A stretch of 64,000 nucleotides of DNA from Actinopolyspora lacussalsi subsp. righensis. GTDB taxonomy: Bacteria > Actinomycetota > Actinomycetes > Mycobacteriales > Pseudonocardiaceae. Made by a program: the position numbers and the translations under genes. Below are positions 1-64,000 of this stretch, in pieces; position 1 is the stretch's first letter; each line of letters begins with the position of its first letter. The DNA lies in the NCBI RefSeq assembly GCF_900116555.1, contig NZ_FPAT01000005.1, positions 310,001 through 374,000 of the forward strand. Direction: 5' to 3'. The notes under the pieces are model-generated. The model saw only the letters and a program-made list of their open reading frames with translations. It did not search any database and was not told where the DNA came from.

Positions 1-444
1 CGAACCGAATTCCGGGGCGAAGCGGCGGTCGGAACCACGAACCACGCAGCCGACGGTGTTGCGCACGGCGCTGCGGTCCGCTCGACGTTGAGGTTCCACT
101 CGACGCCACGGAATCACTCGACGTCCCGCGGGAGCGCACTGGACACCGCGGGACCACTCGGCCTCCCGGAATGCCCGGGAAGACGAGCCTCCACACCGAA
201 AAAACGCTCGGCGCCGCACACGATGTGCGACGCCGAGCGCTCCCCCTCCCCTGGTGTGACTTCGGCCCGTACCGGCTTCCCGTTCGACCGCTCCCCGAGC
301 GCGCCCACCCCGACAGCGCCCGTTGGGAAACGTCACCGGTTCTACCCGTTCGGTTCGGTGTGCCCGACGGCTCCCACTTCACTCGGGCACTCGAACACCG
401 GATCGCCGATCACGAGAACTCCGTCACACGTCTTCGCGGCACGT
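1..444. other. No gene recognised at left edge
   Basis: I see no convincing coding region here. The open frames on both strands are short, overlap one another, and lack a recognisable family or ribosome-binding site. The stretch lies downstream of the minus-strand chaplin-like gene and ends at its terminator hairpin. Confidence 0.5.
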
Positions 445-475
445 ACCGGTCCCCGCCACCGCGGCGGGGACCGGT
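445..475 (-). terminator. Hairpin terminator of the chaplin-like gene
   Basis: A perfect 13-bp stem (445-457 with 463-475) closes a 5-nt loop and starts 8 nt past the stop codon of the minus-strand gene ending at 483. There is no T-run, which is common for actinobacterial terminators. Confidence 0.7.
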
Positions 476-482
476 CGCCCGA

Positions 483-734
483 TCAGCGAATCTTGGCGTG
501 GTCGACGATGGGCGCGTTGACGCACTTGCTGTTCTGCGAGGAGCCGATGTTACCGGCGATGCCGAGCACACCGACGTTGTTCCCGCAGAGCTGGATCGGC
601 AGGACGCTGATGTTGTTGTCGTTGAGGATGTTGATGCCGTCGTTGTCATAGCTGTCGGCCATGGCGGGTGATCCCACGGCCATGAGACCGGCGGCGGCTG
701 CCGATACCGTCAGAAGGCGAAGCGACTTACGCAC
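483..734 (-). CDS. Chaplin-like small secreted protein
   Basis: This is an 83-residue secreted protein. Residues 1-26 form a signal peptide: a basic start, an Ala-rich core and a cleavage site after SPAMA. The mature part of about 57 residues is rich in Asn, Ile, Val and Gly and has two Cys, at about 50 (LCGNN) and 71 (KCVN). Chaplins (DUF320) are short hydrophobic surface proteins of mycelial actinobacteria with two Cys about 20 residues apart in a G-N-V-rich amyloid-forming domain, which this fits. No LPXTG anchor is present, so it would be a short-type chaplin released to the surface. It stands alone, with its own terminator at 445-475. The family call is by pattern only; another small Cys-containing secreted peptide is possible. 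Confidence 0.55.
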   Translation of the reverse strand: MRKSLRLLTVSAAAAGLMAVGSPAMADSYDNDGINILNDNNISVLPIQLCGNNVGVLGIAGNIGSSQNSKCVNAPIVDHAKIR

Positions 735-1126
735 GATCGGACCCCAATCTGCGATCTACTGCTACTGCCGAGCGAACCGGCTCAGCGGAAACACGAAAGT
801 TTCCCCGCAAGCTTTCCGCCGACCGGCTGTTTTCCACATTGGCATCACAGCCGGGAACCAGCGCGCGCAGTCACACCATCGAGGCAACATCACCACACGA
901 AAGTGCTGTTGCAAACAAAATGTGTCCACGGTAGCCGGATCCGCACCCGGGATTATCCACTCGAAAGAGTGTTTCAAGCGGTTCCGAGCTCACGATCACG
1001 GAGCGGCACGGAGCACGGAGTTCACGAACCGCCGAGGACGTTCCCAGCGACGTACCCGCTTCCACCACGAGCCGGTGTGCGGTCGCGCTGTGCCCGCGCT
1101 CCGTCGGCCGGAACGAAAAACCCGGT
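735..1126. other. Intergenic region, probable promoter of the chaplin-like gene
   Basis: There are 392 bases without a supported gene, between the 3' end of rnj and the 5' end of the chaplin-like gene, both on the minus strand. Bases 780-970 are clearly less GC-rich than their surroundings, as expected for a promoter and leader. GGAAAC (787-792) and GTTTCC (799-804) form a small hairpin in the presumed leader about 55 nt upstream of the start. I cannot assign a -10/-35 pair with confidence. Confidence 0.35.
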
Positions 1127-2854
1127 TCAGGAACTCACCGGAAGCACGTTGGGCACGATCATCGGACGACGCCGGTAGGTGTCGGCGACCCACTTGCCGA
1201 CCGTACGCCGCACCGTCTGCGCGATGCGGTGCGTATCGCTGATGCCCTCGGCCTCGGTCCGCGAGAGTTCCATCTCCACCAGCGGAACTACCTCGTCGAG
1301 CGCCTTGGGGTCGTCCGAGAAGCCCCGCCCCGAGACCGTCGGGGGTGATACCGCGCGTCCCGTACCGGCCTCCACCGCCACCGTGATGGAGATGAAGCCG
1401 CCCTCACCGAGCACCAGCCGATCGGACAACGTGGACTCGCCGACGTCACCGACCGAGAGTCCGTCCACGTAGACGTGTCCGACCTCGACCCGGCCCGCGA
1501 TGCTGGCGATACCGTCGACCAGGTCCACCACGACGCCGTCCTCGGCGATGACCACCCGGTCGGGTTGCACCCCGGTGAGGGTCGCCAGTTCGGCATTGGC
1601 CCGCAGGTGCCGCCACTCCCCGTGCACCGGCATCACGTTGGCCGGGCGCACCGCGTTGTACAGGTAGAGCAGTTCGCCCGCCGAGGCGTGCCCGGAGACG
1701 TGCACCTTGGCGCTCCCCTGGTGAACCACCTCGGCCCCCAACCGGACCAAGCCGTTGACGACGCCGAAAACCGCCGTCTCGTTGCCGGGAATCATCGAGC
1801 TCGCCAGGATGACGGTGTCGCCGTGCTGGATGCTGATCTGCTTGTGCTCGCCACGGGCCATCCGTGACAGCGCCGACAGCGGCTCCCCCTGCGACCCGGT
1901 GGAGACGAACACCACGGAGTCGGACGACATCTGCAGCGCCTCGTCCAGGTCGACCAGGGCCCCCTCCGGAACCCGGAGGATGCCGTGCTCGGCGGCGATC
2001 CCCATGTTGCGCACCATGGAGCGCCCCACCAGGCAGACCTTGCGCCCGTAGGAGGTCGCCACGTCGAGCACCTGCTGCACCCGGTGTACGTGGCTGGCGA
2101 AGCAGGCCACGATCACACGCTGCGTGGCTCGTCCTATCACCGAGTCCAGCACGGGGCCGATCTCGCGTTCCGGGGTGACGAAGCCGGGCACCTCGGCGTT
2201 GGTGGAATCGACCAGGAACAGATCGACTCCCTCACTGCCCATCCGCGCGAATCCCGCGAGGTCGGTCAACCGACCGTCCAGCGGCAGCTGGTCCAGCTTG
2301 ATGTCACCGGTGTGCAGCACCGTCCCCGCGGGGGTGCGGATCGCCACCGCCAGCGCGTCCGGAATCGAGTGGTTGACCGCGAAGAACTCGAGGTCGAACT
2401 CGCCGTGACTACTGCGCTGCCCCTCCTCGACCTCGACGAGCCGCGGCGTCAACCGGTGTTCCTGGCACTTGGCGGACAGCAGCGCGAGCGTGAAGCCGGA
2501 ACCGATCACCGGCAGCTCCGGACGTTGCCGCAGCAGGAAGGGCAGAGCGCCGATGTGGTCCTCGTGCCCGTGCGTGAGCACGATCGCCTCGATCTCCTCG
2601 AGGCGGTTCTCGATCGGGCCGAAGTCGGGCAGTATCAGATCCACTCCCGGGGAATCGTCCTCCGGGAACAGCACACCGCAGTCGACCACCAGCAACCGAC
2701 CGTCGTACTCGAACACGGTCATGTTCCTGCCGACCTCACCGATACCGCCGAGGGCGACCACCCGTAGCGCCCCCTCCTCCAACGGAGGCGGGGCCGGAGT
2801 CGCCGACGTCGGTGTCAGGGGATGTTTCTCGGTCGACGTTGCGCGTGCTGTCAA
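1127..2854 (-). CDS. rnj: Ribonuclease J
   Basis: RNase J is a metallo-beta-lactamase/beta-CASP ribonuclease with endonuclease and 5'-3' exonuclease activity in RNA processing and decay. The zinc-binding HGHEDH motif is at about residues 95-100, after the core segment GGIGEVGRNM, and the beta-CASP and C-terminal domains follow. I place the start at a TTG whose bases overlap the dapA stop (TTGA); GAGGTG lies 8 nt upstream. This gives 575 residues, close to the family's usual 550-560. The frame stays open upstream but would run into dapA and gives no family-like sequence. The tight coupling to dapA, with thyX further upstream, is the usual actinobacterial arrangement. Confidence 0.95.
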   Translation of the reverse strand: MTARATSTEKHPLTPTSATPAPPPLEEGALRVVALGGIGEVGRNMTVFEYDGRLLVVDCGVLFPEDDSPGVDLILPDFGPIENRLEEIEAIVLTHGHEDHIGALPFLLRQRPELPVIGSGFTLALLSAKCQEHRLTPRLVEVEEGQRSSHGEFDLEFFAVNHSIPDALAVAIRTPAGTVLHTGDIKLDQLPLDGRLTDLAGFARMGSEGVDLFLVDSTNAEVPGFVTPEREIGPVLDSVIGRATQRVIVACFASHVHRVQQVLDVATSYGRKVCLVGRSMVRNMGIAAEHGILRVPEGALVDLDEALQMSSDSVVFVSTGSQGEPLSALSRMARGEHKQISIQHGDTVILASSMIPGNETAVFGVVNGLVRLGAEVVHQGSAKVHVSGHASAGELLYLYNAVRPANVMPVHGEWRHLRANAELATLTGVQPDRVVIAEDGVVVDLVDGIASIAGRVEVGHVYVDGLSVGDVGESTLSDRLVLGEGGFISITVAVEAGTGRAVSPPTVSGRGFSDDPKALDEVVPLVEMELSRTEAEGISDTHRIAQTVRRTVGKWVADTYRRRPMIVPNVLPVSS

Positions 2855-3795
2855 CGCGATGTCACCTCGGTTGCCGCATCGGGATTGACCAGGACCAGAC
2901 CAGCATCCCACAGATCGCTGGCGATGATGCGCACCTGTTCGTCCGTGGCCGACGGCAACGGGAGCCGGGGTTGCCCCGTCTCGTAACCACACAGGCGCAG
3001 TGCCGTCTTGGAGAAGATCACACCACCGACGAAGTTCATCGACCGGTAGACCGGGAGCAGCCCGTAGTGAATCTCACGGGCGGTGGCGACGTCACCGGAC
3101 TCGTGCGCGTCCAACATCTGGCGCAGCCGGTCACCGACCACGTGACCCACCACGCTGACGAAACCGACCGCCCCGGTGGACAGCCACGGCAGGTTCAGCG
3201 GATCCTCGCCGGAGTAGTACACGAGGTCGGAATTGGCGATCACGTCGCTGCCCGCGAGCAGATCGTGTTTGGAGTCCTTGACCGCCTTGATGCGGGGGTG
3301 CTCGGCGAGCCGCTTGAGCGTCTCGGTCTGGATCGGAACCACCGAACGCGGCGGGATGTCGTAGAGCATCACGGGGAGTTCCGTGGCATCGGCGACCGTG
3401 GTGAAGTGCGAGTACAGCCCTTCCTGCGGCGGCTTGGAGTAGTAAGGGGTGACCACGAGCAGCCCGTGGGCCCCGGCCTTCTCGGCCCCGCGCGCCAGTT
3501 CCACGGAGTGCGCGGTGTCGTTCGTTCCCGCCCCCGCGACCACGGTGGCACGATCCCCGACGGCCTCGGAGACGGCACGCAGCAGCCGTTCCTTCTCCTC
3601 GGTGGTGGTGGTTGGGCTCTCACCGGTGGTGCCGTTGACGACCAGGCCGTCGTTACCCAGCCGGTCCACCAGATAACAGGCCAGCTGTTGCGCGAGAGCC
3701 GTGTCGAGATTCCCGTCCGTGTCGAACGGGGTAACCATGGCGGTGAGAACGCGCCCGAAAGGACGACCTTCGGTAGCTGTGGGACTGACGGTCAT
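2851..3795 (-). CDS. dapA: 4-Hydroxy-tetrahydrodipicolinate synthase
   Basis: DapA condenses pyruvate with aspartate semialdehyde, the first committed step to diaminopimelate and lysine. The 314 residues contain GTTGES at 55-60 (pyruvate carboxylate binding), the YDIPPR segment with the catalytic Tyr near 145, and the Schiff-base Lys near 173 in KAVKDSK. Length and motifs are complete for a TIM-barrel DapA. Its stop overlaps the TTG start of rnj, so the two are probably co-translated. The TIGR03085-type gene and thyX lie upstream on the same strand. The matching reductase gene dapB is about 7 kb away in the window. Confidence 0.96.
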   Translation of the reverse strand: MTVSPTATEGRPFGRVLTAMVTPFDTDGNLDTALAQQLACYLVDRLGNDGLVVNGTTGESPTTTTEEKERLLRAVSEAVGDRATVVAGAGTNDTAHSVELARGAEKAGAHGLLVVTPYYSKPPQEGLYSHFTTVADATELPVMLYDIPPRSVVPIQTETLKRLAEHPRIKAVKDSKHDLLAGSDVIANSDLVYYSGEDPLNLPWLSTGAVGFVSVVGHVVGDRLRQMLDAHESGDVATAREIHYGLLPVYRSMNFVGGVIFSKTALRLCGYETGQPRLPLPSATDEQVRIIASDLWDAGLVLVNPDAATEVTSR

Positions 3796-4031
3796 AACTG
3801 CTGACGCTACCCTCCGAGGAGATCATCGGACGTGCCCGTCTCGGAACTGTGTCCCGGGAACGTCCGGGCGACGGAAACATCACGACGATTCGAACCGCGG
3901 CGAGGCATTGTTCCGCGCCCGGCGGGAACAACACCCGGATTCTTCCACGACTCCGAGCGGTGAGACACATCACTCCTCGCGGTGCCCCGGGCACCGCGGA
4001 CCCGACTGCCACACCGACCGGAGCCGCTCGC

Positions 4032-4658
4032 TCAGACGCTACGGCGAAGATCCTCCACCGCCAGCACGTCGGCCTCGTTCCCCTCGAAGCTGACCTGTGC
4101 GGGCTTCCTGCCGAAGGCGTGCAGCAGGAGCTCCTCCGAGGAACCGAGGATGCGCACCGTCCGCGGCCCGTTCTTCGCGGAGATCTCGTGGCCGTCCGGA
4201 CGACGAAGCACCACACCCACCGGGCTGCGGCCGTAGAAGTACCTGGCGGTGCGGGACAACGCCTTCCAGAGGGCCTCCGAACGCTCCGGGTCCTCCGGTC
4301 GCGGCTGCCAACCCGGCTGTGCCCGGCGGACGTCCTCGTGATGCACGTAGTACTCGGCGCTGTTCACACCCTCGTTGACCGCCCCGATACCGAGTGGGTT
4401 CCACTTCGGCGGCCCCTGACGTACCCGGTCGACCAGCTCCTCCCACTGGAGTTGAGCCAGTTCGCCCCGAACACGTTCCCCGCGATCGGCCAGTGCCTTC
4501 AGTAGCTTCCCACCCGCCGCGTCCGGGCGGTGTTCGCGCACCACCAGGTGAACGGTCAGCTCACGCGTCGACCAACCGTGGCACAGCGTCGGCGCCTCCG
4601 GCCCCAACCGCTCGAACAGATCACACAATTGCTGACGTTCGTCGTTAGCCACACCCAT
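4032..4658 (-). CDS. TIGR03085-family DinB-like metal-binding protein
   Basis: This 208-residue protein looks like the actinobacterial TIGR03085 family, which shares the DinB/mycothiol-dependent maleylpyruvate isomerase four-helix fold. It starts MGVANDERQQLCDLFERLGP, followed by LCHGWSTRELTVHLVVREHRP, where the His residues correspond to the fold's metal ligands. NSAEYYVHHEDVRRAQPGW follows at about 100-120. Proteins with this fold often use mycothiol as cosubstrate, but the reaction of this family is not known. It sits between thyX and dapA on the same strand, 89 nt after thyX and about 236 nt before dapA. Only the family is clear; a metabolic role is not. Confidence 0.8.
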   Translation of the reverse strand: MGVANDERQQLCDLFERLGPEAPTLCHGWSTRELTVHLVVREHRPDAAGGKLLKALADRGERVRGELAQLQWEELVDRVRQGPPKWNPLGIGAVNEGVNSAEYYVHHEDVRRAQPGWQPRPEDPERSEALWKALSRTARYFYGRSPVGVVLRRPDGHEISAKNGPRTVRILGSSEELLLHAFGRKPAQVSFEGNEADVLAVEDLRRSV

Positions 4659-4747
4659 GCCCGCACTCTAGCCGGAACATCCGGGCGAGGTCCGCGCGAG
4701 GAGGTGATCCACGGCCCACATTGGATCGTCGAGGGTCACGAGGCGGA

Positions 4748-5500
4748 TCAGCCCTCGGTCACGTACGGACTCGAAGCCACCTCGGTGCCGTCCCGTAGTT
4801 CGGTGATCTCGAAGTCACCGAAGACGTTGGGGGCCACTCCCCGCAACTGCCTGAGGCATTCCACGGCCAGCCCGCGGATCTCCACGTCGGCGTGCTCACT
4901 GGCGCGCATCGCGACGAAGTGCCGCCAGGCGCGGTAGTTACCGGTGACGACGATGCGTGTCTCGGTGGCGTTGGGCAGCACGGCGCGGGCGGCCTGCCTG
5001 GCCTGCTTGCGGCGCAGCGTCGCCTTGGGTTCGTCGGCGAACTTGTCCTGCAGCGCCTGCTGCAGATCCGCGTAGGCCTCCAGGCCCGCCTTCGTCGCGG
5101 CCAGGAACTTCTCGTGCAGCTCGGGGTCCTCGGCGATGATGTCGGGCTCGACCATGCCCGCGTCCCGTTCGGGGACGTAACGCTGCGACAGCTGAGAGTA
5201 GGAGAAGTGCCGGTGGCGGATCAGCTCGTGGGTCAACGAACGGGAGACGCCGCTGATGTAGAAGGTCACGGTTCCGTGTTCGAGCACGGAGAGATGCCCG
5301 ACCTCCATGATGTGGTCCAGGTACCCGGCGTTGGTCGCGGTGGCGGGATTCGGTTTGCTCCAGGACTGGTAACAGGCACGACCCGCGAACTCCGCCAACG
5401 CCTGCCCCCCGTCGGCATCGGTCGACCAGTCCACGTCTTCGGGCGGGAAGAACTCGGTCTTGCCGATCAGCCGTACCTTCGGCGGAACGATCTCGGTCAC
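4748..5500 (-). CDS. thyX: Flavin-dependent thymidylate synthase
   Basis: ThyX makes dTMP from dUMP using FAD and methylene-tetrahydrofolate. The ThyX signature R-H-R-x7-S is present at about residues 95-105 in [11 protein letters not shown], and C-terminal dUMP/FAD residues follow in [16 protein letters not shown] start it at a GTG at 5498-5500 downstream of AGGAAAGGGG, which gives 250 residues, the normal length. The longer open frame adds about 25 residues of low-information sequence. It lies at the head of the thyX, TIGR03085, dapA, rnj strand run, with a divergent promoter region on its upstream side. Confidence 0.95.
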
Positions 5501-5756
5501 GGCGGGCGAACCCCTTTCCTGCGTACTACGGCCGGCGCGATGCCACCGGCGATGACTCCCCCGGGAGGCCCGCACCGGCGATCGGCGTGGCCACTTCCCT
5601 CGTCGAACACCCTAACGACCCCGAGTTCGCCGGTCCGACGCGCGGTACGCGGCTGCCGAACCCGATGTCTCACCGCACCGGGGCCACGCACGAGGCCGCT
5701 CTCCCGGCGACCGGTCAGGACTCGCGACACCACTCCCCCTTGCGGTGACACCAGAA

Positions 5757-5775
5757 TGACGTCATGGTGACGTCA
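5757..5775 (+). promoter_or_regulatory. Tandem TGACGTCA palindromes overlapping a start codon
   Basis: Two copies of the 8-bp palindrome TGACGTCA lie at 5757-5764 and 5768-5775. They are 11 bp apart centre to centre, about one helical turn, and are joined by TGG. The last base of the second copy is the A of the ATG of the ribbon-helix-helix gene. Paired palindromes in helical phase are typical operators for ribbon-helix-helix dimers, so autoregulation is likely. A weak -35 (TTGCGG at 5740-5745) would place a promoter across the boxes and imply a nearly leaderless mRNA. Confidence 0.55.
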
Positions 5776-6320
5776 TGGATTTGAGCTCGCACATCAGCCA
5801 GCTCCGTGAGGACCTGACGGCGGCGGCATCTATGGGGGACGAGGACACCCGACACGCCGCGACCCTGTTGGCGGGGGCGCTGGAGCCGGCTGTTCGGCTG
5901 ACCCTGATGAACGCGCTGTCCGATCTGGCCGCGGAGGTGACCACACAGCTGGACGGCCGCGTGGTCGACGTGCGCCTCGAGGGTAGGGACGTACGCGCGG
6001 TGGTGAGCGGGCCGAGCGAACACCGCCGGGAGAGCGCCGAGGAGGAGCCCCCACAACCGCCTCCCAGCGGTGACAGCGGCGACATCAGCAGAATCACGCT
6101 GCGACTGCTGGACGAGATCAAGGGGCAGGCGGAACAGGCCGCCTCCACACAGGGCGTCTCGTTGAACACCTGGGTGGCCAGGGCTGTGCAGGGGGCGCTG
6201 CACGGCAACCGGCCGCACGGCGCCTGGAGCGGTGGCGGACCGGAGCAGCCGGGCCGCTCCGGGGACTCCGGCCAGGACGTTCCCGACTCCTCCCGACTGT
6301 GGGGATGGGTCACCGGCTAG
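5775..6320 (+). CDS. Ribbon-helix-helix (HicB/Arc-type) DNA-binding protein
   Basis: This protein has 181 residues. The N-terminal part (1-80) is helical and acidic, resembling the partner-interacting regions in this actinobacterial family. A Pro/Ser/Glu linker spans about 80-105. Residues about 105-145 form a ribbon-helix-helix: ISRITLRLLDEIKGQAEQAA, then SLNTWVARAVQGALHG, the SxNxW-A pattern of HicB/Arc-type antitoxins and repressors. The Gly-rich tail looks disordered. No HicA-like toxin is adjacent. The next gene is a DUF4097 protein 186 nt downstream on the same strand, and such pairs are common in actinobacteria. No strong Shine-Dalgarno precedes the ATG, and the paired TGACGTCA boxes at the start suggest that it controls itself. 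Confidence 0.7.
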   Translation: MDLSSHISQLREDLTAAASMGDEDTRHAATLLAGALEPAVRLTLMNALSDLAAEVTTQLDGRVVDVRLEGRDVRAVVSGPSEHRRESAEEEPPQPPPSGDSGDISRITLRLLDEIKGQAEQAASTQGVSLNTWVARAVQGALHGNRPHGAWSGGGPEQPGRSGDSGQDVPDSSRLWGWVTG

Positions 6321-6506
6321 CGGCGGGGCGGTTGACGCGGATCGTCGCTCGACGTACCCCGCGAGGAGTCCCCGAGGTAGCGGGGTCACTGACCGGGGTG
6401 CGACCTCCCGGGCTGCTGGAGGGCTCAGCCGCACCGGCCCCACTCCGGTATCTCTCGGGCACACCTCGCAGCGACCCACTCAGGACTTCCCAAGGAGCAG
6501 AGCAGG

Positions 6507-7460
6507 ATGAGCGAACATTCGGAGCCGCCGCCCCGGGAACTCGTGCGTGACCATGAGTTCCGGGCCTCGGGGCCGGTGGAACTCGACCTGAGTAACGGCC
6601 TCGGCCCGATCGAGGTCGAGCTGGCGGAGTCCGAGACGGTTCGGGTGGAGGTGCGGCACGAGCCGGAGCACGGCTATCCGGACTGGCGCGGCGGGCTCAG
6701 CGGACTGCTGAACTGGGTCAGCGAGCAGTTCAACGAAACCGGCATCAAGCCCGGGAACGGACGCGGCAACGGCGGCACCCGCGAGGGAGAGCGCGCACTG
6801 AACGCGGCGGCGGAGGCGGTACAGCAGACGCGGGTGGACATGACCAACAGCCGAGTGGCCGTGCATCCGCCCACCACGGTGCCGCTGCGCTCGGTGCCAC
6901 TGGCGGTTCGGGTACACGCTCCGACCGGTTCCCGGGTCAACGCACGAACCGGGCCGGGCTCCATCCGGATCGGCGGCAGTTCGGGGCGGCTGAGCCTGCA
7001 GAGCGGTTCCGGCTCGGTACTCACCGACGAGGCAACCGGCACCGCGACCGTGCGAACCGGGTCCGGACAGGTCCGGCTCGGAACCGTGTGGGCCGGGCTA
7101 CAGGCACGCAGCGGCAGCGGAAGCATCGAGATCGCCGCGATCGAGGCCGCTTCCTCGGTGGTGACCGGCAGCGGCAGCGTGTGGCTGGGCAGGATCGCCG
7201 ACGATCTGCTGGTGCGTTCCGGCAGCGGTGACATCACCGTCGCAGCGGGAATGGCAGGGCAGGTGGAACTGATCACCGGCTCAGGAGAACTGCAGTTCGC
7301 CGTGGGACGCGGCGTCACCGCGGAGGTGGACCTGACGTCCTCGACCGGCAGCATATCCAGCGAGCTGGAGGTTTCCACGGAACCGCCCGACACGGAGCCC
7401 GCGCTGAAACTGTTCGGCCGCACCGGCAGCGGGCAGGCACTGTTGACCTCGGCTGTCTGA
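6507..7460 (+). CDS. DUF4097 beta-repeat protein
   Basis: This protein has 317 residues. Residues 1-100 form a domain that begins EFRASGPVELDLSNGLGPIEV. From about 125 to 300 the chain repeats a unit of roughly 20 residues with the core SGSGxIxI or TGSGxVxLG (RTGSGQVRLG, RSGSGSIEIA, VTGSGSVWLG, RSGSGDITVA). This is the parallel beta-solenoid pattern of DUF4097 (adhesin-like) proteins. No signal peptide or membrane segment is visible, so it probably works in the cytoplasm or as a scaffold. The start is supported by AAGGAG about 10 nt upstream. Its biochemical role is unknown; proximity suggests a link to the ribbon-helix-helix protein. Confidence 0.75.
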   Translation: MSEHSEPPPRELVRDHEFRASGPVELDLSNGLGPIEVELAESETVRVEVRHEPEHGYPDWRGGLSGLLNWVSEQFNETGIKPGNGRGNGGTREGERALNAAAEAVQQTRVDMTNSRVAVHPPTTVPLRSVPLAVRVHAPTGSRVNARTGPGSIRIGGSSGRLSLQSGSGSVLTDEATGTATVRTGSGQVRLGTVWAGLQARSGSGSIEIAAIEAASSVVTGSGSVWLGRIADDLLVRSGSGDITVAAGMAGQVELITGSGELQFAVGRGVTAEVDLTSSTGSISSELEVSTEPPDTEPALKLFGRTGSGQALLTSAV

Positions 7461-7524
7461 TCGCTCGTGCAGGTTCCTCGACCGAGTTCCGTTGTCCTCG
7501 CTTCGTGCGATCCTCCCGGGAAGG

Positions 7525-8730
7525 TCACGTCACGAGGCGCAACCCGGTGGCGAGATCACCGCGCTCTCCGACGACCACCTCGCCCAACCCGAGCCAGTCG
7601 GCCATCTCGCGCAGTGCGGCGCCCAGCTCGGAGGCAACCCGGTCGTGCTCGACGTCCGGCTCGGCGAACACCCCCGGAACGCGCAACACACCCTCCTGAC
7701 GATCGGCCTTGAGATCCACGCGCGCCACGATCCGATCGTCCAGCAGGAACGGGAACACGTAGTACCCGTACTCCCGCTGCTGCCGGGGCACGTAGATCTC
7801 GATGCGGTACCGGAAGCCGAACAGTCGCTCGGCTCTGGGGCGGAACCAGATCAGCGGGTCGAACGGACAGAGCAGTGCCCGAGCTCCGACCGAACGGGGC
7901 GTACGAGCACCGCGATGCACGTAGGCCCGATCCGACCAGCCCTCGACGGTGACGGGACGAAGCTCGCCCTGCTCGACGAGTTCGTTCACCGCCGCGCGGG
8001 AACGCTGCGAAGACAACCGGTAGTAGTCCCGCAGATCCGGCTCGGTGGCGATGCCGAACGCACGGGCGGCACGGGAGACCAGGGTCCGCACGGCCTCGTC
8101 CACCGGTGGATCCTGGGCCAGGATCTCCGGGGGCAGCACGCGCTCGACGAGATCGTAGTGGCGTTGGAAACCGCGTCGGGTGGCCGTGGTCAGCTCCCCG
8201 GCGGCGAACAGCAGTTCACAGGCGTGTTTGGTGTCCGAACGGTTCCACCAGGTGCCGGTTCCCGTCTTGGACCCGCCGATCTCGCGTTCCAACTCCGCCG
8301 CACTGACCGGGCCGCTCTCCTTCACAGCGGTACGCACCTCGTCGGTCAGTCCGGGCGCGCGCTCCAACAGTTGACGGTAGCGGCGCCGTGAGGTGTCGGC
8401 GTATTCCCGCATCCGCCAGCGCAGTAACGGCCAATCGGCCAACGGGATCAACGAGGCCTCGTGTGCCCAGTACTCCACCAGCAGACGACGGGAGCCGGGA
8501 TTCCAGGCGGCGTCGTCGAGCGACGACCTGTCGTAACCGCCGATCCTGCTGAACAGGGGCATGTAGTGGGCACGTACCGCCACGTTGACCGAGTCGAGCT
8601 GCAGCAGGTTCGTACGTCGCAGCACACGGCGCAGCCGCCCGCGGTCCGAGGTGCCGGTTGCCGGAGTGTCGGAGAATCCCTGGGCGGCCAGCGCGATACG
8701 TCGAGCCGCCGCTACACCGATCGTGCGCAT
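7525..8730 (-). CDS. YcaQ-family winged-helix DNA glycosylase-like protein
   Basis: This 401-residue protein belongs to the winged-helix family (DUF1006/HTH_42) that includes E. coli YcaQ, a glycosylase acting on interstrand crosslinks, and Streptomyces AlkX/AlkZ. Visible family segments are QLDSVNVAVRAHYMPLFSRI near residue 45, EYWAHEASLIPLADWP near 85, and a C-terminal half with LCPFDPLIWFRPRAERLFGF and the Y-G-Y-Y-VFPFLLDDRIV block. I chose the ATG at 8728-8730; three codons upstream is a TTG that would extend it slightly. It is transcribed divergently from the GNAT gene. Substrate and crosslink activity are inferred from the family only. Confidence 0.8.
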   Translation of the reverse strand: MRTIGVAAARRIALAAQGFSDTPATGTSDRGRLRRVLRRTNLLQLDSVNVAVRAHYMPLFSRIGGYDRSSLDDAAWNPGSRRLLVEYWAHEASLIPLADWPLLRWRMREYADTSRRRYRQLLERAPGLTDEVRTAVKESGPVSAAELEREIGGSKTGTGTWWNRSDTKHACELLFAAGELTTATRRGFQRHYDLVERVLPPEILAQDPPVDEAVRTLVSRAARAFGIATEPDLRDYYRLSSQRSRAAVNELVEQGELRPVTVEGWSDRAYVHRGARTPRSVGARALLCPFDPLIWFRPRAERLFGFRYRIEIYVPRQQREYGYYVFPFLLDDRIVARVDLKADRQEGVLRVPGVFAEPDVEHDRVASELGAALREMADWLGLGEVVVGERGDLATGLRLVT

Positions 8731-8837
8731 ACCGGGCAATCATGCCAGCGGGCACCGACACACCGTGTATCCGTATGCCGATCCGGTTTCGGCCACCACC
8801 ACCGACCCCGTCGGGGTGGGCACGTTAGGTTTTCGTC

Positions 8838-9395
8838 ATGGCCGACGCCGAGGTACGGACCGCCACAGTCGCGGACGCGGCAGAGATCTCCCGGATTCAG
8901 CTCGACACCTGGCGCAGTGCCTACTCGGAACTACTGCCGCCCGGTGTGCTGGATGAGCTCACCCAGGACACCACGGAGCGGCAGTGGTCGGAGGCCGTGG
9001 CGGAGAGCGCGACGACGGTGCTACTCGCCACGGAGGGAAGCTGGACGGTCGGCTTCTGCGTGGGCGGTACCGCTCCAGTGGGGGAGACGGCCGCGGCGGA
9101 CGGCTCCGTACCGGAGGACGCGAACCACACCGGACTCGTGAGCACCCTCCTCGTGGAGCCGCGTTGGGGACGCAGGGGGCACGGTGGCAGGCTGCTCGGC
9201 ACCCTGGCCCAACGGCTGCGAGAGGCGGGCAACACCAGAGGCATCGCCTGGATCCCGGAAGCCGACGAAGCGTCCATGGCCTTCTACCGCGGTGTCGGTT
9301 GGGAGCCGGACGGAACGGTCCGGACCCTGGACGCCGGGGGCAGGCCACTGCGTGAACTCCGCGTCACCGGATCCCTGGAGCTGCGTTTCGAGTGA
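8838..9395 (+). CDS. GNAT family N-acetyltransferase
   Basis: This 185-residue protein has the GNAT fold. The N-terminal segment VRTATVADAAEISRIQLDTW is typical of RimI-like members. The acetyl-CoA motif A is seen in LVSTLLVEPRWGRRGHGGRL at about 95-115 (R/Q-x-x-G-x-G/A). Motif B follows in IAWIPEADEASMAFYRGVGW, where the A-x-x-F-Y motif marks the C-terminal half. The substrate cannot be told. No clear Shine-Dalgarno precedes the ATG; TAGGTT lies 6 nt upstream, so it may be read from a leaderless mRNA. It is divergent from the YcaQ-like gene. Confidence 0.85.
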   Translation: MADAEVRTATVADAAEISRIQLDTWRSAYSELLPPGVLDELTQDTTERQWSEAVAESATTVLLATEGSWTVGFCVGGTAPVGETAAADGSVPEDANHTGLVSTLLVEPRWGRRGHGGRLLGTLAQRLREAGNTRGIAWIPEADEASMAFYRGVGWEPDGTVRTLDAGGRPLRELRVTGSLELRFE

Positions 9396-9412
9396 TGCGA
9401 GCGGATACCGGT

Positions 9413-10803
<1,391 letters not shown>

Positions 10804-10847
10804 TTAGCGATGACCGAACGGGACGTTCGGGGGTCACCGACGAGTGC

Positions 10848-10875
10848 GGCCCGCCCGGAGAGTTCCGGGCGGGCC
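10848..10875 (-). terminator. Hairpin downstream of pnp
   Basis: A perfect 12-bp GC stem (10848-10859 with 10864-10875) closes a 4-nt loop. It lies about 95 nt past the stop of pnp in a 326-nt space before dapB. Nothing else was recognised in that space apart from the expected dapB promoter. Confidence 0.6.
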
Positions 10876-10970
10876 GGGTCACGTCTATCGGTCCACCGTC
10901 GAGTCGGAACCTCCGGCCGAGGTTCGGCCGGTCGGCGTACCCTGCCGGGAACGCCGGTTCCGAGGGATGG

Positions 10971-13223
10971 TCACTCCGACTCGGGCGACTGCTGCACCGA
11001 GGCCTCGTCGACGTTGACCGACTCGGACTCCTCGTCGACGGGAACCAGGCTGATCTTGCCCCTGCTGTCGATGTCGGCGATCTCCACCCGGAGCTTGTCG
11101 CCGACGTTGACCACGTCCTCGACCTTGCCGATGCGCTTGCCGTTGCCGAGCTTCGAGATGTGGACGAGACCGTCCTTGCCCGGCATCAGGGAGACGAAGG
11201 CACCGAACGCGGCGGTCTTCACCACCGTTCCGAGGAAGCGCTCACCGATCTTGGGCAGCTGCGGGTTGGCGATCGAGTTGATCCGATCGATGGCCGCCTC
11301 CGCGGAGGGGCCGTCCGAAGCGCCGACGTAGATCGTGCCGTCGTCCTCGATGGTGATCTCGGCACCGGTCTCCTCGGTGATCGTATTGATCATCTTGCCC
11401 TTCGGGCCGATGACCTCACCGATCTTGTCCACCGGAACATTGATCGAGGTCACCCGAGGTGCGTGCGGGCTCATCTCGTCCGGCGAACCGATCGCCTCGG
11501 CCATGACGCCGAGAATGGCCAACCGGGCGTCCCTGGCCTGCCCCAGCGCCTGCCCGAGAACCTCGGAGGGAATGCCGTCGAGCTTGGTGTCCAGCTGCAG
11601 GGCCGTGATGAAGTCCTTGGTGCCCGCGACCTTGAAGTCCATGTCGCCGTAGGCGTCCTCGGCACCGAGGATGTCGGTCAGCGCCACGTAGTGGGTCTGC
11701 CCGTCCACCTCGTCGGAGACCAGCCCCATGGCGATACCCGCGACCGGGGCCTTGAGCGGAACACCCGCGTTCAGCAGCGACAGCGTCGAGGCACAGACCG
11801 ATCCCATGGAGGTGGAACCGTTGGAGCCCAGCGCCTCGGAAACCTGACGCAGCGCGTAGGGGAACTCGTCCCTGCCCGGCAGCACCGGGATCAGTGCGCG
11901 TTCGGCGAGCGCACCGTGCCCGATCTCACGTCGCTTCGGCGTACCCACTCGGCCGGTCTCGCCAGTGGAGTAGGGCGGGAAGTTGTAGTGGTGCATGTAA
12001 CGCTTGCTGGTGTCCGGACCGAGACTGTCGATGGTCTGCTCCAGCCGGAGCATGTTCAGCGTCGACACCCCGAGGATCTGTGTCTCGCCACGTTCGAACA
12101 GCGCGGAACCGTGTGCCCGCGGAACCACGCCCACCTCGGCCGAGAGACCGCGGATGTCGGTCAGGCCACGGCCGTCGATGCGGACCTTGTCCCGGATGAT
12201 GCGCTGGCGGACCAGTTTCTTGGTCAGCGCCTTCAGCGCGGCACCGAGCTCTTTCTCCCTGCCCGCGAAGGCCTCGCCCTCCTCGACACCGACCCGCTGC
12301 AGCGTGATTTCCTTCAACTCGTCGAGCCGCTGCTCCCGCTCCTGCTTGCCGCCGATGGCCAGCGCCTCGGCCAGCTCACCGGAAACGGCCTGCTCCACGG
12401 CGGTGTAGGCGTCCTCGGCGTAGTCCCGGTAAACGGGGTACTCCTCGGTGGCACCGCCGGCGGCCTCGGCCAGCCGCTGCTGCGCCTCGCAGAGTCCCCG
12501 GATGAAGGGTTTCGCCGCCTCCAGACCACCCGCGACCACTTCCTCGGTGGGAGCTTGGGCGCCTTCGGCGAGCAGCTCGTCGGTCCCCTCGGTGGCCTCG
12601 GCCTCGACCATCATGATCGCCACGTCGTCACCGACGATGCGCCCGGCCACGACCATGTTGAACACGGACCGCTTGAGCTGTTCGTGCGTCGGGAAGGCGA
12701 CCCACTGGCCGTCGATCAACGACATCCTGGTGCCGCCGACCGGGCCGGAGAAGGGCAGTCCGGACAGCTGAGTGGAGGCCGAGGCGCCGTTGATCGCCAG
12801 CACGTCGTAGGCGTCCTCGGGGTTCAGGCTCATCACCGTGACCACGACCTGCACCTCGTTGCGCAGGCCCTCGACGAAGGTCGGGCGAAGTGGGCGGTCG
12901 ATCAGCCTGCAGGTCAGCACGGCGTCGGTGGAGGGCCTTCCCTCCCTGCGGAAGAAGGATCCCGGGATTCGTCCCGCCGCGTACATCCGCTCCTCGACGT
13001 CGACCGTCAACGGGAAGAAGTCGAGGTTGTCCTTGGGTTGTTTGGAGGCGGTGGTGGCGGACAACAGCATGGTGCCGTCGTCCAGGTAGGCGGTGACGCT
13101 GCCCGCCGCCAGCTTGGCCAACCTGCCGGTCTCGAAGCGGACGGTGCGTTGGCCGAATTCGCCGTTGTCCAGGACGGCGGTGCTTTCGTACACCCCGTCG
13201 TCGTATGACTGCGAGTCTGTCAA
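10971..13223 (-). CDS. pnp: Polyribonucleotide nucleotidyltransferase (PNPase)
   Basis: PNPase degrades RNA phosphorolytically from the 3' end; in actinobacteria it can also make polynucleotide tails and is called guanosine pentaphosphate synthetase. The 750 residues contain two RNase PH cores, a linking helical domain, a KH domain ([20 protein letters not shown]) and an S1 domain ([20 protein letters not shown]). An acidic tail of about 25 residues follows S1. The start is TTG at 13221-13223, with AGGAG 6 nt upstream. It lies 284 nt downstream of rpsO on the same strand, the classic rpsO-pnp pair, but with a strong terminator hairpin between them, so it likely has its own promoter. Confidence 0.96.
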
Positions 13224-13470
13224 CTCATGCTCCTAGAAATTGCGGGCTCCTCCGAACGCAGAGACCACAACGACCGCACGCAGCGTGGTCCGACGGGGCC
13301 GGTCATCGATCGAAGCCCAGGGGATGTTCGCTCCGACACCCCCTGTGGCCACTACCGAGGACCGGCGAAGGCACCTGCTTGGCAGCGGTGTGGACTCTGT
13401 GTTGGCAACCCTGTGTCGCTTGCCGGTTGTGATCCGGACGTCGCTCGTGGAGTTCCACTCCATACACCAA

Positions 13471-13496
13471 GGGGAGTGGCAACGCGGCCACTCCCC
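13471..13496 (-). terminator. Hairpin terminator of rpsO
   Basis: A perfect 10-bp stem (13471-13480 with 13487-13496) with a 6-nt loop starts 11 nt after the rpsO stop codon. The rest of the 284-nt rpsO-pnp spacer shows no gene and probably carries the pnp promoter. Confidence 0.65.
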
Positions 13497-13507
13497 CGGG
13501 CGAACTG

Positions 13508-13777
13508 TCAGCGGCGCAGTCCCAGTCGCTGAATCAGCGAGCGGTAGCGCGTGATGTCGACCCGCGTCAGATAGTTGAGCATCCGACGGCGACGGCCGAC
13601 CATCAGCAGCAAGCCACGACGCGAGTGGTGGTCGTGCTTGTGTTCCTTCAGGTGTTCGGTCAGCCCCGAGATCCGGTGGGTCAGCAGGGCGACCTGCGCC
13701 TCGGCCGATCCCGTGTCGGATTCGTGCAGGCCGTACTCCGACAGAATCTGCCGCTTATCGGTAGTGGACAGCGCCAC
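13508..13777 (-). CDS. rpsO: 30S ribosomal protein S15
   Basis: S15 is a primary 16S rRNA-binding protein of the small-subunit platform. The 89 residues show the full family pattern: [20 protein letters not shown], then [20 protein letters not shown], with the conserved His, Asp and Arg residues of the rRNA contact surface. The length is exact for the family. It precedes pnp and has a terminator just downstream. The upstream 200 bases before thpR contain no gene and should hold its promoter. Confidence 0.97.
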
Positions 13778-13991
13778 GAGTGAGTCTCCTTGTTTTTCGT
13801 GTCCCGTGCCGCCGATACCGTGCTGGGCACGGTATCGGATTACGTATCGTCACCGTTCGGTTGAAGCCAAACACTCGAGGCTGGCAATCACCCGTCTGGC
13901 TGATCTCCGGCCGCCACGGACCGCAGCCGGAGGCTGCCACCGAGCATAACAGGGAGACCGGTGAAAAGCGGTATACCCGCTGCGAGGCGTG

Positions 13992-14570
13992 TCACCGAGG
14001 GTTCAGCGGAACCCGGTACACCGTCCGATAGGTCAGCGTCCCCGAGTGCCGCTCACTGGCAACCACGTCGAGCGATCCCGCCGACCAGGCCGGTCCCACA
14101 TAGCTGTTCAACCGATCGGTGAGCCGATCGGGCTCCACCCTACCGCCCGACCAACGAGCGACCGTAACGTGTGGGCGGAAACGCCGAACGTCCGCTCCTG
14201 CCAGCAGGGCCACCCTGCGCAGCACCGGTGAGACCCCGCCGCTGCCAACGTCGTTCTCCGGCGCGACCCCCACCCACAGCGCGCCGCGAAACGTACCGGC
14301 CCCCGCCAGGCACAGCGGTGGCAGGGCGAAGTCCGGTTCGGTCTCGTGGAGCTCGGCCACTCCGGCCCGCAATCGGGCGGCGACGGTCTCGGGATCGGCG
14401 TCGTCACCGTGAAAGCACAGGGTCACGTGCCACCGGCGGGGCGGGATCGGACGGAAACCACGCGCCCGCTCCGCTCCGCCCGGCCACTCGCCACGTCTGT
14501 CGCCACCCAACGCGGCGGCAAGGTCGGCGACCGCGGCTTCGGAGGGCCAGAGCGCGGTGAACAAACGCAT
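13992..14570 (-). CDS. thpR: RNA 2',3'-cyclic phosphodiesterase (2H family)
   Basis: This 192-residue member of the 2H phosphoesterase family (LigT/ThpR) opens 2',3'-cyclic phosphates on RNA ends. Both HxT/S motifs are visible: RRWHVTLCFHGD near residue 45 and FRPHVTVARW near 145. The start is the ATG at 14568-14570, with GGGAGG upstream; the open frame extends about 44 residues further but those look non-coding. It is followed at a distance by rpsO. The upstream neighbour is the helix-turn-helix gene at 14703. Its cellular substrates are unknown. Confidence 0.85.
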   Translation of the reverse strand: MRLFTALWPSEAAVADLAAALGGDRRGEWPGGAERARGFRPIPPRRWHVTLCFHGDDADPETVAARLRAGVAELHETEPDFALPPLCLAGAGTFRGALWVGVAPENDVGSGGVSPVLRRVALLAGADVRRFRPHVTVARWSGGRVEPDRLTDRLNSYVGPAWSAGSLDVVASERHSGTLTYRTVYRVPLNPR

Positions 14571-14702
14571 CAGGAATCCTCCCGAAATCCGCCGACAGGG
14601 GTGTCGAGGTCCGTGCCGGGACGAGTCCGTACGTTCGCCGTCACGGCGAGCCCACGTCGAAATTCGGACCGCCCGGGGCAGCGTCCCACTCGCGGCCACC
14701 AC

Positions 14703-15212
14703 TCACGCCGATCTGCTGTCCTCGGCCCTGGTCTCACCGGAGGCGGCTCTTCGTAACAGCCCGGCCAGGGCGGGATGATAACTGTCCAGCAGGTCGGCGG
14801 CCCATTCCAACTCGTGCGGCTGGGCGATCTGCCGCAGCGCGGGTCGCACCACTTCCTCACTGTTGCCCACCTGCCGAACGGGCATGCTGTCCCTTCCGAG
14901 CGCGGGCCGGGAATCCCTGACGTCCTCGAGTGCCTGTCGCACCGCTTCGGACTCCCCGGCTGCCACGCCCGGGGTGAACACCTTGCGTTCCAGCATGACG
15001 AGCCTGGCCAGCACGGAGGGGTTACCGATCTTGGCACGCCTGCCGCTCATCACCTGACTGAGCATCGGTGCGCTGATCCCCAGTACTTCCGCCAGCTGAG
15101 CCTGTGAAGTGCGGTAGGCGACCACCAGTCGCCGTACCCGATCGCCCAGCGGTTCGCCGTACCACTGACGTTGCAACGCCAGATTCCGCTGGACGACCTC
15201 GCGTTCCTGCAC
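14703..15212 (-). CDS. Helix-turn-helix DNA-binding protein
   Basis: This protein has 169 residues. An XRE-like helix-turn-helix lies at about 25-60: VAYRTSQAQLAEVLGISAPM, then LSQVMSGRRAKIGNP. The rest is helical and of unknown fold, with a conserved-looking segment that includes ELEWAADLLDSYHPALAGLL near the C-terminus. The GTG start has GGGAG 5 nt upstream. It lies between ribF and thpR on the same strand, with about 130 nt on either side. Proteins of this type are common in actinobacteria, but I do not know a target. It might be a regulator of the flanking genes. Confidence 0.7.
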   Translation of the reverse strand: MQEREVVQRNLALQRQWYGEPLGDRVRRLVVAYRTSQAQLAEVLGISAPMLSQVMSGRRAKIGNPSVLARLVMLERKVFTPGVAAGESEAVRQALEDVRDSRPALGRDSMPVRQVGNSEEVVRPALRQIAQPHELEWAADLLDSYHPALAGLLRRAASGETRAEDSRSA

Positions 15213-15349
15213 GTTGGCTCCCCCCGGCTGCCGTTCGGATCGATGAACCCTCTCGAGTTCCGAATATTGCCAGGCCGGCGAAACGCACGGGTCCGGAATC
15301 CGAAAAATGTTTCATAACGCCTGGGCAATCAACCGCACGGCGGAACGGG

Positions 15350-16330
15350 TCACCGCGGCATGAGGAGAGCACGTGTCTCGGCCACGTCCTGCGCCATCCG
15401 AGCGACCAGTTCGTCGGCCGAATCGAAGCGGACCATTCCGCGCAATCGGTCCACGAAATCCAGCTCGGCGTACTCGCCGTAGAAATCGCGATCGACATCC
15501 AGTACGAACGCCTCCACGGTGCGCTCGGTGCCGGAGAAGGTGGGATTGCTGCCGACCGAGACCGCGGCCGCCAGGGTTTGTTCCGGTTCCGTCGCGCCAC
15601 GCTGTCGATGTGTGAACCAACAGGCGTAGACCCCGTCGGCAGGTATCGCCGCGAACTCGGGGGTGGACAGATTGGCCGTCGGGTACCCGAGTTCCCTGCC
15701 TCCTCGGCCGGTACCGCGAACGACGATTCCCTCCAGCCGGTGATAGCGCCCCAGCGCGGCGGCAGCGGCGGCCACGTCACCCGCGTCCACGCAGGAACGT
15801 ACGAAGGTCGAGGAGAACGTGACCGGCGGTTCGTGCTGTTCCGCGCCGTCGGTGTGACCGCCCAGCAGTTCGGCGGACTCCGCCTCGAAACCGAACCGCT
15901 GCCCGAGCGTGTGCAGCAGGTTTATGTCCCCCGCGGCCTTGTGGCCGAACGTGAAGTTCTTACCCACCACGACCACGGCGGCGTGCAGCCGCTCCACGAT
16001 GATCTCGTGGACGAATTCGTCGGCGGGCATTCGCGACATCTCCGCGGTGAACGGCAGCACGCAGAAAACGTCGACCCCCTGCTGCTCCGCCAGTTCGGCC
16101 CTGCGCTGCAGCGTGGTCAGCTGCGCGGGATGACTGCCCGGACGGACCACCTCCGCCGGATGCGGGTCGAAGGTGACCAGTACGCACGGCAGACCGCGCT
16201 GTCGCGCCCGCCGCACGGCCTGCCCGATCAGTTGCTGATGCCCCCGGTGCATCCCGTCGAAAACTCCGATGGTGACCACACACCGGCCCCACCCACTGGG
16301 AAGCTGCTCCAAGCCACGCCAACGCTGCAC
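15350..16330 (-). CDS. ribF: Bifunctional riboflavin kinase/FAD synthetase
   Basis: RibF phosphorylates riboflavin to FMN and adenylates it to FAD. The 326 residues have an N-terminal nucleotidyltransferase domain with GVFDGMHRGH (about 22-31) and a C-terminal flavokinase domain with GRGGRELGYPTANL near 200-213. SVGSNPTFSGTERTVEAFVL follows. Both halves look complete. It lies about 190 nt downstream of truB on the same strand, the usual truB-ribF order; the space between contains no recognised gene. Confidence 0.95.
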   Translation of the reverse strand: MQRWRGLEQLPSGWGRCVVTIGVFDGMHRGHQQLIGQAVRRARQRGLPCVLVTFDPHPAEVVRPGSHPAQLTTLQRRAELAEQQGVDVFCVLPFTAEMSRMPADEFVHEIIVERLHAAVVVVGKNFTFGHKAAGDINLLHTLGQRFGFEAESAELLGGHTDGAEQHEPPVTFSSTFVRSCVDAGDVAAAAAALGRYHRLEGIVVRGTGRGGRELGYPTANLSTPEFAAIPADGVYACWFTHRQRGATEPEQTLAAAVSVGSNPTFSGTERTVEAFVLDVDRDFYGEYAELDFVDRLRGMVRFDSADELVARMAQDVAETRALLMPR

Positions 16331-16521
16331 GGCTTTCCACCCTATCTAGCCATGCGTGCCGCGTGGGCGGGACCTGGGCGTGTCGCCGCGAAGAGCCCCG
16401 TGGTGGCCCCGGTCGGAGACATCACCGCAGCGGCATCCAACGAAGCGAGAGCAGAGCACCGGGAACGACGAGTCCAGCCCCGGCACGGCCCGGAATCGGG
16501 ACGGCGACGCGTCACCGGTGG

Positions 16522-17433
16522 TCAACCGGCCGGACGCAGCACCAACAGCGGCTTGGCCGTCGCTCCCTGATTCCGCAGCAGCGCGAGGGCGTGACCATCG
16601 GGGTCGAACGCCGCGTAGGTGCCGTCGAGGTCCGCCCCGGTGATCGATTTGCCGTGCGAGAGCGCCCGTGCGGTTGCCGTGTCGACCTGGTGCCGTGGGA
16701 AAGCGGCGGCGACAGCCTGATCGAGGTCCATGGACAGCTCGGGGTGCTGTTCCAGGTACTCGAGACCGCGGACCGTCGCCAGCCCGAACGGACCGACCCG
16801 CGTACGACGAAGCCTGGCCAGATGCCCCCCGACTCCCAGCCGTTCCCCCAGGTCACGTGCCAACGCGCGAACGTAGGTACCGGAGGAGCACTCCACCATC
16901 ACGTCGAGATCGAGCGCCTCCCCGGCGGAGTGCGTGGCGAGCAGGTCGAACCGCGACACGGTGACCGGTCTGGCGCTCAGCTCGACCTCCTCACCGCTGC
17001 GGGCGAGTTCGTAGGCACGGCGCCCGTTGATCTTCACCGCACTGACCTTGCTGGGGACCTGTTCGATGTCACCGGTCAACTCGGCCATCACTGCCGCGAC
17101 GGCGGACTCGGTGATCCCGGAAGCATCGGCGGCGGAGAGCTGTTCCCCGTCCGCGTCGTCGGTATCGGTCGCCGAACCGAGTCGGACAGTGGCCAGGTAG
17201 GCCTTGGTGTCGAGCGCGAGGTGACCGAGCAGCTTGGTGGCGCGCTCCAAACCGAGCACCAGCACACCGGTGGCCATCGGGTCGAGCGTTCCGGCGTGCC
17301 CGACCTTGCGGGTCCCCATGATGCGGCGAACGCGGGAGACGACGTCATGCGAGGTCATTCCCGCCGGTTTGTCCACGACCAACAAACCGGCGGGAGCTGT
17401 CTGCTGCGAGGAGGTACGGGTCTGACGCGACAC
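16522..17433 (-). CDS. truB: tRNA pseudouridine(55) synthase
   Basis: TruB makes the T-loop pseudouridine-55 of tRNAs. The catalytic Asp is in GHAGTLDPMATGVL (Asp near residue 51), preceded by LLVVDKPAGMTSHDVV; a C-terminal RNA-binding (PUA-like) region ends with GATAKPLLVLRPAG. I start at the GTG at 17431-17433, giving 303 residues, normal for actinobacterial TruB; the longer frame adds about 20 residues of no known relation. It is divergent from the peptide deformylase gene. Confidence 0.95.
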   Translation of the reverse strand: MSRQTRTSSQQTAPAGLLVVDKPAGMTSHDVVSRVRRIMGTRKVGHAGTLDPMATGVLVLGLERATKLLGHLALDTKAYLATVRLGSATDTDDADGEQLSAADASGITESAVAAVMAELTGDIEQVPSKVSAVKINGRRAYELARSGEEVELSARPVTVSRFDLLATHSAGEALDLDVMVECSSGTYVRALARDLGERLGVGGHLARLRRTRVGPFGLATVRGLEYLEQHPELSMDLDQAVAAAFPRHQVDTATARALSHGKSITGADLDGTYAAFDPDGHALALLRNQGATAKPLLVLRPAG

Positions 17434-17568
17434 GACGCCCCATCCTGCCTGATATCGACGCCCGGACCGAAACGGGTCGTCCCTCCCGACGGACACATGC
17501 CCCCGGGAGCACCCCTGGAACGCGGCTCGCTAACGTGGTGCGCGCGGAAGAGCAGGAGGGGGGCGACG

Positions 17569-18069
17569 TTGACGATCAAGCCGATCCGACGGTTCGGCGA
17601 CCCGGTGCTGCGCACGGTGGCGGAGCCGGTCACTGTCTTCGACGACCGAATAACTTCGCTGGTGACTGACTTGCTGGACACCGTGACCGAGCCGGGGCGC
17701 GCCGGTGTGGCCGCACCGCAGATCGGGGTGAGCCTGCGGGCGTTCAGCTACAACGTCAGCGGCGAGAAGGGCTACGTCCTCAACCCGGAGCTCGTGGAGA
17801 CCTCGGGGGAACAGGACGGCGAGGAGGGCTGCCTGTCCGTCCCCGGCCTGAGTTACCCGACGCATCGGGCCTCCCACGCGGTGGTTCGTGGGGTGAACCT
17901 GCGCAACGAACCGGTCACCGTCGCGGGGGACGACCTGATGGCGCGCTGTCTGCAGCACGAGACGGACCATCTGGACGGGATCGTCTACCTGCAGCGGCTG
18001 GAACCCGAGAAGCGCCGCTCGGCGATGAAGGACGTGCGCGGCACGGATTGGTTCTGGAACGGCAACTGA
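17569..18069 (+). CDS. def: Peptide deformylase
   Basis: Peptide deformylase removes the formyl group from nascent N-terminal methionine. The 166 residues hold the three signature motifs: GVAAPQIG at about 46-53 (here G-V-A-A-P-Q rather than the usual G-x-G-x-A-A-P-Q), EEGCLS at 85-90 with the metal Cys, and the metal-binding HETDH at 130-134. I start at TTG 17569, with AGGAG about 10 nt upstream; the open frame runs far upstream antisense to truB and is not coding there. Many actinomycetes have several deformylases, and this is a short cytoplasmic one. Confidence 0.9.
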   Translation: MTIKPIRRFGDPVLRTVAEPVTVFDDRITSLVTDLLDTVTEPGRAGVAAPQIGVSLRAFSYNVSGEKGYVLNPELVETSGEQDGEEGCLSVPGLSYPTHRASHAVVRGVNLRNEPVTVAGDDLMARCLQHETDHLDGIVYLQRLEPEKRRSAMKDVRGTDWFWNGN

Positions 18070-18097
18070 GCCGTTCCCGGAACGGCCGTCGACACGC

Positions 18098-19444
18098 CTA
18101 CTGCCGCTGGGACGCCGACTCGCCGGGAACCCGCGTCGCTCCCACGACGGCCCACCGACCCGAGCGCGCCCGCGCCAGCAGCGTCAGCAGCCTGCCGAAC
18201 ATGAACAGGCTCAGTCCGGTCCAGATGCCCGCCAGTCCCCAGTCGAAGACCAGCGCGAGCCAGATCAGTGGGAGATAACCGATCGCGGCACTGAACATCG
18301 TCGCCGTTCGGAGGTAGGCCGCGTCGCCCGCGCCGAGCAGCACCCCGTCCAACGCGAAGACGACCCCCGCGACCGGCTGCAGGGCCACGAAGAACCACCA
18401 GGCGTAGGGCATCTCGGCCAATACCGAGGAATCACTGGTGAAGGCGGACGGCAGCACCGGGAACAACACGGCGAACAACACACCGAGCAGTACACCGAAG
18501 CCTAATCCGTACCAGCTCACCTGCCTGCCGATGCTCTTGGCCGCACGAGCCGCCTCTCGTCCCAGCGCCGCTCCCACCAATGACTGCGCGGCGATCGCCA
18601 ACGAGTCGAGCACCAGCGCCAGAAAGCTCCAGAGCTGCCAGACGACCTGGTGGGCCGCCGCGGTGTCCGCACCGGTCCGTGCCGCCACCGAAGTGGCGGA
18701 CAGGAAGCACGCCTGGAAGGCCAGAGTGCGCAGAATCAGGTCCCGCCCCAGTGAGAGCTGGGCGCGCATCATCGCGGTGTCCGGGCGGAGAGCGGTAACC
18801 CGTTCCGTCAGCAGCGCACGGACGAACAGGCCCGCCGCGAGGGTCTGGCCGATTACGTTGGCCACCGCGGACCCCTCCAGTCCCCAGCCAACCGGGTAGA
18901 CCAGTACGGGGCAGAGCACGAGCGAGACACCGTTGCCCGCCAACACGTAACGCAACGGCCGAACCGTGTCCTGCACCCCACGCATCCACCCGTGCCCGGC
19001 GAGGCTGAGCAGCACCATCGGAGCTCCGAGCAACGCGATGCGCAGCCAACCGGTAGCGGCCTCCGCGATGGCCCCACCACCGGTCATCAACCGCACGACC
19101 GGACCGGCGAACAGCTGCGCCAGCAGCAGGATGCCCAAACCGACGCCGAAGCCGACCCAGCTCGCCTGCACACCCTCCGCGACGGCATCGGCACGTCGTC
19201 CCGCCCCGTGCAGTCGCGCGGCACGAGCCGTGGTCCCGTAGGAGAGAAAGGTCAGCTGGCTGGAGACGACCGTGAACAGTGTTCCGCCCAACGCCAGCCC
19301 TGCCAGTGGAACCGCGCCCAGATGACCGACCACGGCCGTGTCGACGAGCACGTACAGCGGTTCGGCGGCCAGCACGCCCAGCGCCGGGACAGCCAGTGCG
19401 AGCAGCCGTCGCACCGGAACCCGTTCATCCGCCTCGGACACCAC
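18098..19444 (-). CDS. MATE family efflux transporter
   Basis: This 448-residue integral membrane protein has about twelve hydrophobic helices in two homologous halves. The N-terminal segment LALAVPALGVLAAEPLYVLV, followed by DTAVVGHLGAVPLAGLALGG, is the MATE (DinF-like) signature. MATE proteins export cationic drugs or metabolites in exchange for Na+ or H+. The start is uncertain: two adjacent GTG codons lie just after GGAGGT, the second at 19439-19441. It ends 28 nt after def ends, tail to tail, and is divergent from the CGNR gene. The substrate is unknown. Confidence 0.9.
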   Translation of the reverse strand: MVSEADERVPVRRLLALAVPALGVLAAEPLYVLVDTAVVGHLGAVPLAGLALGGTLFTVVSSQLTFLSYGTTARAARLHGAGRRADAVAEGVQASWVGFGVGLGILLLAQLFAGPVVRLMTGGGAIAEAATGWLRIALLGAPMVLLSLAGHGWMRGVQDTVRPLRYVLAGNGVSLVLCPVLVYPVGWGLEGSAVANVIGQTLAAGLFVRALLTERVTALRPDTAMMRAQLSLGRDLILRTLAFQACFLSATSVAARTGADTAAAHQVVWQLWSFLALVLDSLAIAAQSLVGAALGREAARAAKSIGRQVSWYGLGFGVLLGVLFAVLFPVLPSAFTSDSSVLAEMPYAWWFFVALQPVAGVVFALDGVLLGAGDAAYLRTATMFSAAIGYLPLIWLALVFDWGLAGIWTGLSLFMFGRLLTLLARARSGRWAVVGATRVPGESASQRQ

Positions 19445-19507
19445 ACCTCCAGTAAGCTGTTCGCACGGAGACCGCCCCTTACACAGAGGCTACGGTAAGG
19501 ATCAGTC

Positions 19508-20020
19508 ATGGACAATGCCGATTACACGGCGGGTGCGCTTCGTCTCTCCAACGCGGATCTGACGAGCCCGGAGACACTGCGCGAAGCGCTGCGTCACGAA
19601 CCCTGGTGGGCGCAACGGGTCACCGAGTCCGACCTGCGTGTGCTGCGAGAGGTCGCGGTGGGGGTCCGACGAGCACTGGCGGCGGCCAGTGCCGGTGACG
19701 CGCCGACACTGCTCGCGGAGACGAACGAACTACTGGCGGCCCATCCACCACGTCCGAGACTGTCCGACCACGGCGGGGAATGGCACATCCACGTCGCGGA
19801 CGTCGACACCGGTCCGGCGGAGGAGATGGCCGCGGTCGCCGCGTGGGGACTCGCGCAGGGAGTGGTGCGGCACGGCAGCGAACGATGGGGCCGGTGCGCG
19901 GCCCCGGACTGCGAGAACTACTTCCTGGACACTACGGCCAACCGGACCAAGCAGTTCTGTTCGGCCCGCTGTGCGAATCGGGTGAACGTGGCGGCTTTCC
20001 GAGCTCGTAACCGCGAGTGA
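19508..20020 (+). CDS. CGNR zinc-finger protein
   Basis: This 170-residue protein has a helical N-terminal ABATE-like domain (about 1-115) and a C-terminal CGNR zinc finger: GRCAAPDCENYFLD, then KQFCSARCANRVNVAAFR. The Cys pairs are complete, with CANR replacing the usual CGNR. Proteins of this kind are thought to be transcription regulators. The finger continues in basic residues (FRARNRE) suited to DNA contact. The ATG lies 63 nt from the divergent MATE start, so it could regulate that pump. A 20-bp tandem duplication covers its stop codon. Confidence 0.85.
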   Translation: MDNADYTAGALRLSNADLTSPETLREALRHEPWWAQRVTESDLRVLREVAVGVRRALAAASAGDAPTLLAETNELLAAHPPRPRLSDHGGEWHIHVADVDTGPAEEMAAVAAWGLAQGVVRHGSERWGRCAAPDCENYFLDTTANRTKQFCSARCANRVNVAAFRARNRE

Positions 20021-20055
20021 CGGGGTTGCCCGAGCAGTGACGGGGTTGCCCGAGC
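20016..20055 (+). repeat. 20-bp tandem duplication across a stop codon
   Basis: The 20-bp unit AGTGACGGGGTTGCCCGAGC occurs twice in direct succession (20016-20035 and 20036-20055). The first copy contains the TGA stop of the CGNR gene. It looks like a recent slippage duplication without effect on the protein. Confidence 0.9.
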
Positions 20056-20193
20056 CGAGAAGCGGCCGGAGTCACATTCGAGGGCACCCGTCGCGGGGCT
20101 CCCGCACCGGTGAGTCGACGCCCGCGACGAAGCACGAGCGCCAGCGGGAATCTTCCCCGGACCGCGAGAAGCGCCCCGCACGAGATCTCCGGT

Positions 20194-20688
20194 TCAGTCC
20201 TGTCGGCCACCGGAGTCCTGCTCGTCCTCCCGCGTCGCGGCAGCCGCGCCCGCGTCGTCGACGGTCTCCGCTTCGGACGAGCGGTAAGGATCCACGTCAC
20301 CTGCCGGGCTGGCGGCAGAGGCCAGTCGTGCCACCTCGGCATCGGCCTCCTTGGCCTGCGCGAGGACTTCGTCCAACCTACGCGCGTCACCGGGGATCGA
20401 ATCGGCGACGAAAGTCAGCGTCGGTGTGAACCGGACCCCGGTCTGCTGCCCGACCCGGGAACGCAGCACGCCGGTGGCGCTGTGCAACGCCGCCGCGGTG
20501 GCACTCTCGTCGGTGTCGTCTCCGAAAACCGTGTAGTAAACAGTCGCGTCCCGCAGATCGGCGGTGAGTCGCGCGTCGGTGATGGTCACCATGGCCAGCC
20601 TCGGGTCCTTGACCTCGTGCTCCAGCCCGGAAGCCACGATCTGCGCGATACGTTTGGCCAGTCTGCGGGCGCGCGCCGAATCAGCCAC
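20194..20688 (-). CDS. rbfA: 30S ribosome-binding factor A
   Basis: RbfA helps mature the 16S rRNA 5' end and the 30S subunit. The 164 residues start [20 protein letters not shown], followed by [20 protein letters not shown] and [10 protein letters not shown], the KH-like RbfA core with the A-x-G kink region in the middle. The C-terminal 30 residues are acidic and low in complexity. The GTG start has AGGAGG upstream. It follows the DUF503 gene and infB on the same strand, the usual infB-rbfA context. Confidence 0.94.
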
Positions 20689-20837
20689 GGCGCACCTCCT
20701 CTGTCGGTCGATCCCCCACGGGACGACCCCATAGTCACGTTCGTCCGACGACTCGCGAGGACACTCACCGTGTCCCCCGAGGGGAACCCGTCACCCCTGA
20801 CGGGTAGCAGAGCACATGTCGGCTCGCGGGAACAAAC

Positions 20838-21131
20838 TCAATCCTGCGGGCCGAGCATGCGCTGCCGAGTCGAAAGCAGTTCCAGCTCGGGATGTCCCGC
20901 GACCGCGCGCTCGCACGCTTCCAGAACCTCGCGAACCTGCCCCGCCTCTCCGGAGACGGCTGAGACCCCTATGACCGCGCGGCGGTAGAGATCGTTGCCA
21001 CCCACCTCGGCGACCGCGACGTCGAAGCGCCGCCGCAGTTCCGAGACCAGCGGTCGGACCACCGCACGTTTCTGCTTCAACGACTGAACATCACCGAGCA
21101 GCACATCCAGTTCGAGCGCACCTACGTACAT
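20838..21131 (-). CDS. DUF503 (YlxP-like) protein
   Basis: This is a 97-residue protein. It begins MYVGALELDVLLGDVQSLKQ, with the KQKR segment next, and contains ELRRRFDVAVAEVGGNDLYR, which is the DUF503 pattern with the conserved S-L-K-x-K-R element. Members are small ferredoxin-like-fold proteins encoded between infB and rbfA in many Gram-positives, and may bind RNA or ribosomes. I chose the ATG at 21129-21131; the longer frame overlaps the infB terminator and infB itself. The function is unproven. Confidence 0.85.
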   Translation of the reverse strand: MYVGALELDVLLGDVQSLKQKRAVVRPLVSELRRRFDVAVAEVGGNDLYRRAVIGVSAVSGEAGQVREVLEACERAVAGHPELELLSTRQRMLGPQD

Positions 21132-21164
21132 CGGCTTTCCACACCGGCACGAGCCCCACGGCAC

Positions 21165-21192
21165 GGTGGGGACCGAAAGCTCGGTCCCCACC
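21165..21192 (-). terminator. Hairpin terminator of infB
   Basis: A perfect 12-bp stem (21165-21176 with 21181-21192) with a 4-nt loop begins 14 nt after the infB stop codon. It separates infB from the DUF503-rbfA pair. Confidence 0.7.
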
Positions 21193-21205
21193 CGCCGACG
21201 AGGTC

Positions 21206-24200
21206 TCAGATGCGCGGTTTCTCCTGCATCTCGTAGGCCTCGATGATGTCGCTCTCCTTGATGTCCGAGTACGACCCCAGGGTCATACCGCACTCGAAGC
21301 CCTCGCGGACCTCGGTGGAGTCGTCCTTGAACCGTTTGAGCGAGCTGATCGTGAGGTTCTCCGCCACGACCACGCTGTCCCGCAACAACCGGGCCTTGGA
21401 GTTACGCCGCACGATGCCGTTGAGCACCATGGAACCGGCGATGGTGCCGACCTTGGAGGACTTGAACACCTCGCGCACCTCGGCCCTGCCGAGCTGCACC
21501 TCTTCGTACTCGGGCTTGAGCATGCCCTTGAGGGCCTGCTCGATGTCCTCGATGGCGCGGTAGATGACCGAGTAGTACCGGATCTCCACACCCTCGCGGT
21601 TGGCGACCTCGGCCGCCTTGCCCTCCGCTCGGACGTTGAACCCGAGAACGATGGTGTTCTCCGCCGTCGCGAGGTTGATGTCGCTCTCGTTGATGCCACC
21701 GACGCCGCGGTGAATCACCCGCAGCTCGACCTCGTCACCGACCTCGATCTTGTTCAGGGATTCCTCCAGCGCCTCGACAGTACCGGAGTTGTCACCCTTG
21801 ATGATCAGGTTGAGCTGGTTGGTCTCCTGCAGGACCTTGTCCAGGTCCTCGAGGCTCACGCGCTTGCGCTTGGCGGCGTTCTGCGCCTCGCGGATCCTGG
21901 CGGCACGGCGATCCGCGATCTGCCTCGCCACCCGGTCCTCGTTGACCATGAGGAAGGTGTCACCGGCACCGGGAACCGAGGTGAACCCTACGACCTGGAC
22001 CGGTTGCGACGGCTTGGCCTCGGTGACGTCCTGATCGTGCTCGTTGATCATCCGACGTACCCGACCGTGCGCCCCGCCGGCCACGATCGAATCCCCGATC
22101 CGCAGCGTGCCGCGCTGCACCAGCACGGACGCCACCGGGCCACGACCGCGGTCGAGATGCGCCTCGATCGCCACGCCCTGGGCCTGCATGTTCGGATTGG
22201 CTCGCAGGTCGAGGGTGGCGTCCGCCGTGAGCAGGATCGACTCGAGCAGTCCCTCGATGTTCTGCCCCTGCTTGGCGGAGATCTCCACGAACATGGTCTC
22301 GCCGCCGTACTCCTCGGCGACCAGGCTGTACTCGGTGAGCTGCTGCTTGATGCGGTCCGGATCGGCACCCGGAACATCGACCTTGTTGATCGCCACCACG
22401 ATCGGCACGCTCGCCGCCTGGGCGTGGTTGATCGCCTCGACGGTCTGCGGCATCACGCCGTCGTCGGCCGCCACGACCAGCACGGCGATGTCGGTGGACT
22501 TCGCACCCCGGGCACGCATGGCGGTGAACGCCTCGTGACCGGGAGTGTCGATGAAGGTGACCGGACGGTCCTGGCCCGCCAGCTCGGTCTGCACCTGATA
22601 GGCACCGATGTGCTGGGTGATTCCGCCTGCCTCGCCCTCCTGGACGTTCGACTTGCGGATGGTGTCCAGCAACCTCGTCTTACCGTGATCGACGTGTCCC
22701 ATGACGGTCACGACCGGCGGACGCGACACCAGCTCGTCGCTGCTGCTGCCGGGGTCACCGAAACTGAGATCGAAGGATTCGAGCAGCTCCCGGTCCTCGT
22801 CCTCGGGGCTGACCATCTCGATCTTGTAGTTCATCTCCTGGCCGAGCAGTTCGAGCACCTCGTCGGAGACGGACTGCGTGGCGGTGACCATCTCGCCGAG
22901 ATGGAACATCGCCTGCACCAGCGAAGCCGGGTTGGCGTTGATCTTCTCGGCGAAGTCGGTCAACGAGGCGCCCCGGCGCAGCCGCAGCGGCTCGCCGTTA
23001 CCCCGCGGCAGCCGCACCCCGCCGACCGAGGGCGCCTGCATGTTGTCCATGTACTCCTGGCGCTTCTGGCGCTTGGACTTGCGCCCGCGACGGGACGGAC
23101 CGCCCGGCTTGCCGAAGGCACCGGCCGTGCCACCACGGCCGCCTCCCGGACCGCCACCGGGCCGTCCCCGGAAGCCACCGCCGCTGCCGCTACGGCCACC
23201 GCCGGGACCGCCGCCGGGACCGCCACCGCTCGGCGGACCACCACGGCCACCACCGGGGCCACTGGGAGCACCACCGGCCGGAGCGTTGCCACCACGGCCG
23301 CGACCACGGCCACCACCGGGGCCACCACGACCGCCGCCACCGGAACCACTTCCGGCGCCACCACCGGGTTTGGGTGCCCGGGAGGGCATCATGCCCGGAT
23401 TCGGACGCGGCGGCATCATGCCGGGATTCGGCTTGGCAGCACCTTCACTGCGCTGGTCGCTCTTGGCCGCGGGGGTCTGCTGCTGGCCCTGTCCCGAGCC
23501 CTGCTGCTGACCGCCCTGCTTGTCCGGGCGCTGACCGCCGCCCTGCTTGTCGGGACGCTGGCCGCCGCCCTGCTTGTCCGGGCGCTGACCGCCCTGGCCC
23601 TGACCGCCTCGGCCGGACTGACGCTGGCCGCCGGAGCCGCCCTGGCCACCCTGCTTTCCGCCGGAGCCGCCGCGTTGTCCCGGGGAACCGCTGCCGACAC
23701 CGAACGGGTTGTTGCCGACCCGCGGCGAGCGCGGCCCCGGCTTCGGAGCCTGCGGCTTGGGCGGCACTACGCTGCCGTCGCTGCTTTCACCGCCGGCCTG
23801 CTGCTGTTGTTGTTTGTCCGAAGGACGCGGACCGGGCTTGGGTACATTGCGCGGTCCGGGCTTGGGGGCCTGACGTTCGCTCTTCGCCGACCCGTCCTGG
23901 CCGGAACCGGCCTGGGCCCGCTTGTTCGACTTGTCAGCCGGAGCCTGCTGCGCCCCGTTCCCCTGGCCGCTCGAGTCGGCGCCCTTGGCCTGCTCCTCGC
24001 TGGAACCGGTCTCGTCCCGGAACTCGGCAGCGGGCGGCCGCGAGCGTTGCGAGTCGGCACCCTCGCCGGACCGCTCCGAGTCGGCCTCGGCCGCGGGCTT
24101 CGCCTCCGGAGGCCCCGGTTTCGGGCCTGGCTTGGGCCTCGGGCCGGGCTTGGGAATTCGCGAGTCCGTCTTGTCGGAACCGGAGCGCGACGTGCTCTGT

Positions 24201-24466
24201 TCGGACTGGGTCTGGGCCTTGGTGTCCTGCCCGTTCGTCTTGTTCTCCGACTTCGACTGCGTAGCGGTACTACCGTTGTCCGCTGCGGCCGCGGTGGACT
24301 TGTCCGCCTTGGTGAACGCGTCGCGCAACCTGCGTGCCACAGGTGCTTCCACCGTCGACGACGCGGACTTCACATACTCGCCCTGGTCGGCGAGTTTGTT
24401 GAGTACGTCCTTGCTTGTAACGCCGAGCTCCTTGGCGAGCTCGTGCACGCGGGCCTTACCTGCCAC
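21206..24466 (-). CDS. infB: Translation initiation factor IF-2
   Basis: IF-2 is a GTPase that brings initiator tRNA to the 30S subunit. The start is a GTG at 24464-24466 with AGGAG upstream, giving 1086 residues. Residues 1-50 form the IF2_N domain ([20 protein letters not shown]). About 50-455 is a low-complexity region rich in Gly, Pro, Gln, Arg and Lys. The GTPase domain shows GHVDHGKT near 588, DTPGHEAF and NKVD, followed by domains II, III and IV. The linker is much longer than in E. coli but normal for actinobacteria. It is clustered with ylxR, nusA and rimP upstream. Confidence 0.96.
23510..23587 (-). repeat. Tandem 27-bp repeats inside infB
   Basis: Three units of 24, 27 and 27 bp (23510-23533, 23534-23560, 23561-23587) encode Q-R-P-D-K-Q-G-G-G type repeats in the disordered IF-2 linker. 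They are in frame, so copy-number change would alter only linker length. Confidence 0.85.
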
Positions 24467-24546
24467 TGCTCTCCTCATCTGGTGAGGTCGGGCGGCAGAC
24501 CCGCTCGACCTCGTCCTACTGCCGGTGCGCGTTCATGGCTTCAGCT

Positions 24547-24936
24547 TCACGGCTGATTCATGACGGGTCGACCTGCTTCCTTTAACTGCCTGGTACGGGA
24601 AAAACCCGTGTTGGCTTGCTCGTGAGCAACCTGCTCCACATAGGCCTGCACTGTTGTGCTGTCGAGTTGTCCTCGCACGCGCAACGCGCGTGGAAAGGCC
24701 CGACGCCGTTCGGCCGAACGTAGACACGCGGGATCGGGGTGCAACCACGCACCCCGTCCCGAAATCCTGCGCTCGGGATCGGGGACGGCCTCACGGCCGC
24801 CCTCGGCCACCACTCGCAGCAGATCGGAAGCCCACGTTCGGGTGCGACAACCGATACACGTTCGGATCGGTTCGTGAGTTCCCCCACGGTTACCGGTCGA
24901 TCGTGTACGAATTCTCGCCCCCTCGCGCTGAGCCAC
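24547..24936 (-). CDS. ylxR: YlxR-family RNA-binding protein
   Basis: YlxR (RnpM-like) proteins are small basic proteins between nusA and infB; B. subtilis RnpM modulates RNase P. The family motif is clear: [20 protein letters not shown], followed by [20 protein letters not shown] near the C-terminal half. The start is uncertain. I use the GTG at 24934-24936 (129 residues), just after the nusA stop, though no Shine-Dalgarno is obvious; an ATG at 24988-24990 would overlap nusA. The C-terminal 45 residues beyond the family core are extra. It lies between nusA and infB on the same strand. Confidence 0.85.
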
Positions 24937-24958
24937 CTGTGATTCTAACCCGTAGTTC

Positions 24959-26038
24959 TCACTCCGCCGAACCCACGGTCGGCAGATCATTCACCTGGGA
25001 GACGAACCCCTCCACACCCGGGGGTTCGGCATCCGGATGCCCCGCGGTCGTGGCGGGCGAACTCGGATCGGCATCACTGCGAATGTCGATGCGCCATCCC
25101 GTCAGCCGAGCCGCCAACCTGGCGTTCTGGCCCTCCTTGCCGATCGCCAACGACAGCTGGAAATCCGGCACGATTACCCGCGCCGTCTTCGCTCGTTCGT
25201 CGACGACCTCCACCGAGACTACCTTAGCCGGCGAAAGCGAGTTACCCACGAAAGTCGCCGGGTCATCGGAGTAGTCGATGATGTCGATCTTCTCCTGGCC
25301 GAGCTCGTTCATCACGTTGCGCACCCGGGCGCCCATCGGACCGATGCAGGCTCCCTTGGCGTTGACCCCCTCGACCGTCGACCGCACGGCGATCTTGGAG
25401 CGATGCCCGGCCTCCCTGGCCACCGAGGGGATCTCCACGGTCCCGTCGGCGATCTCGGGGACCTCCAGGGCGAACAGCCTGCGGACCAGGTTCGGGTGGG
25501 TGCGCGAGAGAGTGATCTGCGTACCGTGCACCGTGCGTGAAACGCCGACCACGTAGGACTTGATCCGGCTGCCGTGCTCGTAGCGTTCCCCCGGAACCTG
25601 CTCCGCCGCCGGGATGACGCCCTCGCTGTCACCGACCTCCACCACGATCATGCCGCGGGAGTTGGCCCTGGCGTCGCGCTGGATGACTCCGCCCAGGACC
25701 TCGCCCTCCTTGGTGGAGAACTCACCGTAGGTCTTCTCGTGCTCGGCGTCCCGCAGCCGTTGCACGATCACCTGGCGCGCCGTGGTGGCAGCGATCCTGC
25801 CGAACCCCTCCGGCGTGTCGTCCCATTCCTCGGCGACCTCTCCCTCGGGCGTGAGACTGTGAGCAATCACACGCACCACGCCGGTCTTGCGGTCCACCTC
25901 GACCCTGGCGTGCGGTTGGTGCCCCTCGGTGTGGCGATAGGCCGTCAGCAGGGCCGACTCGATGGCCTGAAGGACCGTCTCGAATGGGATGTCCTTGTCG
26001 CGTTCGATCGCCCGCAGCGCGGCGATGTCGACGTTCAC
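24959..26038 (-). CDS. nusA: Transcription termination/antitermination factor NusA
   Basis: NusA binds RNA polymerase and nascent RNA and governs pausing, termination and antitermination. The 359 residues have the N-terminal polymerase-binding domain, an S1 domain and two KH domains with [20 protein letters not shown], and [20 protein letters not shown]. There are no acidic repeats at the C-terminus, as usual for actinobacteria; the last 30 residues are acidic and unstructured. The GTG start overlaps the rimP stop by 4 nt (GTGA), so the two are translationally coupled. Confidence 0.96.
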
Positions 26039-26592
26039 CTCGACTCCTCCGTGTCATTTCCGTCGCCGCCGTCGTCCGCGGCAACGTCCGCGGCCCGATC
26101 GAGCTTGACCAATTCCTCCGCCGGTGGCTGCTGGAACTCAACCTCGACCACCGCGCGCTCGATGTCACCGTAAATCAACCGACGAACACGACCACCGGCC
26201 AGAACCAGCACACCGTTCTCGGCCGCGGGGCCGACCCTACCGAGCAGCTCCTCACCGCCGACCGTTCTGATCCTGGCAAGCCTGTTGCGGGCACGATGCC
26301 AGTGCCGCTGTTTGGTCAGTGGACGATCGACACCGGGTGAGGTGACCTCGAGGTTGTAGGGCCCCGCGAGCACGTGTTCGTGCTCGTCGAGAACCTTGGA
26401 GAGGGCTCTGCTGACATCGGCGATGTCATCGAGCGCCACCCCATCGTCGGCATCTATGATCACCTTGACCAGCCGCCGGCGACCGGCTTGCTGCACGTCG
26501 AGTTCCTCGAGGTCGTATCCCACCTCCGCTACGGCCTGCGAAACGGTGGGCGTCAGGCGCGCGACTATCTCGTCCCGCGGCGGGCTGGACAC
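26035..26592 (-). CDS. rimP: Ribosome maturation factor RimP
   Basis: RimP supports late 30S assembly. The 185 residues include [20 protein letters not shown] near the start and [20 protein letters not shown], then [20 protein letters not shown], the conserved RimP core. An acidic tail ([13 protein letters not shown]) follows. I start at GTG 26590-26592 with GGAG 7 nt upstream; the longer open frame adds 17 unrelated residues. It is the first gene of the rimP-nusA-ylxR-infB run, so the promoter should lie in the 249-nt gap before the divergent lipoprotein gene. Confidence 0.94.
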
Positions 26593-26841
26593 GTTTGCAC
26601 TCCAAAAAGTTCGCGGCGGCTGAAATTGTCCGGTGCAAGGCAACGCCGGGTGATTTTCCTACGAACCGACGTCACCCGCTTCGCGGGGCGGCGAAGCCCC
26701 ACGGTCGTGACGCACCGACGGTGACCGTGGTATTCCAGGGTATCGCGTCCAACCGCTGGCGAGCGCGGCGTACGGCGAACCGATAACGACACGATCACGG
26801 GACCACGGGCGATCGATCACCGCCACCGGCTGGCAATATAT

Positions 26842-27351
26842 GTGACCGTGGATTTTCCTCCCCGCATCGGTCGCGACACCCCCGCCGGAAACGTGGACCG
26901 ACGCACTCTGCTGCGCCTTTCGGCACTGGCCACGTTGTCACCGGTGTTGCTGAGCTGTTCCGGTGCCGCGGAACCGGACCCTGATCCGCTGGTCGAGCTC
27001 GCCGAGACGGCACGGGCCGACGCGGAGCTGGCACGAGCCACGGCCGAGAGCCACCCCGAGCTCGCGGAGAGCGCGCGGGTCGTCGCGAACGCACGCGACG
27101 AACACGCAGCGGAACTGAGACGCGAGATCGATCGCCTGACGGGCGGTGGCTCCACGAGGACGAGCACTGCCCCCACCGAGCGGCAGGGCACCGCGGCGGG
27201 GTCCGAGCAGGCCGCGGAACGCCTGCGGGCCGCGTTGCACGAGGCACAGCGGCAGGCGGCCCGGACCGTTCCCGAACTGTCCGGCTACCGGGCGGGGCTC
27301 GCGGGGTCCGTCTCGGCCGGATGCGCGGGTCTGCGGGAGCTCGTGGCATGA
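26842..27351 (+). CDS. Putative Tat-type lipoprotein
   Basis: This protein has 169 residues. The N-terminus has a twin-arginine motif (DRRTLLRL at about 19-26), a hydrophobic stretch and a lipobox with Cys near 39 (VLLSC), so it is probably exported by Tat and lipid-anchored. The rest is Ala/Glu/Arg-rich and helical, perhaps coiled coil (about 55-110), with little else to identify. The start is a GTG; a second GTG two codons on is equally possible. Its stop overlaps the start of the DUF4439 gene (ATGA). No known function; the synteny with a DUF4439 gene beside nusA suggests a conserved envelope pair. Confidence 0.7.
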   Translation: MTVDFPPRIGRDTPAGNVDRRTLLRLSALATLSPVLLSCSGAAEPDPDPLVELAETARADAELARATAESHPELAESARVVANARDEHAAELRREIDRLTGGGSTRTSTAPTERQGTAAGSEQAAERLRAALHEAQRQAARTVPELSGYRAGLAGSVSAGCAGLRELVA

Positions 27352-27800
27352 GTTCGACGGAGCTCTCCGGAACGAGCGAACAGGCAGCGCGGAAAGCGCT
27401 GGAGGCGGAGCACGCGGCGGTGTGGCTCTACGGGCTGGCGACGGCCTTCACTGAGGATTCGAAGGTGAGATCGGGGATCGACGAGGCCGCGGCGACACAC
27501 CGCGAGAATCGCGATCGCACCCGAGGGTTGCTGCGCGCCGCGGGTGTCGCGCCGCCCTCGGCCGAACCTGCGTACCGTCCGCCGAAGACCGTCACGGACC
27601 AGAACTCGGCGCTGCGCGCGCTGCTCGCGGCCGAGCAGGACTGTTCCGTCGGCTGGCTGGCGGTGCTGGAACGCTCGGAGACCCGGCAGCTGAGCGAGCT
27701 GGCGCTGACCTGCCTGACCGATGCCGCGACCCGGGCGACGCGGTGGCGGTCGCGGTTGGGGATCGAACCGAGCGCTCTCGCGTTTCCCGGACGGGAATAG
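27348..27800 (+). CDS. DUF4439 ferritin-like protein
   Basis: This 150-residue, all-helical protein matches the DUF4439 ferritin-like family. The segments EAEHAAVWLYGLATAFTEDS near residue 20 and AATHRENRDRTRGLLRAAG near 50 carry Glu/His residues at helix positions used for metals in ferritin-like folds. LLAAEQDCSVGWLAVLERSE follows near 95. It has no signal peptide. The ATG overlaps the upstream lipoprotein stop (ATGA), so it is coupled to that gene. Metal binding and role are inferences; no member is well studied. Confidence 0.75.
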   Translation: MSSTELSGTSEQAARKALEAEHAAVWLYGLATAFTEDSKVRSGIDEAAATHRENRDRTRGLLRAAGVAPPSAEPAYRPPKTVTDQNSALRALLAAEQDCSVGWLAVLERSETRQLSELALTCLTDAATRATRWRSRLGIEPSALAFPGRE

Positions 27801-27980
27801 CCGAACGGAGCGGGCGCTCGGGATCCTCCGGACCAGCTCCGGAGGCAACGGTCCTCCGGCGAACCGAACGCGGGCCCGTGGCACGCACTCGGTGTCACAC
27901 CCGCCCCGGAAACCACCCGCGAAACCGGCACCGCTCCCCGACCCCGTGTCCTTCTGCCCCGCGACTGGGCGACGAACTGG

Positions 27981-29012
27981 TCAACCGGGGTTTTTGTCCT
28001 GGTAGCCGCCGAGTTTCAGGGCTTCGGTGGTGACGCTTTTGAGCCTGCCGTCGTCACTGTCACTGCGCCCGAAATAGGACGACTCGCCGATGACGACCAG
28101 ACGCTGCCGCTGCAGCGAGTCGTACCCGTAGTCGTGTGACAGGCTCGGGTACTTCTCCGGCATGTCGCGCCCCGCCGTGACGAGGTCCTCGATGTTGCCG
28201 GTGGCGTTGCGGGTCGCCATCCGCTCCAGCCGCTCGGCGCTCTCGGCATCGGGCATGCGCACGGTGACCACCGAGGTCAGCACCCGCTCTCCGTTGTCCA
28301 GCTGTGTGGTGTACAGCGCACGGGTGAGGTGCTCGCAGGGGTTGTCGGCGAAGAAGTCCGCGATCTTGCCCGTCGAATGCTCCGCACAGTTGTCGGGCTC
28401 GTCGTTGAGTTGACGTTCGAAGTCGTAGGCGGTCTGCGGTTTCCCCGCGTCCTGGGTGGAGTCCTCGGAGGTGCCGGGGGGCGCGCTCGGTTTGATCATC
28501 ACCCACAGCAGCCCGGACACCACCGAAACCGCGCAGAGCAGCAGCGCACGTTTGGCCCACCCCAGCGGAGTGATCCCGCCACCGCCACCTCCGGAACCGG
28601 ATGAACCGCCTCCGACAGCGCTGTTCGGCACGTCCGCGCCGAAGGCGGCGTACCCGGGATTTCCCCGTGACGGATCGGACGGTGGGGAAACCTGACCGGG
28701 TCCCGGTATCGGCCCGGACGGCCCCGGGCCCGGAGGCTGGGCCCCCTGGGAGTGCTGCGGGTGCGAAGGCTGGGATCGAGGGTGCTGGGGCTGCCCGTGA
28801 TTGGCCCGCTCAGGTGGGGGAAACGTCGGTCGGGTGCGTTCCTCGCCGGATCCTTCCGAACGATCCTGTCCATGCCACGCCGGCGTTGCTCGTTCGGGTG
28901 ACCCCCCGTGGCCGCCGCGGACAGCATTGAGTGGCGCGGTGTCCCCGCGCTCGAAATTTTGCTGCGACCCCGTCATCTGTTCGGGTGCACCGTGGTGATC
29001 CGACACGGGCAC
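27981..29012 (-). CDS. Membrane protein with Pro-rich N-terminus
   Basis: This protein has 343 residues. Residues 1-145 are Pro/Gly/Gln/His-rich and look disordered and cytoplasmic. One membrane helix lies at about 150-175 (AKRALLLCAVSVVSGLLWVM). The C-terminal part, about 170 residues, is outside the membrane and contains two Cys (DNCAEH, NPCEHL) that may form a disulfide, and a globular domain I do not recognise. The start is uncertain; GTG at 29010-29012 or an ATG 12 codons in. It follows the PLP enzyme gene by 42 nt. The layout resembles that of the 331-residue membrane protein at 30710. Confidence 0.6.
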   Translation of the reverse strand: MPVSDHHGAPEQMTGSQQNFERGDTAPLNAVRGGHGGSPERATPAWHGQDRSEGSGEERTRPTFPPPERANHGQPQHPRSQPSHPQHSQGAQPPGPGPSGPIPGPGQVSPPSDPSRGNPGYAAFGADVPNSAVGGGSSGSGGGGGGITPLGWAKRALLLCAVSVVSGLLWVMIKPSAPPGTSEDSTQDAGKPQTAYDFERQLNDEPDNCAEHSTGKIADFFADNPCEHLTRALYTTQLDNGERVLTSVVTVRMPDAESAERLERMATRNATGNIEDLVTAGRDMPEKYPSLSHDYGYDSLQRQRLVVIGESSYFGRSDSDDGRLKSVTTEALKLGGYQDKNPG

Positions 29013-29054
29013 CTACCGTAGCGGGTAACGATCGGGCAGAGAACAGCACATCAA

Positions 29055-30101
29055 CTACGACGGAAAAGCGGAGTCGGACCGGAGCGCGTCCAGGAGCGCC
29101 CGAACGTCCTCCGCCGTGTTGTAGACGTGGAAAGCCACCCGGATCCTGCCGTCCCGCTCGGCGAACCGAACACCGGCATCACGCAGCCGTGACACGGCTT
29201 CGGGTGCCTCGAAGGAGACTATGGGCGAAGCGGGTTCGGCCAGCCCCAGCTCCGAACACAACGACCCGGCCAGCTCGAGGCAGTGCTCGCGGATCGCGGC
29301 CCTGTCCAGTCCGACCAACCAGCGCAACGAGGCCGCCGCTCCCAGCTGTGCGAACCAGTCCGGCGAGGAGTCCAGCGAACGAGCGTCACTCGCCAGCCGC
29401 AGCGGCAGACCGTAGATGCTCTGCCACGGGTCCTCCCCCGCGTACCAGTTCGCGCCGTGCGGACGTGGCCACGGTGTTCCCGTGCCGACTGCCAGCCAGG
29501 CCGCACCGCGCGGCGCGAGCAGCCATTTGTAACCGCATCCAACGACCCAGTCCGCCCAGTCCAGCTCCAACGGCATCCATCCCGCCGCCTGAGTCACGTC
29601 GAGCAGCACCCGAACACCGTGTCGCTCGGCGAGCGCGCGTAGTCGGTCGGTGTCCATCACCGCGCCGTCGGCGGACTGCACCACGCTGACGGCGACCACG
29701 TCGTGATCCGGCAGGGAGTCGAACAACCAGTCCGGATCGACCTCGGTCACCCGCACGCCACGGTCGTGTTGTACGGCGAACGGAAACACCACGCTCGTGA
29801 ACTCCCGCCGGACCACCAGCACGCTGCTGTTGTCGGGCAGCCCCGCCGCCACCGAGCCGACCAGTTGCCCCACCGAACCGCCGGTGGCCACCCGTTCGGA
29901 GGAAACGCCCACCAGTCGAGCGAAGTCCCTACGCGCCGAAGCCACGAATTCGTCGAACTCGGTGGCGGCGAGTCGACCAGCTCGCCACCTGTCGATCACC
30001 GCGGACACGGCGTCGGCCGCGAAAGCGGGCGGAACCCCGATGCTCGCGGTGTTGAGATAACCGGTCGGGACCTCGAAGCTCGCACCGAACGACTCGCGCA
30101 T
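29055..30101 (-). CDS. Class V aminotransferase-fold PLP enzyme
   Basis: This 348-residue protein has the fold of class V aminotransferases (IscS/kynureninase-like). The PLP Lys is in DWVVGCGYKWLLAPRG near 195-210, and a substrate/PLP region is in VLLDVTQAAGWMPLELDWAD (Asp of the PLP ring contact near 180). The start is the ATG at 30099-30101; the open frame runs on upstream antisense to yjbQ and is not coding there. It lies 42 nt upstream of the membrane-protein gene on the same strand. It could be a transaminase, desulfurase or lyase; substrate not evident. Confidence 0.8.
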   Translation of the reverse strand: MRESFGASFEVPTGYLNTASIGVPPAFAADAVSAVIDRWRAGRLAATEFDEFVASARRDFARLVGVSSERVATGGSVGQLVGSVAAGLPDNSSVLVVRREFTSVVFPFAVQHDRGVRVTEVDPDWLFDSLPDHDVVAVSVVQSADGAVMDTDRLRALAERHGVRVLLDVTQAAGWMPLELDWADWVVGCGYKWLLAPRGAAWLAVGTGTPWPRPHGANWYAGEDPWQSIYGLPLRLASDARSLDSSPDWFAQLGAAASLRWLVGLDRAAIREHCLELAGSLCSELGLAEPASPIVSFEAPEAVSRLRDAGVRFAERDGRIRVAFHVYNTAEDVRALLDALRSDSAFPS

Positions 30102-30236
30102 GGCGGAACGATACCGCAACGAGGAGGGGTGATGATCGCATCGAGAACCATCCGGTTTTCCCGCCTCGGTACGACAGCGGGACACCGCCCCGGCGCCATC
30201 CGACCGAATCGCCACGGAGGTCCTAGACTGCCCGGC

Positions 30237-30647
30237 ATGCACAGCGAAGAGGTCGAGATACGCACCGGTGGTCGCGAAGTGGTGCGCGATCTCAACACCG
30301 AGTGCGAGAAGTTCCTGCGCGGAGCCGGAGGGGACGAGGGCCTGCTGCACCTTTGGGTCCCCCACGCCACGGCGGGGATCGCGGTCATCGAAACCGGGGC
30401 CGGCAGCGACGAGGACCTGCTCACCGCGCTGCGCGAACTGCTCCCGGTGGACGACCGTTGGCGACATCGACACGGCTCGTACGGCCACGGACGTGACCAC
30501 GTGCTTCCCGCTTTCGTGGCGCCCTTCGTCTCGGTACCGGTGCTCGGGGGACGCATGGCGCTGGGAACGTGGCAGTCGGTGTGCCTGGTGGACACCAACA
30601 CCGACAACCCGACGCGTCGGGTCCGGATGAGTTTCCTCCGAGGCTGA
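30237..30647 (+). CDS. YjbQ (UPF0047) family protein
   Basis: This 136-residue UPF0047/YjbQ family protein starts with an ATG (MHSEEVEIRTGGREVVRDLN). Family motifs are HATAGIAVIETGAG near 40-53, HGSYGHGRDHVLPAF near 81-95 and GTWQSVCLVD near 112-121. The conserved His form a metal site in YjbQ; some members show weak thiamine phosphate synthase activity. The gene is divergent from the PLP enzyme and 62 nt upstream of a membrane-protein gene. The physiological role is unproven. Confidence 0.88.
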   Translation: MHSEEVEIRTGGREVVRDLNTECEKFLRGAGGDEGLLHLWVPHATAGIAVIETGAGSDEDLLTALRELLPVDDRWRHRHGSYGHGRDHVLPAFVAPFVSVPVLGGRMALGTWQSVCLVDTNTDNPTRRVRMSFLRG

Positions 30648-30709
30648 ACGGAACGGTCCCCTCGGCGGTGGCGGACCGTCCCGGGCCCGCGAACGGTAAT
30701 CTTCCCGGT

Positions 30710-31705
30710 GTGACGCAACCACCCGGTGGGCCGTACGACAACACGTCCGGCCAATCAGGATTCGGCCCGCGAGGCGGACAGCAGTATCCACAGTGGCCAC
30801 CCCACTCCGGTGGTTCCCCCGGGAGGTGGTCGACGGATTCCAGTTCCAGTCCGTACGGCTGGCAGTCCGATTCCAACCGCTCGGGGATCCCCGGGGAGTC
30901 CGTCTACCGCGGCTTCGGCACGTTCGACGAACCCGCCCGTGGCGGGAATCGCCGGAGAACCCGCTGGGGGGTGGTTACCGGGCTCGCGCTCGCCGCCCTG
31001 TTACTGGCGAGTGCGATCACCATCAGCATCTACTACGGAACCGCCTCCTCGCCGTCCGGCGGTAACGTCGCCGCGGACGAGGAGCGGTCCTCGACGACCG
31101 CCCGGACCGCGCCGCCGGCACCGGAGCCGGAGATCGACGGCTGGCAGGTGGGCTACAACGAGCGGAGCCGGTTCGCCTACGACGTACCGCAGGACTGGAG
31201 CGTGCTGCCGTCCGAGCAGAGCTACACGATTTCCGGTGTTCCGAACGTGACCTTCCACGGCCTCGTGGACGGCCCCTCGTACCGGTGCGGCAACCGTACG
31301 CTGGTAGCCGGTCGGGTGGTGAGCGCGTTGGTGGAAGACGAAAAGTCGATGTCGAAGACCGCCGAGGGCTTCTTCGAGGAAGCCGTGACCGACTTCTACG
31401 CCACCAACGGAGTCGATCCGGACGTCTCGTTCGAACCGGCGGAACCACGTGAGACCACGGTGGAGGGATTCGACGCGGTCCGGCTGTCGGGCACGGTGAC
31501 ACTGGGCGACGAGCGGAAATCGGGTGACGGGAAAACCGGGTGCCTTCCCACGAAGGCCACGATGGCGACACTCGTGGTACGGGCCCGGGAACACTACGTG
31601 GTGCTGGTGGCGAGCGCGGACAGCGAACGGCCCGCCTCGGCACCGAGCGCTCCGGGCGAGAAGGTCGTTCCCCGCATCGTCGACTCGGCGCGGACGGTGC
31701 GCTGA
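30710..31705 (+). CDS. Membrane-anchored protein with extracytoplasmic domain
   Basis: This protein has 331 residues, starting at a GTG at 30710-30712. Residues 1-85 are Pro/Gly/Gln/Ser-rich and likely disordered. A single membrane helix (GVVTGLALAALLLASAITIS) lies near 87-110, followed by a Thr/Pro linker and an outer domain of about 190 residues beginning WQVGYNERSRFAYDVPQDWS. Two Cys pairs (YRCGN, GCLPT) may be disulfide-bonded. This pattern of a disordered tail, one helix and a small outer domain is common in Pseudonocardiales; the function is unknown. It follows yjbQ on the same strand. Confidence 0.65.
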   Translation: MTQPPGGPYDNTSGQSGFGPRGGQQYPQWPPHSGGSPGRWSTDSSSSPYGWQSDSNRSGIPGESVYRGFGTFDEPARGGNRRRTRWGVVTGLALAALLLASAITISIYYGTASSPSGGNVAADEERSSTTARTAPPAPEPEIDGWQVGYNERSRFAYDVPQDWSVLPSEQSYTISGVPNVTFHGLVDGPSYRCGNRTLVAGRVVSALVEDEKSMSKTAEGFFEEAVTDFYATNGVDPDVSFEPAEPRETTVEGFDAVRLSGTVTLGDERKSGDGKTGCLPTKATMATLVVRAREHYVVLVASADSERPASAPSAPGEKVVPRIVDSARTVR

Positions 31706-31800
31706 GCGGCGGATGGGCTCAGCGGCGGATGGCGGCCACCGCCGAGAATCGATTCGCCACCACCGCACGACGATCTCGCGTTCCCCGATGAACAGGCGGG

Positions 31801-31836
31801 TGTTCCGCTGCGGCGAGCTCTCGCCGGAGCGGAACA
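31801..31836. terminator. Bidirectional hairpin between convergent genes
   Basis: Two 17-nt arms (31801-31817 and 31820-31836) pair at 16 of 17 positions around GAGCTC. The hairpin lies between the 3' end of the plus-strand membrane gene at 31705 and that of proS at 31849, so it can serve both. Confidence 0.65.
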
Positions 31837-31848
31837 CCACCGCGCTGA

Positions 31849-33597
31849 TCAGCCGTGCAGCAGACCGACCAGATGCCCCACGATCCGGTCGGTGGCGATC
31901 TCGGTGCGCTCCCCACCGGCGCGGTCCTTGACCTCGACCACACCATTGGCCAGCCCCTTGCCGACCACGAGGATCGTCGGGACACCGACCAACTCCGCGT
32001 CGGCGAACTTGACCCCCGGTGAGGCGTTCCGGTCGTCGAGAATCACGCTGATACCGGCACCGTCCAACTCGGCGGAGATCCGTTCCGCCTCGGTGGCCAG
32101 GCTCTCGTCCTTGCCCGCGATCACCACGTGCACGTCGGCGGGGGCGACCTCCCTGGGCCAGACCAGGCCGAGCTCGTCGTTGTGCTGCTCGGCGATGGCC
32201 GCGACCAGTCGGGAAACCCCGACGCCGTAGGAGCCCATGGTGACCCGCTTCGGTTTCCCGTCCTGCCCGAGCGCGTCCAACGAGATGGCGTCGGTGTACT
32301 TGCGGCCCAGCTGGAAGATGTGCCCGATCTCGATACCGCGGGCGGAGCGCAGTACGCCGCGTCCGTCCGGTGAGGGGTCTCCCTCCCTGACCTCGGCCGC
32401 CTCGATCGTTCCGTCCGGGGTGAAATCACGGCCGCAGACCAGATCGACCACGTGGTGGTCGGGCTTGTCGGCACCGGTGGCCCAGGCGGTTCCCCGGGCC
32501 ACCCGGGGATCGACGAGGTAGCGCACCTCGTTGTCACGCAGTGCCGGCGGGCCGACGTATCCCTTGACCAGGAACGGGTTCGCCTCGAAATCGGCGTCGT
32601 CGAGCAGGGCCACTTCCAGGGGCTCCAGGGCGGCCTCGAGCCGCTTCATGTCGACCTCGCGGTCGCCGGGCACACCCACCCCGAGCAGCTCCCAGTCCTC
32701 GGCACCGGGAGCACGGGTCTTCACCAGCACGTTCTTGAGCGTGTCCGCGGCGGTGAAGGTGCGTTGCCCGCTCTCGGAGTTCAGGAACTCCACCAGGGTC
32801 TCGATGGTCGGGGTATCCGGGGTGTGGTGAATCTCCGCCGGGGGGTGGTCCTCGATCCTCCCCTCGGGGGGTGCCGGGGTCGTGACGGCTTCGACGTTGG
32901 CCGCGTAGTCGGACTCACTGCTGCGCACGAAGGTGTCCTCACCAGTGGCACACTCCGCCAGGAACTCCTCGGAGGCCGAGCCACCCATGGCACCGGAGGT
33001 CGCCGACACCACGGTGTAGTCGAGTTCGAGCCGGTCGAACAGCCGCACGTAGGCCTGCCGGTGGAGCTGGTAGGACCGCAGGAGTTGTTCGTCGTCGAGA
33101 TCGAAGGAGTAGGAGTCCTTCATCACGAACTCCCTGCCGCGAAGAATCCCGGCGCGGGGGCGTTCCTCGTCGCGGTACTTCGTCTGGATCTGGTAGAGGA
33201 TGACGGGGAAGTCGCGGTAGGAGTTGTACTCCCCCTTGACCGTCTGCGCGAACAGCTCCTCGTGGGTGGGCCCGAGCAGGTAGTCGCCGTTCTTCCGGTC
33301 CTTGAGCCGGAACATGTTCGGCCCGTACTCCGTCCAGCGACCGGTGGCCTCGTAGGGTTCCTTCGGCAGCAGTGCGGGCAGGTGGATCTCCTGGGCACCG
33401 ATGGCGTCCATTTCCTCACGTACCGCCCGCTCGATGTTGCGCAGCACCCGCAACCCCAACGGCAGCCAGGAATAGATGCCCGGCGCCACCCGACGTACGT
33501 ATCCGGCGCGCACGAGCAGGCGGTGACTCGGCACCTCCGCCTCGGCCGGATCCTCCCGCAGGGTACGCAGGAACAACGTGGACATCCTCGTGATCAC
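31849..33597 (-). CDS. proS: Prolyl-tRNA synthetase
   Basis: ProRS charges tRNA-Pro. The 582 residues start at a GTG at 33595-33597 (AAGGAG upstream). Class II motifs are visible: motif 2 in [20 protein letters not shown] near 138-157 and motif 3 in [20 protein letters not shown] near 440-460. Between them lies the roughly 180-residue INS editing domain typical of bacterial-type ProRS; the C-terminal anticodon-binding domain is complete. Its position a few kilobases from nusA-rimP and beside cobalamin genes is as in mycobacteria. Confidence 0.96.
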
Positions 33598-33836
33598 GGC
33601 TGCGCGCTCCTTTACGCCCGGCATTCTCCTCGCGTGTTACGGGGCAGCGTAGCTGTCGGGACCACGGTCAGTGGCGAGTCCCCTCCCGGAGGGGAACTCC
33701 CGCCCGAAAGGTCCGGAGTACGGGACGCGAGTCCCACGATCGGAGCACAGCGACGGATCTTCGCACGCTCGCCACGCGTGGGTGTGGCTCAATTGTTCCG
33801 CACTTCGAGCGAACCGAACACACGATGGGAGCTGTG

Positions 33837-34106
33837 ATGAGTTCGGAAGACGACGGCCCCCTGTTCTGGCATCCGGCACGGCAGCTGGACGGGAAACGCC
33901 ACGCGATCCGGCAAGACCGCCCGCCGAGGGGCTGGTCGAAGGTCCGGGCGCTGTGCGGCTCGCTGCTGGACCCCGCTCCGGTGAGTTCCACGGAATGGTT
34001 GCTGTATCCGACCTGCCGAGCGTGCTGGGACGGCGTGGTTCGTAGGCAGGTACCGGACTTTCCCTGCACGGCCCCCGAGGAGGATCAACCTCCCGAGGAG
34101 CGCTGA
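33837..34106 (+). CDS. Small zinc-finger-like protein
   Basis: This protein has 89 residues, starting at ATG 33837 with GGGAG 5 nt upstream; a first ATG four codons earlier is possible. The pattern FWHPARQLDGKRHAI, then ALCGS and PTCRACWDG, gives a His/Cys arrangement that could bind one zinc. Such small zinc-finger-like proteins are frequent and poorly characterised in Pseudonocardiaceae. It sits alone between proS and yaaA, with about 215 nt to the latter. No function can be assigned. Confidence 0.6.
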   Translation: MSSEDDGPLFWHPARQLDGKRHAIRQDRPPRGWSKVRALCGSLLDPAPVSSTEWLLYPTCRACWDGVVRRQVPDFPCTAPEEDQPPEER

Positions 34107-34320
34107 GGGAACGCGGAACGGCGGCGCCGCGCGGTTGCCCGTTCGGCCGGCGCGGTCAGCCCCGAAAGGTCCACGCACGCGGCCCGGCCAGCCGCGGAAA
34201 CGACTGCGAAAACCGGGACCACGAAGTCCTGCTACTAGGCTGCGGTGGACCCCACGGGCCTCTTTCGCCTCTCCGGCCCGTCGGAACCACAGGCTCACAC
34301 GGAAAGGATCCCGGTTTCAC

Positions 34321-35061
34321 GTGTTGGTGTTGCTTCCCCCGTCCGAAACCAAGTCGAACGGCGGTGACGGAGCGCCGCTGCGGCTCGAATCACTGTCGTT
34401 CGGGGAGCTCAACCCGGTGCGGGAACGGCTGGCCGACGTCCTGACCGAGCTGGCGGCGGACACCGACGCCAGTCTGCGGGCCCTCGGACTGTCCGAGCGG
34501 ATGTCGGGGGAGGTCACGCGCAACGCCACGCTGTGGAACTCCCCGACCGCGCCGGCGCTGGAGCGCTACACCGGAGTGCTCTACGACGCGCTGGAGGTCG
34601 GCTCGATGTCGGCGGTCGAGCGGTCCCGTGCCGACAACCGGTTGGCGATCGCCTCGGCGTTGTTCGGCATGGTCCGGGGCGGGGACCCGATACCCGGCTA
34701 CCGGTTTTCGGCGAACTCGGCCCTGCCCGGAGTCGGCCGACTGCACACCGTGTGGCGCCCCGCGCTGGAGCCGGTGCTGGCCGCCGAGCGGGGGCCGGTG
34801 GTGGATCTGCGCTCCGGGGCCTACGCCGCGTTGGCGAGAACGCACGGTGCTGTGGCGGTAAGCGTGGTCACCGAACTCGTGGACGGCTCGCGCAAGACCG
34901 TGAGCCATCACAACAAGGCCTACAAGGGGCGGCTGGCGCGCGCACTGGCATGTGCCGAGGAGGAGCCCAGCGATCTCGACTCGATAGCGGTGGTGGCGGA
35001 AAAAGCCGGAATCGGGGTGGAGCGCGCGGGCGAACGAGCACTGCGCGTGATCGCGGACTGA
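34321..35061 (+). CDS. yaaA: Peroxide stress protein YaaA
   Basis: The YaaA (DUF328) family is linked in E. coli to lowering free iron and DNA damage under peroxide stress. The 246 residues, from a GTG at 34321, begin VLVLLPPSETKSNGGDG, the hallmark L-L-P-P-S-E-T-K segment. NATLWNSPTAPALERYTGVL near residue 75 and VVDLRSGAYAALARTHG near 160 follow, and the C-terminus has HHNKAYKGRLARAL. The upstream frame has no family content. It precedes the cobalamin cluster, with a 333-nt gap containing the candidate promoter of the next operon. Confidence 0.88.
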   Translation: MLVLLPPSETKSNGGDGAPLRLESLSFGELNPVRERLADVLTELAADTDASLRALGLSERMSGEVTRNATLWNSPTAPALERYTGVLYDALEVGSMSAVERSRADNRLAIASALFGMVRGGDPIPGYRFSANSALPGVGRLHTVWRPALEPVLAAERGPVVDLRSGAYAALARTHGAVAVSVVTELVDGSRKTVSHHNKAYKGRLARALACAEEEPSDLDSIAVVAEKAGIGVERAGERALRVIAD

Positions 35062-35104
35062 CGAGGACCGTGCCGGTCACCGGCAGCGTCGCCACGCCCG
35101 AAGT

Positions 35105-35120
35105 GGGATAGAATCATCCC
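35105..35120 (+). promoter_or_regulatory. Candidate promoter of the cobL operon
   Basis: TAGAAT at 35109-35114 is a good -10 element in a GC-rich setting; it sits inside a small inverted repeat, GGGAT (35105-35109) and ATCCC (35116-35120). A -35 is not clear. If used, it would give a leader of about 270 nt before the small ORF at 35395. The 333-nt gap holds no other gene, and I see no cobalamin-riboswitch elements in it. Confidence 0.3.
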
Positions 35121-35394
35121 GTCGCGTCCGGTCGGTGAGCAGTAGTGCGGTGTGTTCGCCCCGCTCCTCGATCTGGAGAAGCGAGGCGCAGCGCCGCGCG
35201 GAGCCGCGGCAGGAGTCGCCCATGACGTCCGGAACCTGCCGGACCCCGGTGTGGCCGACACGCCGTACCGGCGACACCGAACCGGGCTGTCATGCCGGTA
35301 CGCGCCCGGCCGATCCCGCTGGTACCGGAAATCGTCCACGCCGTTGAACCGTGTTCCGCGACACAACGAGCCCCGGAGAAGGAGAACCGCGAAC

Positions 35395-35568
35395 GTGTCC
35401 TGTTACCTCTTCCGCGGTGAGCGGAGCCCGCTGCCCGGCGCGGTTTCGAAATCCGGCGCGGTTTCGAAATCCAGCGCGGTTTCGAAGTCCGGGGTGGTCA
35501 CGGAGGACGTGCCTGCGGGAGCCGTTGCGGGCCGAGTGGCGACGTCCGAGGCACCGGGGTCGTCATGA
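35395..35568 (+). CDS. 57-residue repeat-bearing ORF coupled to cobL
   Basis: This short ORF starts at a GTG with AAGGAG about 9 nt upstream. It ends in TGA that overlaps the cobL ATG (ATGA), so translation of the two is probably coupled. The product (MSCYLFRGERSPLPG, then three A-V-S-K-S repeats and an Ala/Val/Glu tail) matches no family I know. The repeats come from three 18-bp DNA units. It could be a leader peptide that sets cobL translation, a small structural protein, or the remnant of a longer gene. Confidence 0.45.
   Translation: MSCYLFRGERSPLPGAVSKSGAVSKSSAVSKSGVVTEDVPAGAVAGRVATSEAPGSS
35437..35490 (+). repeat. Three 18-bp tandem repeats with TTCGAA
   Basis: Units at 35437-35454, 35455-35472 and 35473-35490 are GGCGCGGTTTCGAAATCC with two changes in the third copy. 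Each contains the palindrome TTCGAA, so the palindromes are spaced 18 bp apart. They lie inside the 57-residue ORF and keep its frame. Confidence 0.9.
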
Positions 35569-36809
35569 ACGAGGCGAGTACGGAGCTGCCCGAACGAGTG
35601 CGGGTGGTGGGCATCGGCGCCGACGGTTGGCCGGGCCTGTCCCCTACCGCCAGGCAAGCGATCACCGAGGCCGATGTGCTGCTGGGCAGCCGCAGACAGC
35701 TCGATCTGGTACCGGAACCGAGTGGTCGCCGGGTCACCTGGCCCTCACCGCTGCTGCCGGCGTTGCCCGGCTTGTTCGCCGAGTACGCGGACAGCGCCGT
35801 CTGCGTGTTGGCGAGCGGGGACCCGATGTTCCACGGGATCGGTGCGACCCTGGCCAGGTTGCTGGGACCGGAGCGGCTGGATGTGATACCGCAGCCCTCC
35901 TCGGTGTCACTGGCGTGTTCCCGGTTGGGATGGCCGTCGCAGGAGACCGAGGTGGTCAACCTGGTCGGCAGAGCGGTGGAGAACGTCCTGGCCGCACTCG
36001 ATCCGGGCGGACGCCTCCTGGTGCTGGGCTCCGACGGGACGACTCCGGGCAGGGTCGCCGAGCTGCTCACCGAGCACGGTTTCGGCCCCAGCGAACTGAC
36101 GGTGCTGCAGAACCTGGGAGCCGCGCACGAGCGGCACCGGACCACGACCGCGGCCGAACTGCGGGAGAACACCGAACCACTCCACGTGCTCGCGGTGCGC
36201 TGCCGCACCGAGGAGGAGACACAGCCCCCCTTCGAGCGCTTCCGAACCGCTGGTGCGCCTGGACTGCCGGACGAGGCGTTCGAGCACGACGGGCAACTGA
36301 CCAAACGGGACGTACGGGTGACCACGATGGCTCGACTGGCCCCCTTCCCCGGTGGGCTGCTGTGGGATGTCGGTGCGGGAGCCGGAAGCGTGGCCGTCGA
36401 GTGGATGCGCGCCGCTCCGTCCTGTCGGGCGATCGCGATCGAACGAGGCTCCGAGCGTGCCGAACGGATCGCGCGCAACGCCGCCCGGCTCGGGGTTCCC
36501 GAGCTGAGCGTCGTCGCGGGAACCGCTCCGGAAGCGCTGCGGGAGTTGGAACGACCGGACGCGGTGTTCGTCGGCGGCGGAGTGACCGCGCCCGACGTGT
36601 TACGGACCTGTATGGAGGCGTTGGCACCGGGCGGACGCCTGGTGGTCAACGCCGTCACGATGGAATCGGAGTCGATAGTGTCCGACTGGTACAGCAGGTT
36701 GGGCGGCGAATTGGTGCGCATCGGCATCGAACAGGCCGCTCCGATCGGTGGATTCACCGCTTGGCGTCCCGCCATGCGGGTGACGCAATGGGCGGTGACG
36801 AAGCGATGA
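35565..36809 (+). CDS. cobL: Precorrin-6Y C5,15-methyltransferase (decarboxylating) CobL, copy 1
   Basis: CobL methylates precorrin-6Y at C5 and C15 and decarboxylates the C12 acetate. The 414 residues hold a CbiE-type domain (about 1-215; VVGIGADGWPGLSPTARQAI, then VLASGDPMFHGIGATLARLL) and a CbiT-type domain (about 240-414) with the SAM motif LLWDVGAGAGSVAVEWMRA near 265. This is the canonical copy; a second, diverged CobL is at 51076. The start ATG overlaps the preceding small ORF, and its stop overlaps cobM (ATGA), so it is the centre of a coupled trio. Confidence 0.93.
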   Translation: MNEASTELPERVRVVGIGADGWPGLSPTARQAITEADVLLGSRRQLDLVPEPSGRRVTWPSPLLPALPGLFAEYADSAVCVLASGDPMFHGIGATLARLLGPERLDVIPQPSSVSLACSRLGWPSQETEVVNLVGRAVENVLAALDPGGRLLVLGSDGTTPGRVAELLTEHGFGPSELTVLQNLGAAHERHRTTTAAELRENTEPLHVLAVRCRTEEETQPPFERFRTAGAPGLPDEAFEHDGQLTKRDVRVTTMARLAPFPGGLLWDVGAGAGSVAVEWMRAAPSCRAIAIERGSERAERIARNAARLGVPELSVVAGTAPEALRELERPDAVFVGGGVTAPDVLRTCMEALAPGGRLVVNAVTMESESIVSDWYSRLGGELVRIGIEQAAPIGGFTAWRPAMRVTQWAVTKR

Positions 36810-37549
36810 CGGTTCACTTCATCGGTGCGGGTCCCGGTGCGGCCGACCTGATCACTGTTCGTGGACGGGACACCCTCGCGAACAGCCCGGTGTGTCTGTA
36901 CGCGGGCAGTCTGGTCCCCCGGGAACTCCTGGAACAGTGCCCGCCGGAAGCCCGACTCGTCGACACCGCCAGGATGACGCTCGACGGGATAGTCGACGAG
37001 ATGCTGGCGGCCCACCGTCGGGGGCAGGACGTGGCACGGCTGCACTCCGGGGATCCGGCGGTGTTCAGCGCGGTGGCCGAACAGATGCGCAGGCTCGACG
37101 CCCACGGTGTCGACTACGAGATCGTTCCGGGGGTACCCGCGTTCAGCGCGGCGGCGGCAGCGCTGAACCGGGAGCTCACCGTTCCCGGTGTCGGTCAGAC
37201 CGTGTTGCTCACCAGGATCGCCGCCCGGGCTACCCCGATGCCGGAGGGCGAGGAGCTGGAAACGCTGGGCGGCAGCGGCGCGACGATGGTGCTGCACCTG
37301 GCGGTCAACCGCATCGAGGAGCTCGTGGAGCGGTTGGTGCCGAACTACGGTTCCGAGTGCCCCGTCGCCGTGGTCGCCGGTGCGAGCAGGGACGACGAGA
37401 TCGTGCTGCGCGGCACGCTGTCAGACATATCCGACCAGGTCAGGCAGGCGGGGATCGAGCGTACCGCCGTGATCGTCGTGGGTGAGGTGCTCACGGCGGG
37501 TGAGTTCCCGGACAGCCATCTCTACTCGGTGAACCGTTGTCGCGAGTGA
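36806..37549 (+). CDS. cobM: Precorrin-4 C11-methyltransferase CobM, copy 1
   Basis: CobM methylates C11 of precorrin-4. The 247 residues show canonical class III methyltransferase features: VHFIGAGPGAADLITVRGRD at the N-terminus, CLYAGSLVPRELL near 31-43, ARLHSGDPAVFSAVAEQM near 73-90, and LLTRIAARATPMPEGEEL near 133-150. The start ATG overlaps the cobL stop. The locus converges with cbiD. A second CobM at 52336 lacks several of these motifs and has a long tail. Confidence 0.93.
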   Translation: MTVHFIGAGPGAADLITVRGRDTLANSPVCLYAGSLVPRELLEQCPPEARLVDTARMTLDGIVDEMLAAHRRGQDVARLHSGDPAVFSAVAEQMRRLDAHGVDYEIVPGVPAFSAAAAALNRELTVPGVGQTVLLTRIAARATPMPEGEELETLGGSGATMVLHLAVNRIEELVERLVPNYGSECPVAVVAGASRDDEIVLRGTLSDISDQVRQAGIERTAVIVVGEVLTAGEFPDSHLYSVNRCRE

Positions 37550-37591
37550 TCGCCCGCTTCTGACACCCGGGCGATCTCGCCCTGGGAACCG

Positions 37592-37616
37592 GGCGTCAAT
37601 TTCTCGCGAAATCGCC
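37592..37616. terminator. Hairpin between convergent cobM and cbiD
   Basis: GGCG and ATTTC (37592-37603) pair with GAAAT and CGCC (37608-37616) around TCGC, with a 3-nt bulge. The core ATTTCnCGCGAAATCG recurs in the terminator between cobN and cysG at 47315-47356. Confidence 0.45.
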
Positions 37617-37681
37617 GCGCCGCTACGGCGTGGTGCCGAACCCCGACCACCCACGCGAGGGATCGGGGCGGCGGGGTCCTG

Positions 37682-38797
37682 TCAGAACGTCGGAGGAGTA
37701 CGTCCGACGATCTCTCCACCACGGTCGATCACGATCACCTCGACCTCCACGGCCGAGCCGCGCAGTGTTTCCAGGGCCACTTCGCGTGCGTGCCGAGCCA
37801 CGACGTCCCCCAGCCGGAAATTCTCGGCGAGGGCCGCTTGGAGCGCGTCGAGGGCGGTGTTGGCACCGGCCACGCGTTCGGCCAGTTCCGCGCTGCCGCC
37901 CTCCTGTCGCACCAGGCGGGACAACTGCGCGAAGTTGACCTGGGAACGCTTGGAGTGCAGATCCAGGTGGCCGTCGGCGAGCTTCGCCATCTTGCCGATG
38001 CCGCCCGCGATCGTCAGCCGGGCCACCGGGTGTCTGCGCAGGTACTTCAGTACCGCTCCCGCGAAGTCGCCCATGTCGAGCAGCGCCTCGTCGGCGAGTC
38101 CGTAGAGCTCGACTACCGTGCGCTCGGAGGTGCTGCCGGTGCATCCCGCCACGTGTTCGAGTCCCTCGGCGCGGGCCACGTCCACTCCCCGCCGGATGCT
38201 GTCTATCCACGCCGAGCACGAGTACGGGATCACCACTCCCGTGGTGCCCAGGATCGACAGTCCACCCGTGATTCCCAGCCTCGGGTTCCAGGTGTGTCTG
38301 GCCAGCTCCTCGCCGTCCTCGACGGATATCTCGACCACCACGTCACCGGAATCGCCGTGTCTCCCGGCGAGCTCGGTTACCGCTTCGGTGATCAGCCTGC
38401 GGGGAACGGGGTTGATCGCGGGCTCACCGACCGCCAGCGGCAGGCCGGGCTTGGTGATGGTGCCGACACCGGCTCCGGCACGGAAGGTCACCCCGCTGCC
38501 CCGCTCACCACGGCTGACACGGGAGCGCACGACGGCACCGTGCGTGACGTCCGGATCGTCCCCGGCGTCCTTGACCACTCCGGCGAACGCCCAGCCCGGT
38601 CCGGACCGCTCCCGGGTGAGCGCGAAGGACGGGCAGTGTCCCTTGGGCAACCGCACCGGCACGGGGTCCGGGAAGTCACCCGTGAGCAACGCCGTGTAAG
38701 CGGCTGTGGTCGCGGCCAGGGCACAGGCTCCGGTGGTCCAGCCGTACCGGAGCCCACCCGACTGCTCGGCGCTTTCGTTCGCCACGGCAGAATGCAC
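37682..38797 (-). CDS. cbiD: Cobalt-precorrin-5B C1-methyltransferase CbiD
   Basis: CbiD performs the C1 methylation of the ring in the anaerobic pathway, the step done by CobF in the classical aerobic one. The 371 residues start MHSAVANESAEQSGGLRYGW, followed by TTGACALAATTAAYTALLTG, the CbiD signature (G-x-T-T-G-x-C-A-x-A). NPRLGITGGLSILGTTGVV near 172-190 and AGGIGKMAKLADGHLDLHSK near 268-287 are also family blocks. No CobF is seen in the window. The gene converges with cobM and is divergent from cobK. Confidence 0.93.
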   Translation of the reverse strand: MHSAVANESAEQSGGLRYGWTTGACALAATTAAYTALLTGDFPDPVPVRLPKGHCPSFALTRERSGPGWAFAGVVKDAGDDPDVTHGAVVRSRVSRGERGSGVTFRAGAGVGTITKPGLPLAVGEPAINPVPRRLITEAVTELAGRHGDSGDVVVEISVEDGEELARHTWNPRLGITGGLSILGTTGVVIPYSCSAWIDSIRRGVDVARAEGLEHVAGCTGSTSERTVVELYGLADEALLDMGDFAGAVLKYLRRHPVARLTIAGGIGKMAKLADGHLDLHSKRSQVNFAQLSRLVRQEGGSAELAERVAGANTALDALQAALAENFRLGDVVARHAREVALETLRGSAVEVEVIVIDRGGEIVGRTPPTF

Positions 38798-39020
38798 TCC
38801 AACGGGTTCGATTGGTCGTCCTGACGGAAGAGTTCGCGGTCACCGATCCGGAGCCCGAAGGAGCCCGGGACTTTCAACGGCCCGACCGCACCGGCGAACC
38901 CGACCCTACGACCGGCCCCGGTCCGCCCGCGGTGGGAACCCCGAAACCGCGATCCCACCGACGTTTCGGCTCCGGGCACGGGCCGTCGCCGGGAGTCCGC
39001 ATTCGAATTGAGGTGTAACG

Positions 39021-39770
39021 ATGAGTCCGCGTGTCCTCGTTCTGGGCGGCACCGGCGAGGGTAGGCGACTGGCCGAACAACTCGCTCACCTGGGATTTTC
39101 GGTGGTGTCCTCGCTCGCCGGCCGTGTCCGCGAGCCGAAACTGCCCGCCGGTGAGGTCCGGATCGGCGGGTTCGGCGGCCGGGAAGGACTGGCCGAATAC
39201 CTCCGCGGGGAACGGATCGGGATCGTGGTGGACGCCACCCATCCGTTCGCCGCGCGGATGACCGAGAACGCGGTCTCGGCCACGGAAACCACGGGAACCG
39301 AGCTGCTGGTGCTCCGGAGAAGGGCGTGGTCGCCGGGACCGGACGACGAGTGGCACCAAGTGGACTCGCTGGCCGAGGCCGCCGAGAAGGTCGGCGAACT
39401 CGGGCGGCGCGTGCTGTTGACCACCGGGCGCCAGGAGCTGGGGTGCTTCGCCGCCGCGCGGGACAACTGGTTCCTGGTACGCACCGTCGACGAGCCCGAA
39501 CAACCGCTGCCGCCGAACATGACCACGCTTTCCGCGAGAGGACCGTTCGACACCGCCTCCGAGTTGGAACTGCTCCGAGCACACCGGATAGAGGTAATCG
39601 TGAGCAAGAACAGCGGAGGCGACATGACCGAGGGGAAGCTGAGCGCCGCACGCGGGCTGGGGCTGCCCGTGGTGCTGGTGCGACAGCCGGACCTCCCGCC
39701 GGCACCCGTGGTGCACACCGTGGAGGAGGCACTCACCTGGTTCCGGGAACGCGGTTATCATGCCGGATAA
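39021..39770 (+). CDS. cobK: Precorrin-6A reductase CobK
   Basis: CobK reduces precorrin-6A to 6B with NADPH. The 249 residues carry LVLGGTGEGRRLAEQLAHLG at the N-terminus, the dinucleotide motif G-G-T-G-E-G-R-x-L-A of CobK/CbiJ, then VVDATHPFAARMTENAVSAT near 75-94 and IVSKNSGGDMTEGKLSAARG near 193-212. The ATG has GAGGTG upstream. Its last 13 nt overlap the 3' end of cobIJ on the opposite strand. Confidence 0.93.
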   Translation: MSPRVLVLGGTGEGRRLAEQLAHLGFSVVSSLAGRVREPKLPAGEVRIGGFGGREGLAEYLRGERIGIVVDATHPFAARMTENAVSATETTGTELLVLRRRAWSPGPDDEWHQVDSLAEAAEKVGELGRRVLLTTGRQELGCFAAARDNWFLVRTVDEPEQPLPPNMTTLSARGPFDTASELELLRAHRIEVIVSKNSGGDMTEGKLSAARGLGLPVVLVRQPDLPPAPVVHTVEEALTWFRERGYHAG

Positions 39771-41302
39771 CGGCGTGGCGTGAACACGGTCGTACCGTCC
39801 GAGCGCTCGACGACCCTGCTGGTGGAGGAGCCGACCAGCAACAGACAGCGCATGTCGACCTGTTCCGGATCCAGCTCGTCGAGCCGGACGATCCGAACGT
39901 CCTCCTCCGCACCTCCGATGTCCCTGCCGATCACCACCGGTGTGTCGGGAGCACGGTGCCGGAGCAGTGTGTCGCGGGCCGCACCGACCTGCCAACGCCT
40001 GCTCGCGGACGCCGGGTTGTAGACGGCCATCGCGAGATCGGCACTCGCGGCGGCCTCCAGCCGCTGTTCGATGACGCTCCACGGTTTGAGCCGATCGGAC
40101 AGCGAGAGCACGCAGTAGTCGTGGCCCAGCGGCGCCCCCGCTCTGCTGGCCACCGCCTGCGCCGCGGTGAGCCCGGGGAGTACGCGGACGTTCACGTGCT
40201 CGTAGGCAGGATCGGCGGCCGCCTCCAGCACGGCGCTCGCCATCGCGAAGACCCCTGGGTCGCCGGACGAGACCACGACGACCTCGCGCCCGGTGGCGGC
40301 GAGGTCCAGCGCTGCCGCGGCCCGCTCGGCTTCGACCCGGTTGTCCGAGGGGTGCTTGCGTTGGCGCGGATTGGTCGGAATCCGGTCGAGGTAGGGACCG
40401 TAGCCGACGAGATCGTCAGCGGCGCCGAGCGCCGCCTGTGCCTCGGGAGTCGTCCACTCCCGCCCCGCGGGGCCCAATCCGACCACGCTGAGGCCGCCCG
40501 AGCTCGAGCCGGTTTCGCTGCCGGTGTCCTCGTGGGCCGCGGTGGTGCCGGTGGTCTCCCCCACCGGGCTGGGCAGCAGTGCCAGCGAGAAGTAGGGCAC
40601 GCTTTCGGGATCGACGTCGCCGAGCTTCTCGACTCGTTGGCGGCGTGTGCTGGCGCGTTCCACGTAGTAGGCACTGTCGAGACAGCCGGCCTTGTCGAAG
40701 GCCTCCCGCACTCCCTCGAAGGTCCGCCCCAGTTTGAGCACGGCGGCGGCGTCGGTGTCCCGCAGTCGCTCGGCCAGGGCGTCCGGGTCCAGGGTGCCGG
40801 GCAGTACCGTTAGGACCTCGTCGCGTTCGGCGAGTGGTCGTCCCAGTTCGGCCGAAGCGGCGCTGACCGAATTGACGCCTGGCACGACCTCCGTGTCGAA
40901 CCGTCCCGAGAGCCGTTTGTGCATGTGCATGTAGGAGCCGTAGAAGAACGGATCGCCCTCCCCCAGCAGTGCGACGTCGCGACCCGCGGCGAGGTGAGTG
41001 GCCAGCCTGCCCGCGATCTCGGTGTAGAACTCGTCGATCGCGCCCTGGTACCCCCCGGGGTGATCGGTGGTCTCGGTGGTGACGGGATACACCAGGGGTT
41101 CCTCGATCTGGTCACCGCGCAGATAGGGCTCGGCGACCGAGCGGGCGATGCTGTTGCCGTGCCTGGCGCTGTGATAGGCGACCACGTCGGCCTCACCGAT
41201 CAGACGTGCCGCCTTGACCGTGACCAGTTCCGGATCACCGGGGCCGAGGCCCACTCCGAACAGTCGGCCGGGCAGGGGGGCGTTGCTGTGTTGGCTGCTC
41301 AC
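39758..41302 (-). CDS. cobIJ: Fused CobI-CobJ: precorrin-2 C20- and precorrin-3B C17-methyltransferase
   Basis: This 514-residue protein joins two class III methyltransferases. Residues about 1-245 are CobI ([40 protein letters not shown]). Residues about 270-514 are CobJ ([40 protein letters not shown]). The fusion is well known in actinobacteria and also in Mycobacterium. The GTG start overlaps the cobH stop (GTGA), so cobG-cobH-cobIJ form one coupled operon. The linker between the domains is short and Ser/Gly-rich. Confidence 0.95.
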
Positions 41303-41925
41303 TCTTCCTCGCTCGCGATCGCGTTGATGGCGGCGACCGTCATCGCACTACCGCCGCGCCTGCCGTGCACCACCAGGTACTCGGGACAGCCGGGGTGCTC
41401 CTCCAGCGCCTGTTTGGACTCGACCGCACCGATGAACCCGACCGGAATCCCCAGTACCGCCGCTGGTGTTCCCGCCCCCTCCTCGATCAGCTCCAGCAAT
41501 CGGAACAAGCAGGTGGGCGCGTTGCCGATCGCGACCACGGCTCCGTCGAGCCTGCCGCGCCACAGTTCCATGGCCGCCGCGCTGCGGGTGGTCTCCAGCT
41601 GACGGGCCAGTTCCGGGACCCGTGGGTCGGACAGGGTACACAGGATCTCGTTGGCGGCGGGCAACCTACGGCGCGTCACCCCCGCGGCCACCATTTCCGC
41701 GTCGCACAACACCGGAGCACCGGCAGCCAGCGCGTCGCGCGCGACACCGACCGCTCCGGGGGAGAAGGCGAGATCGTCGACAAGGTCGACCATGCCGCAG
41801 GCGTGGATCATGCGCACGGCCACACCGGCGACGTCCGACGGCAGCTCGTCGAGACCGGCTTCGGCGCGGATCGTCGCGAAGGAGCGCCGGTAGATCTCCT
41901 TGCCGTCCCGGATGTATTCGATCAC
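41299..41925 (-). CDS. cobH: Precorrin-8X methylmutase CobH
   Basis: CobH moves the C11 methyl to C12, giving hydrogenobyrinate. The 208 residues start [20 protein letters not shown] and contain the catalytic His near 41 in [39 protein letters not shown] near 73-91 and [18 protein letters not shown] near 132-149 are family blocks. Both ends overlap neighbours by 4 nt (GTGA): cobG before it and cobIJ after it. It is complete. Confidence 0.96.
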
Positions 41926-43313
41926 CGGTTGTCCTCGTCACCCGTTTCCTGCTGGTTGTCCTCGTGTCCGTTCCCGGGCTCGACGGTGCTCGCACCGACG
42001 TGCCGGGCACGCCGGACGGCCTCGGCCACCTCGTCCGTCCCCGCCTCCGTGGCCCAGGTGTCGGTCCCGGACTCCGTGGTGGAGCTGACCCGGTATCCGG
42101 AGGGGCTCGCCAGCACTTCCACCACCGGACCGCGCGGAAGCCCGCAGCGGCGCGAGCAACCGGCCCAGTGCACCGGCAGGACACCGGCATCGGTGCCTCC
42201 GGCGTCCGCCGCCTCGACATAGGCCAGACCACGCGCGGCGTCCCGGTGGACGTCTGCCAGGGACTTGGCACAGCCGGGTTCCCCCGCACAGGCGGTCGCG
42301 CCGTTGAACGGCGAGGCTGTTTCGACGATCAGACCACACGAGTGCAGCGCGGAGAGCCACGTCGAACACTCGTCTTCGGCGACGCCGGGTACGACCACCG
42401 TCCGCCAGGGCGTCAGTCGGACGGTACCCGACGCGGCTTCGGCCGTTCGTATGATGCAACGCAGCTGCGCCGGGGACAAGCGCCCCAGTGGTGCTCCCAC
42501 GCCCAGGGCTACCCGCCCCTCGGAGCGAGCCAGCTCACCCACAGTGGGTCTTTCCTGGGAATTCACCCGCTCGGTGAACGAGGTGGGGGGCCGCGATGTG
42601 ACATCGGCAACGGATCCCGACCATCGCTCCACACGAGCACGAAGCGCGTCGGTCAACTCATCCAGTGTGTCCAACTCGGCCACTCGCCACGCGGCGGCAC
42701 CGTGCCGTTCCCGCACGGCGAGGAACTCGCACGCGGCCATCACCGCGGCGGCGGGCGCCGAGTCGGGCGGGACCCGCACTCCCGAATCGGTTCCCGCCAG
42801 CAACAGGGCGACGTTGTCGGAGGACACCGGCAGCAGTCCCACGTCGGCACGCAGCCGCGCCAGATCACCGCTGCCGTCGTCGACGGTGAACAGGAACCTG
42901 CCGGACAGTTCGGCCAACGCGGGCTCGGCGCACAGCAGTGCGTCGAGTTCCGCGGCGAGCCAACGCACCGAGCGCAGTCGGCCGCGCCCGTCGAGTCCCG
43001 CGTAAGGGGCGGCGATGATGTTGCGCACCCGCTCGTGGGTCAACGAGGGCAGCAGACCGACTTCGGCCAGCAGCCGTCCCAGCTCTTCGGGGGCTTCGAC
43101 ACCGCGCAGCTGCAGGTTCGCACGCGAGGTCAGCTCGACCGTGGAGTTCCCCAGCTCCACGGCCGCCTTCGTCAGGGCGCGCAGCCCGCGGGTCTCCAGC
43201 CGACCACCGGGAACCCGGATCCGCGCCAGCCCACCGTCCGCGGCCTGATGAACCCGGAGCGCACCGGGGCAGGCATCGGCTCTGTCTCGGTCGACGCTGT
43301 AGTTCTCGGACAC
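41922..43313 (-). CDS. cobG: Precorrin-3B synthase CobG
   Basis: CobG is the oxygen-dependent enzyme that hydroxylates precorrin-3A and forms the lactone needed for ring contraction. The 463 residues have the ferredoxin-sulfite reductase half-domains and a 4Fe-4S Cys set in [12 protein letters not shown] and [14 protein letters not shown] near 338-395. [20 protein letters not shown] near 30-50 and [20 protein letters not shown] near 58-77 are siroheme-reductase-like segments. It starts with GTG at 43311-43313 and heads the operon cobG-cobH-cobIJ, divergent from the cobN riboswitch. The presence of CobG argues for an aerobic pathway. Confidence 0.93.
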
Positions 43314-43424
43314 TCCGGGGATGCTACGGGCCGCACCACTGTGCGCCGCGACACGATGGCGGCCTGGGGTGTGCCCGCGGCTTGACGAGGGATCCGCACG
43401 TTACCGAAACTGGAGCTCGTATCT

Positions 43425-43573
43425 GCGGTGGATCATGGAGGAAGCCGGTGCGAGTCCGGCGCGGTCCCGCCACTGTCACCGAGGAGCGAACTCCGTGGAC
43501 GGTCACTGTCTCGTGGAGATGGGAAGACCGGAGCGAGCGATGATCCGGGAGCCAGGAGACTCCGACCACCGCC
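43425..43573 (+). ncRNA. Cobalamin riboswitch upstream of cobN
   Basis: Recognisable adenosylcobalamin-riboswitch elements follow in order: the stem GCCGGTGCGAGTCCGGC (43444-43460), the core CCGCCACTGTCACC (43467-43480), and the B12 box GCCAGGAGAC (43551-43560). The closing stems also pair: GCGGT (43425-43429) with ACCGC (43568-43572), and GGATCAT (43430-43436) with ATGATCC (43540-43546). A small hairpin AGGGG/CCCCT (43584-43599) follows, and cobN starts about 119 nt downstream. High cobalamin should lower cobN expression. There is no gene in the rest of the 379-nt interval. Confidence 0.93.
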
Positions 43574-43692
43574 ACCACTGAAAAGGGGCGAGGACCCCTG
43601 GGAAGGTTACTGATGCGCCGTTCGAACGCGCGTGCATCGCGCGTCCTGTCCTGGTCGGTCCCCCCGGTTTTCGACGCCGAGGAGCCAATCGC

Positions 43693-46600
43693 ATGATCCT
43701 GCTGCTGTCAACTTCCGACACCGACCTACTCAGCGCACGGGCCAGCGGCGCCGACTACCGGCTCGCCAACCCGGCCCGGGTCGGTGCGGACGATCTCCCC
43801 GGACTGCTGGACGGCGTCGACCTCGTCGTGGTGCGGCTGCTCGGCGGCCGCAGGGCGTGGGAGGAAGGACTCGACGTCCTGCTGAACGGGCCACGCCCGG
43901 TGGTCGTACTCGGCGGGGAACAACAGCCGGACGCCGAGCTCATGGAGTGCTCGACGGTTCCGGGCGGCGTGTGTGCCGAGGCGCACGCCTACCTGGCGCA
44001 CGGCGGCCCGGAGAACCTGACCCAGCTGTTCCACTTCCTGTCCGACACCGTGCTGCTTACCGGGCACGGGTTCGCTCCGCCCGCGGAAACCCCCACCTGG
44101 GGCAGGCTGGAGCGCACGCCGGGTCGGCAGGAGGGTCCCACCGTCGCGGTGCTGTACTACCGGGCGCACCACATGGCGGGCAACACCGCGTTCGCCCACA
44201 CCCTCTGCGACGCGATCGAGAACGCGGGCGGACAGGCCATGCCGCTGTTCTGCGCCTCGCTGCGCACCCCCGACCCGGAACTGCTCGAAACGCTGCGCGG
44301 CGCGGACGCCCTGGTGGTCACGGTGCTCGCCGCGGGGGGCAGCAAGCCCGCGGTGGCCACCGCCGGTGGTGACGACGAGGCGTGGGACGTCGGCGCGCTC
44401 GCGCGACTGGACATCCCGATCCTGCAAGGGTTGTGCCTGACCAGCAGCCGCGCCGCCTGGGAGGAGAACGACGAGGGACTGTCCCCGTTGGACATGGCCA
44501 CCCAGGTCGCGGTTCCGGAGTTCGACGGCAGGCTGATAACGGTACCGTTCTCGTTCAAGGAGAACGACTCGGAAGGACTGCCGGTCTACGTCGCCGACAG
44601 CGAGCGCGCGGCGCGTGTCGCCGGGATCGCGGTTCGACACGGGAGGCTGGGACACATCCCCGCCGAGCGCAAGCGCCTCGCGTTGATGCTCTCGGCCTAC
44701 CCCACCAAACACGCCAGGGTCGGCAACGCAGTCGGCCTGGACACCCCGGTGTCCGCGGTGCGGATGCTGCGCTCGCTGCACGAGCACGGCTACGACATCG
44801 GCCCGGCGGAGGGCCCGGACGCCCTGCCCGGTGTCGAGGCGCAGGACGGCGACGCGCTGATTCACGCGCTGATCGCGGCAGGCGGACAGGACCGCGACTG
44901 GCTGAGCGAGGAACAGCTGGCGGGCAATCCGGTACGCATCCCCGTCGGGCGCTACCGGGAGTGGTTCGACTCGCTTCCCGAACAGCTGCGCACCGACATC
45001 GAACAGCACTGGGGACCACCGCCCGGTGAGCTGTTCGTGGACTACTCGCGGGACCCCGAGGGTGAGATCGTGCTCGCCGCCATCAGGGCGGGCAACGTCG
45101 TGCTGATGATCCAGCCGCCACGTGGCTTCGGGGAGAACCCGATCGCGATCTACCACGATCCCGACCTGCCCCCGAGCCACCACTACCTGGCCGCCTACCG
45201 GTGGCTCGTCGACGACTTCGACGCGCACGCGATGGTGCACCTGGGCAAGCACGGCAATCTGGAGTGGCTCCCGGGCAAGACGGCGGGCATGTCGGCGGCC
45301 TGCGCCACGGACGCGGCGATCGCCGACCTGCCGCTGATCTACCCGTTCCTGGTCAACGATCCCGGTGAGGGAACACAGGCCAAGCGGCGGGTGCACGCGA
45401 CCCTGGTGGACCACCTGGTTCCTCCGATGGCCCGCGCCGAGAGCTACGGCGACATCGCACGACTGGAACAGCTGCTCGACGAGCACGCCAACATCACGGC
45501 GATGGACCCGGCCAAGCTGCCCGCCATCCGCAGCCAGATCTGGACGCTGATGCAGGCTGCCAAGCTGGATCACGACCTGGGGCTGGCGGAGCGCCCGCAC
45601 GACGCCGAGTTCGACGACATGCTGATGCAGGTCGACGGTTGGCTGTGCGAGGTCAAGGATGCCCAGATCCGGGAAGGGCTGCACGTGTTCGGGGATCCTC
45701 CCGCTGGGGAGGCCCGGGTCGGCCTGGTGCTGGCGATGCTGCGGGCACGGCAGATGTGGGGTGGCCGGCAGGCAGCGGTTCCGGGGCTGCGAGAGGCGTT
45801 GGGACTCGCGGAGGACGGTTCGGAGGCCCGGGAACGGGTGGACGACGTCGAGGAGCGGGCTCACTCGCTGGTGGCGGCCATGGAGGAACACGGCTGGCGG
45901 AGCGAGAAAGTCGAGGAAGCCTGCCGTGCGGTGCTGGGCGAGGTGCCGGAACGGGTTCCCGAGGTGCTGCGGTTCGCCGCCGCGGAGATCGTGCCGCGAC
46001 TCGCGGCCACCACCGACGAGATGGACTCGACGCTGCACGCGCTGAACGGCGGGTACATCCCCTCCGGGCCGAGCGGCTCCCCGCTGCGCGGGCTGGTGAA
46101 CGTACTTCCCACCGGCAGGAACTTCTACTCGGTGGACCCGAAGGGCATTCCGAGCAGGCTCGCCTGGGACACCGGCTACGCCATCGCCGAGTCGCTGCTG
46201 CAGCGCTACCGCGAGGACAACGGTGAGTGGCCCGACACGGTGGGACTGTCGGTGTGGGGCACCAGCGCGATGCGCACCTCCGGTGATGACATCGCAGAGG
46301 TGCTCGCGCTGATCGGTGTCCGTCCCACCTGGGACGACTCCTCGCGGCGGGTCAACGGGCTGGAGGCGATCCCGCTCGACGAGCTCGAACGGCCGCGCGT
46401 CGACGTCACGGTGCGCATCAGCGGCTTCTTCCGGGACGCCTTCCCGCACGTGGTCAACCTGCTCGACGACGCCTTCCGGATGGTCTCCGAGCTGGACGAG
46501 CCCGACGAGTGGAACCACGTGCGGGCGCACACCAGGGCCGACATCGCCGAGCACGGCGACGAGCGCCGCGCGACGATGCGCATCTTCGGTTCCAAGCCGG

Positions 46601-47307
46601 GTGCCTACGGTGCGGGCATGCTGTCGCTGATCGACAGCCGCAACTGGCGCGACGACTCGGACCTCGCCGAGGTGTACACGGTCTGGGGTGGTTTCGCCTA
46701 CGGCCGCGAGCTGGACGGTGTCGAGGCGAGGTCGGACATGGAGAGCGCCTACCGCAGGATCTCGGTGGCGGCCAAGAACACCGACACCCGGGAACACGAC
46801 ATCGCCGACTCGGACGACTACTTCCAGTACCACGGTGGGATGGTCGCCACGGTCAGAGCGCTGACCGGCGAATCCCCCGCCGCCTACATCGGGGACAGTT
46901 CGCGTCCGGACTCGATCCGGACTCGCTCGCTGCACGAGGAGACCTCGCGGGTGTTCCGTTCCCGTGTGGTCAATCCCCGCTGGGTCTCGGCGATGCGCCA
47001 ACACGGCTACAAGGGGGCCTTCGAGCTCGCGGCCACGGTGGACTACCTGTTCGGCTACGACGCGACCACCGGCGTGGTCGGCGACTGGATGTACGAGAAG
47101 CTCGCCGAGACCTACGTCTTCGACGAGCAGAACCAGAAGTTCCTCACCGAGTCGAACCCGTGGGCGCTGCACGGGATCGCCGAGCGACTGCTGGAGGCCG
47201 CCGACCGCGAGCTGTGGGCGGAACCGGACCCCGAAACGCTGCGGGGGCTGCGTGAGGTCTACCTGCAGGTGGAAGGTGACCTGGAGGACGGTCCCGGCGG
47301 GAACTGA
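43693..47307 (+). CDS. cobN: Cobaltochelatase subunit CobN
   Basis: CobN is the large subunit that inserts cobalt into hydrogenobyrinate a,c-diamide using ATP-driven partner proteins. The 1204 residues show CobN/ChlH-type blocks: ILLLSTSDTDLLSARASGAD at the start, VLYYRAHHMAGNTAFAHTLC near 155-175, MVHLGKHGNLEWLPGKTAGM near 515-535, and RISGFFRDAFPHVVNLLDDA near 905-925. GAGGAG precedes the ATG. The partners CobS and CobT are not in the window; a ChlI-ChlD fusion is at 56831. It is controlled by the riboswitch at 43425-43573 and ends at a strong terminator. Confidence 0.95.
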   Translation: MILLLSTSDTDLLSARASGADYRLANPARVGADDLPGLLDGVDLVVVRLLGGRRAWEEGLDVLLNGPRPVVVLGGEQQPDAELMECSTVPGGVCAEAHAYLAHGGPENLTQLFHFLSDTVLLTGHGFAPPAETPTWGRLERTPGRQEGPTVAVLYYRAHHMAGNTAFAHTLCDAIENAGGQAMPLFCASLRTPDPELLETLRGADALVVTVLAAGGSKPAVATAGGDDEAWDVGALARLDIPILQGLCLTSSRAAWEENDEGLSPLDMATQVAVPEFDGRLITVPFSFKENDSEGLPVYVADSERAARVAGIAVRHGRLGHIPAERKRLALMLSAYPTKHARVGNAVGLDTPVSAVRMLRSLHEHGYDIGPAEGPDALPGVEAQDGDALIHALIAAGGQDRDWLSEEQLAGNPVRIPVGRYREWFDSLPEQLRTDIEQHWGPPPGELFVDYSRDPEGEIVLAAIRAGNVVLMIQPPRGFGENPIAIYHDPDLPPSHHYLAAYRWLVDDFDAHAMVHLGKHGNLEWLPGKTAGMSAACATDAAIADLPLIYPFLVNDPGEGTQAKRRVHATLVDHLVPPMARAESYGDIARLEQLLDEHANITAMDPAKLPAIRSQIWTLMQAAKLDHDLGLAERPHDAEFDDMLMQVDGWLCEVKDAQIREGLHVFGDPPAGEARVGLVLAMLRARQMWGGRQAAVPGLREALGLAEDGSEARERVDDVEERAHSLVAAMEEHGWRSEKVEEACRAVLGEVPERVPEVLRFAAAEIVPRLAATTDEMDSTLHALNGGYIPSGPSGSPLRGLVNVLPTGRNFYSVDPKGIPSRLAWDTGYAIAESLLQRYREDNGEWPDTVGLSVWGTSAMRTSGDDIAEVLALIGVRPTWDDSSRRVNGLEAIPLDELERPRVDVTVRISGFFRDAFPHVVNLLDDAFRMVSELDEPDEWNHVRAHTRADIAEHGDERRATMRIFGSKPGAYGAGMLSLIDSRNWRDDSDLAEVYTVWGGFAYGRELDGVEARSDMESAYRRISVAAKNTDTREHDIADSDDYFQYHGGMVATVRALTGESPAAYIGDSSRPDSIRTRSLHEETSRVFRSRVVNPRWVSAMRQHGYKGAFELAATVDYLFGYDATTGVVGDWMYEKLAETYVFDEQNQKFLTESNPWALHGIAERLLEAADRELWAEPDPETLRGLREVYLQVEGDLEDGPGGN

Positions 47308-47314
47308 CACCGAC

Positions 47315-47356
47315 GCTCGTCGGCGTCGATTTCGCGCGAAATCGACGCCGACGAGC
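47315..47356. terminator. 42-bp perfect palindrome between cobN and cysG
   Basis: Arms of 19 bp (47315-47333 and 47338-47356) enclose GCGC; because GCGC is itself palindromic, the whole 42 bp is a perfect palindrome. It begins 8 nt after the cobN stop and ends 12 nt before the cysG stop on the other strand, so it can terminate both. Confidence 0.75.
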
Positions 47357-47368
47357 GGTCGGGCGGAA

Positions 47369-48604
47369 TCAGCCCACCGGCAGGGCCCGATGTTCGGGGG
47401 CCAGCCCCGCCACCGGACCGACGACGATCACGGCGGGCGGCTTGACCTCGGAGTTCTCGACGTCGTCGGCCACTTCGCGCAGGGTGCTCCGCAGCGTCCG
47501 CTGCGTGTGCATGGTGCCTTCCTGTACCACCGCGACCGGCGTTTCGGGGCTCCTGCCGTGTTCGAGCAGCACGTCGGCGAACTCACGGATCCGTTTGACG
47601 GCCATCATCAGCACCAGCGTCCCGTTCAACCGGGCGAGGGCGGGCCAGTCCACCAGGGACTGCTCGTCGTTCGGCCCCACGTGCCCGGAGACCACGACCA
47701 CCTCGTGCGCCACCCCGCGGTGGGTCACCGGCACGTCTCCGATAGCCGGCGCCGCGAACGCACTGGTTATACCGGGTACCGCGGTCACCGCCACCCCTGC
47801 CTCGACGCAGGCCAGCAGTTCCTCGAAGCCCCGTCCGTAAACGTAGGGGTCGCCGCCCTTCAGCCGCACCACGAAGTTGCCCGCCGTGGCGCGTTCGATC
47901 AGCAGCTTGTTGATGACTTCCTGGTTCGCCGCGCGCCCGTAAGGGATCTTGGAGGCGTCTATCACCTCGACGTCGGGGGAGAGCTCCTCCAGCAGTTCAC
48001 GCGGCGCGAGCCGGTCGGTGATCACCACGTCGGCCCTCCCCAGCAGCTGACGGCCACGAACCGTGATCAGGTCGGGATCCCCCGGACCACCGCCGACCAG
48101 GGCGACGCCGGGTTCCGGTGGTTCGGCACGCTCTTCGACCTGTCCGGTACGCAGCGCCTCCAGCAGCGCCTCCTTGACCACGGCCGATCTCCGGTGATCC
48201 CCACCGGCCAACACTCCGAACAGCAGTCCGTCGTGTTCCGCGACGGCGGGGGTGACCGCGGTGCCTCCGCTCGCGTCGTCCGCGCGCACGCAGAACACCC
48301 GGTCGCGCTCCGCCTCGGCGACGACCCGCTCGTTGACCTCGGCGCTGGAGGTGCAGGCCACCGCGTACCAGGCCCCGTCCAGATCTCCCTCGGTGTACCG
48401 CCTGCGGTGCCACACCAGCTCTCCGGCTTCGGCCATGGCATCAACGGCGGGAGTGGCCTCCGGCGATATCACCACGACACTTGCCCCGGCCTTGAGCAGC
48501 CTGGGGACGCGGCGCTGTGCCACGGTTCCGGCTCCGACGACCACCACCCGCCTGTCCTGCAGATCGAGTCCGGCGAAGTAGTGGTGCTGGCTGTGCGAGG
48601 TCAT
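47369..48604 (-). CDS. cysG: Siroheme synthase-type uroporphyrinogen-III C-methyltransferase
   Basis: This 411-residue protein feeds the corrin pathway. The N-terminal part has an NAD-binding precorrin-2 dehydrogenase domain (DRRVVVVGAGTVAQRRVPRL near 17-36). Residues about 165-410 are the SAM-dependent uroporphyrinogen methyltransferase: ALVGGGPGDPDLITVRGRQL, FVVRLKGGDPYVYGRGFEEL and VAVTAVPGITSAFAAPAIGD. It thus makes precorrin-2 for cobalamin and can start siroheme synthesis. It starts with ATG, and its 3' end faces cobN across the palindrome. Confidence 0.94.
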   Translation of the reverse strand: MTSHSQHHYFAGLDLQDRRVVVVGAGTVAQRRVPRLLKAGASVVVISPEATPAVDAMAEAGELVWHRRRYTEGDLDGAWYAVACTSSAEVNERVVAEAERDRVFCVRADDASGGTAVTPAVAEHDGLLFGVLAGGDHRRSAVVKEALLEALRTGQVEERAEPPEPGVALVGGGPGDPDLITVRGRQLLGRADVVITDRLAPRELLEELSPDVEVIDASKIPYGRAANQEVINKLLIERATAGNFVVRLKGGDPYVYGRGFEELLACVEAGVAVTAVPGITSAFAAPAIGDVPVTHRGVAHEVVVVSGHVGPNDEQSLVDWPALARLNGTLVLMMAVKRIREFADVLLEHGRSPETPVAVVQEGTMHTQRTLRSTLREVADDVENSEVKPPAVIVVGPVAGLAPEHRALPVG

Positions 48605-48685
48605 CTGGATAGTCGTTCCTGTCGGGTCACACCCCCGGCGACATCGGCGGGGTCGGTTCGAGACTGTCGCTGCCGCTGGTATCCG

Positions 48686-48877
48686 TCACTGGTGAGCACG
48701 CACGGCTTCGTGCGGCTTGGGAACGGACAGCTTCCACCAGAGCGCGGCGCCTCCCCATACTGCCATGAAGGCCCCGAGCGTCAGATACCCGAGAAGCTCG
48801 AAGTGATCCCCGCTACCCGCGACGATCCCAGCCACCGGGATACCGAGCCCCGAGAGCACGCCCGCGAGCACTACCAC
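48686..48877 (-). CDS. Small two-helix membrane protein
   Basis: This protein has about 63 residues with two hydrophobic helices: VVVLAGVLSGLGIPVAGIVA and LLGYLTLGAFMAVWGGAALW, then a short basic tail. The frame stays open to 49027, but that part overlaps the aminotransferase gene and its terminator, so I use the first start after the hairpin, the GTG at 48875-48877. No good Shine-Dalgarno is seen, and a slightly longer form from a non-standard start cannot be ruled out. It precedes cysG by 81 nt on the same strand. The role is unknown. Confidence 0.45.
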   Translation of the reverse strand: MVVLAGVLSGLGIPVAGIVAGSGDHFELLGYLTLGAFMAVWGGAALWWKLSVPKPHEAVRAHQ

Positions 48878-48929
48878 GCCGATGATCGGTTGCTCGCCGT
48901 GGAGATCCCACGACCGGGAACATTCCGGA

Positions 48930-48978
48930 CGTGCTCGTGCCCGGCCCCGCCGTTGTGACGGGGCCGGGCACGAGCACG
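48930..48978 (-). terminator. 20-bp hairpin terminator of the aminotransferase gene
   Basis: A perfect 20-bp stem (48930-48949 with 48959-48978) with a 9-nt loop lies 20 nt past the stop of the gene ending at 48999. It is the second longest perfect stem I found in the window. Confidence 0.75.
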
Positions 48979-48998
48979 TGGACAGACAGCCCGGGCGG

Positions 48999-50099
48999 TC
49001 ACCGACCGAGGACGGTGCGCAACGCACCGAGCAGCATCTCCACCCGGTCCAGCCGCGCGTTGTTGCCCATCAGGCCGATACGCCAGACGCTGTTGGCGAA
49101 CGGTCCGGCACCGGCACCGATCTCGATGCCGTAGTCGGTCAGCAGTTGCTTGCGCACGTCCGCCGAGTCCACCCCTTCGGGCACCCACACGCTCGTCAAC
49201 TGGTGCAGCCTGTTGCCCTCCGGAGCGAACAGCTCGAGCCCCATCCGCCGCAGACCCTCCTGCAGCGCCTCGCCCGCCGCACGGTGGCGCTCGGCGACCG
49301 CGGGCATCCCCTCGTCGAGCACCCGGCCGAGCGCGGCGTGCAGCGAGGCGACCATCGCGGTGGGCGCGGTGTGGTGGTAGGCGCGTCCGCCGGAGGCTCC
49401 TCCGGTCACGTAGTTCCCGATGAGCCCGAGGTCCAGGTACCAGGTGGTGGGGTTCTCGACCCTGCGCTGCCAGGCGCGCTCGGAAACCGTGAACGGCGCG
49501 AGCCCCGGGGGGACCCCTAGGCATTTCTGCGTACCGGCGTAGGCGATGTCGACGTTCCAGGCGTCGAGGTCGATCTGTTCACCGGCGATCGAGGTCACGC
49601 AGTCCGCCAACAGCAGGGTGTTGCCGCCACGGGAACGCAACGCCTCGCCGAGGCGACCGATATCGCTGCGCACACCGGTGGAGGTCTCGGCGTGCACGGC
49701 TGCCACCAGCGCCGGGGAGGGATGGGCCTCCAGCACGCGCTGGACGTCCACTGGCTCTCCCCATTCGTGGTCGACACGCACGACCTCCGCTCCGTAACGG
49801 CTCGCGACATCGCACATGCGTTCGCCGAACAGACCGTTGACGGCCACTACGACCACGTCACCAGGGCGCACGAAGTTGACGAAGGCGGCTTCCATGCCGA
49901 TGGAGCCGGTACCGGAAAGCGGAAGCGTCCGAAGGTTTCGGGTCCCCCAGACCGACCGCAGCCGTTCCCCGGTGTCGTCGAGCAGCTTCAGGAAGTCCGG
50001 GTCCAGGTGGCCGAGCAGCGGAGCCGCCAGGGCCGCGGTGGCCTCCGGATAGGTGTTCGACGGCCCGGGGCCGAGTAGAGAGCGTTCAACCAGTGCCAT
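48999..50099 (-). CDS. Alanine--glyoxylate/serine-type aminotransferase (class V)
   Basis: This 366-residue class V PLP enzyme starts MALVERSLLGPGPSNTYPEA, with the family's L-x-G-P-G-P-S-N/T start. The PLP Lys is in VDIAYAGTQKCLGVPPGLAP near 190-210, preceded by LLLADCVTSIAGEQIDLDAW near 169-188. This is the alanine-glyoxylate/serine-pyruvate aminotransferase group. The ATG is at 50097-50099; a longer frame runs into the AT-rich upstream region and is not coding. It lies inside the cobalamin cluster, but a role in that pathway is not evident. The upstream 494 bp hold its likely promoter. Confidence 0.85.
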   Translation of the reverse strand: MALVERSLLGPGPSNTYPEATAALAAPLLGHLDPDFLKLLDDTGERLRSVWGTRNLRTLPLSGTGSIGMEAAFVNFVRPGDVVVVAVNGLFGERMCDVASRYGAEVVRVDHEWGEPVDVQRVLEAHPSPALVAAVHAETSTGVRSDIGRLGEALRSRGGNTLLLADCVTSIAGEQIDLDAWNVDIAYAGTQKCLGVPPGLAPFTVSERAWQRRVENPTTWYLDLGLIGNYVTGGASGGRAYHHTAPTAMVASLHAALGRVLDEGMPAVAERHRAAGEALQEGLRRMGLELFAPEGNRLHQLTSVWVPEGVDSADVRKQLLTDYGIEIGAGAGPFANSVWRIGLMGNNARLDRVEMLLGALRTVLGR

Positions 50100-50593
50100 G
50101 ACGCCCAGCCTAGGCATACCGTCCCAGCGCAGCGGGCCGTACCCACTTGACGCGGATCTGACCTGGGCACGCCGGATTCCATGCAACGGAAACAAGATTC
50201 CACGAGCGTGCTCACACGAACTGTTGACAATGTCACATCCTCGAGAAATCCACGGAAACCGCGGCGCGACACTCCGGAGAAACCGGAAGCGCGGCGCTGA
50301 GCGGCGAAAACACGGCCGGGAAAAGAAAACACCACCGCACACCCCCAGTGGTGCGGTGGTGGGCGTGGTCGGTTCACCCGTAAGGCTGTTGGCAACCACG
50401 CAAGCCGAAGTTTTCTCGCATATAGCTTGCAGTACTGTAATGTAGCTTCACTCGATACAGTCAAGATCTATCGATAAATCGGCCTAATAGTCGGCAAATC
50501 ACTCACTTTGCGTAGCCGATTTGGCGCGGCTGTGACACGCGGTGCGTCGAACGGGGAGCACGGTGACCGCCCCTGGCCCGCTGCACGCGAGGA
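50100..50593. other. Intergenic region with AT-rich control segment
   Basis: There is no gene in these 494 bases. Bases 50410-50520 are strikingly AT-rich for this genome. They contain the inverted repeat ACTGTA/TACAGT (about 50435-50461) and TTGACT, read on the minus strand. An arm AAATCGGC (50476-50483) pairs with GCCGATTT (50515-50522) and may end the upstream cobE operon. The segment probably holds the aminotransferase promoter and an operator; I cannot fix the -10. Confidence 0.4.
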
Positions 50594-51079
50594 TCAACGC
50601 AACCAGCGGAGCACCCTGCCGGGAACGACCGGTCGCAGCGCCCTCGGAGATCCAGTGGGGTTGGCCGCCGCGAGCGTGACACCGGCGGTGACGAACTTGG
50701 ACAGCACCATCCGAGCCGTGCCGTCCCCGATCTCGGCGGCGGCACGCAGACATGCCGCTTCCGCGACGCTGGGGGTGCCGACCCGTTCCCCGACGGAATC
50801 GCTCGGATTGGGGACGATCGTCCCGGCGAGCGCTTCGGCCGAGTAGCACAGTAGCGGCAGCTCCCCCTCGGCCGCGAGCGACCAGTGCCGCGAGTGTCGC
50901 CGCAGCCCGGCACGCAGCGGTCCCGATTCCGCCGCACGATCGATCGTGGCCACCGCCCGAACGACGACGGAACCACCGGGAAAACACTCGTCCAGCCCGG
51001 ACAGTGCTTCCGTCACGGCGGCAGCGGTCACACCGCTGGAAGCACCGATACCGATCACCAGAGCTCCGGGGACACTCAC
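50594..51079 (-). CDS. CobE/CbiG C-terminal domain protein
   Basis: This 161-residue protein matches the CobE/CbiG_C fold. It starts VPGALVIGIGASSGVTAAAV and contains VGTPSVAEAACLRAAAEIGD near 103-122, the conserved V-G-x-P-S-V-A-E-A-A segment. CobE is a small accessory protein of the aerobic pathway that may bind hydrogenobyrinic acid. The N-terminal lactone-opening part of CbiG is missing, which is normal for CobE. The start overlaps the stop of cobL copy 2 (51076-51079), so it is the last gene of the cobM2-cobL2-cobE operon. The C-terminus carries about 25 extra residues. Confidence 0.8.
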   Translation of the reverse strand: MSVPGALVIGIGASSGVTAAAVTEALSGLDECFPGGSVVVRAVATIDRAAESGPLRAGLRRHSRHWSLAAEGELPLLCYSAEALAGTIVPNPSDSVGERVGTPSVAEAACLRAAAEIGDGTARMVLSKFVTAGVTLAAANPTGSPRALRPVVPGRVLRWLR

Positions 51080-52284
51080 ACGGCGTCCCCGTTGGGAAGC
51101 TCGGCGGACAGCAGCACCACCGGCTCACCCGCCGCCAATCCCGAAACGTCCTCCTCCGAAGTGACCATCCGGTTGGCGAAGAGCTGTACTCCCTCGACGT
51201 GGTAACCGGCGTTGCGCAGCACATCCCTGTTCGCCGCGATCCGGTCCAACGTGTGCGAGGCGAGTACGACCCGACGCGCCCCCGCATGAGCGCAGGCGGT
51301 GAGCACTTCCGCGTCGTCGATCCCGACGAAAACCGAATCCGGCTTGGCGAGCCCACGCAACACCGCCGGCGCGGCACCCTCCTCGACGCGGACGTCCACC
51401 CCGTGAGCGGCAGCGTTGGAGACCAGCCTCACGACCTGGGCCTCATCGGACTCCACCGCGACGCAGGCCGCACCCATCCTGGCGCACTCCACCGCCACCG
51501 AACCCGAGCCGGCCCCCACGTCCCACACCAGGCTGCCGGGCCGGGGAGCCAGTCGCGCCAGCGCGAGCGCACGAACCTCGCTGGTGGTGACCGTCCCCTC
51601 CCGATGGGAGAACTCGTCCTCCGGAAGGGCCCACCGCTCCGGAGGCGTGGGCTCACCCCCGCTGTGCCAGCTACGTCCGGGAACGGCGTCCGGATCGTCC
51701 ACGCAGCAGACGATGTTGGGTTCGAACCAGTTGCGCTCCGCCGCCTCGTCCGGATCGATCGTGGTTACACGCTCGTGCTCGCCCCCGAGATCCTCACCGA
51801 CGATCATCGTGCGACGCCAACCACGCAACCCGGAGGCCAGTTGTGCCGGCCCGGTGTCACCACCGGTCAGCACCACCACGGTCGAACGCGCGCGGCAGAT
51901 GTTGAGCGCACGGTGCAGTCCCCCGATGCGCGCGCTGACCACGCTGGCGTCCTCCCAGGAACGTCCCATGCCCGCGAGCAGTCGTTGCACGCTGGACAAC
52001 GCGGGCAACACCGTGCACCGCACTCCCTTGTCGCGCAGTGCGCGAACGGCACCGAAGAAACCGGGGTCACCCGAGGCGAGCACCACACCGGTTTCCTCGG
52101 CGGTCAACGCGGAAAGCGCGCTCAACGCGGGCCCGAACGAACCGAGCTCGACCGTTCGCACCCCCTCCGGTGCGTGCACCCGCAAGTGCGGGGGAGCTCC
52201 CACGATCAGTTCCGCGGAGTTCAGCACCTCGGCCGCCCCCTCGGGCAACGGTCCACCGTCGATTCCGATAACCGTGACCGCCAC
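51076..52284 (-). CDS. cobL: CobL-like precorrin methyltransferase, copy 2 (diverged)
   Basis: This 402-residue second CobL has a CbiE-type domain (about 1-215; VTVIGIDGGPLPEGAAEVLN, GVVLASGDPGFFGAVRALRD) and a CbiT-type domain with the SAM motif SLVWDVGAGSGSVAVECARM near 255-274. The N-terminal G-I-D-G-G-P-L replaces the usual G-x-D-G-W, while the SAM site is intact. The start is the GTG at 52282-52284, with GGAG 8 nt upstream. It lies 51 nt after the second cobM gene and overlaps cobE. It may be redundant, may serve a different methylation, or may partner CobM2; sequence alone does not tell. Confidence 0.85.
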   Translation of the reverse strand: MAVTVIGIDGGPLPEGAAEVLNSAELIVGAPPHLRVHAPEGVRTVELGSFGPALSALSALTAEETGVVLASGDPGFFGAVRALRDKGVRCTVLPALSSVQRLLAGMGRSWEDASVVSARIGGLHRALNICRARSTVVVLTGGDTGPAQLASGLRGWRRTMIVGEDLGGEHERVTTIDPDEAAERNWFEPNIVCCVDDPDAVPGRSWHSGGEPTPPERWALPEDEFSHREGTVTTSEVRALALARLAPRPGSLVWDVGAGSGSVAVECARMGAACVAVESDEAQVVRLVSNAAAHGVDVRVEEGAAPAVLRGLAKPDSVFVGIDDAEVLTACAHAGARRVVLASHTLDRIAANRDVLRNAGYHVEGVQLFANRMVTSEEDVSGLAAGEPVVLLSAELPNGDAV

Positions 52285-52335
52285 GTCGCACACTCCGTCC
52301 GACTAGAGGTTGAGTTGGTCTCTCGCTGTGACTTC

Positions 52336-53976
52336 CTACTCGGTGGCGCGCCGCTTCCCGGAACCGGTACTCGACGAACCGCCCCTGTTCCCGTTCGTCG
52401 TGCTCTTCTGCTGCGACCTGGTTCTGGTGCCGCTCTTCGCCGTGTTCGACCTGCCACCGCCGGACTTGGTCGCCGAACTCTTGGAACCGGACTTCGCCGA
52501 GGTACCGGACCGTGAGTCGTTCTTGGCGGTTTTCGGGTTCGAGACGTCGACGGCCTCCGCCGCGCTCGACTCCTCGGCTTGTTCGCCCTTTTCGGCGCTG
52601 GACCGTTCCCGCGGATCCTCCTCGGACGCGACCGGTTCCTCGGCCGTTTCCCGTTCGGTACCGCTGGAGGAACCGTACGGTGCGGACTCCGCGTCGTCAC
52701 GCCCACTCCCCTCGGGACCGGTCGCTCCGCGCTCCGCCGCCCCGGAGACCGCGTCGTCAACGGTGTGCGCTGGTTCGAGGCCCTCCCCTTGGGCGGGGTC
52801 GACGGAACCATCCGTCGCCGCCACGGCGTCCTCCCCCGTTCCGGACTCGACAGCACCCTGTTCGGTGGCCACGTCCCCCTCGGGGACCGTGAACCCCTCG
52901 GTGGACTGCTGCTCGGTCACGACCGAGTGCCGAACTCCACCGCGACCACCGGTCCGAACGGCGTCCCTGGTGTTCTGCTGCCAATCACGCACCGCCCACC
53001 AGGCGACGTCGGCGTCGGCACGCGCACCATCGCGTTGTTCGTCCGAACGGGGCTGCGGAAGCGGTCCGTCCGCACCGCCCTCGGCGTCACCCGAAGCACC
53101 GCGAGTTCCCGAACTCCGCTCCGTGCCCCGCCGCCCGGTGGAGTACCGAGAGCCGGAACCACCACGCCGTCCCGAAGTCGATTCCCCATAGCGACCGGTC
53201 CGCACCGCCTGCTCCCGCGTCCGCGCGGCGGAGTAGGACCGCGAACGGGTGACCTGCGACCGCAGCGCCTCGCCGACCAGGAAGAGCGTGTTCCGCCAGA
53301 GCCTGTGCTTCTTGACGACTCCCTCGAGCTCGCCGACGCTGCTGCGCAGCACCAACTCGTCGGAACACGTGACCTTGTAGGCGACCACGACCGGAACGTC
53401 GTCGTCGTAGCCCGCCGCGCGCAACCGCTCCACGAGTTGACCGGTGCGTGACGCGGAGACCGACAGCGCCATGGTCACGCCGTTCTCGGCGAACTCCCGC
53501 GCTTTCGCCGCGTCCGGAAGCGTATTGGATCGACCGTCCGGCCTGGCCACCATGAGGGGATACTCGTGTTCCGCACCGGTGAGTTCCCTGCCGACCGCGG
53601 CGGCCGCGGCGGTGTGGCCGGCAACTCCCGGAACCATCTCCACTTCCAGCTCCATGCGCGCGCAGGTGTCGTACTGCTGCTGCAGCGAACTCCAGACCAC
53701 GGCGTCGCCGGAGTGCAGTCGCACCACTCGCAGGCGTTCCCGCTCCGCCCTGCGGTAGATCTCCTGAACCTCGCGCTGGTCGACCGCGGTGATGTCGAGC
53801 AGCTCCACATCGGCACGTGCGTGTTCCCGCACACCCTCGGGAGAGATCGTGCTCGGACTGCAGAGAACGATGTCCGCCTCGGAGATCCGACGCGCGGCGC
53901 GCAGTGTCATCAGATCGGCCGCACCGGGGCCCGCCCCCACGAAAGAGACCAGCCCGGTACGAGTTCCCGAAGTCAT
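52336..53976 (-). CDS. cobM: CobM-like precorrin methyltransferase, copy 2, with long disordered tail
   Basis: This 546-residue protein begins at the ATG at 53974-53976 (AGGAG upstream). Residues 1-250 are a class III methyltransferase: VSFVGAGPGAADLMTLRAAR, RVVRLHSGDAVVWSSLQQQY and VEMVPGVAGHTAAAAAVGRE. The usual CobM motifs Y-A-G-S-L-V and L-T-R-x-A are replaced, so it is clearly diverged from copy 1. Residues about 250-546 are low complexity, first Arg/Gly/Ser, then Glu/Ser/Thr/Ala acidic, and finally Lys/Ser/Gly/Arg basic, without any fold I know. The reading frame is continuous with no sign of a frameshift. It heads the operon with cobL2 and cobE. Confidence 0.85.
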   Translation of the reverse strand: MTSGTRTGLVSFVGAGPGAADLMTLRAARRISEADIVLCSPSTISPEGVREHARADVELLDITAVDQREVQEIYRRAERERLRVVRLHSGDAVVWSSLQQQYDTCARMELEVEMVPGVAGHTAAAAAVGRELTGAEHEYPLMVARPDGRSNTLPDAAKAREFAENGVTMALSVSASRTGQLVERLRAAGYDDDVPVVVAYKVTCSDELVLRSSVGELEGVVKKHRLWRNTLFLVGEALRSQVTRSRSYSAARTREQAVRTGRYGESTSGRRGGSGSRYSTGRRGTERSSGTRGASGDAEGGADGPLPQPRSDEQRDGARADADVAWWAVRDWQQNTRDAVRTGGRGGVRHSVVTEQQSTEGFTVPEGDVATEQGAVESGTGEDAVAATDGSVDPAQGEGLEPAHTVDDAVSGAAERGATGPEGSGRDDAESAPYGSSSGTERETAEEPVASEEDPRERSSAEKGEQAEESSAAEAVDVSNPKTAKNDSRSGTSAKSGSKSSATKSGGGRSNTAKSGTRTRSQQKSTTNGNRGGSSSTGSGKRRATE

Positions 53977-54473
53977 GCGATCGTTCTCCTCTCCCGCCTC
54001 ACGCGGTGCAAGTAATACCACTGCGGACAATCGATACGCGCCGCACCCGGTACGGCCGTTCTCCCGCGTCGAGGCGGTCGAATCACCGGTGCACCGACGG
54101 AGGTCTCCGACTCGTCCCGCGGTCGCCCGTGGCGCAGACGAGCGGCACTCGGTTATGAAAACACCGCGCATCGATCGTCGACGCGACAGTGAAAAGCCAC
54201 GACGCGTACTGATCGACCGTATCGCGACACCGCCGACGACACCGAGTGCACCGTTCCGGCCGCACACGGCACACGAACGGGAACAATCGTTCCAGAGTGG
54301 ATCAAGCACGTCGGCCCTGCCCGGCCGACCCGACCGGGTAGGGGAAGGAACTCGAAGTAGATCCGCCGGGGTTTCCCCGTCACTTATTCACTCGAACGAC
54401 AACCGCGGAGCGGAGAATCACGCCCGATCGGCGACCGTGGTGTCGTTCGGGACCGGTTTCACCGAGCGTGCCG
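53977..54473. other. Intergenic region upstream of the second cobM
   Basis: No gene is seen in these 497 bases. On the minus strand 54099-54113 reads GAGTCGGAGACCTCC, close to a B12 box but one base short; the preceding GCCAC is present, but the other conserved stem (GCCGG/CCGGC) is not, so I do not call a riboswitch. The promoter of the cobM2 operon must lie here. cobB ends at 54474 on the same strand. Confidence 0.4.
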
Positions 54474-55874
54474 TCAGCGGGAGCACTCCCGCACGAACCG
54501 CGCGATCGCCCCGGGTATCGCGACCGGGTGGGTGTGGAGGTAGGAAGCGTGCAGCCTGTCGCGCACGAACCCCTCGGTAACCACACCGTCGTCGCGCCAG
54601 AACCAAGCCGGGTTTTCCCCGGCCTTCCGGGTGAGCACGGTGCGGTGGAACTCGTGCCCGGAGACCCGGCTGCCCTCGTGGAACAGCACCGAGTCACTCG
54701 CCGCCACCGCCTCCCGGTAGCCGAGCGTGAGCCGAGGGGACATCCGCGCGTCGACGTCCAACACCCCGCACAGCGGATATCCGTCCAGACTCCGCGCCAG
54801 GTACAGCAGGCCCGCGCATTCGGCGTGCACCGGCAGGCCGTCGGCGACACGGCTCGCGATGTCGTGACGCAGCCCCTCGTTCGCGGACAGGTCCGCGACG
54901 TACTGCTCCGGGAACCCACCGGGCAGAATCAATCCGCTGGTGCCCGCTGGCAATCGCTCGTCCCGCAGCGGATCGACCACGGTGACCTCCGCACCCGCGG
55001 CTCGCAGCAGTTCGACGTGTTCGGTGTAGCCGAAGGTGAACGCCGATCCACCCGCCACCGCCACCCGAGGCGACCCCGCCGTCAGCTCGCTGTCACCGAT
55101 CGCGGTTTCGGGGCGCCACGGCTCGACGGACATTCCGGAAGCCGAAGCGGCGAGTGCGGCCACCGCGTCGAGATCGACACCCGAGGCGACGATCCGCGCC
55201 ATGCCGGCGACGGCGTCATCGGCCCGCTCGCCGTGCTCGGCTGCGGTGACGAGGCCGAGGTGGCGCGAGGGCACGTGCAGCTCGTCGGCACGGGCGAGAA
55301 CACCGAGCACGTTGATCCCCACGGAGCGCGCGGCCTCCCGCAGAATCCCCTCGTGCCGAGCCGAACCGACCCTGTTGAAGATCACACCTCCCAGCCGCAG
55401 TCCCGGTTGGAAAGCACGAAAACCGTGCAACAACGCGGCCACGCTCTGACTCTGCCCCTTGGCGTCCACCACGAGCACCACCGGAGCGTCCAGCAAGGAG
55501 GCGACGTGAGCCGTCGAACCGTAGGGCGGCACTTCGTCCACGGAACCGAGCCTGCCGTCGAACAGCCCCATGACACCTTCGACGACGGAGAGGTCCGCCC
55601 CCTCGGCACCGTGGGCGAACAACGGGGCGACACGACTCTCCCCGACCAGGACGGGGTCGAGATTACGACCCGGTGCACCGGTGGCCACGGCGTGATACCC
55701 GGGGTCGATGTAGTCGGGCCCCACCTTGAAGCCCGCCACCTTTCCGAGTCGCTCACGCAGCGCCGCGAGCAGTCCGGTCGCGACGGTGGTCTTGCCGTGT
55801 CCGGAGCCCGGAGCCGCGACCACGACGCGCGGGCGAGCGGCGCCGGTCACCGTGGCCGAAACCGACCGGCTCAC
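54474..55874 (-). CDS. cobB: Cobyrinate/hydrogenobyrinate a,c-diamide synthase CobB
   Basis: CobB amidates the a and c side chains with glutamine and ATP. The 466 residues start VVSRSVSATVTGAARPRVVV. A P-loop follows in VAAPGSGHGKTTVATGLLAA near 18-37 and a class I-like glutaminase domain in LPVHAECAGLLYLARSLDGY near 347-366, with the catalytic Cys. The GTG start overlaps the cobO stop by 4 nt (GTGA), so it is coupled to cobO. Amidation before metal insertion fits the late-cobalt route with CobN. Confidence 0.95.
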   Translation of the reverse strand: MSRSVSATVTGAARPRVVVAAPGSGHGKTTVATGLLAALRERLGKVAGFKVGPDYIDPGYHAVATGAPGRNLDPVLVGESRVAPLFAHGAEGADLSVVEGVMGLFDGRLGSVDEVPPYGSTAHVASLLDAPVVLVVDAKGQSQSVAALLHGFRAFQPGLRLGGVIFNRVGSARHEGILREAARSVGINVLGVLARADELHVPSRHLGLVTAAEHGERADDAVAGMARIVASGVDLDAVAALAASASGMSVEPWRPETAIGDSELTAGSPRVAVAGGSAFTFGYTEHVELLRAAGAEVTVVDPLRDERLPAGTSGLILPGGFPEQYVADLSANEGLRHDIASRVADGLPVHAECAGLLYLARSLDGYPLCGVLDVDARMSPRLTLGYREAVAASDSVLFHEGSRVSGHEFHRTVLTRKAGENPAWFWRDDGVVTEGFVRDRLHASYLHTHPVAIPGAIARFVRECSR

Positions 55875-56485
55875 CACTCGATCCCCTTCTGCCCCTTCTG
55901 GCCAGCATCCATCGGGTGTTTGAGCTTGCCGGTCTCCAGTGCCAGATCGGCGGCGTCGAGCAACTGCTGCGGAGCACGCCTGCCGGTGATCACCACGTGC
56001 TGGAATCCCGGGCGCTGCCGCAGGGTTTCCACCACTTCCGCCACGTCGACCCATCCCCAGTGCAGCGGGTAGGTGAACTCGTCGAGCACGTAGAGGTCGT
56101 GCCTGCTCTGCTCGATCCGGCGGGCGATCTCGTGCCACCCCTCCAACGCGGCCTCGGCGTGATCCTGCTCCGTGGAGCGTTTGCGGGTCCAGGACCACCC
56201 CTCACCCATCTTGTGCCACTCGACCGGACCGCCCTCGCCGGTCTCCTCGTGCAACCTGCCGAGCGCCCGGAAGGCCGACTCCTCGCCCACCCGCCACTTG
56301 GCCGACTTGACGAACTGGAAAACCCCGATGGACCAGCCCTGGTTCCAGCCGCGCAACGCCATTCCGAACGCGGAGGTGGACTTGCCCTTCATGTCACCGG
56401 TGTGCACCGCGAGCAAGGGACGGTTGCGACGCTGCCTGGTGGTCAACCCGTCGTTCGGTACGGAGTTCGGTTGTCCCTGTGGCAT
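55871..56485 (-). CDS. cobO: Corrinoid adenosyltransferase CobO
   Basis: CobO transfers the adenosyl group from ATP to the reduced corrinoid. The 204 residues begin MPQGQPNSVPNDGLTTRQRR. The P-loop VHTGDMKGKSTSAFGMALRG spans about 27-46, and RHDLYVLDEFTYPLHWGWVD near 128-147 is the Walker B region of the CobA/CobO family. KLKHPMDAGQKGQKGIEW closes the chain. The ATG is at 56483-56485. It lies 345 nt after chlI-chlD on the same strand and overlaps cobB. Confidence 0.95.
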   Translation of the reverse strand: MPQGQPNSVPNDGLTTRQRRNRPLLAVHTGDMKGKSTSAFGMALRGWNQGWSIGVFQFVKSAKWRVGEESAFRALGRLHEETGEGGPVEWHKMGEGWSWTRKRSTEQDHAEAALEGWHEIARRIEQSRHDLYVLDEFTYPLHWGWVDVAEVVETLRQRPGFQHVVITGRRAPQQLLDAADLALETGKLKHPMDAGQKGQKGIEW

Positions 56486-56643
56486 AGCAGGATCTCCAAG
56501 CGAGTACGGTCGTTCGCTTCCACGACCCGAGCGAGGGGCGTGGACAGCGGGAGGGTGTGAAGTGGGTATCACGGTCGCGTGCGGAGGGTTCGGGGCGGCC
56601 GAACCACGAGCGGACACCGGTCTCGTCATCGGATGGCGGGTAA

Positions 56644-56676
56644 CGCGCCTCGTCCACGAACCGCGCCTCGTCCACG
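56644..56676. repeat. 15-bp direct repeats in the cobO leader
   Basis: CGCGCCTCGTCCACG occurs at 56644-56658 and 56662-56676 with an 18-bp period. Downstream in reading direction lies cobO; the region is otherwise non-coding. Confidence 0.85.
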
Positions 56677-56689
56677 GACAGCGAGAGAA

Positions 56690-56765
56690 CGCCCTCGCAC
56701 TCAACCGGCCTGGGGGTGCCGGGAGCGCGAGGGCGCTTTGGTCCACCCCTGGGGGTCAGGTGGAC
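56690..56765 (-). terminator. Two hairpins after chlI-chlD
   Basis: The arms CGCCCTCGC (56690-56698) and GCGAGGGCG (56727-56735) form one stem, and GTCCACC (56741-56747) and GGTGGAC (56759-56765) another. They lie 65 nt or more past the stop at 56831 and before cobO, so they may end the chelatase transcript or attenuate cobO. A TACAAT element (56773-56778, minus strand) could be a promoter for cobO. Confidence 0.5.
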
Positions 56766-56830
56766 ACCACGCATTGTATCAGCAATCGCCTCCACACCGT
56801 GCACGACGGTGCGCTCCCGACGGAACGGAG

Positions 56831-59035
56831 TCACGCGAGCACCGCACCGGCTTCCCGTGCGGCGCGCACGACTCCGGCGACGTTGTCCGCGGAGAGTTCC
56901 TCCAACCGCAGGTTGGGCGCTCCGAGCACGTGCGCCAGTCGATCGGCCATGCCGAGACGCACCGGCCCGTTCTCGCAGTCCACCACCACGGAGGCCACGC
57001 CCATCTCGTTGAGCAACGCGGCCGAACGCATCGCGTCGTCCACGGCGCGACGGCTACGCGTGGCGGCGTTGCCCGCGGCGTCGACGCCCACAGTGGCCTT
57101 ACCGTCGGTGAGCACGACCAGCAGGGGGCGACGCTGCGGATCACGCATCCGCTCGGTACGGATCACCTTGCGAGCCGTGAGCAGCCCACCCGCCAACGGC
57201 GTCTTGCCGCCGGTCGGCAGCCTGCGCATGCGAGTGGCAGCGGTGTCCACCGACGAGGTCGGTGGCAGCGCGATCTCGCCGTCCGCCCCCCGGAAGGTCA
57301 CCACTCCCACCTTGTCCCTGCGTTGGTAGGCGTCGCGAAGCAGTGCGATGACCGCACCGCTGACGGCGGACATCCGCTCCCTGGCAGCCATCGACCCCGA
57401 GGCGTCCACGGCGAAGAGCACCAGATTGCCCTCGCGTCCTTCGCGTACGGAGTGGCGCAGATCGGTGGCGTGCAGCCGCAGGCCGGGTCCGGAACGTCCC
57501 CGGGAACGCTGGTGTGGCGCCGCGGCGGCCAACGTGGCGGGCAGGTGAACACCGTGACCGTCCACCGCGGACGAGCGCACGACCTGGCCGGTACGGGAAC
57601 GCGACCGCGAACGCCGTCCCGGCGCGCCTTCGCCGAGGCCGGGAATCTCCAGCAACCGAGCCCGGAACGTGGTGTCCGACGCCTCGGAAGTCCGCTCTCG
57701 TGGGGCTTCACCGGAGCCGTCGGAACCGTTCCCGTCCGAACCGTTGGCAGTGTTACCGGCGGCATCCTCGTCGGAAGGCGGCCTCCCCTCGGCCCCTCCC
57801 GAGGGGGTGTTGTCGGGTCCCTCGGGACCGTCCGGAGCGCCGGTGCCGCCACCCCCGGAACCGTCCTCGTCGTCGGGGCCGTCACCGGGGCCTTCGTCAG
57901 GGCCGCCATCGGGGCCGTGCTCGGAATCGTTCGGCTCGGAAGCACCGTCCGAATCGGACGTGACCGAGTCCGCCGAGGCCTCCTGCCGCTCGGCGTCCTG
58001 TTCGGCATCGTCCAGGGCCTGTCGCAACTGCTGCTCGTCCATCCCCGGCTCGTCGAACGGATCGCGCCGTCGGCGGTGCGGCAGCGCCAGCCTCGCCGCG
58101 GCTTCCACATCCGCCGCGGCGACAGCGTTCACTCCCCGCCAGGCCGCGTGCGCGACCGCGGCACGCGCCAGCACCAGATCGGCGCGCATACCGTCCACCT
58201 CGAACGAGGCACACACCGACGCGATCCGGCGAACCTCGGAGTCCGGCAGCTGGACGGAGTCGACCCGGGAGCGGGCATCGGCGATGCGTCGCGCGAGCTC
58301 GGCGTCCTCCTCCGCCCATTCCTTCGCGAACCCGACTGGATCGGCCTCGAAGTGCAGTCGACGACGTACCACCTCGGTACGCGTGTCCACCTCGCGCGAG
58401 GCGGCCACCTGCACGGTCAGCCCGAAGCGATCCAACAGCTGGGGACGCAGCTCACCCTCTTCCGGGTTCATGGTGCCGACCAGCAGGAACGACGCCGCGT
58501 GCGACAGCGAGACCCCCTCACGCTCGACGTGGGAGCGGCCCATGGCGGCGGCATCGAGCAACAGGTCGACGAGGTGATCGTGCAGCAGGTTGACCTCGTC
58601 GACGTAGAGCACCCCGCGGTTGGCCGCGGCGAGCAGCCCGGGCTGGTAGGCGCGGACTCCCTCGGTCAACGCGCGTTCGACGTCCAACGATCCGACCAGG
58701 CGGTCCTCGGAAGCCCCCACCGGGAGTTCCACGAGCCGGGCGGGACGACGAGCACCGGCCGTCGCCTCGTCGTGCGGCCCGTCGGGGCAGTCCGTGTCCG
58801 GCTCGGCGGGATCACAACCGAAGCGGCAGTTCTCGACGACGTCGAGAGCGGGCAACAGGGCAGCGAGCGCACGCACGATGGTCGACTTCGCGGTGCCCTT
58901 CTCGCCCCGCACCAGCACCCCGCCGATACGCGGGTACACCGCGTTGAGCAGCAACCCCAGTCGCAGATCGTCGTGCCCGACAACCGCGGAGAACGGGTAG
59001 CGCACGGTGGACTGTGCCGATGTGGCAGCGGTCAT
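56831..59035 (-). CDS. Fused ChlI-ChlD (BchI/BchD) cobalt chelatase partner
   Basis: This 734-residue protein joins an AAA+ domain and a von Willebrand factor A domain. The Walker A site GEKGTAKST is at about 44-52 and Walker [11 protein letters not shown] near 140; the MIDAS motif DASGSMAA is near 541. Between them lies an acidic Gly/Asp/Ser/Glu-rich linker (about 350-450). Such fusions replace CobS and CobT as the ATP-driven partner of CobN in actinobacteria. The ATG at 59033-59035 lies 48 nt after a cobalamin riboswitch, which should tie its expression to B12 as for cobN. The pairing with CobN is inferred from cluster and shared control. Confidence 0.88.
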
Positions 59036-59083
59036 CGCTGGTATTCCTTCCTAGGGTCTCGGACGCCCCTGGTTGCGGAACGC

Positions 59084-59227
59084 AGCAACGGCAGTGTCCT
59101 GACTCCCGGATCGACGCGCTTCTCCGGCCTTCCCGGGTGATTCCCGGTGGCCATTCGTTGGAGAACCGCTCCCCGGTCACAGTGGCGCCGGCCGTGCCGG
59201 ATTCACACCGGCTTCCTGACCGTTGCT
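59084..59227 (-). ncRNA. Cobalamin riboswitch upstream of chlI-chlD
   Basis: On the minus strand the same elements occur in order: stem GCCGGTGTGAATCCGGC (59196-59212), core GCGCCACTGTGACC (59175-59188), and B12 box GTCAGGACAC (59094-59103, a slight variant). The closing stem pairs AGCAACGG (59220-59227 in plus coordinates CCGTTGCT) with CCGTTGCT (59084-59091, plus AGCAACGG). The chelatase start lies only 48 nt beyond, so it probably blocks the ribosome site. Confidence 0.92.
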
Positions 59228-59283
59228 CGCTTGGACCACGTCGCATCCTCGCAGAAGCCCGTTCGGGCACCAAACGTCGTGCC

Positions 59284-59760
59284 CTATCGCGTTACTCCCG
59301 TCACTGTCGGGTCCCGATGCATGTCGATGTGCGGTATCCCGTCCTCCTCGTAGGGCTCGCCGTACTCGACGAACCCGAACGACCGGTAGAACCCCGCCGC
59401 GTAGGTCTGGGAGGAAAGCACCGCGTACGACTTGCGGACCTCGGCGACAGCGGCACGCATCAGTTTCTTGCCGAGACCCATTCCCCGACCGGAGGGGGCG
59501 GTGCACACCCGTCCGATCCGGAAGGAGCCGTCGGGTTCCTCGAGCAGTCGCAGGTATCCGAGCACGCCGGAATCGGCGGAGTCGATCCAGAAGTGGCGGG
59601 TCGCCCCTTCGAGATCACGACCGTCGAGTTCCGGATAGGGGCAGTGCTGCTCGACGACGAAGACGTCCACGCGCAGCCGCAGCATACGGTAGAAATCCTC
59701 CGGGGCGAGATCGGCCGTGTAGGCGCGCTGCACCGCGGTGGCGAGGGGATGCGGGTTCAC
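59284..59760 (-). CDS. ElaA-like GNAT acetyltransferase
   Basis: This 158-residue GNAT protein belongs to the ElaA group: LRVDVFVVEQHCPYPELDGR near 30-49, the F-V-V-E-Q-x-C-P-Y motif. The acetyl-CoA site follows in IGRVCTAPSGRGMGLGKKLM near 80-100 and the family end SYAVLSSQTYAAGFYRSFGF near 112-131. I start at the GTG at 59758-59760, though GGAGG is directly adjacent, which is closer than usual. The frame is open further upstream without family content. It is next to the chelatase riboswitch, as an equivalent gene is in mycobacteria. Substrate unknown. Confidence 0.8.
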   Translation of the reverse strand: MNPHPLATAVQRAYTADLAPEDFYRMLRLRVDVFVVEQHCPYPELDGRDLEGATRHFWIDSADSGVLGYLRLLEEPDGSFRIGRVCTAPSGRGMGLGKKLMRAAVAEVRKSYAVLSSQTYAAGFYRSFGFVEYGEPYEEDGIPHIDMHRDPTVTGVTR

Positions 59761-59912
59761 CCTCCAGTACCTATCACACCGTCGCGTGGTCCCGAGCGGT
59801 CGTGGCGTGCGGAGTCGGCCATGCCACGTCTCGACGGAGGGCTCCACGCGGAGCGGGGCGGAACAGTTACGTTTACTTGCTTCGGTTCGCGGCCACAGGA
59901 AGGGACGAAACG

Positions 59913-60914
59913 TTGAGCACGGAAACCTCGACGGCACTGCGAGTGCCCAAGACCGAGCTGCACATCCACATCGAGGGCGCGCTGGAGCCGGAACTGACGT
60001 TCGCTCTCGCCGAGCGCAACGGCATCACGCTGCCGTACGCGGGAGTCGAGGAGCTGCGCGGGAAGTACGAGTTCGGTGACCTGCAGTCGTTTCTGGATCT
60101 GTACTACACCGGGATGAACGTGCTGCGCAGCGCGGCGGACTTCACCGAACTGGCCGATGGCTATCTCGCCAGGGCGGCGGCGCAGGGGGTGCGCCACGCC
60201 GAGATCTTCTTCGACCCACAGGCACACACCACCCGAGGGGTGGCGCTGGAGACGGTGCTCGACGGGCTGGAGGCATCGTTGTCGAGCAGCGAACACCGCT
60301 TCGGCATCAGCACCGAGCTGATCGCGTGCTTCCTGCGCGATCGGGGCAGTGAGGAAGCTTCTCGGATGCTGGACGAACTGTTGGAGCACCGGCAGCGCAT
60401 AATCGGCATCGGCCTCGACTCCGCGGAGCTGGGGCACCCGCCGGGAGACTTCGCGACAGTGTTCTCCCGGGCCCGGCAGGCGGGACTCCGGCTGGTGGCC
60501 CACGCGGGCGAGGAGGGACCCGCGGACTACGTCTGGCAGGCGCTGGACGTGCTGGGGGTCGAGCGGGTCGACCACGGCGTTCGGGCTCTCGACGACCCCG
60601 AGCTGGTCAGCAGGCTGGCGCGGGACCGTATCCCGTTGACGGTGTGCCCGCTCTCGAACGTAAGGCTGCGCGGCGTGGCGAACCTGCGGGAACACTCCTT
60701 GCCCCGGCTGGTCGACGCCGGTGTGCTCGCCACGATCAACTCGGACGACCCGAGTTACTTCGGTGGGTACGTGGGTGACAACTTCCGGGCGATCGAGCGG
60801 GAGCTCGGGTTCGACGAAGCCGCGCTGCGCGAGTTCGCGCGCAACTCCGTCGAGGCGTCGTTCCTTCGGGACAGCCGACGCGAACAACTGCTGGCCGAGA
60901 TCGAATCGACGTGA
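59913..60914 (+). CDS. Adenine/adenosine deaminase family protein
   Basis: This 333-residue metal-dependent purine deaminase begins at TTG 59913, with GGAAGGG upstream. It has the metal motif ELHIHIEGALEPELTFALAE near 15-34, HAGEEGP near 196-202, DHGVRALDDP near 220-229 and SDDPSYFGGYVGDN near 279-292. The H-x-H metal pair, the catalytic Glu and the two Asp are in place. The features LPYAGVEELRGKYEF and SYFGGY resemble the type 2 adenine deaminases rather than the true adenosine deaminases, so the substrate may be adenine. Without alignment I leave it open. The gene is divergent from the acetyltransferase. Confidence 0.8.
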   Translation: MSTETSTALRVPKTELHIHIEGALEPELTFALAERNGITLPYAGVEELRGKYEFGDLQSFLDLYYTGMNVLRSAADFTELADGYLARAAAQGVRHAEIFFDPQAHTTRGVALETVLDGLEASLSSSEHRFGISTELIACFLRDRGSEEASRMLDELLEHRQRIIGIGLDSAELGHPPGDFATVFSRARQAGLRLVAHAGEEGPADYVWQALDVLGVERVDHGVRALDDPELVSRLARDRIPLTVCPLSNVRLRGVANLREHSLPRLVDAGVLATINSDDPSYFGGYVGDNFRAIERELGFDEAALREFARNSVEASFLRDSRREQLLAEIEST

Positions 60915-61047
60915 ATCCAGCGGTAACGTGACCTCGGTATCCGCGTGACCGGGCGTGGGGCCGCGCTCCGGGACGGTCACGACGGCGGCGGGCGCCTCTC
61001 CGGTGGGGCACGTGCCCGCGTTCACCGCGGCGGAGTGGCCGTGACGG

Positions 61048-61086
61048 GTTCGCCCGGAGCGGGCCGCTCCGCGTCAGCGGGCGAAC
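61048..61086 (-). terminator. Nested hairpin at the end of the first protease gene
   Basis: GTTCGCCC (61048-61055) pairs with GGGCGAAC (61079-61086), and inside them GGAGCG and CGCTCC form a second stem. It abuts the protease stop at 61087 and lies between it and the convergent deaminase gene. Confidence 0.55.
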
Positions 61087-62025
61087 TCACCGGACGGGAT
61101 TCACCGCGACGTCGCGAATCCTCGCCGCGTAGGAGGAGAGTCGCGTGTAGACCCCCGGAAAGCCGGGGCGGGCACAGCCGCTTCCGTAGGAGACCAGGCC
61201 GACGAGTCTGCCGTCGACCACGAACGGCCCTCCGGAGTCGCCGCCGCACGCGTCCTTGCCTCCGTCCGGGTACCCCGCGCAGAACATCGACTCGCGTTCG
61301 AACCCCGGATACGCCCGGGAACACCGGACATCAGACATCACAGGGACCCGCACCGAACGCAGCACCTGGGACGTCGGTTCCGACTCGGCGGTGCGTCCCC
61401 AGCCGTAAACGGTGCCGGTGGTGCCCGGCCGGTACCGCTCCCGCTCTCCGGCGCCCACCAGTTTCAACGGCGGCGCGGACACCCCGTTCCGGAGGGTCAG
61501 CACGGCGACGTCGTCACCACGGGTGAAGTGCTCGTACCGCGAGTGCCGCCAGACACGTTCGACCGCGACCACCTCCCCCTTCCGGGTTCGGAGATCGCGA
61601 CGGTCGAGCACGACCCGGATGTCGGTGGCACTCCTGGCCGCACCGGTCGTCGGATCGAGCGTGCAGTGCGCCGCGGTGACGACCTCGCGAGCGGAAACCA
61701 GCGCACCCCCGCAGAAGTGAGCCCCGGAGGAGTCGGTGAGCGCGACGGCCCAGGGCGCGGCTTCCGGGGCGGTCGCGGTACCGCCGACGATTCTGGCCCG
61801 CACGTCACCGCCACCGGTCATCGACTCCGCCTGAACCACTGCGGTGGTTTGCACGGCCCACAGCAACGGAACCAGGCAGCACACGAGCACTCGAAGCCGA
61901 GGTCGCAGCGGTCGGTTGGCTCCCCCGCGGGAAGGGCCGCCGTGAACACGCAACAGTGGTCTCCAGTTCTGCCCGAGTGTGTCGACTCCACGACGGAACG
62001 TATCCGCTGGTGTTGCACCGAACAC
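61087..62025 (-). CDS. Secreted trypsin-like serine protease, copy 1
   Basis: This protein has up to 312 residues. A hydrophobic signal segment (LVCCLVPLLWAVQTTAVVQA) at about 47-66 precedes the mature domain starting IVGGT. The catalytic triad is visible: His in TAAHC, Asp in GDDVAVLTL and Ser in DACGGDSGGPFV; Cys pairs are typical of trypsin. The start is uncertain: the GTG at 62025 gives a long n-region, and shorter starts are possible. It is transcribed away from the LysE gene and is related to the second protease at 63007. It is probably activated by cleavage before IVGG. Confidence 0.88.
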   Translation of the reverse strand: MFGATPADTFRRGVDTLGQNWRPLLRVHGGPSRGGANRPLRPRLRVLVCCLVPLLWAVQTTAVVQAESMTGGGDVRARIVGGTATAPEAAPWAVALTDSSGAHFCGGALVSAREVVTAAHCTLDPTTGAARSATDIRVVLDRRDLRTRKGEVVAVERVWRHSRYEHFTRGDDVAVLTLRNGVSAPPLKLVGAGERERYRPGTTGTVYGWGRTAESEPTSQVLRSVRVPVMSDVRCSRAYPGFERESMFCAGYPDGGKDACGGDSGGPFVVDGRLVGLVSYGSGCARPGFPGVYTRLSSYAARIRDVAVNPVR

Positions 62026-62041
62026 AGGAGGGACAACTCAC

Positions 62042-62130
62042 AGCTGTGACGTAATTTTTTTCGTTATACTCGTATTCAGTCGAAAAAGTTGCTTCCCGAT
62101 CGGACTTTGCGCGGCATTAATCCTGAAATG
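62042..62130. promoter_or_regulatory. AT-rich divergent promoter region
   Basis: The stretch between the first protease and the lysE-like gene has a T-run near 62051-62059 and TATAAC on the minus strand, a plausible -10 for the protease. No gene lies in the 251-nt gap. Nearer to the exporter start, the inverted repeat ACAAG (62203-62207) and CTTGT (62214-62218) may be an operator. Confidence 0.35.
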
Positions 62131-62276
62131 CCAACTGGATGGTCCGGCAAGCAACGAGACGGGCTCCACGATCCACCCCCGAACGTGTGAAGCCTGTCGC
62201 CCACAAGTGACCTCTTGTCGGTGAAACGTGTGTCGACGACCCGAATCGGCCACGGTCGCGCACGGAAAGGAACGGC

Positions 62277-62912
62277 ATGCTGCTGGATCCGGGAACCCTG
62301 CCGGGCTTCGTACTCATCAGCACGGCGGTGATACTCACCCCCGGTGTGGACACGTTCCTGTTGCTTCGCACATCGATGAGGTTCGGGACACGCCCGGGGC
62401 TGTACACCCTGGCGGGCATCCACACCGCGAGCCTGGTTCAGGTGGCCCTGGTGATCTCGGGCCTGGGAGCACTCGTCACCAGCAGACCGGAAGTGCTCTC
62501 GGTGCTGAAGTGGGTGGGAGCGGCTTATCTGATCTATCTGGCAGTGACCATCCTGCGCGGACTCTGGCGCTCCCGGCACGGCGACAGCGCCGACGTGCTC
62601 GGTGACGCCCCGACGACACCGGATGCCAACCCGTACCTGCGTGGTCTGCTCAGCAACATCACCAATCCCAAGATGCTGCTGTTCAGCCTGGCCTTTCTGC
62701 CGCAGTTCGTGGGATCCGCGACCAGTCCGGCCCTGCAGCTGACGATGCTCGGGCTCGTTTTCCTGGCGCTGGCCGCCGTATGGGAGCTGGCGATCGTACT
62801 CGGCGCCTCCCGGGTGGCGGGCCGACTGCGGAAGCCGAGCATCCGCAACTCACTCGACGTGGTCAGCGCGGCGGCGTTCCTCGGGCTCTCCGTGGGACTG
62901 GTCGCCGGTTGA
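62277..62912 (+). CDS. LysE/RhtB-family exporter
   Basis: This 211-residue membrane protein has about six helices. The LysE/RhtB motifs are ILTPGVDTFLLLRTSMRFGT near 19-38 (the G-P/G-V-D-x-x-L-L-x pattern) and LLSNITNPKMLLFSLAFLPQ near 118-137 (N-x-x-N-P-K). Members export amino acids or homoserine lactones. The ATG has AAAGGA 5 nt upstream. It sits between two secreted proteases that are transcribed in the opposite direction, so there is no shared operon. Substrate unknown. Confidence 0.88.
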   Translation: MLLDPGTLPGFVLISTAVILTPGVDTFLLLRTSMRFGTRPGLYTLAGIHTASLVQVALVISGLGALVTSRPEVLSVLKWVGAAYLIYLAVTILRGLWRSRHGDSADVLGDAPTTPDANPYLRGLLSNITNPKMLLFSLAFLPQFVGSATSPALQLTMLGLVFLALAAVWELAIVLGASRVAGRLRKPSIRNSLDVVSAAAFLGLSVGLVAG

Positions 62913-63006
62913 CCGCTCCGGCACGAGTACCCACGCGGGCGACAACCGCTGCCGGAGAAATCCCGGGTAACAGTGACCATCGGCCCGCTGCCGGGCCCGG
63001 TTCGGC

Positions 63007-63810
63007 TCAGAACCGGGCCCGTATCCGATCGGTATAGGCCGCCACCTCGGTGTAGACCCCCGGCTTTCCCGGACGCGCGCATCCCACGCCCCAAGAAACG
63101 ATGCCGATGAGCTTGTCCTCCACGACCAGCGGACCTCCGGAATCGCCCTGGCAAGCGTCCACTTCCCCATCGGGATATCCCGCGCACACCATCGCGTTCG
63201 GTACGAACTGGCGGTCGTAGATCTCGGCGCACTCGGCGTCGCCGACCACCGGAACCGTCGCCCGGCGCAGGACCTCCGAGTTCTGGCCCCCTTCGGAGCG
63301 GGCGCCCCATCCCAGCACGGTCGCCTCGGTGTTGTCGCCGTAGAGCTCGTCGCTCGGACCGGCCAGTTCCACCACCGAACGTGATGTTGATTCACGAAGC
63401 GTCAGCACCGCCACGTCAGCCCCTCGATAGGGAGCGCTGTAGTCGGGATGCACCCAGAAGTCGGTCGCCCCCAGGACCTGGCCCCACTGACTGCTCTTGT
63501 CGGCACGCCCGGCCACCACGCGCACGTCGGAGACTCGACGATCGATCACACAGTGCGCCGCGGTCACCACCTTGTCCGAGGCGACCAGCGCCCCGCCGCA
63601 GAACTGCTTTCCCCGGGAATCCATCAGATAAACCACCCAGGGGTACTGCTCGATGTCGGCGGGCTTCCCTCCGACGATCGGTGTGGCCGATGCCGTGTTC
63701 AGCTCGGGAGGTGGCTGCTCGGTGGCAACCGTGGTCGTGGGCAGCACCACCCAGAACGCGAGAGCCACGAACAGCACCGCCGGAAGGTTGGGCCACAAGC
63801 GTCGTCGCAT
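63007..63810 (-). CDS. Secreted trypsin-like serine protease, copy 2
   Basis: This 267-residue protein has a signal peptide (MRRRLWPNLPAVLFVALAFW, then VVLPTTTVA) and a pro-segment of about 15 residues before IVGGKPADIEQYPW. The triad is His in TAAHC, Asp in GADVAVLTL and Ser in DACQGDSGGPLV; GVGCARPGKPGVYTEV at the C-terminus is the S1 region. The Asp of the S1 pocket in VDACQGDSGG suggests cleavage after Lys/Arg. The ATG at 63808-63810 has GGAG 7 nt upstream. It is a paralogue of the protease at 61087. The last 190 bases of the window upstream of it hold no gene. Confidence 0.92.
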   Translation of the reverse strand: MRRRLWPNLPAVLFVALAFWVVLPTTTVATEQPPPELNTASATPIVGGKPADIEQYPWVVYLMDSRGKQFCGGALVASDKVVTAAHCVIDRRVSDVRVVAGRADKSSQWGQVLGATDFWVHPDYSAPYRGADVAVLTLRESTSRSVVELAGPSDELYGDNTEATVLGWGARSEGGQNSEVLRRATVPVVGDAECAEIYDRQFVPNAMVCAGYPDGEVDACQGDSGGPLVVEDKLIGIVSWGVGCARPGKPGVYTEVAAYTDRIRARF

Positions 63811-64000
63811 TCAAAGCTCCCTGTAGCGGTCACCGTCTTCCGGAGCGATGCTCCGGGCAACGGAAAACGATTACCGGGTTTCGCGCATTGGTGGTCGTTC
63901 GTAACCGGGCCGTCGCGGCCAGTGTCCACGACCTCGCCGCTGACGGCTCACAAGCAAGCCGAAACTGGACAGTGACTCACCTGATCGAGCGACAAAATGG

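Follow-up and report, generated by a model that had tools for sequence, protein, structure and literature searches.

A constrained remnant of an older cobalamin operon, CobM2–CobL2–CobE, probably retained for a role other than corrin methylation

Why does an actinobacterial genome with canonical CobL and CobM proteins carry a second, diverged version of both? The question arises in the 64,000-nucleotide stretch of Actinopolyspora lacussalsi subsp. righensis DNA analysed here (the window), in which an earlier note had picked out a second CobM–CobL–CobE set. That set is real (Table 1): CobM2, CobL2 and CobE form a run (50594–53976) separate from CobL1 and CobM1 at 35.6–37.5 kb, and all point the same way, neighbours overlapping by 4 bases in one case and standing 42 bases apart in the other. 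They end a longer ChlID–CobO–CobB–CobM2–CobL2–CobE run that has a cobalamin riboswitch upstream; a scan of positions 50300–54700 found no sigma-70-like promoter site, and four terminator-like sites where 2.7 are expected. CobM1 and CobL1 are part of a separate CobG-type cluster. The window contains no CbiL, CbiD, CobJ or CbiC of the older operon described below, and the CbiD, CobIJ and CobH that it does contain, one of each, belong to the CobG-type cluster. Because that CbiD (TIGR00312, 411 bits, cut-off 200) is already present, the idea that the second set replaces a missing CobF step can be dropped.

Table 1 Positions of the features discussed, in window coordinates
Feature	Position	Strand	Basis or remark
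CobL1, canonical	35565..36809	+	
CobM1, canonical	36806..37549	+	
CbiD, C1 methyltransferase filling the CobF step	37682..38797	-	TIGR00312
CobIJ fusion, CobH, CobG (CobG-type cluster)	39758..43313	-	
CobE (CbiG C-terminal domain)	50594..51079	-	PF01890 CbiG_C profile match
CobL2, CbiE and CbiT domains	51076..52293	-	Profile matches
CobM2, TP-methylase (CobM/CbiF-like) domain, residues 1 to about 245, and low-complexity tail	52336..53976	-	
CobM2 tail motif AWWAVRDWQQNTR	52966..53004	-	CobM2 residues 325-337, within predicted lone helix 316-340 (low confidence)
CobB, cobyrinate a,c-diamide synthase	54474..55877	-	Gene call; alternative longer frame, start not settled
CobO, adenosyltransferase	55871..56746	-	Open frame; gene call begins 56407
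ChlID-type cobaltochelatase subunit	56831..59035	-	
Cobalamin riboswitch	59072..59240	-	83.6 bits, gathering 31.5

Judged by CobM and by gene order, the second set did not arise by duplication of the first. In the CobM tree, CobM2 groups with other Pseudonocardiaceae proteins (ultrafast bootstrap 92) in a clade that is nested among CobM proteins of the Streptomyces/Micromonospora type and lies far from CobM1, and the order CobM2–CobL2–CobE is that of the actinobacterial CbiL–CobM–CbiD–CobL–CobE–CobJ–CbiC operon. The tree, built for CobM, and the gene order show that the set descends from this operon. The tree also rules out a recent duplication of CobM1, and the duplication that had been read from the window is not supported for CobM: the two copies neither share one recent clade nor both conserve all active-site residues.

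Comparison of loci across the family shows what the operon has lost. Trimmed loci (n = 45) contain CbiD in no case and CbiL in two, and retain CobL2 in 39, CobE in 35 and CobJ2 in 30, whereas CbiL is present in 12 and CbiD in 10 of the 15 unchanged loci. L041, L042 and L132 are counted as unchanged even though their loci yielded no CbiL (the L042 contig spans 6.6 kb). CbiC occurs in 6 of the 15 unchanged and 2 of the 45 trimmed loci; we do not claim its loss from these counts, because in some genomes (for example, G127) CbiC sits beyond the fetched stretches, which are mostly about 20 kb (L155, 11 kb). The CobB labels in the gene-order tables are unreliable owing to an out-of-frame reference (the true CobB is the unnamed family adjoining CobO); other labels are unaffected. 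The number of differences in CobJ2 proves no erosion, because the functional-looking CobJ1 differs equally from the reference set (41–44 of 119 positions), which consists of Streptomyces-type rows only.

CobM2 resembles CobM/CbiF, the precorrin-4 (cobalt-precorrin-4) C11-methyltransferase, in its domain and SAM-anchor residues. It scores above the domain cut-off of the tetrapyrrole methylase superfamily (PF00590, 125.7 bits, cut-off 27.8) but below the equivalog cut-off of TIGR01465 (192.8 bits against 259.65), which the frame holding CobM1 exceeds (291.4 bits). Measured against 41 canonical positions drawn from 77 rows ranging from Clostridia to Streptomyces (three of which, L081, L087 and L093, are gapped by a 300-residue cut or a wrong start), CobM2 is altered at 11 and CobM1 at none. 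The motif losses described in the earlier note are borne out, YAGSLV and LLTR of CobM1 reading SPSTI and MVAR in CobM2, as is its view that the SAM-binding segments are kept, GAGPGAADL being intact in CobM2 and WD-x-GAGSGS in CobL2.

CobL2 shares with CobL, a CbiE–CbiT fusion, the domain order and the WD-x-GxGxGS SAM segment. Its CbiE match exceeds the cut-off (110.7 bits against 92.9), whereas its CbiT match falls short (62.5 against 78.3). The N-terminal G-D-G-W is changed as had been proposed, GIGADGW of CobL1 becoming GIDGGP, and 10 of 62 canonical positions are altered (R35P, R108G, G123I, R124G, V194I, K237T, V304E, A320S, G325I and G326D), against one in CobL1. Because divergent CobL proteins from outside the family also differ at 8–24 of these 62 positions, only specific losses count, such as that of K237, which is retained in 5 of 40 trimmed rows, all 15 unchanged rows and all five divergent outside rows.

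The same pattern recurs in relatives. Between 2 and 18 of the 41 CobM positions are changed in 46 trimmed rows and none in the 15 other family rows, with three rows of a third CobM type (L034, L035 and L158) set aside. Pocket positions erode, and SAM-anchor and structural residues stay: G14, G16, P17, G18, D21, L22, T24, R26, R86, D91, G117, L185 and G235 are retained in 46 of 46 trimmed rows, whereas A40 is kept in 21, P135 in 18, T151 in 15, L43 in 8 and L247 in 3. Erosion tracks the presence of another CobM or the absence of CobH, a criterion that uses no motif. Among the matches listed, CobM2 is unchanged in 11 of 11 genomes with a single CobM and CobH, and all 40 genomes tested with an eroded CobM2 have either another CobM (36) or no CobH (4). 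The CobM tree contains at least three independent switches; the loss of pocket residues thus occurred independently at least three times, and probably four. This amounts to a replicated natural experiment: several lineages exchanged the pathway, and in every case the older CobM stayed on although conserved pocket residues were eroded.

CobM2 could in principle still be an active CobM with variant motifs. Its nearest solved relatives by sequence and fold search (4e16, 1cbf/2cbf and 3ndc/3nei) are CobM/CbiF proteins, and rows L136 and L137 carry just 2 of 41 changes. The fold search (Foldseek, best E = 3.7e-20) started from a poor whole-protein model (mean pLDDT 57.9, pTM 0.39) and gave poor overlays (rmsd about 14, target TM-score <0.5). 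However, the altered positions are invariant in 15 of 15 unchanged family rows and nearly so in the 77 canonical rows, making ordinary redundancy the least probable of the readings considered here.

Loss of pocket residues does not mean loss of constraint. In the CobM2 domain dN/dS is 0.10–0.26 in eight of nine genus pairs (0.81 in the closest, which has 13 differences), 0.14–0.18 in three g42 pairs and 0.05–0.16 in a corrin-less genus, and the coding sequence has a third-position excess. CobM2 and CobL2 are under purifying selection (dN/dS mostly 0.05–0.26), about as strong as that on CobM1 and CobL1. G115 is included in the dN/dS and presence tests but not in the motif table. This bears on the suggestion that the genes are functionless and on their way to deletion. 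Such a relic would explain why the locus no longer has its CbiL and CbiD, why 15 of 45 loci lack CobJ2, why the CobM2 tail evolves fast (dN/dS 0.30–0.60) and why CobE does so too (0.35–0.49 in eight of nine pairs, 1.26 in the ninth). With frames open, 13 SAM-anchor and structural positions intact in every trimmed row and constraint close to that of the canonical pair, we regard it as very unlikely.

CobM2 also persists where the pathway appears to be lost. Among the matches listed, it is present in 26 of 44 genera by hand count, three of them without CobH, and its eroded form is retained in 5 of 13 relatives without CobH, including where CobH, CbiD and CbiG_C are all absent. It is nevertheless dispensable: hand counts over 200 family genomes, again among the matches listed, gave 97 (repeats checked), 110 (including 12 g60 genomes that rest on two fetched loci) and about 76, the last being genomes with a CobM1-type match only and no CobM2. 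Outright loss in so many relatives counts in favour of a relic and against the reading that we prefer below. The contig scan set aside records near the window's own genome. None of the genes adjoining lone CobM2 (aminotransferase, P450, PIG-L and DEAD helicase) is a persuasive partner.

These genomes also bear on whether CobM2, CobL2 and CobE might bind intermediates or the chelatase and so aid the CobG-type enzymes. In the window the genes sit beside chlID, cobO and cobB and downstream of a cobalamin riboswitch, which suits such a helper, as do CobE sites that are nearly stable in most trimmed lineages. Retention without CobH does not, and no Rfam match turned up in seven loci where CobM2 stands alone or almost alone, four of them from genomes without CobH. 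We consider a helper role unlikely.

A new methyltransferase, using SAM on another tetrapyrrole, RNA, protein or perhaps its own tail, might equally keep the SAM-anchor positions while the rest drift. TP-methylase relatives with other substrates exist (RsmI, diphthine synthase and the borosins), and in borosins the C-terminal core peptide is N-methylated by the enzyme. Borosins and CobM2 would be alike in carrying a long C-terminal tail behind a methylase-fold domain, but CobM2 groups with CobM and its tail is low-complexity and mostly unconserved. No evidence emerged for the branch to another tetrapyrrole suggested in the earlier note. The drifting positions carry different residues from lineage to lineage, with no new pattern settled. 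Moreover, of five reported SAM contacts, three (positions 120, 173 and 202) vary among eroded rows (202 in unchanged rows too), so SAM binding by eroded CobM2 is not assured. A new catalytic activity is accordingly doubtful.

The tail offers another clue. In the window it is a disordered, low-complexity stretch of about 300 residues whose predicted lone helix (pLDDT block means about 44–52) contains a motif with the consensus AW-x-x-V-x-x-WQ-x-x-x-R. The strict motif occurs in the window and in 39 of 54 tailed rows, against 0 of 10,800 shuffles; it is missing from the other 15, some of them in lineages retaining CobM2. These counts are separate from alignment A2, in which conservation of the motif is an upper value because its 28 rows were picked after the motif had been seen. 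The DNA form of the motif (core at C15:362978-363001, window 52978-53001) has a single occurrence per genome in 11 of the 16 genomes scanned, always directly behind the CobM2 domain, whereas the form read backward matches once in 16 genomes. A docking motif common to other genes is rejected by this restriction to CobM2. The motif predates the erosion of CobM2, and the tail would have been gained while CobM2 was still its cell's only CobM.

We therefore think it probable that CobM2–CobL2–CobE is the remnant of the family's original operon, with CobM2 and CobL2 held by purifying selection for a non-methylation role and the tail as the likely handle. A separate CobG-type cluster would have taken over corrin synthesis, and the older operon would have shrunk, in the window, to its three genes. 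CobM2 and CobL2 have lost canonical residues mostly outside the SAM anchor and keep the anchor and probably the fold, while selection would maintain them for some task besides methylation at C11 or at C5/C15. Both have presumably lost corrin methylation and would be retained as SAM-binding proteins; the possibly helical tail motif of CobM2 would dock a partner, itself putative. Another job for the two proteins is probable because pocket residues are lost yet selection keeps the genes, one of them even where the B12 ring pathway appears to be lost; for the same reason, the scaffold-like, non-corrin version among the earlier note's suggestions comes closest to the data. A bolder proposal, to which we give somewhat less than even chances, is that a corrin methyltransferase gained a B12-independent second function by way of a conserved docking helix in its disordered tail, and that catalysis was repeatedly lost after takeover with the protein kept even without corrin ring synthesis. 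The idea that a B12 enzyme hides a second function can be tested directly, and searches of openly accessible literature, in which PMC6478909, PMC7242693 and PMC3672029 were consulted, showed no account of a repurposed CobM2–CobL2–CobE. Annotation by family name would label CobM2 a precorrin-4 methyltransferase even in genomes where no CobH is found, and a second CobM/CobL annotation in a genome is no sound basis for scoring its B12 pathway as redundant or branched.

CobE (PF01890 CbiG_C, 61.7 bits, cut-off 27) may differ from CobM2 and CobL2 in still serving cobalamin synthesis, because it was not found in the five genomes without CobH that retain CobM2 and its conserved sites are nearly stable in most relatives, although 3–9 of 29 are altered in the window's genus (the window's own CobE and CobJ are not among the rows of this comparison). 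A requirement of the CobG-type pathway for CobE is weakened by five genomes with CobH and no CbiG_C match, three with CobM above the cut-off (G052, G161 and G198) and two with a CobM match (G016 and G023). The riboswitch, cobB and cobO beside the window genes fit a remaining role in B12 supply for the whole set, a point against the reading preferred here.

The window carries a separate CobG-type corrin cluster (CobL1, CobM1, CbiD, CobK, CobIJ, CobH, CobG, CobN and CobA), beyond which lie an aminotransferase gene and then, on the minus strand, CobE, CobL2, CobM2, CobB, CobO and ChlID. The second CobM–CobL–CobE set proposed in the earlier note is present, exactly at 50594-53976, and its members belong to known families (TP methylase, CobL and CobE); the CobF step that the note took to be missing is covered by CbiD. 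The run from ChlID to CobE is probably a single transcript, with a gap of 497 bases between CobB and the CobM2 start used here. The class V aminotransferase gene is also found near the operon at three other fetched loci (L024, L127 and L128; L numbers denote fetched loci, G genomes and g genera).

Further features of the window, with loci where CobL2 appears shortened
Feature	Position or loci	Strand	Remark
Cobalamin riboswitch	59072-59240	-	Just upstream of ChlID; Rfam search
Cobalamin riboswitch	43404-43577	+	Upstream of CobN; Rfam search
CobA with siroheme-synthase-like N-terminal part	47369-48604	-	In the CobG-type cluster
Class V aminotransferase	48999-50399	-	Adjoins CobE; best NCBIfam matches (BhcA, pyridoxamine-pyruvate transaminase) both far under cut-off
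Actino-pnp RNA motif	13298-13366	-	Rfam search
CobL2 apparently short of CbiE domain	L029, L039, L049, L065, L068, L149, L150, L156		

Actinobacteria such as Streptomyces and Micromonospora carry their relatives of CobM2, CobL2 and CobE in a single run (CbiL, CobM, (CbiD), CobL, CobE, CobJ, CbiC) that adjoins CobN, ChlID and CobO. Part of the Pseudonocardiaceae has this run too, with CbiL and CbiD at L043, L092 and L121-L128 and with CbiL at L119 and L120. Forty-five other loci of the family carry a trimmed version, with CbiD in none, CbiL in 2, CobL2 in 39, CobE in 35 and CobJ2, the CobJ of this older operon, in 30; the window's genus (L021-L023) has also lost CobJ2 from the locus. Named loci among the closest CobM2 relatives, among the matches listed, come from Saccharopolyspora, Saccharothrix, Umezawaea, Lentzea and Pseudonocardia, many with the same gene order. 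The earlier note read the set as a duplication and called for trees; when 107 CobM sequences were placed in a maximum-likelihood tree, CobM2 fell into a clade of the family (ultrafast bootstrap 92) inside the actinobacterial CobM and CobM1 lay far off, so the two derive from two pathways and not from a recent duplication.

CobM2 has eroded in many of these lineages. We scored 41 canonical positions, each conserved in at least 94% of 77 canonical CobM/CbiF rows: none is changed at 15 family loci, and 2 to 18 are changed in 46 rows including the window, which has 11. All 11 tested genomes with unchanged CobM2 have CobH and no other CobM among the matches listed, whereas the 40 with eroded CobM2 either have a second CobM (36) or lack CobH (4). 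This split by CobM number and CobH, which uses no motif, agrees with the residue-based one (Fisher P = 2e-11, which overstates the evidence because the genomes are related). Unchanged and eroded forms interleave on the tree, indicating at least three, probably four, switches: eroded L137 falls inside the L092/L121/L124-L126 clade, L133-L136 and L138 lie beside L122/L123, the L024/L025/L030/L140-L142 group is next to L127/L128 (with low support, 46-51, at the inner nodes), and the large clade that includes the window is next to L119 (support 88).

All 46 eroded rows retain the same thirteen positions, which belong to the SAM anchor or are structural. Others drift (A40 kept in 21 of 46, L43 in 8, P135 in 18, T151 in 15, S245 in 11, L247 in 3 and W204 in 26), and since they fall outside the SAM segments they probably line the substrate pocket. 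CobM2 might on this pattern be a methyltransferase with a new substrate; the reading we prefer is that it would no longer methylate precorrin-4 and would probably still bind SAM. Of the five SAM contacts listed in a paper on Rhodobacter capsulatus CobM, two map to kept residues (P17 and D91); the other three, at positions 120, 173 and 202, vary among eroded rows, and 202 does so among unchanged rows as well.

Behind the domain, from about residue 245, CobM2 bears a low-complexity tail, some 300 residues long in the window, for which AlphaFold2 predicts one helix, 316-340, at low confidence and otherwise no structure. The tail has a conserved motif, AW-x-x-V-x-x-WQ-x-x-x-R. The window has its strict form, as do 39 of the 54 family rows with a tail (31 of them eroded and 8 unchanged); 5 more show a looser form and the remaining 10 lack it, L044 and L128 by one residue. 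Shuffled tails gave it in 0 of 10800 cases. In 28 rows picked after the motif had been seen, conservation was 0.75 for motif columns, 0.74 for the domain and 0.25 for the remaining tail. At the DNA level the motif has a single match in each of 11 of 16 genomes, always immediately after the CobM2 domain; a control with the motif read backwards matched once, in G014. Five unchanged family CobM2 have no tail. Because unchanged CobM2 of g42 and g51 bear the motif, the tail must predate erosion.

The set could be a dying relic, a reading that selection within the window's genus argues against (Nei-Gojobori, nine pairs). The dN/dS of the CobM2 domain is 0.10-0.26 in eight pairs and 0.81 in the closest (only 13 differences), and that of CobL2 is 0.06-0.22; CobM1 gives 0.07-0.19 and CobL1 0.10-0.26. 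Third codon positions hold far more than a third of the CobM2 and CobL2 differences in the five comparisons tested. By these substitution patterns, CobM2 and CobL2 are not decaying. Values are higher for the CobM2 tail (0.30-0.60) and CobE (0.35-0.49 in eight pairs, 1.26 in the closest).

Where CobM2 is changed, so is CobL2. K237 survives in 5 of the 40 trimmed rows, in 15 of 15 unchanged rows and in 5 of 5 divergent rows from outside the family; of the 40 trimmed rows, 10 have R124, 21 have G325, 39 have the SAM glycines at 262 and 264, and 29 have G260. Less weight falls on the total change count, since 8-24 of the 62 positions also differ in divergent CobL from outside the family. In Saccharothrix/Lentzea-type genomes much of the CbiE domain is apparently absent from CobL2 and the CbiT part kept, possibly through a wrong gene-call start. 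CobJ2 behind CobE in five older trimmed lineages (L026, L027, L139, L143, L144) differs from Streptomyces-type CobJ at 30-41 of 119 positions, which alone proves nothing because CobJ1 of the new cluster differs equally. CobE is changed at 0-5 of 29 sites in most trimmed rows, and more in the window's genus (3-9), L024 (7) and L030 (6). Results for CobJ2, CobE and the SAM contacts count against the preferred reading, whose likelihood stands because the CobM2 evidence is unaltered.

The set might instead help the new pathway. In the window this idea is genuinely supported by the position of the genes behind a cobalamin riboswitch. It is weakened by genomes that keep CobM2 without CobH. Thirteen of 200 family genomes have no CobH/CbiC match, and five of these (G047, G053, G065, G094, G115) retain a CobM2 that is eroded or scores low; for the remaining eight, no CobM appears at E 1e-40 among the matches listed. 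The five also lack matches to CbiD and CbiG_C and any CobM over cut-off, and so probably make no corrin ring. In g58, a genus without CobH, CobM2 dN/dS is 0.05-0.16. Seven loci where CobM2 stands alone or almost alone, four of them in genomes without CobH, gave no Rfam match reaching the gathering score, and thus no cobalamin riboswitch was detected near them. About 76 of the 200 genomes (hand count, among the matches listed) show a CobM1-type match and no other, and so do without CobM2. Given its origin, repeated erosion, selection, tail motif and persistence, we favour a CobM2 that would act through its tail on a partner outside corrin synthesis, possibly as a sensor, a scaffold or a new enzyme, with CobL2 apparently kept alongside in most, not all, genomes. 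Searches of an open library of papers gave no account of an eroded, selected, tail-bearing CobM, and papers outside that library could exist.

At L129, L130, L131, L145 and L157, CobA with the siroheme-synthase-like part is the kept cob gene nearest to the lone CobM2. A third type of CobM, accompanied by a CobJ/CobA/CobH-like cluster of its own, is present in some family genomes (L034, L035, L158); in G014 this type occurs beside an eroded CobM2, and the CobH match there (C30) is split into two pieces.
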